Of a DNA stretch of 64,000 bases, positions 1 through 64,000 are shown piece by piece. Source of the stretch: Thunnus maccoyii (lineage: Eukaryota; Chordata; Actinopteri; Scombriformes; Scombridae); the NCBI RefSeq assembly GCF_910596095.1, contig NC_056538.1:21686501-21750500 (forward strand), read 5' to 3'. Position numbers and translations under genes: made by a program. Under the pieces are notes generated by a model. That model saw only the letters and a program-made list of their open reading frames with translations, was not told the origin of the DNA and did not search any database. How positions within the stretch are numbered: position 1 is the stretch's first letter; each line of letters starts with the position of its first letter.

Positions 1-285
1 ACAAAGCGATGTCCATAAAGTTTGGTCCGAGTTTGGTGTGAAAGAACTTGACTGGCCTGCACAGAGCCCTGACCTCAATCCCATCCATCACCTTTGCCTT
101 ATTGCCCAAGTTCAGTGCTCAACCTCACTAATGCCTATGTGGCTGAGTGAGAGCAAATCCCTGCAGCCAGGTTTCAAAATCTTATGGAGGGCTTTCCTGG
201 AAGATGAATGTCCATGTTTTGGAGTGAGATGTTCAACAGTCATACAGAGGTGTAATGTCTGGGTAAATTTAGGCCATGTTGAGTA
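1..285 (+). mobile_element. Tc1/mariner-like DNA transposon, 3' end fragment
   Basis: A frame from about 38 reads ELDWPAQSPDLNPIHH, which matches the signature around the second catalytic Asp of Tc1-type transposases (DWPAQSPDLNPIE.LW). The following bases resemble the 3' coding end and terminal region of fish Tc1-like elements, including the stretch ending near 285 that matches the usual 'tttggccatgt' type terminus. The window edge cuts the 5' part, and the frame is interrupted after the signature, so this is a dead copy. The exact subfamily cannot be given without a library search. Confidence 0.75.
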
Positions 286-2680
286 AATGGATAGATCATC
301 ACAAATATGCTAATGGCCTGTGACGTGGAAAACAAGATACAACATGGGGAGAACATGCAAACACCACACCGAAAAACCACAGGTTTTGGCTCTTTCTTCT
401 TTTTTGATCTTTGATTGATCTTTTTGTTGTAAGGTGACTGTGATAACCACTGAATCATTGTGCTGACCTCTGTGATAAACTCTTACCTTTCAATTATAAG
501 TAATAATTGATTATTAATAATTGCCAGTCAACCCTGTTTGCACAGTTTTTGTGCTTCAAAATACAATTAAATCTCCTTTCTTTGAGAATTTGTGTGGAAA
601 CATATAAACCCAGAAAATATCTTATTACAATAGTCACCTATTTTGATAACTTATTATCAAAATTAATACTTGCTATTACTTGCAAAACCTTATGAAATGT
701 TTCACAACATTCATTTTTCATTGTTATTTATTATATAGTCTATTTACAAAAAGGTCTAACTTACTGGATGTCTTCTATCTACCACTGAGGACATCACATT
801 TGATTCTCCATCCCACATTTTAGAAACAAAAGCATAGAAACTCATTTTCTATGTCTTTCTTTCTTTATTGAAGTTTGCTGAGTTCAAAAGACAAATGGTC
901 GAATAGAGGTTACACAGTCTTGACAAAGGCTAATCAGATTATCCAGTAGAGACATTAAAGAGATCATGATGCAACAGCCCCGAAGGGAAATTTCCAAAGT
1001 AAGCGGGGAGGAGAGCTGTGGAGGCAGGCAAGAGACACTGTGAACTCCAGAGGGAGTTTCTCAGCTTGTTAGAGTGCTTGTGAGTTGAAAGAGCCTAAGG
1101 TGTAAATCATGGTCAGGCCTGAGGCGCCAGCACTTCATCACAAGTGTTCCTACAAAAGCAACTCCCGGATGGCAGACCCTCTAGAGAGCTTTAAAGTGTT
1201 TCATAAAGTGACAGGCATCTCTACAAACACACAAACAACAATTCCTTTTTAATTACGGAGGGCCTAAGAGGCATATCAGCTGACTATTATACATCCCTTT
1301 GCCTGGAAAATAACAATAACACCAAATTAAATATCACATGGCTCAGTGCTTTGCTAAATCAGGTGTAATGAATTGTTTATTTTGATCAGTTGTCAAAAGT
1401 GTAACTTTAATTCCCTTATCCATATGCAAACTTCTTTAAAATAATGTGACATAAAAATAGTAAAATAATAGTGAATAATAAATCTTATTTTACAAACACA
1501 GCTTTTATAATTTAAATAATAAGATTTTAATGGTTAGAACAATTAATCTTTGGAAGACAATAAAAAAAAAGGAAAGAACAGAATGTAAGGCAGAAATTAA
1601 AGAAATAGCAGTCCTCATAGTTTTAAAATGGCTGATTTTTTTTTTTTTACACTATTTTGTATATTAGTCAACACAATAAATATCACACACATCTACTTAC
1701 CACATTAAAGTGTATTGAATAAAGTAATAGATGCTACAACCTTGTAAACCTGTTTCTTATTACATATTGAAGAAATTGCAAATCTTTTTTAGGTTTATCC
1801 TTTCTTTCCGGTGAGGAAGTCTATGTTAGTCCTCACCTTTAGTGTGTGTTCAGTCAACACAAGTTAGTTTCATAACTGAGATTTGTTAGTTTTCAAATAC
1901 AGTAGGTCCTACGATTTCTAACCATAGTAGGCAAGCTTTTTAAGAAATATTTGTATAGTGTTGGAGGGGGGCATTAAAGAAATCCATAAGAATATGTGCA
2001 TCAAAAACATAAGAGTACAATTACAAACTATAAAAATATATGAATACATTTTTTTATTTATTATTTTATATTTTGTTTTGCTTTTATCACTTTGTCTTTA
2101 ATATTTTCAAAAAGCATGAGTACCTGAATATTTTTATGAAGAACATGTGCAAAATTAACATAGCATTGGAGCTATGACTTACAGCAGAAATCATTATTAT
2201 TATTTTTGTAACACTTCTGTCAAAAATGTCCATAATTTCAAAGCTGTAAAATACTGATATGCGAGTGATAGAAGGAGAAGCTAAATGTGAAATTTGAACT
2301 GAGTTTCTGGCTGAAAGTATTAGAAAGTTTTAATCACCACATGCTGCAGCCTAAAAAGGATGCAGGGCCTTACTGGCTGGGTTTGACTAAACAGTCAATA
2401 CCTGACCTGAAATTGCTTTTGATGTCTAACACTGTACTGTGGAAAAAAACACAGGAAGTGAGTTTAATTTTCTGTAAATAAAAATAACGTGAATTTGTGA
2501 GATACAGAGTGACTCTATTTTAGCAGTTTTTATAAGCAAAAGCATCAAAGACCCCTCCTTGCTCTCATACTGTTTATTCTATGTTGTACAAAAGTAAGTA
2601 CACCCGCCATTATGCAATAATTTACAACATACAATAATTAAATGGCATGACCCAATCAAGATCGTCCTATCTCACTTATC
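286..2680. other. AT-rich intergenic spacer, no gene seen
   Basis: No V2R-like exon, RNA gene or clear repeat was recognised on either strand. The stretch has long A/T runs (for example near 1560 and 1635). The short open frames here (around 507-695 and 2287-2481) have no recognisable domain and AT-driven composition. Confidence 0.6.
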
Positions 2681-2682
2681 TC

Positions 2683-2735
2683 TGATTGGCTAGTAAGAGG
2701 CCATTGAGCCCTGCTGTCAGCTTAGATTATAAAAA
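2683..2735 (+). promoter_or_regulatory. Putative core promoter of gene A (inverted CCAAT plus TATA)
   Basis: GATTGGC at 2683-2689 (CCAAT on the opposite strand) is followed about 40 nt later by TATAAAAA at 2728-2735. The TATA lies about 60 nt before the ATG at 2795, a spacing repeated before several genes of this array. Confidence 0.4.
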
Positions 2736-2794
2736 TATTTAAGATCGCTTTGACCCCGACTTGGGTGGTTCTGCCCCATCCGGATCTGCATAGA

Positions 2795-5700
2795 ATGTCT
2801 CATGTGGTAATGGGGCTGGTTGTTGTGGGGCTCCTGTTGGCATTTGGAGCAGCAGAGGAGGAAGCTCCTGTCTGTCGGATACTGGGCAGTCCAGAGTTCC
2901 CTCTGCTGTCTAAAGAGGGAGATGTCACAATTGGGGGAGCCTTTTCCATCCACAGCAAAATCACACAACCATCTCTTTCCTTTACAGATAAGCCAACACA
3001 TCTCACATGTTCCAGGTAATTTGTTCACTGTATACCAAACACTCTGGTGATTTCTCATCATTTGCTCTGTCATAGTGAATACAAGTTTGTATTTTGCTCT
3101 TCTTTCTCAGTGTCAACCTCAGGGAGTTTCGATTTGCCCAGACTATGATCTTTGCTATTGAAGAGATCAACAGAAGTGATTTTCTTCTTCCAAATGTTTC
3201 TATCGGATATCGTATTTATGACAATTGTGGTTCAACATTATCCTCAGTGCGTGCGGTGATGGCATTGATGAATGGTGATGAATGGACTGTGGGAAAGAGT
3301 TGCTCTGGTCAATCAGCTGTTCATGCCATTATCGGGGAGTCTGAATCCTCTTCAACTATTGTGCTGTCACGCACTACTGGACCATTCAACATACCAGTGG
3401 TAAGAAGGCTATGAGTTTGTATAAATGTGTTTATTATATACAAACTCTCCTTATTCTGTCTCTCTCTTTCTCAGATCAGTCATTCAGCAACATGTGAGTG
3501 TTTGAGTAGCAGGAAGGAGTATCCGTCTTTCTTTCGAACCATTGCCAGTGACCTTTACCAAAGTCAGGCACTTGCTCAGCTGGTCAAGCACTTTGGCTGG
3601 ACCTGGGTGGGAGCAGTCAACAGCGATAGTGACTATGGCAACAACGGCATGGCCATTTTTCTTGCTGCAGCCCAGGAGGAAGGAGTGTGTGTGGAGTACA
3701 CAGAGAAATTCCACAGAGCAGAGCCAGAAAAACTGATGAAAGTTGTAGAAGTGATCCGTAAGAGCTCAGCTCAGGTTATTGTTGGTTTTCTGGCCCATGT
3801 TGAAATGAACAACCTTCTAGAGCAGCTGAGTCTGCACAACATCACAGGTCGGCAGTTCATTGGTGTGGAGGCCTGGATCACTGCTGACAGCCTTGTGACT
3901 CCCACTAGCTTTAGTGTGCTGGGAGGTTCTCTGGGCTTTGCTGTGCAAAAGGCAAATATCATCGGCCTGGATGATTTTTTGATCAAAGATTTCTGGGAGA
4001 CAGAGTTTAAGTGCAAGGAGACAAATAGGGGCAACATGGCATACACAGCAGCTTGCAAAGAAAACCAGGATCTAATTGAGTTTAAAGATTATGATGATGA
4101 TGTACAAGAGCTGAGATACTCCAGTAACATCTACAAAGCCATCTATGCTGTGGCCCATTCTCTGCACAGCATCCTAAAATGCTCAAACAGAAAGAGGTGT
4201 GATAAGACTGTTAAAGTTACACCCTTGCAGGTAAAATGAACTTTAAACTGTTTATTTCTTAGTGATGTAAAAAAAATACAGTATACTGACATAATTTCAC
4301 TGACTTTTAGGTAGTGGAGTCTCTAAAGCAGGTAAATTTTACCATTAAGAATGGGGACCAGGTGTGGTTTGACAGCACAGGAGCAGCTGTGGCCCGCTAT
4401 GAGGTGGTTAATTGGCAGCGTGGATCAGATGGCTCAGTTCAGTTTAAACCTGTCGGCTATTATGATGCCTCCCAACCTCCTGGACAGAAGTTTGTCCTCA
4501 AGACTGAAGACATAATGTGGCCTGGAGGAAACACAGAGGCAAATATTGTGATTTACATTAAAACATGGATTTACTTTGACAACATTTAAACTTAAATGAT
4601 TGTTTAGATAAATTAATGTCTTTCTCTCTTTGATTCAAAGTTGCCCGTGTCAGTGTGCAGTGAGAGCTGTCTTCCAGGGACTCATAAAGTTCTACAGAAA
4701 GGAAAGCCTGTCTGCTGCTACGACTGTAAACCATGTGCAGAGGGAGAAATCAGCAACACCACAGGTATCACAGACCTGAAATACAGCACAGTGCATACAA
4801 TGTTTGCTTACCACACTTTGTGTATAATGTTAAAGTTTGCTAATATACAGTCTCTTATTTATGTGTTCAGGGTGTAACTGATTAAATCACAATAAAAGTA
4901 ACAATATTTCTATTACAGATTCTAATGACTGCACAAAGTGTCCGGAAGAGTTTTGGTCCAATCAAAACAGAGATGCGTGTATACTGAAAAATGTTGAATT
5001 TCTCTCTTTCACTGAGATTATGGGCAAAGTACTTGTGTTTTTCACTTTGTTTGGGGTACTTCTTACTTTAATTGTGGCCATCCTATTCTTTATCTATGGG
5101 GACACTCCCTTAGTGAAGGCCAACAACTCTGAGCTGAGCTTCCTGCTGCTCTTCTCCTTGACTCTGTGTTTCCTGTGTTCTCTGACCTTCATAGGCAGGC
5201 CCTCTGAGTGGTCCTGCATGCTGCGCCACACAGCATTTGGGATCACTTTTGTCCTATGTATTTCTTGTATTCTTGGTAAAACAATTGTGGTGTTGATGGT
5301 CTTTAAAGCTACACTTCCAAGTAGTAATGTAATGAAATGGTTTGGGCCTATACAGCAAAGACTCAGTGTTCTGGCATTCACTCTCATACAGGTTTTAATT
5401 TGTATACTTTGGCTAACAATCAACCCTCCTTTTCCTTTCAAAAACACAAAACACTATAAGGAGAAGATTATTCTTGAGTGCGCCCTGGGATCCCCTGTGG
5501 GGTTCTGGGCTGTGTTAGGATACATAGGACTCTTAGCTATCTTATGTTTTGTGCTTGCCTTTTTGGCTCGAAAGTTGCCGGATAATTTCAATGAAGCCAA
5601 ATTTATCACCCTCAGCATGTTGATATTCTGTGCAGTCTGGATCACCTTTATCCCAGCATACGTCAGCTCTCCTGGAAAGTTTACTGTGGCAGTGGAGATA

Positions 5701-5823
5701 TTTGCTATGCTATCATCCAGTTATGGGATACTTTTCTGTATATTTGCACCAAAATGCTTTATTATTGTACTCAAACCTGAACTAAACACAAAAAAACATC
5801 TGATGAGGAAAACAAACAAATAA
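2795..5823 (+). CDS. Gene A: V2R/OlfC-like class C odorant receptor, 6 exons, 840 aa
   Basis: Putative chemosensory GPCR of the olfactory neuron membrane. Exons: 2795-3015, 3111-3399, 3475-4230, 4311-4538, 4641-4764, 4919-5823. The ATG at 2795 opens a hydrophobic signal peptide ([17 protein letters not shown]). The Venus flytrap domain runs to about residue 498, the cysteine-rich domain spans about 499-560 ([14 protein letters not shown]), and seven helices span about 573-825 with [13 protein letters not shown] and the class C tail NTKKHLM. Residues aligned with the mGluR1 amino-acid pocket are T176, D196, Y224 and E302. The motif before D196 is IASD, where all other genes of the array have PSD. 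Exon 3 is the shortest of the set because about 15 residues before DFW are absent. Intron 4 starts with GC (GAG|GCAAAT). An alternative GT donor nine bases on would add three residues in frame. A possible AATAAA lies at 6083. Its closest relative here is gene B (shared [14 protein letters not shown]). Confidence 0.93.
4539..4640 (+). other. Non-canonical GC-AG intron (intron 4 of gene A)
   Basis: Every other copy of this junction in the array has GT. Here the homologous position reads GAG|GCAAAT, and the next exon starts after CAAAG at 4641. GC donors are a known minor class, and the flanking bases fit their consensus. A weak GT donor at 4548 (ATT|GTGATT) is the alternative and keeps the frame. 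Confidence 0.65.
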
Positions 5824-6579
5824 ATTTAATTTAAAGACAATAACAGTGTATCTTTCACTTTTTTCTTTCACTGTTTGTGGCTAGGGCTGGATTTTTGCAT
5901 GATCCAAGCATACTGTTTTATTGCAACATAGATTTTAGCTTTATTTTTTCTAGAAAAAAACAATATATGTGTATTTTAAAAGTCAATTCAACATTGTGAA
6001 AATTGTCTTTTACATTAAGTTTTGTTGTGATAATTAAACTTTATTGAGTATCTTTGCAGGAACCACATTGTTTAAAACAACAAATAAAATAAAAAAAAAA
6101 CAATAACAAGATTTTAAAAAATGAATCCTTGATTTTGTATTTTTGGTCTCTTAAGTTTAATTTGCACTGTTCAGTAGTTCAGTAGTTATAGGCAAAAGTA
6201 CAGTGCCTTGTTGTCACACAAGCATAAAATGCACACATGTGGGTCAAAGGGCTCTGTCATTATAATACAATATTTGAAAAGAGCCTGAACTTGACATTAA
6301 CCTTTCCCACACACTGTTCTGGTGTCAGTGCCCCCAAGCATTGCTACAGGGAATGATACAGGGAAGTTTAACTGCAAGCCAGACTCCCCTTTTCAAGAAT
6401 ACCCTGTTCACACTCACACAGTTGAAATAGTCCACTAAACAGCTCCACTGGAGCAGATTAGGGGTTTTAAGGGCCTTTAAGTTTTTACTTATAATTTACT
6501 TGGCAGTCCATGCTATGTTTTAGTCAACATCAGGTGAAACCTCAGATTTACAAGGCTCAGCCATGCCTAGAGATCGGCC

Positions 6580-6700
6580 TATAGTTAGCATGCTTATGTT
6601 AGCATGCTTGCATGTTAACATGCAAGTAGGGAACCACTGGGTCCTAACTTTCTGGTGTTTAGCATAATATTTAACATGTTAGCATGCTGAAATTGAAGTT
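6580..6700. repeat. Palindromic TTAGCATGC-rich repeat, probable degraded MITE
   Basis: Alternating direct and inverted copies of TTAGCATGC and GCATGTTAACATGC occur within about 120 bases. This word pattern is common in fish non-autonomous transposons. Borders and family are not determined. Confidence 0.35.
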
Positions 6701-7432
6701 GCTCTTCAGTGCCAACAGCTAGAAATTTGATATGCGGTATATTGTAACTCTAATTAATTAAAATACTTTAAACATTACATCCTCTATGGATACTGTACAT
6801 ACAGTATGTAGTGTATATGTAACTCTATTGCTTAACTAGAACATCAGTATTGGACAGATTTTTGCTTTATACAATATCTGTACATGGCAACTTTGTTATG
6901 GTTAGGGTCACAGAAAAACTATGGTAATAGCAAATAAATGACAGTTAAGGTATGGTTAGGGTGAGGCAAATAAAACAATTGGTTGAGGTATGGGAAGGGT
7001 TGTGCTGTGGATGTGCTTATAAAAATACACATGGCTGGGCAGTCATGGGGAATTGAGGGGTTTAGTTGATACTGATCCACTACAAACTGTCTTTTAATAC
7101 ACTGCACCAAAACAATTCATGCAACTTATTCTGAAGCCACACTCTTCATATCCACTTCTGTCAAAGGCTTTGATCATATGAAGATCAAGTGCAGTGTCAG
7201 GGCAGTACACTCTCATGTATTCTTGTAGCGAAAATAGGACATGAAATGTTTTCATCTGCATAAGTCATGCTTGTATGTCTGTTTCCATCATCAAAATAAT
7301 TTCTATTCTGTTTGGTATTTGGGTTTGAAACTTTCTAACTGTACTGACCCAATCAAACATTGCTCAGAAGTTCTAATTAAATTTTAAGTTCAACAGTTAT
7401 TATTGTAAAATTATTTTAACTTCAACTCATAC

Positions 7433-7530
7433 ACCTGATGAAGGTGGAAGAGACCAAAACATTGTGAACAAATAAATATTCCAGCAATAAGCCAGACAGT
7501 GTGCAGGAGTTTTTCCTAATTTTTGTTCAA
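7433..7530 (+). repeat. Hammerhead-ribozyme-like motif of a retroelement terminus (degraded)
   Basis: CTGATGA at 7435-7441 is followed by AGGT...ACC, which could form a short stem II, and then AAAAC at 7456-7460 where an active core has GAAAC. Sequences of the form ACCTGATGAAGG...GAAAC are known from Penelope-like elements and retrozymes, which carry hammerhead ribozymes. The changed core base argues that this copy is inactive. Confidence 0.35.
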
Positions 7531-8036
7531 GGTGTGCTTTCCTCTGACACACTTGTCGCATATTCAAGCATGCAGTCTTTTTTCAAATTTTTGTAAAATA
7601 ATTTTAAGAGTTATACAAGTATACAATTGATACACTACCTCCACTTTGGGGTCACATATTTGTCTGAATAACAATTATTTCAAATATCTTTCTGCAAATC
7701 CTTGCAATTATTGAGTTTGACTTCCAGCTTTTTTTCTCTATTTTCCCTTTTTCGCTGTTGTACATTTGGTATAACATATTTGCCACATTAAGAAAAAAAA
7801 AGAGAAAAATCTCTCACTGCTATACAGACAGCAACAAAAATATGTTTAAATGCTATGTATGTGTATATATTTCCCTTAGTTGCATCTTCCTACTATTTCA
7901 TTCACAACTTACAGTAATAATGACATAATGGTCTGAAAAATAGAAAATACCATCTCACATGAAAAACAGCCAGCTGGTCTGATGTCATCACGCTGTGATT
8001 TGATAGGAGGACCTCAATCATCATCATCTGCAGTTG

Positions 8037-8043
8037 CATAAAG
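8037..8043 (+). promoter_or_regulatory. Weak TATA-like box of gene B
   Basis: CATAAAG lies about 95 nt before the ATG at 8136. It is weaker than the TATA boxes of the neighbouring genes, and no better candidate is seen nearby. Confidence 0.2.
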
Positions 8044-8135
8044 TTCTGTCCGTTAAAGGAGACACACGTTTTGGTCAGTGATAAGAGAACTCATCACATT
8101 ACAACTACAAGTTTGTGTGTGCCTGTTTGTACCAG

Positions 8136-11100
8136 ATGTGTGATTGTGTTTATGTAATGTTACTGTTTGTGTTTTTTATAGGAGCCGTAGGAGCCGAGGA
8201 AGACACTGCGGCCTGTAAGATGCTAGGGAGCCCAGAGTTTCCTCTGTTATCTAAGGAGGGAGATATCACTATTGGAGGAGCTTTCTCCATCCATAGCCAA
8301 ATCTCAGATCCTCCGCTCTCCTTCACAGATACTCCAGAACCTCTCATATGCTCCAGGTACTGTTTGTTGTCTCCTCTTACCTGTGTTAGTATTCTGAACT
8401 GAAGAAAAGTCACATAAAGTCTGAAAACTGTTTGTGAAAATCTTACTTTTTTCAGGATAAATTTCAGAGAATTTCTTTTTGCCCAAACAATGATTTTTAC
8501 CATCGAGGAGATCAACAATAGCAGCTCTTTGCTGCCTAATGTCTCACTTGGCTATAAGGTGTTTGACAGCTGTAGTTCAACAATGGCTTCAACGCGTGCA
8601 GTAATGAGTCTAATGAATAGAGAGGAAAGGACTTTGAGGAAAACATGCTCCAGCCAGACACCTGTTCATGCCATTATTGCAGCCTCGGAGTCCTCATTAA
8701 CCACTGTGATGCTACAAATTTCAGGGGTTTTCCAAATACCAATGGTAAATATTTGTGTTCCTATTTGACTGTTTTCCCCATGTTCCTTTTTCTAAAAGGC
8801 TTGATCATACTTTATTTGGACACTCAGAGCTAATAATCAACTTAGACTAAATTCTGGTAATATTATGGTTGATTTTAGGGCTATCTCATCTCATTAAGAT
8901 TGCCAGGGTTCATATAGATGCAGCAGACTGAGCCAAAAGTCAGATGTTGCATCAACATTTATTTGTCATTTACTGTAATACTTGACTGTCAGTCTTGGAC
9001 CACTGCAGTGTTATTAATATGTTTTTTTTTTCCCACCTATTATTTTCTATTAGATCAGCCACTTTGCCACTTGTGCATGTCTAAGTAACAGAAATGAATA
9101 CCCCTCCTTCTTCAGAACCATCCCCAGTGACTACTACCAGAGCAGAGCCTTAGCAAAACTGGTAAAGCACTTTGGCTGGACCTGGATTGGGGCAATCAGA
9201 AGTGACAATGACTATGGTAACAATGGCATGGCAACATTTATCACAGCTGCACGGCAGCAGGGGGTCTGTATTGAGTATTCAGAAGTCATTTCAAGGACTG
9301 ACCGAAGTGAGCACATTGCCAAGGTTGTCAGAGTGATCCGTAGTGGCAGTGCTCGGGTTTTAGTTGCCTTCATTTCCCAGGGTGAGATGGACCTTCTACT
9401 TGAGGAAGCTCTGAACCAGAACTTGACTGGGCTGCAGTGGGTGGGCAGTGAGTCCTGGATAACAGCAGGATATCTGGCCATCAAGAGGTACTCTGGCATC
9501 CTGGCAGGGTCTCTTGGCTTCACTATCAGAAAGGGAAAGATCCCAGGCCTGCTAGATTTTCTTTTGCAGGTTAACCCAAGTCAGAATCCTCAAAATAACC
9601 TCCTCAAAGAGTTCTGGGAAGCCACCTTTGGCTGCAGTTTTCAATCCAGTATGCATGGTCAGCCACAGTGCTCTGGCTCTGAGAAACTAGAGAATATTAA
9701 TAATCCTTTCACTGATGTGTCAGAGCTAAGGATATCTCACAATGTGTATAAGGCTGTGTATGCTGTGGCTCATGCTATGCATAACATGTTAAAATGCACA
9801 CAAAGTGGTGAAAATGTGAACCAGTCCTGTATATGGAGAGACGATTTAAAGCCAAAAGAGGTCAGAGGTCACCTTCATGAGTAATGTCATTAATATGAAT
9901 TCATAAACAACCCATGTACTAGTATAGTAAGTCATTCACCACTATTCTCTATTGGCAGGTTGTGAAATATCTACAAGGTGTGAATTTCACCCTTCAGTCA
10001 GGAGAAAGCATACACTTTGATGAGAATGGAGACCCTGTAGCGACTTATGAGCTGGTGAACTGGCAGAAAAACCAAGCAGGAAATACTGTGTTTGTGGCTG
10101 TAGGGAGCTACGATGCTTCACTACCAAAAGAAAAGCAGTTTACCATGAGCAAAATAAACATAACATGGGCTAATGACTCCTTGAAGGTATCAGTCCTGTT
10201 AAATTAATTATGTCTAGAATATTTATATATTGGAAGTTGATTAGTGTTTTTCTTTTGATCTAAGTAGATTCAGACATAGATATGTTAATAAACTTCAGCT
10301 GGCTGACAAATAACTCTCTCTTGAAAATTAATAAACAAAGTCTCTTAGTTTTACTTTCACATTGCTTGCTGTACATAAAATCAAGAATTTTAGAGTGATA
10401 ACTATTCCACAAACCATATCCAGTGTTACAAATTGGTCGATCAATATTGTTTAGGAGGTTATATGGAACTTGACAAGATTTTAAAGTAAATCTTAAAAAA
10501 TAAAAGTGATTTAATCATCACACCATGTCACACCTTCTATAAATTTGTGAAATACAAATATTCACACTGCTTTTTCACTATAACATGCCAGCTATGTTTC
10601 ACTTACAATACAGATTTATGTGTAAGATAATGGTAAGAAGCTTGAATTAACTTCCAACAAACAGCTTGAATTTGAAGTATATTCATATATTACAATGATG
10701 GAAATTTCACCCAGTCAATTTAATTAAGCGTTTAGATTGAAGGAGGAACAGTCTGTGAGTATTAATGAGCTGTGGTGTTGTTACAGAGGCCTCAGTCTGT
10801 GTGCAGTGAAAGCTGTCTGCCAGGTTTCCGCCAGGCAGTTATTAAAGGCAAACCCATCTGCTGTTTCTCCTGCATCGCCTGTGCTGCCGGAGAGATCACC
10901 AACTCCACCAGTGAGAAGAAGCTTTTTTTCAAATACAGTCATTCATTATACATTGCTACAGAATCAGTGTTTTCCAGTATTACACATATAAGTCACTAAA
11001 TACAGCTGGTGCTTATTTTAATATGACCTCTGTCATAACTTGCAGCTCACGGCATGACCAAATTTCAGTGTTTTGTGTTTTCCATTCAGATTCTGCAGAG

Positions 11101-12003
11101 TGTTCACGATGCTCACTGGAGTACTGGTCAAATAAAGATCACAGCCAGTGTGTTCCAAAGGTGATCGAGTTCTTATCTTATGGCGAAACCATGGGGGCCC
11201 TCCTTGCTGTTTTCTCATTGTTCGGAGCGAGTTTAACATTGGTGGTGTCATGTGTCTTCTTTCGGTTTCGTCACACACCTCTTGTCAAAGCCAGTAACTC
11301 TGAGCTGAGCTTCCTGCTGCTCTTCTCCCTGACTCTGTGTTTCCTGTGTTCTCTGACTTTCATAGGCCGGCCCACTAAGTGGTCCTGCATGCTGCGCCAC
11401 ACTGCGTTCGGCATCGCATTTGCCTTGTGCATGTCTTGTATCTTGGCTAAAACCATAGCAGTGGTGATGGCCTTTAAGGCTAAAAGGCCAGCAAACACAG
11501 TCCCTCAGTGTTCTGCTCCGCTTCAGAGAACAAGTGTTCTTAGCTGTACTTTACTTCAGGTGTTCGTTTGTGTGCTGTGGTTAGCTCTTGCCCCTCCATT
11601 CCCTTACAAAAATACTGCTCATGCTACAGAAAAGATTATTCTTGAGTGTGATTTAGGTTCACCTATAGGGTTCTGGGCTGTGCTGGGGTATATAGGACTC
11701 TTGGCTGCGCTATGCTTCATCCTTGCTTTTCTGGCTCGAAAGCTGCCTGATAATTTCAATGAAGCCAAATTTATTACCTTCAGCATGTTGATATTCTGTG
11801 CAGTCTGGGTCACATTTATCCCAGCATATGTCAGCTCTCCTGGGAAGTTCACTGTAGCTGTGGAGATATTTGCTATTCTGGCTTCTAGCTTTGGGTTACT
11901 TTTCTGTATATTTGCTCCAAAATGTTATATTTTACTATTGAAACCAGAGAGAAATACTAAAAAACATATGATGGGGAGAAACAAGAGCACTATGAATGAG
12001 TAA
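8136..12003 (+). CDS. Gene B: V2R/OlfC-like class C odorant receptor, 6 exons, 860 aa
   Basis: Putative amino-acid-type odorant receptor of the cell membrane. Exons: 8136-8356, 8456-8744, 9054-9860, 9959-10186, 10787-10910, 11090-12003. The ATG at 8136 gives a signal peptide ending near IGAVGAEE; the ATG at 8157 is an alternative. The flytrap domain runs to about residue 515, the cysteine-rich domain spans about 516-575 ([17 protein letters not shown]), and the seven helices span about 590-845. Pocket-aligned residues are T176, D196, Y224 and Glu in VGSESW. Exon 5 starts RPQS where the others have VP.S, and its donor CCA|GTGAGA makes the joint codon AAT. TM3 and TM4 are more diverged than in its neighbours ([38 protein letters not shown]). 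AATAAA lies at 12073-12078, about 70 nt after the stop. Intron 4 is long (600 nt) with nothing recognisable in it. Confidence 0.93.
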
Positions 12004-12730
12004 GCTTTATATAAGAATAGTAACACTAAAATGCCTGCAATGTTATTTTTCATTAAACAGTAAGTAGGTTCCAATAAATGCATTTAAGAGATTTTTTTCT
12101 GGCCCTTTAGACATGTAGATGATATGTAGCATTGTGTTTTTTAATCAGATATTTGTTATCCTCATATCCTTATGAGCAATAATTCCCTGAGCATTAAATC
12201 ATTAAAAAGCCATCCATGAACTGAATGAAAATATTCTCAGCTGTACCAAATTACATGGCATACATGCCTCAAAGAGTACTACTTAAACTAATACATTGTA
12301 TTACATTGATAATACACTGCATTGCAGGAAAACTCAAATGCATTGATTAAAAATCAGCATCTGTCTCTTTGAGATATGGTGTAAGTTAGACTATTTTCCG
12401 CAGAATGCTTTCTTAGTGACACATTTGATGTGAAAAATAAAGGTCAGCTTGTTGTTTAAAGTGAGAATTTTTTAAGCTTCATTTGAGCAATGGGATTGTT
12501 TTTATGGTGAGGAGAAAATAGAAACATTTTGGTCTTCATTAAGCTTGAAATTAAAAGTAAAATTGTAATCAAAAACTTAAATAAAATATAAAGCTCTGGT
12601 ATCCCCAAAGACATGCTCAGGTTTCTGAAATTATTATTGTAAGGAATAGGTTATGCTAAAAAAAGATGACATAGAAATGGAGCAGGCCCACTTATAGGTC
12701 CATCCATCTGTCAATCACACCACAAGCTCT
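12004..12730. other. Intergenic spacer between genes B and C
   Basis: AT-rich sequence containing the 3' UTR of gene B. No further gene or repeat was recognised. Confidence 0.5.
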
Positions 12731-12733
12731 GTC

Positions 12734-12819
12734 ATTGGTGGAGAAAAACTCAATATTCAGACATGTTTCACCCAAGCTCCTGTGGCTTTGTGACAGTTGA
12801 AAGAAAAAACCCTATAAAA
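12734..12819 (+). promoter_or_regulatory. Putative core promoter of gene C (inverted CCAAT plus TATA)
   Basis: ATTGG at 12734-12738 and TATAAAA at 12813-12819. The TATA lies 61 nt before the ATG at 12874. Confidence 0.45.
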
Positions 12820-12873
12820 TGCCCAGAGTTGAGGGGTTTCGTCTTTGGGTAGTAGGTATTGAGGTGAGCAACT

Positions 12874-15800
12874 ATGCTTCTGATAGCAGATCTGCTCCTT
12901 CTTTCCCTCCTGGCTGTCAGAGGAGTGAAGCCTGTGTGTCAAACATATGGGACAAAAGAACTGTCTCAGTTTTCTAAGCCGGGAGACATCAACATTGGAG
13001 GCATTTTCTCCTTCCATCAGAACCCGGTCAGTGTCAACCCAGCTCTCCAAATCAACCCAGGAACAATCCAGTGTGAAGGGTGAGTGAAGGATGGGGGAAA
13101 AAACTGTAATTATACATTATATAACATACATGTGTTGTTACTTTATGCATGTTTTGGACATAAATGTGTCAAATTTTCAACCTTTCGCAAATTCTCCACT
13201 TTGTTATCTCTACTCTCTTCAGGCTGGACCCAGGAGAACTTCAGTATGCTTATACTATGATGTTTGCCATAGAGGAGATCAACAACAGCTCGGAGCTGCT
13301 GCCAGGGGTGATGCTGGGCTACAGGATCTTTGACTCCTGCCCTAGTATCCCTCTGTCCATCAGAGCATCGTTAAACCTGATGAATGGGTATGAGAGTGGG
13401 AAAGACAGCTGTGACAAAATCTCCACTGTGCACGCTGTCATAGGGGAAACTACATCCACCTCCACAATAGGTATTGCACGCACCATGGGACCCTTTCATA
13501 TACCTGTGGTGAGTGAGCATGCTATGAGCACACATGAACTGTCAAGTTAATTTGCTTTGTTGAACGAGAACTAATGTGATGTGAAAAATCTGTATTACCT
13601 TGATGACTTGCTTTATATTGGGGCACTGAAGACGTCTGTCCTCAAATGTATTTTCCTCTTTTGTTTCAGATCAGTCATTCAGCCACTTGTGCATGTCTTA
13701 GCAACAGAAGAGACTATCCTTCTTTCTTCAGAACTATACCTAGTGACATTTACCAAAGCAAAGCACTGGCAAAGCTGGTAAAACACTTTGGCTGGACATG
13801 GGTAGGGGCTATCAGAACCAATAGTGACTATGGGAATGGTGGTATGGCCACTTTCCTGGATGCAGCTCAAAAGGAAGGCGTTTGTGTTGAGTACTCGGTC
13901 GCTATTTACAGAACTGATCCAAGGAAGTGGTTCTTAGAAGTGGTGGACATTATAAAGAAATCCACTTCTAAGGTAATTGTGGCATTTGCTGATGGCACAG
14001 ATCTTGATATTCTGATCAAAGAGCTTTATGCTCAGAACGTGACAGGCCTGCAGTGGGTGGGCAGTGAAGGGTGGATCACTTATCGTTATATTGCCTCTCC
14101 TGTAAACTATGCTGTGGTCCAGGGGGCAGTGGGCTTTGCAGCGCTCAATGCTCACATCCCTGGCCTGCAGGAGTTCCTGGCTAACAGCAGGCCCTCCACC
14201 ACGCCAGGGAACCAGGGACTAGTGGAGTTGTGGGAGATGGTGTTCAGCTGCACCCTGACTCCCCACGCTCAGGATTCAGTCGCAGCCTGCACTGGGAAGG
14301 AGTCTCTATGGGACACAAACTCACGCTTCACAGATGTCTCAGATTCCAGTCTGCTGAATAATGTTTACAAGGCCACATATGCTTTAGCTCATGCTCTGCA
14401 CATGCTATTTACCTGCCAAGATGGACAGGGACCTTTTGAGAACTATTCTTGTGCAGATAGAGAAAATGTGAAACCATGGCAGGTAACCATAAGTACATGA
14501 AGATGTTCAAAAATCAAAACTCTATGTTTATCATGATCAAGTTGAATAAGAACATCACTGTTTCCCTGCAGGTTCTGCATTACCTAAACCAGGTCAATTT
14601 CACCACTAAGATTGGTGAAAATGTGTTCTTTGATGAAATGGGTGACCCTGTGGCACGTTATGCGCTGGTTAACTGGCAGATGGATGAGACAGGTTATATA
14701 CTCTTTGAAACCATTGGTTACTATGATGCGTCCCGGCCTGAGGGTCAGCAGTTTGAGATGAAGGCAGGTGTGGAAGCCATCTGGGCAGGCGAGAATCCAA
14801 AAGTAAGTCAATGTAGATATTCTCAGCAGGCAATTTTAATAAGCTGTTAGTGATTGAACATTTTTAATTCTTATCTTGATTTTTAAGTAAAGATTTCAAA
14901 AAGTAATGAATACATTTCCTAATGCATCATTATTAGTATTATTATACATGTGTCTGGAAATTATTATGAATGAATTTATCACTGTGATGCAGGTGCCGAG
15001 GTCTGTTTGCAGTGAGAGCTGTTTGCCGGGGACCCGTCGGGCTTTTGTTAAGGGCAAGCCTATCTGCTGTTTTGATTGCATCACCTGTGCTGATGGGGAG
15101 TTCAGCAACAGTACAAGTGAGACAGCAGGGTTCCTAGCCTTTACTCTAGCACTCATCATGTTTCTGTTGGGCAAAATCACGGCCAGCACTTTACTGGTGT
15201 ATCTGAAGATGTGTGTGCTGTACAGCCTAAACATATTTATGCTTTCAGATGCAGTGAAATGTGACAAATGCCCTCCTGAATACAAGTCCAACGAAGAGAG
15301 GAATAACTGTGACTTGAAAGCTATTGAGTTTCTCACCTTCAGAGAACTGATGGGTATACTGTTGGTCACCTTTTCTGTTTTTGGGGCCTGCCTGGCGGTG
15401 ACTATAGCCCTGATATTTTTCCATTACCGGCAAACTCCCATAGTCAGAGCCAACAACTCTGAGCTGAGCTTCCTGCTGCTCTTCTCCTTGACTCTGTGTT
15501 TCCTATGTTCTCTGACCTTTATAGGCCGGCCCTCTGTATGGTCCTGCATGCTGCGCCACACAGCATTCGGCATCACCTTTGTGCTCTGTATCTCATGTGT
15601 TCTTGGAAAAACTATAGTAGTGTTGATGGCCTTTAAAGCCACACTTCCAGCTAGTAATATGATAAAATGGTTTGGGCCTGCACAGCAGAGACTCAGTGTT
15701 CTGGCGTTTACTCTTATACAGGTTTTAATTTGCATACTTTGGTTGACAATCAACCCTCCCTTTCCTTTTAAAAACATGAAACACTATAAGGAGAAGATTA

Positions 15801-16162
15801 TTCTCGAATGTGCCCTGGGATCACCAGTAGGTTTCTGGGCTGTGTTAGGATACATAGGACTCTTAGCCATCTTATGTTTTATTCTTGCTTTTTTGGCCCG
15901 AAAGTTACCTGATAATTTCAATGAAGCTAAATTCATCACCTTCAGCATGCTGATATTCTGTGCAGTCTGGATCACATTTATCCCAGCTTATGTCAGCTCT
16001 CCTGGGAAGTTCACCGTAGCTGTGGAGATATTTGCTATTCTGGCTTCAAGTTATGGAATGTTATTTTGTATTTTTTTGCCGAAGTGCTATATAATTTTAT
16101 TGAAACCTGAGAACAACACAAAGAAACATTTGATGGGTAAAGCAACTCAGAGAGCCCTTTGA
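12874..16162 (+). CDS. Gene C: V2R/OlfC-like class C odorant receptor, 6 exons, 857 aa
   Basis: Putative olfactory class C GPCR. Exons: 12874-13079, 13223-13508, 13670-14482, 14572-14802, 14993-15116, 15249-16162. The signal peptide is [17 protein letters not shown], and mature sequence begins near VKPVCQTYG. The flytrap domain runs to about residue 512, the cysteine-rich domain spans about 513-572 ([17 protein letters not shown]), and the seven helices span about 587-842 with [15 protein letters not shown]. Pocket-aligned residues are T170, D190, Y218 and Glu in VGSEGW. Intron 5 is 132 nt, a multiple of three with no in-frame stop, so a transcript that keeps it would still be translated, with 44 extra and mostly hydrophobic residues. 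Exon 6 is closest to gene A in the helix region ([35 protein letters not shown]), although its flytrap domain is quite different. AATAAA lies at 16391-16396. Confidence 0.94.
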
Positions 16163-16729
16163 GCAATTAGTTAAATCACAGTAATATATTTTGTATTTAA
16201 TGTAATTATACATATTCTATGACTTTAATTAGTTTATACTTCAATACTTAAAGTATGATCATGCTGTAACTACACCAATTTATTTGACAGAAAAAGAATG
16301 ATCTCCAACTTGAATGGAAAATACATAAATCTCCCTATGCTGTCTGCATATCAACAACTCAGATGACTTGAAAATGTATTTCATAAACTAAATAAAAACA
16401 TGAGCACAAACAAAAACTGCAGCTGTGCTTTCTATACAAATTGTTATTTAATCTTTAAAAGAATATATCTTTGCATTTATACAATATGTATTAATAAAAC
16501 TGAAATAAAATTCAAATATTACATAAGATGTGCACTCTTTTTTGTGTTGTTTTGAAAATGTCTATTAACTCCTTAGTACCTTCACAGTACATTACAAAAC
16601 TGTACATATATACTCTACTAAATCATATAAAGACACAAAATTGTTATGTAGTACACGAGTGTTATCATTTCACAATGCATCAGTCAAATCAAGTGATTTC
16701 ATGATTTAAGGTATCAAGAAAGCACAAAT
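16163..16729. other. AT-rich spacer downstream of gene C
   Basis: Holds the 3' UTR and likely poly(A) signals (16391, 16502) of gene C. Nothing else was recognised. Confidence 0.5.
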
Positions 16730-18427
16730 CCCTAATTGGACCTCACATAAACTAGCCCCTAATAAATATTTTTGGTGTATCTGGCCTAGCCCTCTCTTGG
16801 CTTAAATCCTACTTATCTGAAAGAACACAGTGTGTCTGCTATAATAATAATACTACATGTAAATGATGTGATGTTAAATATGAAGTACATCAGGGCTCGG
16901 TTTTTGGCCCTCTGCTTTTCTCTCTTTTTATTTTGCCTCATGGCCAGATTATAGGTTGTCATTCAATAAATTTCCATTGCTCTGCGGATGGTATTCAGCT
17001 GCATGTGCCTATAAGGGCTGATGATCATACACAAATTACAGGGCCTGCTTAGCTGCTGTGAAAAATTGGGTGTCACTAAATTTCCTGTTTCTAAATTCAG
17101 ATAAAACTGAAATGCTGGTTGTTGGCCCTGCTAGACACAGAAACCAGTTTGATCAAGTAACAGCAACACTCGACAACTGTGTGGTTTCACAAACAAAAAG
17201 AATCTTGGTGTTATGTTTGATCCCAGCCTCTCCTTTGATAAGTACATTAAAGAAATCACCAAGACTGTCTTTTTCTACTTACGTAACATAGCTATAATTC
17301 GGTCTTCCCTGTCCATGGCTGACACAGAGATCGTAAATCATGCATTTGTTTCATCCACAATTGGTTACTGTAATGTTCTGTTTTCAGGTCTGCCACATGC
17401 TAGTACTAAAAGTCTTCAGATGGTTCAAAAGGTGTTAAGGTTAAGATGTTTCTGCTGACTTATAAAATCTTAAATGGGCCCCATCATACCTGTCTGATCT
17501 ACTTAAACCTTATATTCTATCTCAGGCTCTCTGCTCTCAACATGCAGGGCTCCTGTGTTCACCTAAAGTTAAAAATAAGTCAGCGGATGGCAGGGCCTTT
17601 TCCTATCAGACCCTATTCTTATGGAATAACCTCCTTGCTGACATCAGACGTCCAAGTCTGTTGAGTCCTTAACTGAATCTAAACTTAAAACTCATCATTT
17701 TGCCTTAATCTACAATTAGCTGCCTTTAATTGAATGCATGACTTTGCACTGTACGGTGGATTGGTTTCTGTCTCGATTAATTTACTAAACGCTGTCCTAC
17801 CAATGAGATTATTGATTATTGCAACTGTTCTGATAACCATTACATCTCTCTAACCTTCTGTTTGTTTGTTTCACAAGCACATGAGGGTCCGAACTGTGTG
17901 CCCCTCTCTCTTCTCTCCCTTTGTCTCCCTATTTTGTCCTCCTGTCCCGCAGGAGTTCAGCCTCACACATGTCTTTCTCTCTGAATAATGTCTTTATCCT
18001 TCTCTCTCTCCTGTGTGAATAATGTCTTTTCTTGTATCTTCTCCCATGTATGTGAATGATGTGATGTGAGTCTTCCCTGTGTGCATGTGTAGTCTGTCCT
18101 CCTGCCAGGTCTGCATGTTGATGGAGGTCACGTTGCTCCAGTCCTGCTCTGTTCTGGTGGCACCTGGAAGCTGCTTGGTGTCCTTTTCATCACATTCGTC
18201 ATTTATATTGTAAATCCATTCAAAATTTATTTAATTTTGTTATCCTGTTCAATGCTATATTCTGTAATTTGTGTTCTATTCTGTACACCTCTTTTTTTTT
18301 TTCCTCAAAAAAATCAAGGGTCTGAGGATAAAGGAGGTTGTATTGCTGTACAGATTATAAAGCCCCCTGAGGCAAATTTCTGATTTGTGATATTGGGTTA
18401 TATAAATAAAATTGACTTGACTTGACC
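16730..18427 (+). mobile_element. CR1/L2/Rex1-like LINE, 3' half with tail
   Basis: Successive frames read LALSWLKSYLSERTQ, HQGSVFGPLLFSLF, FHCSADGIQLHVPI, SLSFDKYIKEITK, YCNVLFSGLPHAS and LLTYKILNG. These match, in order, the palm (the ADDTQ motif here reads ADGIQ), thumb and C-terminal parts of CR1/L2-clade reverse transcriptases. The 3' end reads GGGTTATATAAATAAAATTG followed by a short GACTT repeat at 18413-18427, the usual tail of such fish LINEs. The frame is broken many times and the catalytic motif is altered, so the copy is dead. The 5' part is absent, as expected of truncated insertion. Confidence 0.8.
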
Positions 18428-19474
18428 ACCTTTGCTGAAAACCACAGTACAACACACTGCACAGCGTCTGTAGGTCATGGTAGTTGGGCCTCTCTATACT
18501 ATTCAGTTATAATATGAACTACACTGAGGCTTGAAAACCTCTCGAAAAAGACTATAATTTAAAACCTCTTCTGTATGCTGTAAACATTCACAACCGGAGA
18601 CTGGTGTCAGATAGTTCAGTTTCAGTGTCACCTCACTAATGAGCACCTCAAATCAGCCAGTAGTGTGGGAAATACAGTATTGTTTTGGGGGAATTTTATC
18701 AATGCTTTTACGATTTTATAACTACATCTGATGATTTAAAAGCTACTCACTACTATTTAAAAGCTATACTTATTTGATACACAGAGCCCAAGAGACCCAT
18801 CTGAATACTGATTTGTCTGTAGCACCAACAGTGGAGCCACACAAGGCCCACTAGAAAGTGGTGTGAGAATAAAAAGAAAAAAAAGGCACTTCTACTGTGT
18901 GCAGGATTAGGGTTATAAAATAATTATGAAATTGTCCTGTAGGGAATAGACAAATAAGGAGGGAGAGGTCTTAATCTCTTTTTTTTACCAGAAGGTATGC
19001 AAAGCATATTCATCTTTTCCCTTTATTTAAGGCAAAAAAGATGAGCACTGGCTAACCTGTGTATAACCTGATGTCCATAAAATAAAACACAAAGAAGTGC
19101 TACAAGTGAAGTGAAGTGAAGAGGTGCTCATTGTGAATACCAACTGGATGGCTGGATCTGCATTGAGGGTTTTAAAAGTTCCAACTGCCTCATGGCCTAT
19201 TTCAATATTCGAGACTTCTCTTTCCTTATACAGTAACATGTTTGTAGAGAATTAAAATTAACATCCATAACTGGATTTTCCTTCCCTCCCCTCAGCTCTG
19301 TGGAGCTTTTTCCTTTTACCTCATTATTGCTGCAGCTTTACTGTTTTGATTCTTTGATTCAGTCTCACTTGTTCTCAGCAGCAGTGGGCAGCTGTTTTCA
19401 TTTTTTTTTTTAAAGTATATATATATACATATACATATACATACATATATACATACACATACACATACATACAT

Positions 19475-19553
<79 letters not shown>

Positions 19554-20140
19554 TATATAATATCTAACCTAGCTAACAAATGTTAGACAGACAATTTTAG
19601 CAACAAGTAGGTGAACATAGTGGAGCAGTTAGCAGCTTAAAAAACAGACATTTCCCTCTGGAGTTAGTTGAGACCAAAACAGATGTAAAAGGAGAGTGAA
19701 TTTTAGACTTAAATTCATCAGGTGGATACAAACAAAACGCCAAATGAATGCTAAAGTTGGTCTGTCTCTGCTTGATGCTTAAATAAGCTACTTTTTGGTA
19801 ACAACAACATCTTTATGTATACAGCTCATTGTGCTGCCCCCAAGTAGCCAATTCAGGTTCAACAAACCTGTTTACATCATGTTTATCCTGCATAATTTTT
19901 CGAGAAAATGAATTCAGTGTAAATTCAAGTACAAATTGCATTGCAAAAATGTTATTGTTAAAAAAGGAAATGTTTTGTACAGAACAATTGAATATTTTTT
20001 TCTGATAAAGTAATGATATTCAAAATAGGCTACAGCCTACTAACCTTTTATCATTTGTGTACCTCCCTCCATGTGCCCCACCTCGTAAGTCCATGGAGAT
20101 GAAACATCACAGGTCTATTATTTTTTTTTTTATGCCTCTC
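18428..20140. other. Spacer between the LINE and gene D, with a microsatellite
   Basis: No gene was recognised. A compound microsatellite lies at 19416-19560. From about 19935 onward the sequence matches the upstream flank of gene E (from 25172), which marks the left border of the D/E duplication. Confidence 0.55.
19416..19560. repeat. Compound microsatellite (TA)n/(CATA)n/(CA)n
   Basis: TATATATA, then ATACAT repeats, then about 17 CA units, then a long TA run, read directly from the sequence. The antisense open frame across it (repeated Tyr-Ile and Cys-Val) is a product of the repeat. Confidence 0.97.
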
Positions 20141-20147
20141 TAAAATG

Positions 20148-20155
20148 TATAAATA
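20148..20155 (+). promoter_or_regulatory. TATA box of gene D
   Basis: TATAAATA, 60-67 nt before the ATG at 20215. It is conserved exactly before gene E. Confidence 0.5.
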
Positions 20156-20214
20156 CCAGTGCAAGATTTTGATTTACATTAAGTTACATTTGATGCCATC
20201 CAGTGGTTTACGGA

Positions 20215-23200
20215 ATGACACACAGCAGACAGAGGTGGCCAGAGCAGTGTTGGGCACTTTTACAGCTGTTGTTGGTGGTGTCTTTCTCTCAGGCTGAGGA
20301 GCTGGTTTGCAGGCACAGAGGAGATCCTGAGAAGCCCCAGCTGTCTAAGGATGGAGACATTATGTTGGGGGGAATCTTTTCTTTCCACAGCAGTTGGAAA
20401 GACAGACAGGATAAATACATACACAAACCACTTCCACTGCAGTGCACCAGGTAAATAACACCATATAAATGTGTTTGGCATGAGTAGATTTAAAATATCT
20501 AAGAGGACACAAAAACAAAATTGTTATCAACTGATATTCTTTGCTGTATTAACACTGTCAAATGCCTTCATCTACTAAGCTGTTGTTTCAATTTCGTGCA
20601 CACACTTGTTATAATGACAACTATTTATAACCATCTCTGTAAAGTTTGAATTTCAGAGGATTCCAGTTTGCCCAGGCTATGCTCTTTGCCATAGAAGAGA
20701 TTAACAACAACACAGATCTTTTGCCTGGCATCTCACTGGGCTATAAGATCTATGATACCTGTGGCTCAATTGCTAGAGGGGTGAGGGTTGCACTGGCCTT
20801 GGCTAATGGTAACAGAGATACATCTGTACTCTCAGAGGCACCTTGTACCAGACCTGCCCAAGTGCAGGCCATTATGGGAGAGACCTCTTCATCTCCTTGC
20901 ATGGCTATAGCCACTGTCATCGGACCGTTTTATATCCCACTGGTAGGTAGGACTGGAAAAAATGAAAATATTATTTGTGCTGCACATAGAAAAAGAACTG
21001 CACTGCAGTGTGTAAATGTTTTATATTTTAAATCTGTATCTTGGAACTTGAAAGAATGATTTCTTTCTTTCCTCTAGATCAGTCACTTTGCCACCTGTGC
21101 TTGTCTCAGTGATAAAATCAAGTACCCATCTTTCCTAAGAACAATACCCAGTGATTACTACCAGAGCAGAGCCCTGGCCCAGCTGGTCAAGCACTTTGGT
21201 TGGACTTGGGTAGGAGCAATTAGAACAAATGATGATTATGGCAATAATGGCATGGCCACTTTCACAGAAACTGCCCAGCAGCTGGGCATCTGTCTGGAGT
21301 ACTCTGTATCCTTTTTTAGAACAGATCCACCAGACAAAATACAAAAGATAATTAACATTATCAAGGCTTCCACTTCCAAGGTGATTGTCGCTTTTCTCTC
21401 TCACATGGATATGGATGTACTGATACATGAATTGTCTTACCATAACTTGACTGGGTACCAGTGGGTTGGCAGCGAGAGCTGGATCTTTGATTCTCAAACA
21501 GCAGCTATGGATAGGCATCACATTCTGGATGGTGCCATAGGCTTGTCCATCCCTAAAGCACAAGTCAGCGGCATGAAAGAGTTCATGTTGGATGTGAAGC
21601 CATTTAATACATCTAGTAATGAAATGTTTACAGAGTTCTGGGAGACATTATTTAACTGTAAGTTCAAGCAGACAAAGTCATCAACAAATAATCAGAGAGA
21701 ATGTACTGGAAATGAAGATCTGACTGGAGTGCACAACAGTTTCACTGATATGTCACTTATGCCTATTTTTAACAATGTCTATAAAGGAGTGTATGCTGTG
21801 GCTCATGCACTTCATAGTGTTCTTGGCTGTAACAAAACATGTGATGACAAGGTGCAACTAGATCCATTAAAGGTGAATACAGCATCAAAGACTGAAATTA
21901 TAGTTTTTACATTAAGTCACATCATCAAGAAATTAACTATGAACTACATGAATGCATATCTCCTTAGATTTTACAGCACATAAGAAAGATTCAATTCAAA
22001 ACTAAGGGAGGAGATGAGGTTTACTTCAATGAGAATGGAGACCCAGCGGCAAAGTATGAAATTATAAACTGGCAGCCAACAGAAAATGGCCTTGTAAACT
22101 TTGTGACAGTTGGTCTTCATGATGCATCTTTACCTGCAGACAAACAGTTAAATCTGGAAAATAAGTCTTTAATTTGGGCAAAGAACTCATACCAGGTGAG
22201 CAGCCATGTGATTTCTTTAACACTGTATAATGTTAGATTTAGCATTAATAGTTGTGGCTTTTAAACACAGCATTGCTTTTTGTTCATGCAGGTGCCTTTG
22301 TCAGTTTGCAGTGAGAAGTGTCCCCCAGGAACACGCAAAGTTCTCCAGAAAGGAAAGCCTGTCTGCTGCTATGACTGTATAAGGTGTGCAGAGGGAGAAT
22401 TCAGCAACAGTACAGGTACTCTAGTAATATAAATAAAGCAGACTTTTTTTAGAAATTGATGTTGGCCATGAATCAGATTATTTTTTGATTTTCATGTTCA
22501 TGTGCCAATTTCAAGAAATGGCATTCTTTTGTATTCTGTTTTAAAAAAATGGGGGGTTATGTAATTATTATGTTGTCTTTTTTATTAAAATTATGTCAAA
22601 CCAACATAAATGCATGAAACATATCAAATATATAATAAATATTAATATAGCAGTCTTACTATATGATCTTCATAAATTAGGCACAGTCTAAGAAATAGAA
22701 ATCAAAGTTAAAGCCCCTGTGTGTAGAATTTATGTGATTCTTGTGATTCATGTGTGTCATGTTGTAGACAAATGTGATAATCCAAATTGTATATTTTTTA
22801 TTTTCGGCCATTGTCATTGTTTGTGTGCATTGTCAGCTGTGGTGTGCGTTAGAAGATACTGTCAAATCCTACACAAAGGAGAATTAAGAGTATGTGTTTA
22901 ACTAACAATGTAAAGAATTATCTACTTCTAACTGGTTGATAATAATCAAATCAATTTTAATTCATTCATTATAAAGCACTTTCTTAAATTACCATTGTAA
23001 TGGTGCTACTCAAAAAATCAATATGATGACTATGAAAGGGTCACTTCACCCAAATTTGTTTTAGTTTGACCTGCCAGGCTTTTAATATAATTGGAGCTAA
23101 AGCTCTAATAAATGTAGGTGAAAGGAAATCTGCTTGTGGTGCTCAAATCACTGATGATATGAAAAAAACACGAGATATAGTATATATCAAGAAAGTAGAA

Positions 23201-24235
23201 TACAAAGAGCAAACAAACAAATATATAATACTTTTGATAATTTAACTAAGTAAATATTTTTGAGGACTGTAGGATTCTTTATTACTGCAAGTGTAACACC
23301 TGCTTCAATATTCATTTTCAGATTCTATCACCTGTGTGCGTTGTCACCCTGAATTCTGGTCAAATGAGATAAGAGATGCCTGTGTGAGGAAAGACGCAGA
23401 GTTTCTGTCATATGAAGAGATTATGGGAGCGCTGCTCACTGCGGCGTCCTTATTTGGAACATGCATGACTGCTGCTGTGGCGTTCATTTTCTTCAGATAC
23501 AGGAAAACTCCCATAGTCAGAGCCAACAACTCTGAGCTGAGCTTCCTGCTGCTCTTCTCCTTGACTCTGTGTTTCCTGTGTTCTCTGACCTTCATAGGTC
23601 AGCCGTCTGAGTGGTCCTGCATGCTGCGCCACACAGCGTTCGGCATCACCTTTGTGCTCTGCATCTCTTGTGTTCTTGGGAAAACGATAGTAGTGTTAAT
23701 GGCCTTCAGGGCTACACTCCCTGGCAGTAATATGATGAAATGGTTTGGGCCTGTACAGCAGAGACTCAGTGTTCTGGCTTTTACTCTCATACAGGTTGTC
23801 ATATGTATCCTCTGGTTAACAATTTCTCCTCCTTTTCCTTTTAAGAATTTTAAAGAATTTAAAGATAAAATCATCTTAGAGTGTGCTCTGGGTTCAGCTG
23901 TGGGCTTTTGGTCTGTGATCGGCTATATAGGACTTCTGGCCATGTTATGTTTCATTCTTGCTTTTCTGGCACGGAAACTACCTGATAATTTTAACGAAGC
24001 CAAATTTATCACTTTCAGCATGCTGATATTTTGTGCGGTCTGGATCACCTTCATCCCAGCTTATGTCAGCTCTCCTGGGAAGTTCAGTGTTGCTGTGGAG
24101 ATATTTGCTATTCTGGCCTCCAGTTTTGGATTGCTCATTTGTATATTTATTCCAAAATGTTACATAATTTTATTGAAACCAGAGAAGAATACAAAGAAGA
24201 ATATGATGGGTAAAGGTGTACCAAAATCATTCTGA
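20215..24235 (+). CDS. Gene D: V2R/OlfC-like class C odorant receptor, 6 exons, 864 aa
   Basis: Putative olfactory class C GPCR, nearly identical to gene E. Exons: 20215-20450, 20645-20942, 21078-21872, 21968-22195, 22292-22415, 23322-24235. The ATG at 20215 precedes a signal peptide core [17 protein letters not shown]. The flytrap domain runs to about residue 519, the cysteine-rich domain spans about 520-580 ([17 protein letters not shown]), and the seven helices span about 594-850. Pocket-aligned residues are T184, D204, Y232 and Glu in VGSESW. The cytosolic end of TM6 carries the family's [15 protein letters not shown]. Intron 5 is long (906 nt) and lacks recognisable features. AATAAA lies at 24541-24546. 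Exon 2 is nine residues or so longer between the conserved cysteine blocks than in genes G and H ([13 protein letters not shown]). A few substitutions relative to gene E fall in the flytrap domain (SESW against TEGW). Confidence 0.94.
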
Positions 24236-24546
24236 AGACTGAATATAATATAATGACATACACATAATTCCAGTGTTGCTATATATTTTTTTTACATAAT
24301 TTGTTATTCAGACAAGTAGACCTCTGTTTTTATTGTACTGCAGTCATACAACACTACAGAAGTAAAGTAAAGTAGAGTAGTCTGCTGTATATAATTACAT
24401 AACTTGTGACATATCATATGGAAATATATAAAATGTAATTAAATAAAAAATAATTGCACATGATAAAGAAATAGAAATGGAAAGCCTTTTCTCATCTTTT
24501 CTTTTCTGAGTTTTCATTTAGTGCACTTTGCAGAATTGTTAATAAA

Positions 24547-24840
24547 GAGTAAAACCTATCATATCAATCAATTATGTTGGGTAAAATTACATTTTCCAGT
24601 TGCAAGAGACTACCATTGCTTCAATGTTGAAGAGCTGATGCTGCTTAAGAAAGTTGGTGAAATCAAGGTGGGAGGACTGACTGAAGGACCCGCAGCTGCC
24701 TATGGTTTCACTAATGGAAAAAAGGATTTATTGAATGTTCTTAACTAAATAAACTAAATAAGAAATATACGTATCAATATATCATAACATGCCTACAAGT
24801 AAGCTTTGCATTTAATGTAAAAAACAGTAGTTACTTGTTA
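24547..24840. other. Short spacer after gene D
   Basis: Nothing recognised beyond the end of the D/E duplication near 24560. The open frame at 24521-24748 has no counterpart in the duplicate flank and no recognisable domain. Confidence 0.45.
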
Positions 24841-25171
24841 GTTTTGATACTTTACATTGGGGGTAAGTAATGGCTTGAAGTAATGAGGAATATCTTCATA
24901 ACTTCTCAGTATTATCTGCCACTTTACTAGAGGGGGGCACAAAAAGGGAAGTTCTTGTCAACGATTAATCAATTATCAGGTCGTTCCTGATTCATTCTTC
25001 ACTGGTTTCTCAATTAACTAATCATTAACTAATGATTAGCTACTCTATGAAGTTTTGATTAGGAGTTACTCAAGAACTGCCCATTAACTAATGGTTTACT
25101 AGCAGTTAGTTCCTCATTTGTTCCTTGGTAACTACCCAAAATTTGGTGAACCTTATTGTAAAGTGTTACCA
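24841..25171. mobile_element. MITE with ACTTTACA-type terminal repeats at the D/E duplication border
   Basis: The right end reads CCTTATTGTAAAGTGTTACC (25151-25170). The left end has a degenerate inverted partner, TTTTGATACTTTACATTGGG (24842-24861). Ends of the form GGTAACACTTTACAATAAGG are common in fish non-autonomous DNA elements. The interior has inverted ATTAACTAAT/ATTAGTTAAT-like words. The right end abuts the start of homology between the gene D and gene E flanks. Confidence 0.6.
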
Positions 25172-25385
25172 TAAAAGGCATTGCACAAATGTTACTGTTA
25201 AAAAAGGAAATGTTTTGTACAATACAACTGAATATCCTAGTCTGATAACATATAAAGTAAAGATATTCAAAATAGGCCACAGCCCAAAACCCTTTTTCCA
25301 TTTGTGTACCTCCCGCCCCACCCTGTAGGTCCATGGAGACGACACATCACAGGTCTATTATTATTTTTTATGCCTCTCTAAAATG

Positions 25386-25393
25386 TATAAATA
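25386..25393 (+). promoter_or_regulatory. TATA box of gene E
   Basis: TATAAATA, 60-67 nt before the ATG at 25453, identical in sequence and spacing to that of gene D. Confidence 0.5.
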
Positions 25394-25452
25394 CCAGTGC
25401 AAGATTTTGACTTACATTAAGGTACATGTGATGTCACTCAGTGGTTTACAGA

Positions 25453-28400
25453 ATGACTTCTACACAGAGGTGGCCAGAGCAGGGTTGGGCACTCTTACAG
25501 CTGTTGTTGGTGGTGTCTTTCTCTCAAGCTGAGGAGCCAGTTTGCAGGCACAGAGGAGATCCTGAGGAGCCCCAGCTGTCTAAGGATGGAGACATTATGT
25601 TGGGGGGAATCTTTTCTTTCCACAGCAGTTGGAAAGACAGACAGAATACCTACATGCACAAACCACTGCCACTGCAGTGCACCAGGTATATAATGCCATA
25701 GAAATGTGTTTGGCATGAGTAGATTTAAAATATCTAAGAGGACACAAAAACAAAATTGTTATCAACTGATATTCTTTGCTGTATTAACACTGTCAAATGC
25801 TTTCATCTACTAAGCTGTTGTTTCAATTTCGTGCACACACTTGTTATAATGACAACTATTTATAACCATCTCTGTAAAGTTTGAATTTCAGAGGATTCCA
25901 GTTTGCCCAGGCTATGCTCTTTGCCATAGAAGAGATTAACAACAACACAGACCTTTTGCCTGGCATCTCACTGGGCTATAAGATCTATGATGCCTGTGGC
26001 TCAATTGCTAGAGGGGTGAGGGTTGCACTGGCCTTGGCTAATGGTAACGGAGATACATCTGTACTCTCAGAGGCACCTTGTACCAGACCTGCCCAAGTGC
26101 AGGCCATTATGGGAGAGACCTCTTCATCTCCTTGCATGGCTATAGCCACTGTCATCGGACCCTTTTATATCCCACTGGTGGGTAGGACTGGAAAAAATGA
26201 AAATCATATTTTTTCCTACACAGAGAAAATGTTGTTTGTGGTGTATGTGTAAACATTTTATATTTTAAATCTGTATCTTGGAACTTGAAAGAATGATTTC
26301 TTTCTTTCCTCTAGATCAGTCACTTTGCCACCTGTGCTTGTCTCAGTGATAAAGTCAAGTACCCATCTTTCCTAAGAACAATACCCAGTGATTACTACCA
26401 GAGCAGAGCCCTGGCCCAGCTGGTCAAGCACTTTGGTTGGACTTGGGTAGGAGCAATTAGAACAAATGATGATTATGGCAATAATGGCATGGCCACTTTC
26501 ACAGAAACTGCCCAGCAGCTGGGCATCTGTCTGGAGTACTCTGTATCCTTCTTTAGAACAGATCCACCAGACAAAATACAAAGAATAATTAACATTATCA
26601 AGGCTTCCACTTCCAAGGTGATTGTTGCTTTTCTCTCTCACATGGATATGGATGTACTGATACATGAATTGTCCTACCATAACTTGACTGGGTACCAGTG
26701 GGTTGGTACAGAGGGCTGGATCTTTGATTCCCAAACTGCAGCTATGGATAGGCATCACATTCTGGATGGTGCCATAGGCTTGTCCATCCCTAAAGCACAA
26801 GTCAGCGGCATGAAAGAGTTCATGTTGGATGTGAAGCCACTCAATACATCTAGTAATGAAATGTTTACAGAGTTCTGGGAGACGTTATTTAGCTGTGAGT
26901 TCAAGCAGACAAAGTCATCAACAGATAATCAGAGAGAATGTACTGGAAATGAAGATCTGACTGGAGTGCACAACAGTTTCACTGATATGTCACTTATGCC
27001 TATTTTTAACAATGTCTATAAAGGAGTGTATGCTGTGGCTCATGCACTTCATAGTGTTCTTGGCTGTAACAAAACATGTGATGACAAGGTGCAGCTAGAT
27101 CCATTAAAGGTGAATACAGCATCAAAGACTGAAATTATAGTTTTTACATTAAGTCACATCATCAAGAAATTAACTATGAATGCATATCTCCTTAGATTTT
27201 ACAGCACATAAGAAAGATTCAATTCAAAACTAAGGAAGGATATGAGGTTTACTTCAATGAGAATGGAGACCCAGCGGCAAAGTATGAAATTATAAACTGG
27301 CAGCCAACAGAAAATGGCCTTGTGGACTTTGTGACAGTTGGTCTTCATGATGCATCTTTACCTGCAGACAAACAGCTAAATCTGGAAAATAAATCTTTAA
27401 TTTGGGCAAAGAACTCATACCAGGTGAGCAGCCATGTGATTTCTTTAACACTGTATAATGTTAGGTTTAGCATTAATAATTGTGGCTTTTAAACACAGCA
27501 TTGCTTTTTGTTCATGCAGGTGCCTTTGTCAGTTTGCAGTGAGAAATGTCCCCTAGGAACACGCAAAGTTCTCCAGAAAGGAAAGCCTGTCTGCTGCTAT
27601 GACTGTATAAGGTGTGCAGAGGGAGAATTCAGCAACAGTACAGGTACTCTAGTAATATAAATAAAGCAGACTTTTTTAGCAATTGATGTTGGCCATGAAT
27701 CAGATTATTTTTTGATTTTCATGTTCATGTGCCAATTTTAAGAAATGGCATTCTTTTGTATTCTGTTCTTTGTATTCTGAGTTCATAGGGGGTTATGTAA
27801 TCATTATGTTGTCTGTTTTATTAAAATTATGTCAAACCAACATAAATGCATGAAACATATCAAATATATAATAAATATTAATATAGCAGTCTTACTATAT
27901 GATCTACATAAATTAGGCACAGTCTTAGAAATAAAAATCAGAGTTTATGTGATTCTTGTGTATTTAAAAACATTTTGATGGCATGTGTTTTTGTTTGTAA
28001 AAAAAATGTGATAATTCAAGTTATTCAAGTACTTTATTCGTTTCTGTATTTTCCACCATTGATTGTTTGTGTGCATTGTCAGCTGTGGTGTGTTTTAGAA
28101 GATATTTTCAAATCCTACACAAAGTAGAATTAAGAATATGTGCTTAACTAACAATCAAAAGAATTATCTACCTCTAATTGGTTGACTATAATCAAATCAA
28201 TTTTAATTGATAAATTATAAATCGCTTTCTTAGATTAACATTGCAATGGCGCTATTCAAAAAATCAATATAATGATTATGGAAGGGTCACTTCACCCAAG
28301 TTAGTTTCAGTTTGACCTGCCAGGCTTTTAATATAATTGGAGCTAAAATTGGAATCAAAGGTGAACAGAATTCTGTTTGTGGTGCTTAAAGCATTGATTA

Positions 28401-29581
28401 TATGAAAAAAACACACTATACAGTAAATGTCAAGAAGGCAAAGTACAAGAAAACAAAACACCCACAAAAATGATAATTCTGATAATTTAACCAAGTTAAT
28501 ATTCTTTAATGACTGGAGGATTCTTGATTATGCCATGTAGCTGTCATAAATGCATCTATTTTCTGTTAATCATGTAGCATCTGTCTTGTATGAGCAGAGT
28601 AGAGGCAACATAGAAACATAGATAAAAAGACTGCGAGTGTAACACCTGCTTCAATATTCATTTTCAGATTCTATCACCTGTGTGCGATGTCACCCTGAAT
28701 TCTGGTCAAATGAGATAAGAGATGCCTGTGTGAGGAAAGACGCAGAGTTTCTGTCATATGAAGAGATTATGGGAGCGCTGCTCACTGCAGCGTCCTTATT
28801 TGGAACATGCATGACTGCTGCTGTGGCGTTCATTTTCTTCAGATACAGGAAAACTCCCATTGTCAGAGCCAACAACTCTGAGCTGAGCTTCCTGCTGCTC
28901 TTCTCCTTGACTCTGTGTTTCCTGTGTTCTCTGACCTTCATAGGTCAGCCGTCTGAGTGGTCCTGCATGCTGCGCCACACAGCGTTCGGCATCACCTTTG
29001 TGCTCTGCATCTCTTGTGTTCTTGGGAAAACAATGGTAGTGTTAATGGCCTTCAGAGCTACGCTCCCTGGCAGTAATATGATGAAATGGTTTGGGCCTGT
29101 ACAGCAGAGACTCAGTGTTCTGGCTTTCACTCTCATACAGGTTGTCATATGTATCCTCTGGTTAACAATTTCTCCTCCTTTTCCTTTCAAGAATTTTAAA
29201 GAATTTAAAGATAAAATCATCTTAGAGTGTGCTCTGGGTTCAGCTGTAGGCTTTTGGTCTGTGATCGGCTATATAGGACTTCTGGCCATGTTATGTTTCT
29301 TTTTTGCTTTTCTGGCACGGAAACTACCTGATAATTTTAACGAGGCCAAATATATCACTTTCAGCATGCTGATATTTTGTGCGGTCTGGATCACCTTCAT
29401 CCCAGCTTATGTCAGCTCTCCTGGGAAGTTCAGTGTTGCTGTGGAGATATTTGCTATACTGGCCTCCAGTTTTGGATTGCTCATTTGTATATTTATCCCA
29501 AAATGTTATATAATTTTATTGAAACCAGAGAAGAACACAAAAAAGAATATGATGGGTAAAGGTGCACCAAAATCATTCTAA
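25453..29581 (+). CDS. Gene E: V2R/OlfC-like class C odorant receptor, 6 exons, 863 aa
   Basis: Tandem duplicate of gene D. Exons: 25453-25685, 25880-26177, 26315-27109, 27196-27423, 27520-27643, 28668-29581. It has one codon fewer than gene D in the signal-peptide exon ([10 protein letters not shown] against [11 protein letters not shown]). Flytrap, cysteine-rich and seven-helix domains occur at the same places, with helices from about residue 593. Pocket-aligned residues are T183, D203, Y231 and Glu in VGTEGW, so the neighbours of the distal pocket residue differ from gene D. Helix-region changes include [12 protein letters not shown] against [12 protein letters not shown], and NEAKYITF against NEAKFITF in the third intracellular loop, a site tightly conserved in the array. 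AATAAA lies at 29916-29921. Intron 5 (1,024 nt) has diverged from that of gene D by several indels. Confidence 0.94.
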
Positions 29582-30030
29582 AGACTGAATATAATATGGT
29601 CGCATACACATATTTCTATCTTTCTATTTCTTTATTTTTACATAATAATTTGTTATTCAGACAATTATGTAGAGCTCTATCTTCGTTGTACCTCAGTAGT
29701 ACAATACTACAGAAGTAGAGTACAGTAGTGTATCATTTTCGTATCATTTTTGCTGTATATCATTTGTGACATAGTACATGGAAATAACAGCATTATACAA
29801 TGTAATTACATTTTTTAAAAAAGGCACATGATGAAGAAATAGAAATGGAAAGCCTTTTCTCAACTTTTCCTTTCTGATTTCTCATTTAGTGCTCTTTGTA
29901 GAATTGTTATTAAAGAATAAAATCTACATTTTGACAGACAAAAACATCTTTGGCCTAACTTGTTTGGTTTCCTCTGGTCTCCTGAGGCTTTAGCTCAACC
30001 ATGACAACTTCATCCTTGTTGTCGATGGTG

Positions 30031-30037
30031 TATAAAG
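30031..30037 (+). promoter_or_regulatory. TATA box of gene F
   Basis: TATAAAG lies about 60 nt before the ATG at 30092. The spacing equals that of genes C, D and E. Confidence 0.45.
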
Positions 30038-30091
30038 CCCTGCCATGAGTTGCAGAGATAGTTGGCCTGGCCTGCAGAGCAGAGGTAGAGT

Positions 30092-33000
30092 ATGTCATTG
30101 TTCTGGCTGCTCCTCTTTGTTCTGCTAATGGGGAAGGGAGAGTCTGTGTGCAAGCTGCAAGGCTCAGCACACCCACCTGAACTGGCCCAGCATGGCGACC
30201 TTGTTCTCGGTGGCATTTTTTCATTCCGCACAGGGCAGGATTATGTAGTTAACACATTTCAGACAATCCCAGAACTACGAAAGTGTAAGAAGTATGTATT
30301 ACTTATAATTTAGACTTACATATACTTAATCTATTTTTAATAATTATGCATAAATTGTTTGGATTTGACACATAACCTGAATGAAGGTATATGATTTTTG
30401 TATCTTTCACCATCCCAGCTTCAATTTTAGAGAATTCAAATTTGCTCAAGCAATGATATTTGCTATAAATGAGATCAACGAGAATCCTGACATGCTATCT
30501 AATGTCAAACTTGGCTACAAGATCTATGATGCCTGTGGAACAATGGACATACTGAGAGCTGCACTAGCACTGGTGAGTGGACTAAAGAGAGAAATCAGTG
30601 ATGACAACTGCACTGAAAGTGAGACAGTGCAAGCTATCTTGGGACATTCAGGATCAAGACCAACTATTGCATTTGCACCAGTTGTTGGAAGTTTTCACAT
30701 ACCTGTGGTAAGTCAATGCAAAAAAAGTGTAAAATGTTGCTGGATGTCACAGTTTTTGCTATATTTTGCAAAAATATAACTACCACATGATGCTAACTAG
30801 AGACTGTGCAATATGTATATATATGCTTGTCTCTTTTATTACAGATCAGCCATTTTGCCACTTGTGCCTGTCTGAGCAACAGAAAAGAGTATCCGACTTT
30901 TTTCAGAACTATTCCCAGTGACTTCTACCAGAGCAGAGCCCTGGCAAAGCTAGTCAAGCACCTTGGTTGGACCTGGATAGGAGCTATAGCTGTGGATAAC
31001 GAATATGGTTTCAATGGCATAACTGCATTTATCCAAGCCGCACAAGAATATGGAGTATGCGTTGAGTATTCTGAGGCATTTTCATCATCAGATCCACCTG
31101 ATAGTCTACAGAGAATTATAGAGATCATTAAGCATGCCACCTCTAAAGTGATTATGGCTTTTATGTCTCATCGAGAAATCAAGTTGCTGGTAAGAGAGTT
31201 GTACAGACAGAACATTACAGGACTGCACATGGTTGGCAGTGACGCCTGGATCACAGATCACTCTCTGACTGACAGTGAGGGACACAGCATCCTGGTGGGA
31301 TCGCTAGGCTTTACTGTCAGCAGAGCTCAGATCCCTGGGTTAGAGGAGCACCTGAGGCAGCTCCACCCTTCACAGTTCCCTGACAGTCAGTTTGTCAAAG
31401 ATTTCTGGGAAAACACGTTTGATTGCTCCTTGAATCAAATTGCAAACACACAAAGAAAGCCATGCAGTGGCTTTGAGAGCTTGCAAAATGTTGAATCACA
31501 ATTCACTGATGTGTCTGAGCTGAGATTCACTAATAATGTCTACAAGTCAGTATACTCAGTGGGCCATGCGCTTGACAACCTGTTCAAATGTGAAGAGGGA
31601 AAAGGGCCCTTTTCCAATTGGAGCTGTGCTGATATCAAAAACATTCAGCCATGGCAGGTGAGGAACCACCGGTTGAGTGGGGCAGTTGTGTGATAACTGC
31701 ACATGTCATTCAATTGATGTTTAATCTTTTCCCTAGGTCCTGCAATATCTCAGCACTGTGAATTTCACCACCCAGGAAGGGGAAAGAGTTTATTTTGACA
31801 GCAATGGAGACTCACCAGCAAGATATGAACTAGTAAATTTACAAATGACAAACAAAGGAACCATGGAAGGAGTGACAATTGGCATCTATGATGCTTCTCT
31901 GCCAGAGAGCCATCAGTTTATCATGAATAACATCCCAGTTGTCTGGGGTAATGGGATGACTGAGGTAAAGCAAAGACTGAGGTTTAATCTTCTCAACTGT
32001 GATTTCACTGATTTACTGAAATCTTAATACGGATGTTCAGACCTGCATTTGTGTATTTAACTGTACATATGGTATGAATTGCATGTGTGTGGCAGGTGCC
32101 TACATCAGTCTGCAGTGACAGCTGTCGCCCAGGAACTCGAAAGGTCCTCCAGAAAGGAAGGCCAATATGCTGTTATGAATGCATACTGTGTCCAGCAGGT
32201 GAGATCAGTAATTTTACAGGTAAGTAAACATATGCTATTTGAAATGCAATTAAACATCTTACATATAATGACAAATGAGAAAAAAGAACTAAAAACATGA
32301 AATGTTGTTTTCTAATTACATACATTCATACATTGATTTTAACTCCACACTTCTCTGTTATTTATCATTTTGCAGATTCAATACACTGTATGAAATGCCT
32401 GCCAGAGTACTGGTCCAACAAGCACAGAGATGCCTGCATCCCCAAAGAAATAGAGTTTTTGACGTATGAAGAAATCCTGGGAACTCTGTTAGCCATATTC
32501 TCCTTGCTGGGAGTTTTTCTGACTATGATCACTACATTAGTCTTTTACTGCCACAGAGAAACCCCGCTAGTACGAGCCAACAACTCTGAGCTGAGCTTCC
32601 TGCTGCTCTTCTCCTTGACTCTGTGTTTCCTGTGTTCTATGACCTTCATAGGTCGGCCCTCTGAGTGGTCCTGCATGCTGCGCCACACAGCATTCGGCAT
32701 CACCTTTGTGTTGTGTATCTCTTGTGTTCTTGGGAAAACAGTAGTGGTGTTAATGGCCTTTAAAGCTACACTTCCAGGTACTCATGTGATGAAATGGTTT
32801 GGGCCTACACAGCAGAGACTCAGTGTTCTGGTGTTCACTCTCATACAAGTTTTGATTTGCATACTTTGGCTAACAATCAACCCTCCTTTTCCTTTCAAGA
32901 ATTTGTTGCTCTACAATGACAGAATCATCTTAGAATGTCACCTTGGCTCAGCGGTGGGTTTCTGGGCTGTCCTGGGATATATAGGACTACTTGCTATTTT

Positions 33001-33295
33001 ATGTTTTGTGATTGCTTTTTTGGCACGAAAGTTGCCGGATAATTTCAATGAAGCTAAATTCATCACCTTCAGCATGTTGATATTCTGTGCAGTCTGGATC
33101 ACCTTTATCCCAGCATATGTCAGCTCTCCTGGGAAGTTCAGTGTTGCTGTGGAGATATTTGCCATTCTAGCCTCCAGTTATGGACTTCTGATCTGCATTT
33201 TTCTGCCAAAATGTTTCATAATTTTGTTTAGGCCTGAACAGAATACTAAGAAACACATAATGGGAAAGACATCCAATAATGATATACGTTATTAA
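30092..33295 (+). CDS. Gene F: V2R/OlfC-like class C odorant receptor, 6 exons, 857 aa
   Basis: Putative olfactory class C GPCR. Exons: 30092-30291, 30419-30707, 30845-31657, 31737-31964, 32096-32219, 32376-33295. The signal peptide is [17 protein letters not shown]. The flytrap domain runs to about residue 510, the cysteine-rich domain spans about 511-570 ([17 protein letters not shown]), and the seven helices span about 585-845. Pocket-aligned residues are T169, D189 and Y217, with Asp in VGSDAW. It is the only gene in the array with Asp, as in mGluR1, rather than Glu there. The residue after the tyrosine-glycine is Phe (EYGFNG), where the others have Asn, Ser or Arg. Its start lies only 510 nt after the stop of gene E, the tightest spacing in the array. 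AATAAA lies at 33425-33430. A broken exon 3 at 38690 is its nearest relative. Confidence 0.94.
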
Positions 33296-33430
33296 CTGTT
33301 GTCCAAACACCTGTAATGTATATTTTATATTTTGCAGCAGGGTTTTTCTTATAACCAAAATGTAATCTGTGCTTCAACCTTTTGTAGCATAGTATTCCTT
33401 CATGCATATGAATTTGTTTCAGTGAATAAA

Positions 33431-33994
33431 TCTTTATTTGTATTCAAATGATTGTTGTTTTTTTGCGGTGGGGTCAGAAAGCATTGTTCATATATACAGC
33501 TCCTGTCACTTCAAAAAATGTTTCCTTATCACTGAAACTGACATTTTGAAATCATCAGCACCAACAGCAACAATATATATTTAGATTATTAGCCTTTACT
33601 AATAGTAGTACTGTAGTACCACCATGTTTTCAAGGTGGCAAATTCTATACAGGCATGATTGGAGTCACAAATAAATGTTGTCATTCAAAGATATTGTAAA
33701 CTGTTTTAGTTACTGTTTTATTACCATCTATGATATATTTTTAATGTGAGAGACATCATTTTTAATAATGTTCATATCTCTCCTACGGTCAAAGTTCAGT
33801 CATACATATAGATTAAAATACATCCACCTTTTAATGAGTTTTTAATAGATATGATAAAAGAGATACAAAGAGATACATACAAGAGAGAGACAAATATAAC
33901 GCACTTGTGAAAAGGGCTCAAATAGTACAAGGTATGTAGTTTAAATCATTGGTTATTCTCCCATTAATCAATCAATTAATGAATATGTTCACAA
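33431..33994. other. AT-rich spacer after gene F
   Basis: No gene or repeat was recognised beyond scattered A/T runs. Confidence 0.45.
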
Positions 33995-34540
33995 TTTTTC
34001 AAGTCTGTCAGAACACAATAGTCAGGTGCCCATATGAACACTGAAGCAGGTTTTGCTTGCTGTAATGCCCTGTAGGTGATGGGGCACAAAATCCACAGTC
34101 TTCATTTTAAGCAAAATTGTATTTAAAAGTTTATCTTAAGATAAAAGATGTTTCAGCCATCTGAGTTAGTCAAATCAAGTGGATATCTTCCACAGTTACA
34201 GTCTTTTTAGTGTAACAAATTCCCTTTTTGTGTCTTACTGGAAGGATAATAACAAACAGAGGAAATTAGCCACTAAAAGACATAAAGTTTGGAAGATATT
34301 GACTTGATTTGACTCGTTTGGCCGACTTAAGTATCATTTTAGCTTCAAATAAACATTTAAATACATTTTTGCATGAATGGAGGGCTGTGGATTTTTTTCC
34401 CCCATCACTCACATAGTAAGTGTATTATGCTAGGGGATCTCATAACGGCCAGTATGAACAGGAGGAATGATTACAGGGAGCAAAATTTATTTCACTGTTC
34501 ATTTGGGCACCTGATTATTGTTTTAGGACAGACATGAAAT
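33995..34540. mobile_element. Fold-back MITE, copy 1, arms of about 250 nt or more
   Basis: The left arm starts TTTTTCAAGTCTGTCAG. The reverse complement of the right end (34500-34540) starts TTTCATGTCTGTCC. Both continue through CAGGTGCCCA.ATGAACA, GTGATGGGG, AAAATCCACAG and GTCAAATCAAGT in the same order. The two arms therefore pair over almost the whole element, with no coding capacity. A second member of the family lies at 57822-58878. Confidence 0.8.
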
Positions 34541-34812
34541 CTTATGAACCTATCCTTTATTATAATACTCACATGCTCATATGTACATTGAATTTTAATG
34601 GTTCCTGTAATCACTCCACCTGTCCATATAGCTGTGAAGAGATCCCTTACTGGGATTACACTGTAAGTGATGGAGACAAAATCCACAGTCCCCAATCAGT
34701 GCAAAAATGCATTTGAAAGTTCAAAAGCTATTATGAGGCTTCAGTTGAGTTACTCACATCAAGTAGGTATCTTTGAAAGTATATGGTCAACATCCGTAAG
34801 TGGAGTGAACTG
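34541..34812. mobile_element. Fold-back MITE, partial copy (one arm)
   Basis: This continues directly from the previous element and repeats one arm's landmarks: CTCATATGTACATTG, CCTGTAATCACTCC, GTGATGGAGAC, AAAATCCACAG and CACATCAAGTAGGTATCTT. The matching second arm is missing, and the sequence stops near a V2R relic. Confidence 0.6.
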
Positions 34813-34852
34813 CAGTTGTACATTTTTATCAGTATTTCATTTGTTAAATTGA

Positions 34853-35000
34853 ACTGACATACGCTGGGATAAAGGTGATCCAGACTGCACAGAATATCAA
34901 CATGCTGAAGGTGACGAATTTAGCTTCATTGAAATTATATGGCAACTTCTGTGCCAAACAAGCAATCAGAAAATATGAAAAAACCAGTAGCCCCGTATAA
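34853..35000 (-). pseudogene. V2R seven-helix fragment, opposite strand (pseudogene)
   Basis: Read on the minus strand, 34854-34960 gives [20 protein letters not shown] followed by ITFIPAYVS. This is the third intracellular loop, TM6 and the start of the last extracellular loop of a V2R. Further upstream on that strand (to about 35000) a degraded TM5 can be followed only with a frameshift. No other exon is attached. It is the only V2R-related sequence on the minus strand in the window. Confidence 0.85.
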
Positions 35001-36700
35001 ATTGAACTGTCAAAAATACAACAATTCTTGATAAAGTGGATATAAAGGGGAGATAAATTAATACAAAGGCTAGGTATTTCCAGAAGAGAGTTGACAGCAG
35101 AAGAAAAAGAAAGACTGCAATCATTTTATATTTTTACAAAATTATAGTTAAGGCCTGATGAGGCACTAGCTAGGACCTTTTAGAGCATGTCATCAGAAGA
35201 CTGCTTGTTTTTTTTGTTTGTTTGTTTTTTTCACTTTGAAGCTAAGGTGTATAGGATATGGTGGGTGGGAGGGTACAGGCTGCTTTTGTTTGTTGAGTTG
35301 TTTTGGTAATGTAAAGACCCTGGACAGAGATGTTGATACATCTTGACTTGAGAGTACCTAGAGTTTTTGATTTACATGGAGTTTATATTCTTTGCATGAC
35401 AGTTTCTTTTGTGTTGCGCACCCTGTGCCATTACCAAGCTACATGGGGGAAAAAAATGATCACAACAAAAGAAAGACTGCAGTCCTGAAAGGTGTTGTTC
35501 CACCTTTACAGGCCAAGATGGGGTGAAGATAAGATATCCTATATCATCTCCAAGGAGAAATTTGTGTTGCTTACAGCTGTATGTAGAAAAATACAAGGTA
35601 CACACAAAATATAGGTACAAAATCTCCAGATGAGGCCAGGTAGAGAAAGATGAAAATGTTTCTGCAGAGAGCGAAGCAGCAGGTTCACAGGGTGCAGAAC
35701 ATGTTGGGAGTATATAATGGCCAGAAAGGTATGGGACTGTGGTTTTGAATAAGATACAAGTAAATAATCACCTTTAGTTCTGAACAAATGTTTATGAAGA
35801 ATTGTGAAAGAACCTTTCAACTGAAAAAATATATGATAGCTTTACTACAACATGGCTTTGATAAAGTTTCAATAAAGTAGCCCCGGTAAGTTCAAATATA
35901 CAATGATGCAATACAACAGAAATAAAGGTTAGACGTACACATACACAATAATAACACAGTGGGAAAAACAGTGGAAGATAAATAAGTCCCCATCTGTTGT
36001 GAGCAGGACTTTATTACCCAGTGGCTCAACTCCAGTGGGAAAGCTGCTGCACGGCCCCAAAACGCAGACACAAGAGATTAAACATTGCAACAGATTGCTT
36101 CATCCTTCATGCACAACAACATGGACAACAGGTGGCATGTTGCCTCAAGCAGAAAAGATACAGTCCATATTAATTAAGACCTTTGTCACAACATGTAAAT
36201 GTTATATTTTAAATCAATTAAGAGCTTGTTTTGATCCCGCTCTTCCTTCCTTGTTTTGTTTTTTTAGTTCTGACCTCAGGTGTGCTGTGCCATGTCATTG
36301 TTTGCCTTATCTGTACTCTAAATTAAAAGTTGTATCTTAAATCTTTTGGAACAATATAATAAAAAGCTTAAAAACATATTAAGAATGTAATAATGTATAA
36401 CATGAACATAGTTTCTGATCATGTTTTTTGGATAGGTTACTTCCTCTTTAGTTAGAGAGACCTGAGAGACTGTGAGGGCCCTAAACTTACTATCCAAAGT
36501 TGCTTTAATATGTATCAGCATCCAGTTGCTGTCTGTTAGGGCTTAGCTCCATATACTACATGCTGCAATATCATGATTTATTAATCTAATCTCTTCATAT
36601 CACCTACAAATACACTACATAATGTGTCCTGGTCCAAGAGGCAGCAATATCCAACCACTGAGAGTTTATTCTGACTGTGCAGGTAAATGTTAGGGCTGCA
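35001..36700. other. Spacer, no gene recognised
   Basis: A faint continuation of the minus-strand V2R relic may reach about 35105 (loop-like CTCCCCTTTATAT words), but it is too worn to call. The rest has no domain, RNA gene or clear repeat. The open frame at 35999-36340 has no recognisable feature. Confidence 0.45.
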
Positions 36701-36719
36701 TGACATCACATAAGAAACC

Positions 36720-37000
36720 TTTAGTTTAGTTTAGTTAAGTTTAGTTTAATTTAGTAGTTTATTTAACAGGGGCCATGCTATGCTAAATACAACCGTTGGG
36801 CCAGATTTAGCTATATAACTAATTTACATCTGCAGACTCCAAGTAGGAAGATATAAAAAACAAACAAAACAATTAAAAACAATACAATTAGCAAAATTTA
36901 CAAACAGTACATCACATATAAAACAACATCATACAAAATTACATACTTTCCATGTTGGAAAATAGTTGGTTCCATACAAAGGTTTAGATCAGTGATCACA
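36720..37000 (-). repeat. Probable 3' end of a non-LTR retroelement, minus strand
   Basis: A (TTTAG)n-type tandem run at 36720-36765 is followed by TTTATTTAACAGGGGCCATG. Read in reverse this is ...TTAAATAAACTACTAAATTAAACTAAAC, the usual form of fish LINE tails. The coding part was not recognised. Confidence 0.4.
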
Positions 37001-38689
37001 TGATTGGTTTGTCTTGATCCATGTTTTAAGAGTTGTCTTTGAAACACTACTTTCATGTTTTTTGTTTTACGATTTCAACCCGGTTTCTTCCTTCACTACA
37101 AACAACAAGAAAACTTTGAATAATCAACATCGCTGAGTGCTATACTTGAAAGTTGCTTTTTTGTGGAATAAATGGCTGACAGAAGTAGTACAATCCCACA
37201 GCTCATTTGTGCTGATGTTATATAAATGAAATAAATCATCAGTTAATGTTGATGGGATTTCTGCTCCTCATTACATTTTTTCAGTTGATCAACTATAAAC
37301 TAATGAATATGAGGTGTCTTATTTTATTGTTTTTCATGCAGTGAAAATGTGATCACCTAACCAATATATTACTGAATTGTGAGACTCTACAACATATGAG
37401 GACGACAATTTTTAGTGTTTTCACACAATCTCAAATTAATAATAATAATAATATACTGATTACTCGTGCAACATCTCTGCAAAAGCTGCAAATTCCATGA
37501 AGTTTATAATGTTATTATTAGAAAATGCTTAGAAATGTTTGTCTGTATCTAGGTTGTCATCAAAATGTAAACAATATTAGACAATCATAGGATATAGTAC
37601 ATGTGCATGTCTTTTTTTTTTCATTTAAATCATTTTAGTATTACATGATAACATAGTGAAAATGTTCAAAAATGTCCACTCATAATGTTCAGAAATCATT
37701 TGAAAATTTTTGGAATTTGAACATGGATCCAGAATACAACAGAAAGGAATCAGTTGTTCTTTGGCTCATAGTTTAACTTTCTGCCAAAATTGAGACATTC
37801 TGCTTAGTAGCAAACGGACAAATAAATAAATAGGACAGAAAATATAACCTTATCAAAAGGACAAATACAGATTTAAGCTAAACAGATTTAAATTAAATAG
37901 CTACCAACTTTTGTAAAATTGTTGTGATATGTTATTTGCACACTGCACATAATCTTTAATTGAACAGACATGGGATTCTCATAAAACAGATAACAAAATG
38001 ACTAAATTAATTTAAGAACACATCTGCATGACAATTATGAATGCAAGGGAAGTAAATAGATGAGATTACACATCTCCATTCTATACAGTCTTGTGTGTCA
38101 GCAGTGAAATGAATTCACATATAAAGATGATTTAAGTTAAAAACAGTGTCTTTGCTGTGACAATAATTCTTGTAAATTTCACCTAATTTTAACTTACAGT
38201 ATCTTTGCAGTATCTAATTATCCTTGAGATCATCCTTGATGTGCCACCACATTTGTTGCATGTTTGATTTCTATTGGCTCATGAAGATAATGGCATGGTG
38301 ACGAAACTATATGGTAGGGATTCACTGGATATTTTGACCTAATTGACCTAAAAGACCTGAAGAAATTGCCTTGATGTGATCATGGTGTCAGACTCAATTC
38401 CCCAAATGAGGAATAATAAAAATGAAAAATATATTTATGTCAAGACTGTGTCTATGGCAAAAATTCCGATTTCTGTGAACACCACACCCCTTTTTGTCTT
38501 ACTCTCTGAGGGACCTTTCTCATGGCTTCAGACCCTGAAGCAGCAGGTCCATGGCAGGGGCCCCAGGTAGAAGAATTACTCAAAACTTTTTTCTTAAGTA
38601 AAACTATTAATACCGCACAGTAAAAATATCGCAAAAGTAAAAGTCATGCCTTCAAATTTTTACTTAAAGGTGAAGAGTGAAAGACAGGC
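37001..38689. other. AT-rich spacer, nothing recognised
   Basis: No V2R exon, RNA gene or repeat with clear borders. An open frame around 38376-38570 ends near a GGGACC...CATGGCAG stretch that faintly recalls the end of a V2R exon 3, but it is not supportable. Confidence 0.4.
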
Positions 38690-39141
38690 ATCAGCCACTT
38701 TGTAACCTGTGCATGTCTAAGCAACAGAGAGGAGTTTCTATCCTTCTTCAGAACTATTCCCAGTGACCTTCACCAGAGCAGAGGCCTGGCAAAACTGATC
38801 AAGCACTTCGGCTGGACTTGGGTGGGGGCAATAAGTAAAAAAAAAACGATGGTATCAACGGGATGACTACAAGAAGAGGGGGTGTGCACAGAGTTTTACC
38901 AGGCATTTGATCAAGCAGGTCCTCTTTAAGTAGTTGACACTGTTAATTGTTCCACCTCTAAAGTCACTGTGGCCTTCATGTCACACTGAGAAATTACTGT
39001 GCTGGAAACTGAGTTGTACAGACAGAACATTACAGGACTGCATTGGGTTGGCAGTGACGCCTGGGTCACAGATCACTCTCTGACTGACAGTGAGGGACAC
39101 AGCATTCTGGTGGACTCCCTGGGTTTCAATGTGAGCAGAAT
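38690..39141 (+). pseudogene. Broken V2R exon 3, closest to gene F
   Basis: After an AG acceptor-like site, frames read [44 protein letters not shown], and later [20 protein letters not shown] and [19 protein letters not shown]. This is the first half to two thirds of a V2R exon 3. The VGSDAW...[14 protein letters not shown] stretch matches gene F and no other gene here. The frame is broken by in-frame stops, a run of ten A's with frame loss, and deletions. The copy ends abruptly after about 450 nt. No exon 1-2 or 4-6 is attached, so it is a dead fragment of a former neighbour or duplicate of gene F. Confidence 0.92.
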
Positions 39142-39887
39142 TTTTGCATGTCCTTTAAGTGGGGCTGGGCAATATGGCAAAAAATTTATTTATTTTTTTG
39201 AAAGTCTCTTTTTTTCCCCCTGCACAAATATTTCCAGACAAAAACATTATTTAGCCTTGTATGTTTTTGAGGACTACATGTTTTTATCAGGATCAGAAAA
39301 ATAACACACATTTTTTTTAGGCTTAACCACATTAGAAATGTCTAATAACTGCTGTGCAGGAGTAAGAAAAGAATGTCACCAACTTGGTGCATGTAAATTA
39401 AAAAAATATCTAGAGTATGTATCTAAAGTATGTATATACTATGCATAAATAGAGCAGAACTTGCAGATCAACTTTAAGATAAATATCACACTAAGTTTCA
39501 GATAGAAAAAGCATAACTCCAACTTCAGTAAGGTTCAAGTCTGCATAATAATTAATTATATTATTGATGATGATAATACCAAACTCAGTACAAATACACA
39601 ATATAGTAATGATAAAACAATAAATAACTAGGTTTAAAAGAATAACAGTAAAAACACATTATAAGACATAATCAAATCATTAAGTTTATCATTTATACCA
39701 ATGGTTTTCCAACTGTGACATATCAAAATGTCCTCATAAAAAAGGCCTATAGTGTTTTGTGGAGGGCTGTGCTTCATAGGTTGTGGGCATAACATGCAAC
39801 AACTGATGGTGGTGCAAGCATGATTTCAAGCTGAGGTGTAGTTACTCCTGAATAATCGCTGAAACTGAAAATCTGGTCACCAATAAA
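39142..39887. other. AT-rich spacer, nothing recognised
   Basis: No coding or repeat feature with clear borders was seen. Confidence 0.4.
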
Positions 39888-40359
39888 CCCTTTTCACAGC
39901 AGACATTTTGACTTGTCAAAGCAGGAAAGTAAAGCTGGAGTTAATATCTTTAATAATGGTTGCATTCCATTTAGGTAAGCCGGTTCTGTTACGTGGGGGT
40001 GGAGTAGGGGAACCCTAGTGCAGACACACAGAGGCAAGGAGACAGGGTCATGGTAAGACAAGCTGGGGCTTGGGCTGGTAGATGGGAAACTGGGGCTGAG
40101 GCTGAGGCTAGAAGCTGGAAACCAGGAGTTGAGGCAGACTGGGGCAAGGGGAGCAGGTCTGTAGCAGAATCTGTGAAAGTTGGGTAGAGCAGGGGTCCAG
40201 GGCATGGAAGCAAGGCTGACAAGACGTAGGACAGAAGACAGGGACTGGAGACAGAGCAGATGGGACTGCAGGGAACAGGAGACAGGGTCCGATTAGGGAA
40301 AACAGGCAACAAATGGCTTTTCCTGCTTGGACAAGTCAAAACGTCTGATGTGAAATGGG
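39888..40359. mobile_element. Non-autonomous DNA transposon with 42-nt terminal inverted repeats
   Basis: The left end starts CCCTTTTCACAGCAGACATT and runs through TTGACTTGTCAAAGCAGGAAA (39888-39929). The right end read in reverse starts CCCATTTCACATCAGACGTT and continues TTGACTTGTCCAAGCAGGAAA (40318-40359), with only about five differences over 42 nt. The 390-nt interior is G/A-rich on the + strand (repeated CTGGGGC, GGAGACAGGG), unlike the AT-rich surroundings, and encodes no transposase. No clear target-site duplication was seen, so the superfamily is open. Confidence 0.8.
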
Positions 40360-40990
40360 TCCATTACTCTGCTTCAGCCCTGACCTCTCTAAACAGCTAG
40401 TCAGTACCTGGATATGTGGTAGCAACAGTCTGAACAAAGTAGAATCTGTACACAGTTCAGTCCGCTCCCTCTTCCCATAACTAAAGATAATTTTTTGTCA
40501 ATAAACACAAACCAAGAGCACAGAACAGTGTCTTTTTTCAGTCCTATAAGAACAATAACCAATTAGCTTGACCCACAACAGTCCCATTAACTGTGACATA
40601 TGCTTTGTATTTGATGCATTTAAATATACAGTATACTGCACTGCTTACATAACATTTAAATACGTAATTGCTTTAAAATATATCCAGTGTTAGGGCACAC
40701 TTAATACTTGCTGGTTTTTGGAAACAGCTGTAAAAATGTAAAGGCACTCATAGAAATACTCTTATTAAACACTCAACAATCAATTGTTATTGGGAGCCCA
40801 GGTGTATTCCTGTCACATTTATTCGTCATGCCTGACATCCTTGAGCTCTTATGCAAAAAAAACAAAACAACAAATAAGTGCATTTACCTTAGAGAATGGC
40901 CAACGAAGTTGCCTCCTACACCTGGGTAGCAGACAAGAAGCTATAAAACACAACCTTGCAAGAATCCTGACTGTGCCAAAGGCGAGGCTC
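40360..40990. other. Spacer upstream of the diverged V2R-like gene
   Basis: Nothing recognised. No convincing TATA was found close to the ATG at 40995 (CTATAAAAC at about 40940 is the nearest). Confidence 0.4.
40940..40948 (+). promoter_or_regulatory. Possible TATA box of the diverged V2R-like gene
   Basis: CTATAAAAC lies about 50-55 nt before the ATG at 40995, which is the spacing seen for the intact genes of the array. If real, the relic still has a promoter-like arrangement. Confidence 0.35.
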
Positions 40991-40994
40991 TGAG

Positions 40995-43876
40995 ATGACA
41001 ACAGTCACGTTTGTCTTCTTAACACTGTGGCTCAGCCTGGACCAGTGTACTGAGCTCAGTCAGTATGGGCATGATGAAGAGACAATGGGCTTCAGCTCCA
41101 ATACGTCACATAAAAGAGCCCTTGTTTATGACAAAACAAAACTGACACTGACAGTTGAGAGGTGAGTAAATTGTTGGTGAATTACAGTGTTGTCTGTTTT
41201 CTCAATTTTTTCCACTGGTTTCTTTCTCAGTAACTTGCTTTTATTTATTTATTTATTTTGTCAAGGACTTGGATACCCCAGTGTGGTTTCCCACAGATTC
41301 ATCAGCAATTAGCTTGCAATTTAATGATTTCCTCAGTGGGGAACCAGTCTGAATTATGGGGACCTAAACACCATATTTAGAGACACCTCAAAAGACAATT
41401 AGACAATCTCTAGAGGAGCTTATGGGTCATTTACAATTTGAAGTAATTTCACTGTTATTATATGCAAAGTAATAACCTCACAGTTTTAATTATGTAATTA
41501 TGCTTTTTTAGATTGCAGCTATTTAAGCTTATATTTACTACAAATGCTGAGTTGAGAGATTGATGCAATGTATAATGGTAATTAAATGCTATGATAGTGT
41601 CATAATTATATATGTGATAATTTGCCACATCATGTAACCAGGAACTGATATTTGTTTTGTTTTTTTCATGTTCTAGATCTCCTCAAATGGAGAGGATTTT
41701 CACACAGGACAAGATAAAAAAAGACTGTGCTCTCTTTCCTGGTGTGACTTTGAACTGTGTGCTCCTTAATGGCTATGTGACCCTGTTCCAAAGAGTCAAA
41801 GAGGCTGTAAATTTAGGGAAACAAAGCAGACATGTCTGCAAATGTAAAATTCAGCAGTTGTTGATATGTTTTCTGTCTGAGGCCAAGTGTCCCCTATCTA
41901 TAGTAAAGGTGAGCAGCAGAAGGTTTGAACAGGAGTCTTCTTCACCATATTACATGCAAAATTAAATTTGAATTTACTTTACAATACCGCACTCAAAAAT
42001 TGTTGCCATACTGACATACGTGTTTATGCTCAATTTATTATGATATTCAATAACTGTCTGTATTTTTCTTCCACGCAGATAAATACTGATGATCACAGCA
42101 CACATGTGAATTGCAGAGATATCTGTCCTTCATTTGTTCTCTTGAGATCCATGGCTCACTGCTCCCACACCATTGCCCTTGTTCTAGCAGACCACTGGAA
42201 AACCATGGATTGTACTTACATCTGTAAAGCATGCAACGTGGAAGTCAAAATTGAGCAGGTGTTCTTTGGACCACGTGGCCTCACATTTTCAGAAACCCTT
42301 ATTTTCATCCCACCTGAGAATCAAGTGAGTCTTATGTCCCCAGAAAAATCAAAGGGGGGTCACATCTGGATCTACTGTATGCATATTTGCATGGACACCT
42401 GTTTAGTGTCTTATTCTGCCTCAGTATCTGAAGGTTCATGTTTTTCACATTATCAGCAGTGCTAAAACAAATATGAACATATATTTAAACCATAGCAGGT
42501 ATTTATTTGCCTGTATAATGTTAAAATAAGTTAAATTACTTACTATAATATCCTTTTACCTACAGAAATGGATGCTGTGAGGACAGATATTTAACTTTCT
42601 GCTGATATAAGAGGAATGTGAAAAAAACATACTCCATCCTTTCTGTGAATTAATGCATAATTTGCAAAGAAACACTTTGAGATTTTCACATAGATTTTGA
42701 CAATATGGGTAAAATGTTATACATATTTTTTTTTTAGTATATCGATATATATTGTGATACAGTACAGTTTATATATATTTACATTTTAAACTCAGTTATG
42801 AAACCATTAATAAATGCAATAACTAGAATGTCTGTCCAGTGAATTCATGCCCCTTGATGCATATTGATGCAAATCTTTAAATCCAATATGACCATATTGC
42901 AGTAACCACAGAACAAATGGTATAGTAAAGTCTGATGGCTGACAAATGTATATAATCTCACAGTATATATTGTCATATTTCTCACTGGTCTTTATACAGT
43001 GTGTGTAATTTGTGTGCATTACCTCATTTTTATGTCTTGTTCACTGCAGATTCCATCAAATTATGCAACACATCGTGCAAAAGGAGCATTTCTAACACAA
43101 GCAGGTGATATTAAAAAAACATTACAGGAAGAGCATTTCTTAAGTTCATTAAATAGTTATGTAATAACCTATAACTTTTTCTTTTTTTATTGACTGTGTA
43201 TACAGACAGGGAGGAGAGGTGGCCTACAGACACCAGCCGATGGGTTGGAAGATTTTTTGTGGCAGCTGTGTTACTGGTTGGAATCTACATAACCAGGATG
43301 AAAATATCACCAAACAGAGTCAGTCCTCCTCATGGCAGTAACTCCACGATGATGATGCTTTTTACCATGACATTGTATTGTTTTTCACCATCAGTTACCA
43401 TCTATCAGCCATCAGAATGGTCGCAGATAGCTGTCTGGATTTCTTTTGTCGTCTGCCCCTCTTGTGCTGTAGGGAAAACCGTACATGTGTTAATTGCCTG
43501 CAGGGCAGCTCATACTGTCATTAAACTGTTTTGTCCCACACAGCAGCAGTTTAGGGCTCTGCCTGTTACTGTGTTGTTTCTCTGGTTGACTTTCAGCCCT
43601 CCTTTTCCAAATAAGAATCTGAAACTCTGGTTTGAAGACATGCTTCTGGGAGGTAGTGTGGGATCAACACTACAATCCTGGACTGCGTTTGGAAATATAG
43701 AGCTACTGGCAACTTTGTACTGCGTGTTTGTCTCACTCCCCAGTTTGCTACAATCCATCTTGACTAAATTAAATTTCTTGAGCGTTCTCTTACATGTGCA
43801 ATTGATAACGTGTCTACAGAATTCAAGGGTACCAATAAAGTATGTACTGGTTATTAAGATCAACAGGTTAATTTAA
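40995..43876 (+). CDS. Strongly diverged V2R-derived gene, 5 predicted exons, about 456 aa (gene or decaying pseudogene)
   Basis: Predicted exons: 40995-41161, 41677-41908, 42079-42324, 43050-43104, 43206-43876. Each junction has GT/AG sites, and the phases (2, 0, 0, 1) equal those of V2R exons 1, 2, 3, 5 and 6; exon 4 is missing. The joined frame is open. Exon 1 begins with a signal peptide (MTTVTFVFLTLWLSLDQC). Exon 2 (FPGVTLNCVLLNGY, EAVNLG, CKIQQLL) aligns with gene G ([27 protein letters not shown]). Exon 3 is cut to 82 codons. The 55-nt exon 5 has lost every cysteine. Exon 6 keeps QPSEWS, VGKTVHVLIACRA, FLWLTFSPPFP and six or so hydrophobic segments, but lacks FNEAK and the usual tail, probably after a frameshift near 43750. 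It cannot bind or signal as a normal V2R. It is either a slowly decaying pseudogene or a gene with a new role. Confidence 0.5.
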
Positions 43877-44127
43877 ACTGTTTCTTTTCGAGCATTCTTC
43901 TTTATCATTAAAGCTGTTACACCGTATGCATATTTGAACATGAATTGAAGAGTCATAAAAATCTGAGTAAAAGTTTAATCCATAAATGTTATTTTCCCCC
44001 ATCTCTTTCTTTTTCCTTTTAATATCAATTATTCTCACCATCTAAGCATGCAGCTTTTACAACCCTGTTTCTTTTACAGGAGCAATTTTTCTTGATTAAA
44101 ATGATTTTAGTCTTAATCACATGTAAT

Positions 44128-44172
44128 GTAATAAATGAATAATAAATCAATGAATAAATAAATAAATAAAAG
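44128..44172. repeat. AATA-type simple repeat
   Basis: AATAAATGAATAATAAATCAATG followed by four or more AATA units, read directly. Confidence 0.75.
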
Positions 44173-45186
44173 AGAAAAAAGAAAGCATAAATCCAAATGT
44201 AGGTGGTCATATATAAATGAAGTGTACCAGTCCCTTTAACATCCTCAACAGCTGAGGTGATGATGGTCTTTGTAAATATTTTATTTTTTAACGTTATTTC
44301 ATTTTTCATTTTTACATAAAAAGCAGACATTACAGTGATTGAAGTTCATCACAATTGAATGAATGTACAATAAAACTTCAGTGTATAAGTATATTAAAGA
44401 TTTTTTAAATGGATATGTCCTCTGCATTTTCATTTATAGTAATCTCTTATTATCACATTGAAGAGTAAAGAATACAGTAGGCATACTGTGAATGATGAAA
44501 AAATGTATTTTAATTATTTATGTACATAAATATAAATATATCAGGTCAAAATGGAGAAATAAATCACTACTGAGTTAACGCTATTGTGCTGAGAACACAC
44601 TCTTTGCAGTTAGTGCCCTTTGCCTTTGTTAGACCTGCCATATATGTTTAAAACAAATGTTAAAAAGTTTGAGTTTTTTATAACAGAAATTTCCATACAT
44701 TTATATGTATAAATTAGGACTGGACAAACCTGAGGTTTCGGTATTGCAAGCGAAAAGTGAAACTATTATTTATTGGTATAACTTACATATTTTTAAAAGA
44801 AGCAATTATAAACTATACATATATTATACAGTTAACTTAATTCAATGTTGTTATGGAGTCTTGAATGTGCCTGGAATCATTATCAATAAAGTTTGTACTT
44901 TTTCAGTGGTTAGTTACAATTACAAGCACAATTTACACAGCATTTAATTTAGTTTTCTATAAAGTGCAAAATAATTGTTTGTTACCATGTCCTCAAACAA
45001 TTAATACATATTTAGGTAATTAAATTGAATCACAAAATATACATACATATGTATATATACATATACATTCTGTGATACATTTAAAGGTTTTGTTTAGTGT
45101 TATTGTGCTTTGTACTATAATTAGGCCCAAAGAAGAGAAGAGTACACTAAATGGGAAAAAGATCCTACACACCTATGGTACACCCA

Positions 45187-45398
45187 TGCAGGTGCTTTTG
45201 CTTATCCTGGCTCTTCTTCTCAGGTCTGTGTGTGGGGATGTGCCAATTGATATATCCCTGACTCTTGTTAGCTTTGTTGCACCTGTTAGGGCAGGACAAA
45301 TTACACTTCAAGTACACCCTGCAGGTCTTTTTAAAACCTATAATTGCATAGAATGTTTTGTAACTCCCAAGGTTTTGAATGAGGTTTCAAGACAGTAA
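45187..45398 (+). other. Orphan open frame with signal-peptide-like start
   Basis: From the ATG at 45187 the frame reads MQVLLLILALLLRSVCGDVP and 50 further residues before a stop. The N-terminus looks like a signal peptide. The rest (PVRAGQITLQVHPAGLF, NCIECF) is faintly like a worn V2R exon 1, but lacks the GD(I/L).IGG core. No downstream exons are attached before gene G. It may be chance or a relic; no function is claimed. Confidence 0.2.
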
Positions 45399-46288
45399 AT
45401 ACAATAGTAAATTTTAAATCTACAGTAAACATCTAATCATATTATAATGCATGAGTGAAACAAAGACAAGAAATACCTCTTTCACACATATTTGACACAG
45501 ATCTAGTCAACACATGTCTGACCCACATTAGAACCATTCAGATGAAACAGCTGTCACCCAGCTTCTCACTGTTAGCAGAGGCCCCAGCCGGCTGTCACTT
45601 CACTGATATAAACTACTGAATTACACTGAATTACTAATAATTATTAAAATTTCATTTTAACCTCTCTGTCTTTTCATAAAGGCAACACCTTCCTATTCTT
45701 CTCTCTTACTTTCTGACTGGCATTTATGTGCCGGTATCTATCTTTTAATTAATTTCCACTCCTTTTGGCAATACCATTTCACTAAATCCGGACAGTCTCA
45801 GACCCGCCTCCCAGACCCACCCTGGTCTGGAAGAGGGTCCTGAAGGAAGGTTCAGCTACAGATACAAAATGATAGAAAATATGGCCACTAAGTCTGCTAT
45901 TAAAACTGCTGAAGATAACATACAGACAGGAACATTTCACTATATCATAGTCCACAGCTACATTATTTTAAAATCTTCTATCTATAGACATCCTGAGCTA
46001 CCAGCCTTCTCTGAGTGACTGAGAAACAATCACTGTACAGTACTGCATGTTCAATACCTCATTACCTTTAAAGTACTTTTATTGATTCTCAGACAAAAAG
46101 TACATCAGGCCTTCTTCCTTCAATCTGCATGATCAGTTTCTTTAACCCTCATCCTACCTAACATACAAGGACTACAGACTGGAGTCCCCCCAGACCCCAA
46201 AAATAAATTACTGTAAGAAACAACCATCATAGCAAAATGCTAACTTATTTCTTCTCAAAACATTATTAGTTATGTATAAAAAGAACAG

Positions 46289-46369
<81 letters not shown>

Positions 46370-46370
46370 T
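46289..46370. repeat. (ATT)n microsatellite
   Basis: About 26 uninterrupted ATT units. The antisense poly-isoleucine open frame across it is a product of the repeat. Confidence 0.98.
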
Positions 46371-46710
46371 CAGGAAAGTTGTGCAAAACAAAAATAGATA
46401 TGTTATTCTTTAATACAAACAACACCCAAATACAATCTTTCCACAAAACCTTCAGAATGACTGACAGAGTGCCCCAATACATTGGTATTTTTCAAAAGCA
46501 CTACTTATAAAAGAAACAAAAAACAATGACATGAAGTCATTAGGAACAAATTGATTGACAAAGTCATGAAAAATTGGAATGAAAGAATAAAGCATCTGTG
46601 AGATATGACAAAAGTATACCTCTGGAGACTACAGGTACTCCAGTCAGTGGGATTAAGGTTAAAAGATCGTGATTCATATTCATATCATTTGGGAATTGGC
46701 AGTGTGCTCT

Positions 46711-46753
46711 CATTGGCTGGTGATGTTTCTGTTCTCACATAAAAGCTATAAAG
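46711..46753 (+). promoter_or_regulatory. Putative core promoter of gene G (inverted CCAAT plus TATA)
   Basis: CATTGGCTGG at 46711-46720 and TATAAAG at 46747-46753. Both are conserved with identical spacing before gene H. Confidence 0.5.
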
Positions 46754-46784
46754 ATCAGGTCCCAGGTCACAATTGCTTCAGTGA

Positions 46785-49700
46785 ATGGGGGGGTGGCTCG
46801 TGATGGGTTGGATCACTATCATCTTACTTACTCTGCTGGCAACAACAAAGTCAGAAAATCAAACATGCAGAGTGATTGGGCAGACAGGGTTCATGGAATT
46901 TTCTAAAGAAGGTGATCTTATTATAGGAGGAGTTTTCTCTATGACTAGTACACGTACAGTGGTAGATAATGACTACCAGGCAATTCCATATGCATACTGC
47001 AAAAAGTAAGTAAATATGCTTAAAATATGTACAAATGTTGTGTTTTACATGTTACTATGTATTGCAAAATGATCAGCTGTTGTGTCAACAATTAACACTG
47101 TGTTTGCAGGTGGAATGACAGGGAATTGAAGTTTGCTCGAACTTTAATTTTCACGGTGGAGGAGATCAATAGAGATACTAAGCTCCTCCCAGGAGTGAGT
47201 CTGGGCTACAGGCTCTACAATGGCTGTGGGAGTGAAAACCTGATACGAGCAGCTGTTGAGGCTGTAAATGGAGAGGATTCAAAGGGCTGCAAGAGTCAGA
47301 TCCAGGCTCTTTTAGGCCATTCATCCTCTGGAGTAAGTGAAGACATAAACCACATACTAAGCCCGCTATCCATTCCACAGGTGAGGATGGGAAATAAATG
47401 GAAAATAATGGGAAATAATTGCAAACTCTCCAAATTTCATTGTCCAAACTGTTTATTCATATTTGCATTTCGACCAAAAATATGCCTTATTTGGATTTAA
47501 CATGTTTGTTTTTTCTTTGAAGGTAAGCTACCTTTCAACCTGTGCTTGTTTGAGTGACAAGAAACTTTACCCCACCTTCTTCAGAACTGTGCCAAGTGAC
47601 CGCTTCCAAGTCATAGGCCTGGTGCAGCTTATGAAATATTTTGACTGGCGCTGGGTGGGGGTTATTTATTCAATGGGAAGCATGTACTCAGAGAGAGGTA
47701 CAGCCGAATTTGTAGAGGAAGCAATTAAAGAGGGAATATGTGTTGAATACAGATTGCCTTACACAAAGACATCTGAAAAGAAGATTAATACTATTGTAGA
47801 GACAGTAAGGCAATCCTCTTCAAAAGTAGTCCTGTTGTTCATGTCCTTGTCTTACACCAAATCAATCTTGTCAAAAATGGAGAATTATAACATAACTGGA
47901 AAGCAGTGGATTGGCACTGAGTCTTGGATCACACAACAAGACCTGGCTTCTGTCAAGAGAAAGAGCATTTTACAGGGAGCGATGGGCTTTGCCCTCCCCC
48001 TGGCATCCATTCCAGGTCTCGGTGAATTCTTACTCGACTTGAAACCATCTGATGAACCACAGAGTGCAATAATTAAATCTTTCTGGGAGAAGTTTTTTGA
48101 TTGCAGCTTCTCTCCATCAAACACCTCTACTATGTGTACTGGCACAGAAGATCTGAAGACAGTTTCTAGTGACTACACAGACGTGACAAATTTCAGGGCT
48201 GAGAATAATGTGTACAAAGCTGTGTACTTGGTGGCATATGCCCTTCAAGCGCTACTGCAATGTAAAGATGGCTCAAATCCCACCACAGGAAAGCCCTGTG
48301 TGAGCAAGAATGAAGTTCAGCCTAAGCTAGTGAGTTCTGGTGTATTAAATCAGGCATAGGCATTTCTATTCTTTGTGGTCAATGCAAAACATATATCTAC
48401 GTTTTATATTAAGATTTATAAAACTTATAAGATTTATAAAATTTATTATTAAATTTCACAATTTTATGTCTTGCATCTTTTTTGTTTGCTAAAATGTGCA
48501 AATTCTGTCTTTATAGGTGTTGGAACATATTCAGTATGTGAATTTCACAACACAAAATGGAGCCAAAGTGTCCTTTGATGAAAATGGAGACTCAGTTGCC
48601 CAGTATGACTTAGTTAACTGGCAGATGAAAGAAGATGGCTCTGTTGAGATTGTAAATGTTGGTCGATATGATACCTCTTTTCCAGATGGGAAAAAATTCA
48701 AACTTAAAGATGACACCAAAATAGTGTGGGGGGGGAACAGTGATGAGGTAAACTGAATTTTGGGTTCTTTTACAACTAAATGACAATTGTTACTTACACA
48801 GGAGCTTAGTAAATATTGCATTGTCAGTGACATACAATACATTTATTGTATTAGTTTTAATATGCTGTGTTTTGCCTAATCAGGTGCCAAGGTCTGTCTG
48901 CAGAGAACCGTGCCCACCAGGGACTCGCAAGGCCATAAACAAGCGTAAGCCTGTGTGCTGCTTCGACTGCTTTAAATGCCCAGAGGGAACAATAAGTAAT
49001 CAGACAAGTGAGTAAGATTTCAAAATTGAATTCATTAATCTGATGTTTTGTAAGCAAAATTGAAAAAAGAGTAAGAGAATGATAAAAAGATATATGTTTA
49101 TTTCCTTATTTCTGTATTGTGATTGTACGTCTGTATGATTTCACATCTCTTACAGATTCTCCAGACTGTTTGATCTGTCCGCCTGAATTTTGGCCAAATG
49201 AAAAGAGAGATCAGTGTCTTCCAAAACCTACTGAATACCTTTCCTACAAAGAGATCATGGGGGCAATTTTGACTGGATTTAGCTGTGTTGGTGTATTTTT
49301 ATCTCTTTTAACATCAATAATATTTTTGACTCATAAAGAAACTCCAATTGTAAAAGCCAACAACTCTGAGCTGAGCTTCTTGCTGCTCTTCTCATTAAAA
49401 CTGTGTTTCCTGTGTTCTCTGACCTTCATAGGTCGGCCCACTGAGTGGTCCTGCATGCTGCGCCACACAGCATTCGGGATCATCTTTGTCCTTTGTATTT
49501 CCTGTGTTCTTGGTAAAACTGTAGTAGTGTTAATGGCCTTCAGAGCAACGCTTCCTGGCAGTAATGTCATGAAATGGTTTGGGCCTCTTCAGCAGAGGCT
49601 CAGTGTTCTGATTTTCACTCTCATTCAGGTTCTGATTTGTATACTTTGGTTAAGTACCAACCCTCCATTCCCAAAGATGAATATGAAGTACTACAAAGAA

Positions 49701-50069
49701 AAGATCATCTTAGAGTGTGCGCTGGGGTCAGCTGTTGGATTCTGGGCTGTGTTGGGTTATATAGGAATTCTTGCTCTCTTGTGTTTTATACTTGCTTTTC
49801 TTGCTAGGAAGCTGCCAGACAGCTTTAATGAAGCCAAATTGATCACCTTCAGCATGCTGATATTCTGTGCTGTCTGGATCACATTTATCCCAGCGTATGT
49901 CAGTTCTCCTGGGAAGTTCACTGTAGCTGTAGAGATATTTGCAATTCTGTCCTCCAGTTTTGGTTTACTGATATGTATATTTGTTCCAAAATGCTATATT
50001 ATTATCTTCAAGCCAGAACGAAACTCAAAAAAACATCTGATGGGGAAAATACCACCAAGAACTCTGTAA
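46785..50069 (+). CDS. Gene G: V2R/OlfC-like class C odorant receptor, 6 exons, 855 aa
   Basis: Putative olfactory class C GPCR of a distinct subfamily shared with gene H. Exons: 46785-47005, 47110-47380, 47523-48329, 48517-48747, 48884-49007, 49156-50069. The first ATG (46785) gives six extra residues; the ATG at 46803 ([12 protein letters not shown]) is the only start kept in gene H and may be the real one. The flytrap domain runs to about residue 510, the cysteine-rich domain spans about 511-570 ([17 protein letters not shown]), and the seven helices span about 585-845. Pocket-aligned residues are T170 (in STC), D190, Y219 and Glu in IGTESW. The DYG motif is replaced by MYS, and one residue is inserted relative to all other genes. 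The serine-rich block before exon 3 is also altered ([12 protein letters not shown]). The third loop reads [12 protein letters not shown], where most others have [18 protein letters not shown] lies at 50155-50160. Confidence 0.94.
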
Positions 50070-50576
50070 TATGTAGTTCAAAGATGTCAAATCAAATTAT
50101 TTATTGTGTAGTCTGACGGATGCTGTAGAAGTCATTGTTTTGTGTAATGTGCTAAATAAAACAAATCCACCAACAGCCTTTGCTCCATTTATTTGTGCTA
50201 TTGAGAGATAATGAGACTTATTTTGCAGAAAAATAAAATAATATATAAAGACATTCAACAGATACCTTAAATTGTTTTGGGATCTTCAGTGTATGACAAG
50301 CTAAGAAATACTATACTGAGTGGGAAAAGTGACCAAGAAACATTTCCCCCTCTAACGCCATCAAGGTGTCCATTAGCAGTTATTATTTAAAGAATGTGAA
50401 AATAAAAAGGTGAAAATATAAGAACAAAGGAGTGTACAAAGACACATCTCTACAAGGAACTGCACTTTAAATCTAAGTAAAATGAACACTGTTTCTGTGG
50501 ATTGTCCAGATATTTAATATCAGTATCAAAAAAATATATATAAATAGCATAAATAATATATATAATTTGTGAACAG

Positions 50577-51580
50577 CCACCAGGGGGCGATCAAGATGCT
50601 TTGGCTTCACTTTTGGGGAGCTGTCATGATGTCCATCTTCATATAGTCAATGGTCAAAACCTACTATATGGCTGGACCGTGTATGGCCAATGAGTGGAAT
50701 TGTGGCCAGTTTGTTACAGGGATAGCCACTGGTAGTGTATATAATATGAATTTCTGGATATTAAATGTTCATCTACAATTTTCTGTAGTGGTCCCAGTAA
50801 TATTGGCTGGTAAAGTGTGCTGAAGTAGCATATCACATGACATGGTCAGAGTGATTGTTATTTGGGGTGCTTTAACTATATGCACTCCCTCATGCCTCTG
50901 TGCACCTTTTTCTGCCTCTTTCCCTGTCGATGATTACGGAGGCTGTGGTGGAAATTGTAAATGACAGCTTTGACAATATTTTGGGTGCAAATTCAGGAGG
51001 CTCATCTCCACCTGATTACTACAGTTACAGTCAAATCAAGTGCACCTGCAGAGCAGCCACCCCACACTAAACTGATATAACAGCCTACATGAGTTGCGTG
51101 TTTTACCTGCAAGACTTGTGTTTTAATGCTGTTGTTCATTGTTTGTGATGTGGAAATGTCAGAGAAATAAAAAGCTTGCGTCCTGGCATTAGTTCAGTTA
51201 TAAAATCCAAATGCACCACGGAGCATCTTTCTTGCTGGCTGCTGGTGCTGTGTGGCTGACAGTGCTGTCAGCCGAAGAGACAATCACACTGAACGGTAGA
51301 GGAGAGGACGGTAGAGACACTGGTACGCATGTGTTTAAACAGGTGTTTAGCCGACTTCACTGCATTTAACACCAGAGGTGAGACCGTCAGTGCTTGAAGC
51401 AGGAAACACAGCCACTCTGTGTTGTGCTGCTATCCTTTGATTCCATCATCTTGCGCCGATTCATTTTGAAAGAGCAAGGGCCTATGGGGAAACTCCAACA
51501 CTCGGCCAGCTGACCAATGGTGTAACATCATCACTTACTCAGTCAGTCACTCACGGACAACCCCAGTTATAGGGCTGGTC
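50577..51580. repeat. Interspersed repeat, copy 1 (three-copy family in window)
   Basis: This begins with the common fish repeat words GCCACCAGGGGGCGATCAAG and GGGGAGCTGTCATG. From 50651 (TGGTCAAAACCTACTATATG) it matches 61721 onward. Its later part (51215-51400; CACGGAGCATCT, GGTAGAG, AAACAGG.GTTTA, GCATTTAACACCAGAG) matches 57400-57550. It lies exactly at the right border of the gene G duplication and next to a pogo-like transposase fragment. Family and full length are unknown. Confidence 0.65.
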
Positions 51581-51581
51581 C

Positions 51582-52212
51582 ATGGCTGGTCCAGCCAAAA
51601 AAGGGATAAAGGGCTTCTCCGAAACCAAGCAAAAAGCTGGCTATGCCTGGTTTCAGGGGTTCCTAAAGCAGAAACCTAACCTGAGTATCAGAAAGCCTGA
51701 GGGTCTTTCCACTCTCAAAGCAGCCGGCTTCAACCGCCCAGCAGTTATGAAGTGCTTCAGTGATTATGAAGATATCATTAAGTCCCTGGGCTTAGAAAAT
51801 GCACCAGACCATATTTTGAACTGCGATGAGACAGGCCTGCAGGACCACTTCCTCTCCTCCAGGGTGTTTGCTGAGTTCGGGGAACCATATTTTGAGTGGG
51901 GGAGGCAATTTGTGTTGCAAAGCCTGTCAAGAGATGACCCATGCCTACATGTTCTTCTGCTTGATGGACAGAGCTCCCACATTTAGAATATTTCCATCTT
52001 GAGGCCCAGTCCTTCCAGTACCCTGTGGAGGCAGCCGTGCACCCCCCTCACTTCTGTCCTGAGGCCCACCCCTTGCAGGACCCTGTGCAAGCAGCTGTGA
52101 ACTCTCCTCACCTCCATCCTGAGGTGAACCCTATGCATGCCCCTCTTCAGCAGCATCATTGTCAGTGCCCACTGGCAATGCCTCAGGATGTTGTACCACC
52201 TCTAGCACGTTA
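51582..52212 (+). mobile_element. pogo/Tigger-like DNA transposon, transposase fragment
   Basis: A 134-codon frame reads SETKQKAGYAWFQGFLK, SIRKPEGLS, AAGFNRPAV, NCDETGLQ and LLLDGQSSHI. These are hallmarks of DDE_1 (pogo/Tigger/Jerky) transposases, with the first and second catalytic Asp motifs. The segment between NCDETG and LLLDG is shortened and the frame stops right after. A second frame (52025-52212) is rich in Pro and His, like the tail of such proteins. This is a dead internal-deletion copy. It lies directly against the left border of the copy that carries gene H (52233). Confidence 0.85.
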
Positions 52213-53177
52213 GGTTGAGGTGAAGACTGCAGTGTGCATGTTTGCAAGTACACCTGTTTAGTGTCTTATACTGCCTCACTCTCTGAAGAATCATGTTTTT
52301 CATGTTATCAGCAGTGCTAAAACAAAAAAAGAACAAATATTTAAACCATAGCAGGTATTTATTTGCCCGTGTATCATTTAAAAAATAAGTAATCATTTTA
52401 CCTCCAGAAATGGATGCATTAATGCATAATTTGCAAAGAAGCACTTAGAGGTTTTTACGTAGATTTGGACAATATGGATAAAATGTTATATATAATTCTT
52501 TTACTGTGATATCAATATATATTGTGACATAGTACAATTTATGTACATTTTACATTTTAAATTCAATTGTGAAAACATTAATAGATGAAATAACTAGAAT
52601 GTCAGTCCAGTGAATTCATGCCCATTGATGCAAATCTTTAAATCCAATATGACCATATTGCAGTTACCACAGCACAAATGGTATAGAAAAGTTTGATGGC
52701 TGACAAATTTATATAATCTCACAGTATATATTGTCATATTTCCCACCCATATTTGCTCATACAATATGTATACAAGAAATGGGAAAAAGATCCAGCACAC
52801 GTATGGTACACTTGTTACCCAGTTTTATACTAGTTCCATACACTTCACTGATATAAACCACTGAATTATACTGAATTGCTAATAATTACTAAAATTTCAG
52901 TTCCACCTCTCTGTCTTTCCATAAATGCAACTCCTTATTCCTCTCTCTTACTCTCTGAGTGACGTTTATACGTCAGTATCTATCTTTTAATTAATTTCCA
53001 TTCCTTGTAGCAACGCCATTTCACCAAATCCAGGCAGTCACCTCCCTCCAACCCTGGTCTGGAAGAGGGTCCTGAAGGAAGTTGCATGTTCAATACCTAC
53101 GCTACCCTAAAAGCACTTTTATTGAAAAACAAAAAATATTCCTATTCATATCATTCGGGAATTGGCGGTGTGCACTC

Positions 53178-53219
53178 ATTGGCTGGTGATGTTTCTGTTC
53201 TCACATAAAAGCTATAAAG
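53178..53219 (+). promoter_or_regulatory. Putative core promoter of gene H (inverted CCAAT plus TATA)
   Basis: ATTGG at 53178-53182 within CATTGGCTGG, and TATAAAG at 53213-53219. Same arrangement as gene G. Confidence 0.5.
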
Positions 53220-53268
53220 ATCAGGTCCCAGGTCAAAATTGCTTCAGTGAACGAGAGGGTGGCTCGTG

Positions 53269-56200
53269 ATGGGTTGGATCACTATCATCTTACTCACTCT
53301 GCTGGCAACAACAAAGTCAGAGAAACAAACATGCAGAGTGATTGGGCAGACAGGGTTCATGGAATTTTCTAAAGAAGGTGATCTTATTATAGGAGGAGTT
53401 TTCTCTATGACTAGTACACGTACACTGATAGATAATGACTTCCAGGCAATTCCATATGCATACTGCAAAAAGTAAGTGAATATGCTTAAAATATGTACAA
53501 TCACATGTTGTGTTTTACATGTTTTTATGTGTTGCAAGATGATCCGCTGTAATAACTTGTTTAGTGGTGCTGTGTCAAAACTTAACACTGTGTTTGCAGG
53601 TGGAATGACAGGGAATTGAAGTTTGCCCGGACACTGATTTTCACGGTGGAGGAGATCAACAGAGATACTAAGCTCCTTCCAGGAGTGAGTCTGGGCTACA
53701 GGCTCTACAATGGCTGTGGGAGTGAAAACCTGATACGAGCAGCTGTTGAGGCTGTAAATGGAGAGGATTCAAAGGGCTGCAAGGGTCAGATCCAGGCTCT
53801 TTTAGGCCATTCATCCTCTGGAATAAGTGAAGACATAAACAACATACTAAGCCCGCTATCCATTCCACAGGTGAGGATGGGAAATAAATGGAAAATAATG
53901 GGAAATAATTGCACACTCTCCAAATTTCATTGTCCAAAGTGTTTATTTATATTTGCATTTTGACAAAATAGGATTTAACATGTCTTTTTTTCTTTGAAGG
54001 TAAGCTACCTTTCAACCTGTGCTTGTCTGAGTGACAAGAAACTTTACCCCACCTTCTTCAGAACTGTGCCAAGTGACCGTTTCCAAGTCATAGGCCTGGT
54101 GCAGCTTATGAAATATTTTGACTGGCGCTGGGTGGGGATTATTTATTCAGTGGCCATGTATTCAGAGGAGGGTACAGCTGAATTTGTAGAGGAAGCAATT
54201 AAAGAGGGAATATGTGTTGAATACAGATTGCCTTACACAAAGACATCTGAAAAGAAGATTAATACTATTGTAGAGGCAGTAAGGCAATCCTCTTCAAAAG
54301 TAGTCCTGTTGTTCATGTCCTTGTCTTACACCAAATCAATCTTGTCAAAAATGGAGAATTATAACATAACTGGAAAGCAGTGGATAGGCACTGAGTCTTG
54401 GATCACACAACAAGACCTGGCTTCTGTCAAGAGAAAGAGCATTTTACAGGGAGCGATGGGCTTTGCCCTCCCCCTGGCATCCATTCCAGGTCTCAGTGAA
54501 TTCTTACTCGACTTGAAACCATCTGATGAACCACAGAGTGCAATAATTAAATCTTTCTGGGAGAAGTTTTTTGATTGCAGCTTCTCTCCATCAAACACCT
54601 CTACTCTGTGTACTGGCACAGAAGATCTGAAGACAGTTTCTAGTGACTACACAGATGTGACAAATTTCAGGGCTGAGAATAATGTGTACAAAGCTGTGTA
54701 CTTAGTGGCATATGCCCTTCAAGCGCTACTGCAATGTAAAGATGGCTCAAATCCCACCACAGGAAAGCCCTGTGTGAGCAAGAATGAAGTTCAGCCTAAG
54801 CTAGTGAGTTCTGGTGTATTAAATCAGGCATAGGCATTTCTATTCTTTGTGGTCAATGCAAAACATATATCTACGTTTTATATTAAGTATTCATTTAGGG
54901 TACAATTGTAATACAAAATTTTATGTCTTGCATCTTTTTTGTTTGCTAAAATGTGCTGATTCTGTCTTTATAGGTGTTGGAACACATTCGGTATGTGAAT
55001 TTCACAACACAAAATGGAGCCAAAGTGTCCTTTGATGAAAATGGAGACTCAGTTGCCCAGTATGACTTAGTTAACTGGCAGATGAAAGAAGATGGCTCTG
55101 TTGAGATTGTAAATGTTGGTCGATATGATACTTCTTTTCCAGATGGGAAAAAATTCAAACTTAAAGATGACACCAAAATAGTGTGGGGGGGGAACAGTGA
55201 TGAGGTAAATTGAATTTTGGGTTCTTTTACAACTAAATGACAATTGTTACTTACACAGGAGCTTAGTAAATATTGCATTGTCAGTGACATACAATACATT
55301 TATTGTATTAGTTTTAACATGCTGTGTTTTGCCTGATCAGGTGCCAAGGTCTGTCTGCAGAGAGCCGTGCCCACCAGGGACTCGCAAGGCCATAAACAAG
55401 CGTAAGCCTGTGTGCTGCTTCGACTGCTTTAAATGCCCAGAGGGAACAATAAGTAATCAGACAAGTGAGTAAGATTTCAAAATTGAATTCATTAATCTGA
55501 CATTTTGTAAGCATAATTGAAAAAAAGAGTAAGAGAATGATAAAAAGATTTATGTTTATTTCCTTATTTCTGTATTGTGATTGTACGTCTGTATGATTTC
55601 ACATCTCTTACAGATTCTCCAGACTGTTTGATCTGTCCGCCTGAATTTTGGCCAAATGAAAAGAGAGATCAGTGTCTTCCAAAACCTACTGAATACCTTT
55701 CCTACAAAGAGATCATGGGGGCAATTTTGACTGGATTTAGCTGTGTTGGTGTATTTTTATCTCTTTTAACATCAATAATATTTTTGACTCATAAAGAAAC
55801 TCCAATTGTAAAAGCCAACAACTCTGAGCTGAGCTTCTTGCTGCTCTTCTCATTAAAACTGTGTTTCCTGTGTTCTCTGACCTTCATAGGTCGGCCCACT
55901 GAGTGGTCCTGCATGCTGCGCCACACAGCATTCGGGATCACGTTTGTCCTTTGTATTTCCTGTGTTCTTGGTAAAACTATAGTAGTGTTAATAGCCTTCA
56001 GAGCTACGCTTCCTGGCAGTAATGTCATGAAATGGTTTGGGCCTCTTCAGCAGAGGCTCAGTGTTCTGATTTTCACTCTCATTCAGGTTCTGATTTGTAT
56101 ACTTTGGTTAAGTACCAACCCTCCATTCCCAAAGATGAATATGAAGTACTACAAAGAAAAGATCATCTTAGAGTGTGCGCTGGGGTCAGCTGTTGGATTC

Positions 56201-56527
56201 TGGGCTGTGTTGGGTTATATAGGAATTCTTGCTCTCTTGTGTTTTATACTTGCTTTTCTTGCTAGGAAGCTGCCAGACAGCTTTAATGAAGCCAAACTGA
56301 TCACCTTCAGCATGCTGATATTCTGTGCTGTCTGGATCACATTTATCCCAGCGTATGTCAGTTCTCCTGGGAAGCTCACTGTAGCTGTAGAGATATTTGC
56401 AATTCTGTCCTCCAGTTTTGGTTTACTGATATGTATATTTGTTCCAAAGTGCTATATTATTATCTTCAGGCCAGAACGAAACTCAAAAAAACATCTGATG
56501 GGGAGAATACCACCAAGAACTCTTTAA
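53269..56527 (+). CDS. Gene H: V2R/OlfC-like class C odorant receptor, 6 exons, 848 aa
   Basis: Tandem duplicate of gene G, nearly identical. Exons: 53269-53471, 53600-53870, 54000-54803, 54974-55204, 55341-55464, 55614-56527. The upstream ATG of gene G is ACG here, so the start is the ATG at 53269 ([18 protein letters not shown]). Domains occur as in gene G, with helices from about residue 579. Pocket-aligned residues are T164, D184, Y212 and Glu in IGTESW. It lacks the one-residue insertion that gene G has before the pocket tyrosine (SVAMYSEEG against [10 protein letters not shown]). The helix region keeps [12 protein letters not shown]. It has [11 protein letters not shown] where all others have GKF(T/S)VAVEIFA. 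AATAAA lies at 56584-56589, in the same context as gene G. Confidence 0.94.
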
Positions 56528-56990
56528 TATGTAATTCAAGGGTGTCAAATAAAATCATTTATTGTGTTCATTGTGATGTGCTAAATAAAGCAAATCCACC
56601 AACACAAGCCTTTTTTCATTAATTTGTGTTTTTGCAAGATAATGAGATTTGTTTTGCACAAAAAAAAAAAATATATATATATAAAGACATTCAACAGATA
56701 CCTTCAATTGTTTCGGTCTCTTCAGTGTATGATAAAGTGTCAAGTGTGTGAGTGTATGAGAAATACTATATTGAGTGGGGAAAGTGACATAAGTGTCCAT
56801 TAGTAGTAATTATTTGAAGAATGTGAAAATAAAAAAGTGAAAATATAAGAACCAAGGACACAAAGTTTCTACAAGGAACTGCACTGTACAACTATACACT
56901 GTACAAAATTGTTTCTGTGGATAGTCCAGACATTTAATATCAGTATCAAAAATAATTTATAAATAATATATAACTTTGTAAACAGCAAGA

Positions 56991-57347
56991 AAACACAGAG
57001 AGGTTTTCTGTTTTATGTTATATAATCTTATACCCTTATTGTCACACATTTGAAGAGCTTAATAACTGTTGTAACTAGGCCATGGCCACTCCAAACAGGC
57101 ACATTTTGAACAGGCACTGCACTGGTCTCTCTGTTAAAGGAAGGAATCTTTGTCTGTATGTATGTCCTTCATGTATCCCTTGAAACGTTCATCTGATCAA
57201 CTTCACGAGTAAGAGTATTGCTGAGAGCCCAAGGATGTGCATTGTCGAATTTGGTGCAATTTGGACATGTGACATGTTTAGTATTAATAAACTTTGAATC
57301 AAAAAGTGAACAATGAGCCACTCAGTTCTGTGTACACTGTCACATTA
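56991..57347. other. Spacer after the G/H duplication
   Basis: Nothing recognised. The sequence loses similarity to the gene G flank near 56990. Confidence 0.45.
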
Positions 57348-57590
57348 CAGCGGGGTGGGGCTTCAGGGCTCTGACTCTATGCAAGTGCAGCACGGAGCAT
57401 CTCTCCTGGCAGCTGCTGACAGCACTGACAGCACGCAGCTGAAGAGTCAGTCACACTGGACGGTAGAGAAGGAGACGTAGAGATGCTGGTACACTTCAAT
57501 TTAAACAGGAGTTTATACAACTTTGCTGCATTTAACACCAGAGCTGAGAGTGCCAGAGTCACTGGCATTGCCCTCCTTTTCCTTCCTCTC
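57348..57590. repeat. Interspersed repeat, copy 2 (fragment)
   Basis: GCAGCACGGAGCATCTCTCC, GACGGTAGAG, AAACAGGAGTTTATA and GCATTTAACACCAGAGCTGAG match 51215-51400 in order. A short TA run follows at 57622-57642. Confidence 0.6.
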
Positions 57591-57821
57591 CGTTCCATCC
57601 CTCTCTGTTTCCATCACAGTTATGTATATATATATATATATATGCATATGCGGTTCTCGAGCAATAATTAATCAGCACGTTTTGAATGGGCACTGCACTA
57701 GTAAGATAAATATGGAGCTTTTTGAACGATGAATCATAGAAGCTACTCTAGTGGAGTCCCAAAATAAAAATATAGAGCTGGAAAGGAGCATAATAGGTCC
57801 CCTTAAAGGATAGGTTTGGGC

Positions 57822-58878
57822 TTTTTCAAGTCTGTCTTAATACAATACTGATGTGCCATGTATGTGGAAATGGATCTTGGACACTGTAACAGTTCCCTGA
57901 AGCTATTCTCCTGGAATGCAACTATGTTATAAGAAGTAGAGGCCAAAATCCACAGCCCTCATTGTCTGCAAATATGCATTAGCTGATGCTTAAATGATGC
58001 ACCAGTAGTCTCAGTTAGCTAAATCAAATAGGTTTATTCCAAAGTAACATCCTATTTAGAAAGAAATTCCCCTGTTTTGTTTCTCCGGAACATTCCTTGC
58101 CAAGCTGCGGCAGAGGGATACATTCTAGTGGTCACATATAGATTTGTTGCTGAAGCCAGCCTTTTACTGACGTTACAGAGTGATCCACATACTACGTATT
58201 CATTTACACTTACTGCCTCGTCAACTGCTGTCAGTTCAACTGGTGACATTTTCTTGCAGCCTCGCTTCTACTGAGCTTTGCAAATGGTGTCTATTTTGAC
58301 AGCTAGTAGCTTACAATCTCTCAAAGGATATATCTCTGGAATGCATATTACCCATTTTCACAACACACCATAGAAACAAAGACGAGAGCCATATTCCATG
58401 TCAGGCGCAGAGGCAGGAGCAAGTAGAGATGCAGTGGGTTGTTACCAAAATATGTGGTAAAAACACAGTCTGCAAAAACACTCCAAATATCAAATATGCA
58501 AAGACAAAAAGTCATTCCAAAGTTTTCTATGCACACATCCTGAGTAATAAAAGCCTGATAATGTCAACAGACTTATGTGCAACTACCAGTATGTACCCTC
58601 CACCACACATCACCAAGGAAAAAGAGGGAGTTTCATACTGAACAGACTGTAACTTTGTCAATTTAGCTGACTGAAGCTGCTGAAACATCATATTAGCATC
58701 AGCTGAACTTGGAATGCATATTTGCAGAGAGTAAGGGGTGTGGATTTTGGCCACTATTTCTAACAGTGTAGTCACGGTCCGATAGAATAGCTTCAGGGTC
58801 AGTATGGAGAGTAGAAATTGTTACAGCAACCAAGACCCATTCCCACGTACATATTGGCACATCAGCATTGAAAAATTG
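57822..58878. mobile_element. Fold-back MITE, copy 2, about 1.06 kb
   Basis: The left arm starts CTTTTTCAAGTCTGTC. The right end in reverse reads CAATTTTTCAATGCTGATGTG. Shared landmarks in both arms, in order: TGATGTGCCA, GGATCTTGG/GGGTCTTGG, GAAGCTATTC, GGCCAAAATCCACA, GCAAATATGCATT, AGCTGATGCT, and then GAGGG/GGAGGGTACAT. The arms extend about 400 nt each. Outer ends and AAAATCCACAG core match the element at 33995-34540. Confidence 0.8.
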
Positions 58879-58929
58879 AAGGAAAAAAAAACGGAACCTG
58901 TGCTTTAATTATTACTCATGCAGTATTTA

Positions 58930-59060
58930 CCTCTTGAGCTGCTGTGCTCCACAAAGCTTTCTTGGGCCTACTTTACTTAACATCCTCTTTTTTTCACCTT
59001 TTGCATCTTGGTTAAATTTCCTCTCCTTTGCTACAAATTTTATTTACTTTAGAGATCAAT
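58930..59060 (+). mobile_element. Possible worn LINE reverse-transcriptase scrap
   Basis: CCACAAAGCTTTCTTGGGCC and the next frame PQSFLGPTLLNILFFSPFA resemble the PQGSVLGPLLF motif of CR1/L2 reverse transcriptases. The copy is very short and worn. The assignment is tentative. Confidence 0.3.
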
Positions 59061-59273
59061 GCACCTTCCTAAACAATTTTGGCCCAGTAGCTTTTTTGGC
59101 ATTTGTCAAGTGTCAGTGGGTTGGCAAAATTTTACATTTTGTAGACAAAAATTCAGTTTTGATTTTATAATGTGTGTGTACATGCATGCTAGTGTACTGT
59201 ATGTGTGTGCCCTGTGGGAAATAAATCAACCTTTTATGAAAGGAGCACATCCACTTGCATCCGACACAGTTCT

Positions 59274-59280
59274 TATAAGA
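59274..59280 (+). promoter_or_regulatory. TATA-like box of gene I
   Basis: TATAAGA, about 40 nt before the ATG at 59319. Confidence 0.35.
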
Positions 59281-59318
59281 GCTGTGTCCTTGTCTCTCTT
59301 AAAAAATGCAGAGCAAAC

Positions 59319-62300
59319 ATGTATGAGTTGGAGAGACCCATGCTTATATATTTGTCTGTTCTCTACTTGAACACAGCTTCTGGCTGTGAACTGCTTGGCA
59401 GATTTGATATGCCAAGTTTGTTCAAGCAGGGAGACATAATGATTGGTGGTATTTTCCCAGTTTTCAACAAAGACATAAGCAGCACTTCTACATTTGAGAG
59501 GGACCCACCTGGAGTGAAGTGCGCAGGGTAAGTTTAAACAGATCTGACTTTTTCATGCTTCACACAGCCTACTCTAATATTATCTTATAAACCTTACCTC
59601 ATATGTACAGGTATATCTCTGTTATTTTACAATGTATTTTAAAACCTTTTTAGATTTGACCTTCGAGCATTTCGATGGACCCAAGTGATGATATTTGCAA
59701 TTGAAGAAATCAACAAAGATCCTGCTCTCCTGCCAAACATATCGCTTGGCTATAGGATTCTTAACTCTTGTTCATCTCCCACAAATACTTTACGTGCTGC
59801 ACTAACTCTGTCTAGTAGACCAGAAGAGACAGAGTCAAGTTCCCCTTGTCCTCCAGTAATATCTGCCCTCATAGCTGAGGCCGGATCATCTCAATCTTTA
59901 GCTTTGGCTGGAACCCTTGGACCATTTCAAATGCCAGTTGTAAGAGATTAAATAAGATGTTTTATTTCATTATTGTTCTGTGATAATTGATGATTTTCAA
60001 ATGCTTGTTGTGACATTTCATAAGACTTCTATTGGTGTTTTTTCTTTCAGGTAAGTTACTTCTCAACATGTGCCTGTCTGAGTAACAGAGCTAAATATCC
60101 TACTTTTTTTCGAACAATCCCCAGCGACTATTTCCAGGCAAAAGCTCTGGCTGCACTGGTCAAACGTTTTGAGTGGCAGTGGATTGGAGCCATACAGTCA
60201 GACAATGACTACGGGCGGAATGGGATCCTGGCTTTTACCGAAGAGGTTAAAAAGCTTGGGGTTTGTGTTGCATTTGTTGGGACAATTGGACGGACATACA
60301 CTATGGATAAAATTCTGAATGTTGTGGAACTGATTAAGCAGTCAACTGTCAAAGTCATTCTTGCTTTTGTTCCTGAGAGTGACTTTTATCTTTTGATGAA
60401 AGAGGTTGTGAAACAGAACATTACAGGAATTCAGTGGATTGGCAGTGAGGCCTGGATAACAGCTCCTCAAGCCTCCACTCCAGAAATATACCAAGCTTTT
60501 GGAGGAGCCCTTGGATTTGTGGTGAAGGAGATGGCTATTCCAAACCTAAAACCATTCCTTACTGGCATAAGCCCTTATACTGATCCACATGCAGCATTTG
60601 TGAGGGATTTCTGGGAGATTATAGTGGGCTGTAGACCTGCTTTGTCAGGGGAGCACACAGGTACTGAGGCAAATGAAATATGCACAGGCAATGAGACATT
60701 AATGAATTCCCAAGATGTGTTCTTCAATGTCACACAGCTCAGAGTTTCTTATAATGTGTATAAAGCAGTTTATGCAATTGCACATGCTCTTCACCAACTT
60801 GTATTTTGCCAACCAGTTGGAGAAAAAACAGTGAGGCCATGTTTGAACATATCAGAAATTCAGCCCAAAAAGGTGAGAAATAGTGCAAGTAATCGTTAGC
60901 AACACATAAGTACAAATAAACATTTTATTTACCTGTATAGAAATAATCTTGTTAACAATGAGCAAAAACATAAAAATGTCTAACAATTAATCTGTTGTTT
61001 TGCTGTTCTCAGGTCACTGATCACCTACAAAGAGTGAATTTTAGGGATCAGTTTGGGGATAAGGTGTTCTTTGATGAAAACGGCGACCCTCCTGCTTCTT
61101 ATGATGTTATTAACTGGCAGCTGAGAGATGGGCAGGTGCAACATGTGACTTTGGGTCATTTTTCCTCTGCTGCTAACGGTGATTATGAGCTCAGCATCCA
61201 GGAGGAAGAGATAGTGTGGAGAACTGGAAAAATGGTAATCAAGGAGACTTCTTCCATGCACCAAGCTTGTCGTTTATCAACTATGTGTCTCTTTGAAACA
61301 TTAGATCAGTATGACATTTTTTGAGCTGCACTATAATTACACTGTATAAGCTTTTTTTGTTCTTTGTTTTGTTTTTCAGGTTCCGACATCAGTGTGCTCT
61401 AATGTTTGTCCAATGGGAACCAGGAAAGCTGAAATTAAGGGAAGACCCACCTGCTGTTTTGACTGCATCCCGTGTGCTGACGGAACTATAGCCAATTCAA
61501 CAGGTAGAGACATGTATTCACAGCATGTGTGCCTTAGTAAACCAAACATGCACAATACAGTGTCATCACATGTATTTAAAGCCTCTGGAAATTTGGCTTG
61601 AAATAGTAAAAAATACATATATGACATCAAAGTCATATATTTATGACTCATTAAGCATCCACAAAAATCTGAGTGAAAATTAACATTCATAACTATAAGA
61701 AAACTTTGTTCAAACAAGACTGGGTCAAAACCTAGTATATGGCTGGATCGTGTATGGTCAGTGTGTGAAATTGTGGCCTATTTGTTACAGGGATAGTCAG
61801 TGGTAGTATCTATAATGTGAATTCCTGAATATCATCTGCAATTTTCTGTAGTTGTCCAGTAATATTTGCTGGTAACCCGCACTGAAGTATTATATCACAT
61901 GACATGGTTAAGCTATATTTGAGTCAAAAAAAAAAAAAGATTATAAATGCAGTTGCAAGAACAATACATTTCACTCATATCTTGGGATGTTTGATTTAAA
62001 AGAGAACGTATTTTAATTTTCATTTTTCTAATTACTTATGTGTTAACTCCCCCTGCTCGTTTTTCACTCCGCGTTGAATGTTTTGTCAGAGTAATATTTA
62101 TTTGGGGTGCTTTAACTGTGGGCTTTCCCTCATGCCTCTATGCGCCTTTTTTCTGCCTTTTGGGTGCAAATTCAGGAGGTGCATTTACCGCAGTTACAGT
62201 CAAATTAAGCACACCTGCAGAGCAGCCACCCTACACTAAACTGATATAACAGCTACAAGTCACGTTTTACCTGCAACACTCGTGTTTTAATGCTGCTCAT

Positions 62301-63913
62301 CATTTGTGATGTGAAAATGTCAGAGACATAAAAAGCTTGCGTCCTGGTATTTGTTCAGTTATAAAATCCAATTGCATTGCGGAGCGTCTCTCCTGCCGGC
62401 TGCTGACAGCGCTGCCAGAGAGTTGATGTGTGATTATCAAGAATGTCACAAAAAGTAGAGAGCTAAGAGTGCTTGAGCAAAACTAGTGTACATATAAATG
62501 TACAGCGGGTAATTTGCCACAGTAATGAAGAATATAGTAAAATTAACTGGGTTGAGATGCAGAAACAATACTAATAACACAGAAACTCCGGCAACCAGAA
62601 ATGAGGCAATACGCTTACCACAGCACGTCACGTCATTTATGATTGGTTCGCGGAATTAATTGCGTAATTATCATAATAAATGTCCGAGCATAACCATGCC
62701 CAATTCAAACCCAATATAAGGAAAGTTAACAAAAACTTAAATGACAATGTAACAAATTTGGATTGAAGCTAATTTCTAATACTTTTTAGATGCTTACTAT
62801 CATGTAAATGAGACAATAAATTCCATAGTTAGAAGGCTATTGTGGATTTGGGTTTCCAGTGGCTTTAATGATTGCATATCCATATTTAAAATATTAGTGT
62901 CAGTTTAACTAGATTTATTGTTAAATGTATTGCTTATAAAAGTATTATTTCCTGCAAATGTGAGATCCAGATGCAGAACTCATACTTTCAGTTCATGTTC
63001 AACAGGTGCAGCAGACTGCACACCCTGTCCACAGGAATACTGGTCTAATGACAGGAAAGACAAGTGCATTCCTAAAACTATTGAGTTCCTGACATATTAT
63101 GAACCGATGGGAAGAGCTCTCACAGTTGTGTCCCTGCTAGGAGTCACTCTGTCGCTGGCCACAATGACCATCTTTATCCACTCCAGAGACACCCCTGTGA
63201 TAAAGGCCAGCAACTCTGAGCTGAGCTGTTTTTTGCTGTTTTCTCTTTCTTTGTGTTTTCTCTGTCCCCTCACTTTCATCGGCAGACCCACGGTCTGGAC
63301 TTGCATGCTGCGCCACACAGCTTTTGGAGTGACATTTGCACTCTGTATTTCCTGTGTCTTGGGAAAGACTATTGTTGTGGTTACAGCTTTCAAAGCCACG
63401 TTTCCTGGCAGCAAAGTTGCAGGAAAGTTTGGTCCTGCACAGCAACGGATCATAGTTTGCTCATGCACTTTAATTCAGATAGTAATATGTGTGTTGTGGC
63501 TAAAGTTAAATCCACCTTTCCCAGACATGGTTTTCAGATACAGCAATAAGAAGATTGTTTTAGAGTGCAACACTGGCTCTGAGGCTGCTTTCTATGCAGT
63601 GCTGGGGTACATAGGGCTTCTTGCAATAATATGTTTGGTCCTGGCATTTCTAGCAAGAAAGTTGCCTGATAACTTTAATGAAGCCAAATTTATCACCTTT
63701 AGCATGCTGATATTCTGTGCTGTCTGGATCACCTTTATCCCAGCATATGTCAGCTCTCCTGGAAAGTTCACTGTCGCTGTGGAGATATTTGCAATTTTGT
63801 CCTCAGCATATGGTTTATTAATTTGCATTTTTGCACCTAAATGTTACATAATATTGATAAAGCCAGAGAGAAATACCAAGAAGCATATTATGGGAAAAAA
63901 TCAGAACAAATGA
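59319..63913 (+). CDS. Gene I: V2R/OlfC-like class C odorant receptor, 6 exons, 856 aa
   Basis: Most diverged intact member. Exons: 59319-59527, 59654-59939, 60051-60872, 61013-61234, 61380-61503, 63006-63913. The signal peptide starts MYELERP (59319) or at the next ATG (59340, [15 protein letters not shown]). The flytrap domain runs to about residue 513, the cysteine-rich domain spans about 514-573 ([17 protein letters not shown]), and the seven helices span about 588-845 with [12 protein letters not shown]. Pocket-aligned residues are T171 (in STC), D191, Y219 and Glu in IGSEAW. TM2 codes for [21 protein letters not shown] using codons unlike the near-identical block of its neighbours. The loop before TM5 reads [19 protein letters not shown]. 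Intron 5 is 1,502 nt because it holds an interspersed repeat (61721-62430). The joint codon at intron 5 is GGT, not GAT or AAT. The 3' flank reaches the window end. Confidence 0.93.
61721..62430. repeat. Interspersed repeat, copy 3, inside intron 5 of gene I
   Basis: GGGTCAAAACCTAGTATATG, GGCTGGATCGTGTATGG, TTTGTTACAGGGATAG and later ATTTGGGGTGCTTTAACTG, CACCTGCAGAGCAGCCACCC and AAAAAGCTTGCGTCCTGG match 50651-51220 in order. It accounts for most of the unusual length of this intron. Confidence 0.7.
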
Positions 63914-64000
63914 CTATGATTTCTTAGTTTTAACGGATGATGTTACCGTTACTGCTAACTTTTATGTAATATATTACAGTATGTGAATAGTAAGCAAGAT

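What the first reader, a model, noticed from the sequence alone, without database searches (positions are those of the whole stretch)
40995..43876. A V2R-derived gene that has lost the receptor hallmarks but kept one open, phase-matched frame
The five predicted exons keep the ancestral phases (2, 0, 0, 1) and good splice sites. Their total (167+232+246+55+671 nt) is an exact multiple of three with no internal stop. Yet exon 3 lost about 560 nt, exon 4 is gone, exon 5 lost every cysteine, and the helix exon has several length changes. Such changes normally break the frame of a neutral pseudogene, so frame keeping hints at translation constraint. A signal peptide and hydrophobic segments remain. 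The FNEAK coupling loop and pocket motifs are gone. Against it: the 3' end looks frame-shifted, the exon 5 donor is weak, and chance cannot be excluded.
Basis: partly seen in the sequence, partly recalled or inferred. Interest (0 to 1): 0.75.

Follow-up and report, generated by a model that had tools for sequence, protein, structure and literature searches.

The report
Broken smell-receptor gene, frame still open
In a cluster of fish smell-receptor genes, one copy has lost parts that a working receptor needs, yet two of its pieces have stayed readable as protein far longer than chance allows, so it was probably kept for some use after it stopped being a receptor, or it died only recently.

Summary
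The window lies in a V2R/OlfC cluster with nine genes whose six exons are all matched. The 1,371-nt reading at 40995-43876 is open as described, but a total divisible by three is automatic for an ATG-to-stop reading. Only exons 2 and 6 are demonstrably V2R; exons 1, 3 and 5 match no V2R exon, and an in-frame middle path arises in 7% of shuffles and 5 of 40 noncoding windows. Frame-keeping in the homologous parts is real: 180 helix-exon codons at 42% identity hold no stop or frameshift; neutral simulations at 0.2 or more substitutions per site gave 0 of 400 such cases; a decayed exon nearby, 68% identical, has two of each. Branch dN/dS is 0.43, below 1; the constraint runs from TM2 to early TM5 and is not seen at the 3' end. 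Receptor hallmarks are gone; Pfam reports no 7tm_3. Best reading: a receptor-dead V2R paralogue kept in frame under weak selection, still coding or recently dead. Transcripts and orthologues were unavailable.

The parts
40939..40948 (+). TATA-like box (candidate core promoter)
   Evidence: Ten-base match AAGCTATAAA to the box upstream of g7, but z only 1.9, below the best shuffle: suggestive
40995..41161 (+). putative exon 1: ATG and hydrophobic N-terminus
   Evidence: Open, strong donor; exon-like codon make-up p 0.015; no detectable similarity to g7 exon 1 or to the local exon 1 profile
41677..41908 (+). exon 2, remnant of the first ligand-binding lobe, nearest g7/g8
   Evidence: 25 of 72 residues identical to g7; DNA z 18; 54 codons aligned to g7 without stop or frameshift
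42079..42324 (+). putative exon 3 (identity not established)
   Evidence: Open; exon-like codon make-up p 0.002; no similarity to V2R exon 3, 4 or 5 above shuffles or by profile
42372..43007 (+). noncoding segment duplicated at 52227-52772
   Evidence: 86.9% identity over 542 aligned nt; one other near-full copy found in the genome
43050..43104 (+). putative exon 5 (identity not established; needed for frame)
   Evidence: Canonical splice sites; no detectable similarity to V2R exon 5
43206..43876 (+). exon 6, remnant of the seven-helix exon
   Evidence: DNA z 33; 180 codons at 42% identity to g6, 0 stops, 0 frameshifts, nine codon-sized gaps; constraint in the TM2 to early-TM5 part, none seen in 43701-43873

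Best explanation
The locus is an old V2R/OlfC paralogue, nearest to its downstream neighbours g7 and g8. Shown: it has lost receptor hallmarks (the TM3 and ECL2 cysteines, four residues before TM3, five residues at the start of TM4, the FNEAK loop, the C-terminus from TM7), while exon 2 and the TM2 to early-TM5 part of exon 6 stayed open in the ancestral frame, and the focal branch has dN/dS below 1. Inferred: selection for a translatable product outlived receptor function, so a shortened membrane protein was made for most of this lineage's history; it is either still made or died recently. Inferred and least certain: if still made, its N-terminal hydrophobic stretch sends it to the ER and it acts, if at all, without G-protein coupling, for example by pairing with intact V2Rs and changing their assembly or export.
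For: Frame-aware alignment of exon 6: 180 codons, 42% identity, no stop or frameshift. Neutral simulation with locally calibrated indels (34 indels per 339 substitutions, 9 of 34 multiples of three): 2 of 480 runs clean over 170 or more codons, both at 0.10 substitutions per site without indels; 0 of 400 at 0.20 or more. Stop simulation: about 12.5 stops expected if all differences from g7 were neutral, 0 seen; P(0) 0.086 if 5% were neutral, 0.008 if 10%. Branch dN/dS 0.43 (exon 6) and 0.47 (exons 2+6), 1 rejected with 2dlnL 10.28 and 9.60; TM2 to early-TM5 columns 0.32-0.42 over three placements, 2dlnL 4.66-16.56. Decay control at 38690-39139: 2 stops and 2 frameshifts in 149 codons at 68% identity. 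Uneven residue retention p 0.0026 and mild replacements p 0.006. No exact match to a paralogue over 12 nt in exon 6, so no recent gene conversion patch. If the duplicated segment dates from 0.072 substitutions per site ago, neutral decay since then leaves 768 nt of exons 2 and 6 clean with P about 0.002.
Against: The focal branch includes any time when the gene was still a receptor, so dN/dS below 1 does not prove constraint now; its length is saturated. The 3' end looks neutral: dN/dS 0.79, not different from 1, and intron-like codon make-up. Two further tests were not significant: clustering of kept residues p 0.19, permuted replacements p 0.11. Codon make-up is hardly frame-specific. Exons 1, 3 and 5 lack homology. 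No transcript data, no orthologue, and no sister copy found in the 263.5 kb of cluster searched.
Confidence: 0.5

Rival explanations
1. A recently dead gene: a fast-evolving V2R stayed a coding receptor until recently, then lost its middle exons, its cysteines and its C-terminus, and has had little time to gather stops.
For: About 5% of the differences may be neutral without a stop being likely; the 3' end already looks neutral; V2R exons in the cluster do decay.
Against: Losses inside the helix core (6, 12, 9, 15 and 6 nt) are all multiples of three against 9 of 34 in local introns, and they would all have to fall in the short time after death; if the duplicated segment marks the rearrangement, neutral decay since then is unlikely to have left the frame clean (P about 0.002).
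Confidence: 0.33
2. A chimeric relic: the 5' exons of one V2R and the helix exon of a neighbour were brought together by a deletion, with intergenic DNA as the intron.
For: The intron segment's only near-full relative lies in intergenic DNA about 0.5 kb upstream of g8; exon 2 is nearest g7/g8, while exon 6 is about equally far from most paralogues.
Against: Of three placements of exon 6 tried, the one with g7 has the best likelihood. It does not by itself explain the open frame.
Confidence: 0.08
3. An old neutral pseudogene whose open frame is chance helped by the choice of splice sites.
For: An in-frame path through the middle arises in 7% of 300 shuffles and in 5 of 40 real noncoding windows; the multiple-of-three argument is circular.
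Against: Exon 6 alone, without any splice choice, is open over homologous codons at a divergence where 0 of 400 neutral runs were; stops are missing.
Confidence: 0.07

Closest known systems
Fish V2R / OlfC receptors (here g7 at 46.8-50.0 kb and g8 at 53.3-56.5 kb)
   Same: Exon 2 and exon 6 homology, gene orientation, place in the cluster, intron phases at the exon 1/2 and 5/6 joins of the model
   Different: No demonstrable exon 3, 4 or 5; helix exon with codon-sized losses, no FNEAK loop, no TM7; no Pfam 7tm_3 match where g7 scores 283 bits
Truncated V2R genes of genome surveys (category defined in passages of PMC10869828)
   Same: No proper full-length CDS (1,371 nt against at least 2,100) and no loss-of-function mutation in the homologous parts
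   Different: Long, unusually diverged and apparently under selection, not a fresh fragment
Decayed V2R exon 3 at 38690-39139 in the same window
   Same: Leftover V2R exon among working genes
   Different: 68% identical to g6 and already with 2 stops and 2 frameshifts

Membership tests
Intact OlfC/V2R gene (criteria in passages of PMC1764893) | begins with a signal sequence | tested here: inconclusive
   Hydrophobic N-terminus read directly; no predictor run; exon 1 has no detectable homology
Intact OlfC/V2R gene (criteria in passages of PMC1764893) | stop codon after the seventh transmembrane segment | tested here: not met
   Stop falls within the TM7 position of the paralogues
Intact OlfC/V2R gene (criteria in passages of PMC1764893) | significant alignment to all six exons | tested here: not met
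   Only exons 2 and 6 align
Intact OlfC/V2R gene (criteria in passages of PMC1764893) | no internal frameshift, significant deletion or stop | tested here: not met
   No stop or frameshift but large deletions
Intact OlfC/V2R gene (criteria in passages of PMC1764893) | conserved intron phases | tested here: inconclusive
   Model phases 2, 0, 0, 1; the two middle exons are unproven
Class C seven-helix receptor (Pfam 7tm_3) | profile match above the cut-off | tested here: not met
   No family at E up to 1 for the product or for exon 6
Neutral V2R pseudogene | stops and frameshifts in proportion to divergence, dN/dS 1 | tested here: not met
   Not met for exon 2 and TM2 to early TM5; not excluded for the 3' end
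Expressed protein-coding gene | spliced, translated transcript | not testable with these tools
   No RNA data at hand

The most novel reading that the evidence does not exclude
A V2R copy has been turned into a non-receptor membrane protein, built from a piece of the ligand-binding lobe and the TM1-TM5 part of the helix bundle, that is still expressed and selected in this fish, perhaps as a partner or regulator of neighbouring V2Rs.
Probability: 0.3. Interest if true: 0.65.

Novelty: new variant of a known kind. Interest (0 to 1): 0.4.

Why it matters
Genome surveys sort V2R copies by completeness and loss-of-function mutations (for example PMC10869828, passages), and Pfam does not recognise this copy at all. 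If it is still coding, some copies counted as dead or overlooked would be a reservoir of repurposed membrane proteins. The test is simple: orthologues and olfactory RNA.

Tried and rejected
Abundant transposon in the intron: not supported as the simple account. For 42372-43007 the genome search found one other near-full copy, in two pieces, and 8 matches of 39-81 bp; that search skips very common words, so rarity is not proven. V2R exon 3 or exon 5 origin of 42079-42324: I saw a loose cysteine pattern, but frame-aware and profile searches gave chance scores. Gene conversion keeping exon 6 open: no exact match over 12 nt. AlphaFold2 of exon 6: mean pLDDT 42.3, so no fold search was made. Tree of 24 helix exons: the focal branch is saturated and its place unresolved. 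Frame-blind pairwise DNA alignments: gap lists depend on the costs; the share of aligned bases in ancestral phase was 0.60-1.00 over 36 alignments. PDB search with exon 6: calcium-sensing receptors only, best E 0.075. Fits that failed and were not used: exon 2 alone; the 3' columns with the g6 or g9 placement. In one search the single 100-nt indel of the 34 was left out of the length list. The other copies were not used as decay controls, because several minus-strand ones seem to have an extra intron; the only decay control is 38690-39139.

Full report
Setting. The 64-kb window lies at C6:21686501-21750500 of a 782-Mb genome in 54 contigs. It holds nine V2R/OlfC genes, called g1-g9 here, for each of which all six exons are matched. 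The finding sits between g6 (30.1-33.3 kb) and g7 (46.8-50.0 kb). 'Fish' is inferred from the receptor type and the cluster; the record is unnamed. That teleost V2Rs cluster between two landmark genes is from passages of PMC9018814; I did not look for the landmarks.

The observation. The five segments read 456 aa without a stop, with phases 2, 0, 0, 1. The multiple of three carries no weight, because any reading from ATG to stop in one frame has it. What carries weight is whether parts with independent homology stayed in the ancestral frame. Two parts have such homology. Exon 2 aligns best to g7 and g8 (25 of 72 residues each; 14.5-25.3% with the other seven; DNA z 18 against g7). Exon 6 is 26-35% identical to all nine (DNA z 33 against g7). 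Putative exons 1, 3 and 5, the introns, the promoter and the 3' flank are not alignable to g7 beyond chance, and profiles of the cluster's exons 1, 3, 4 and 5 find nothing. The exon 2 profile gives only 9.3 bits in the right frame, the exon 6 profile 67.4 bits. The middle of the model is therefore unproven: an in-frame path with acceptable splice sites exists in 7% of 300 shuffled middles and in 5 of 40 real noncoding windows; the focal DNA has two, one of which skips 42079-42324.

Frame. An aligner that may pay for stops and frameshifts uses none in 180 helix-exon codons at 42% identity to g6, with nine codon-sized gaps. In the nucleotide alignment the losses between 43331 and 43783 are 6, 12, 9, 15 and 6 nt; further 3', losses of 1 and 5 nt cancel and 3 nt are gained; further 5', losses of 7 and 5 nt lie close together, and a 10-nt gain is uncertain. 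Frame-blind pairwise alignments are noisier. Introns of the young pairs g7/g8 and g4/g5 give the local neutral pattern: 34 indels for 339 substitutions, 9 of 34 multiples of three. Simulating this from g6 (12 classes of 40 runs), 2 of 480 runs stayed clean over 170 or more codons, both at 0.10 substitutions per site without indels; at 0.20 or more, 0 of 400. Runs at 0.5-0.6 with indels were sometimes clean, but over short alignments (mean 133 and 60 codons). A stop-only simulation over exons 2 and 6 expects about 12.5 stops if all differences from g7 were neutral; with 5% neutral P(0) is 0.086, with 10% it is 0.008 (1000 runs per class). The natural control at 38690-39139 has 2 stops and 2 frameshifts in 149 codons at 68% identity.

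Selection. At sites of exon 6 invariant in nine paralogues, 51 of 124, 54 of 154 and 21 of 37 changed at codon positions 1, 2 and 3 (third against first and second, Fisher p 0.032). A two-ratio codon model of my own gives the focal branch dN/dS 0.43 in exon 6 and 0.47 with exon 2, against 0.16 and 0.20 elsewhere; 1 is rejected (2dlnL 10.28 and 9.60). Two other placements give 0.28 and 0.22; columns from TM2 to early TM5 give 0.32-0.42 with 2dlnL 4.66-16.56 over three placements; the 3' columns give 0.79 with 2dlnL 0.25 (g7 placement), and the other two fits there failed; the control branch g2 gives 0.22. Of 150 residues invariant in the paralogues, 44 are kept, 72 replaced and 34 deleted. Keeping is uneven (p 0.0026): 36 of 74 from ICL1/TM2 to early TM5, 6 of 62 after that (summed from the bins, gaps counted as lost). 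Replacements are milder than a mutational null (p 0.006), but the adjacency test (p 0.19) and the permuted-replacement test (p 0.11) were not significant. Codon make-up is exon-like for putative exons 1 and 3, exon 2 and 43208-43700, and not for 43701-43873, though other frames score nearly as high in several.

What was lost. CMLR before TM3 with its cysteine, the ECL2 cysteine, five residues at the start of TM4, the FNEAK loop, and everything from within TM7 on (helix names follow recalled class C topology). Pfam reports nothing for the product at E up to 1. That these parts matter for class C signalling is established knowledge, not tested here.

The segment at 42372-43007. One other near-full copy was found in the genome, about 0.5 kb upstream of g8: 86.9% identical over 542 nt, K80 0.145. 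If one copy came directly from the other, it is about 0.072 substitutions per site old; neutral decay since then would leave 768 nt of exons 2 and 6 clean with P about 0.002, and the full reading clean in 0 of 4000 runs. This argues for constraint after the rearrangement, but the order of segment arrival and exon loss is unknown, and a lost third copy would weaken the date.

Verdict. The most likely account is a V2R copy that ceased to be a receptor and was nevertheless kept translatable under weak selection; whether it lives today is open. Literature: I saw passages of PMC1764893, PMC10869828 and PMC9018814, and the listings; nothing in them describes such a gene, and I claim no more than that.

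Noticed in passing
38690-39211: Decayed V2R exon 3 next to the finding, 68% identical to g6 over 149 codons, with 2 stops and 2 frameshifts; used as decay control.
   Followed up: partly
34850-34999, minus strand: Fragment of a V2R helix exon, 78-80% identical to its neighbours over 50 codons, in opposite orientation to the genes of the window.
   Followed up: no
42372-43007 and 52227-52772: Noncoding segment shared by the finding's intron and the DNA upstream of g8, 86.9% identical; no other near-full copy found in the genome.
   Followed up: partly
L010 7019-7998 and L027 8762-9733 (minus strand), with similar copies at C6:21.78-21.93 Mb: Several minus-strand class C helix exons align with extra stretches of about 25-54 codons inside, as if an extra intron split this exon; V2R genes are described with six exons.
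   Followed up: no
20150-29850 and 46600-56760: g4/g5 and g7/g8 are young tandem duplicates: exons differ by 64 of 2588 and 47 of 2559 nt, introns and flanks by 219 of 1724 and 120 of 1079.
   Followed up: partly
51573-51986: 137-codon open frame that recalls a pogo/Tc-type transposase (recalled resemblance; no Pfam match at E up to 0.1).
   Followed up: partly
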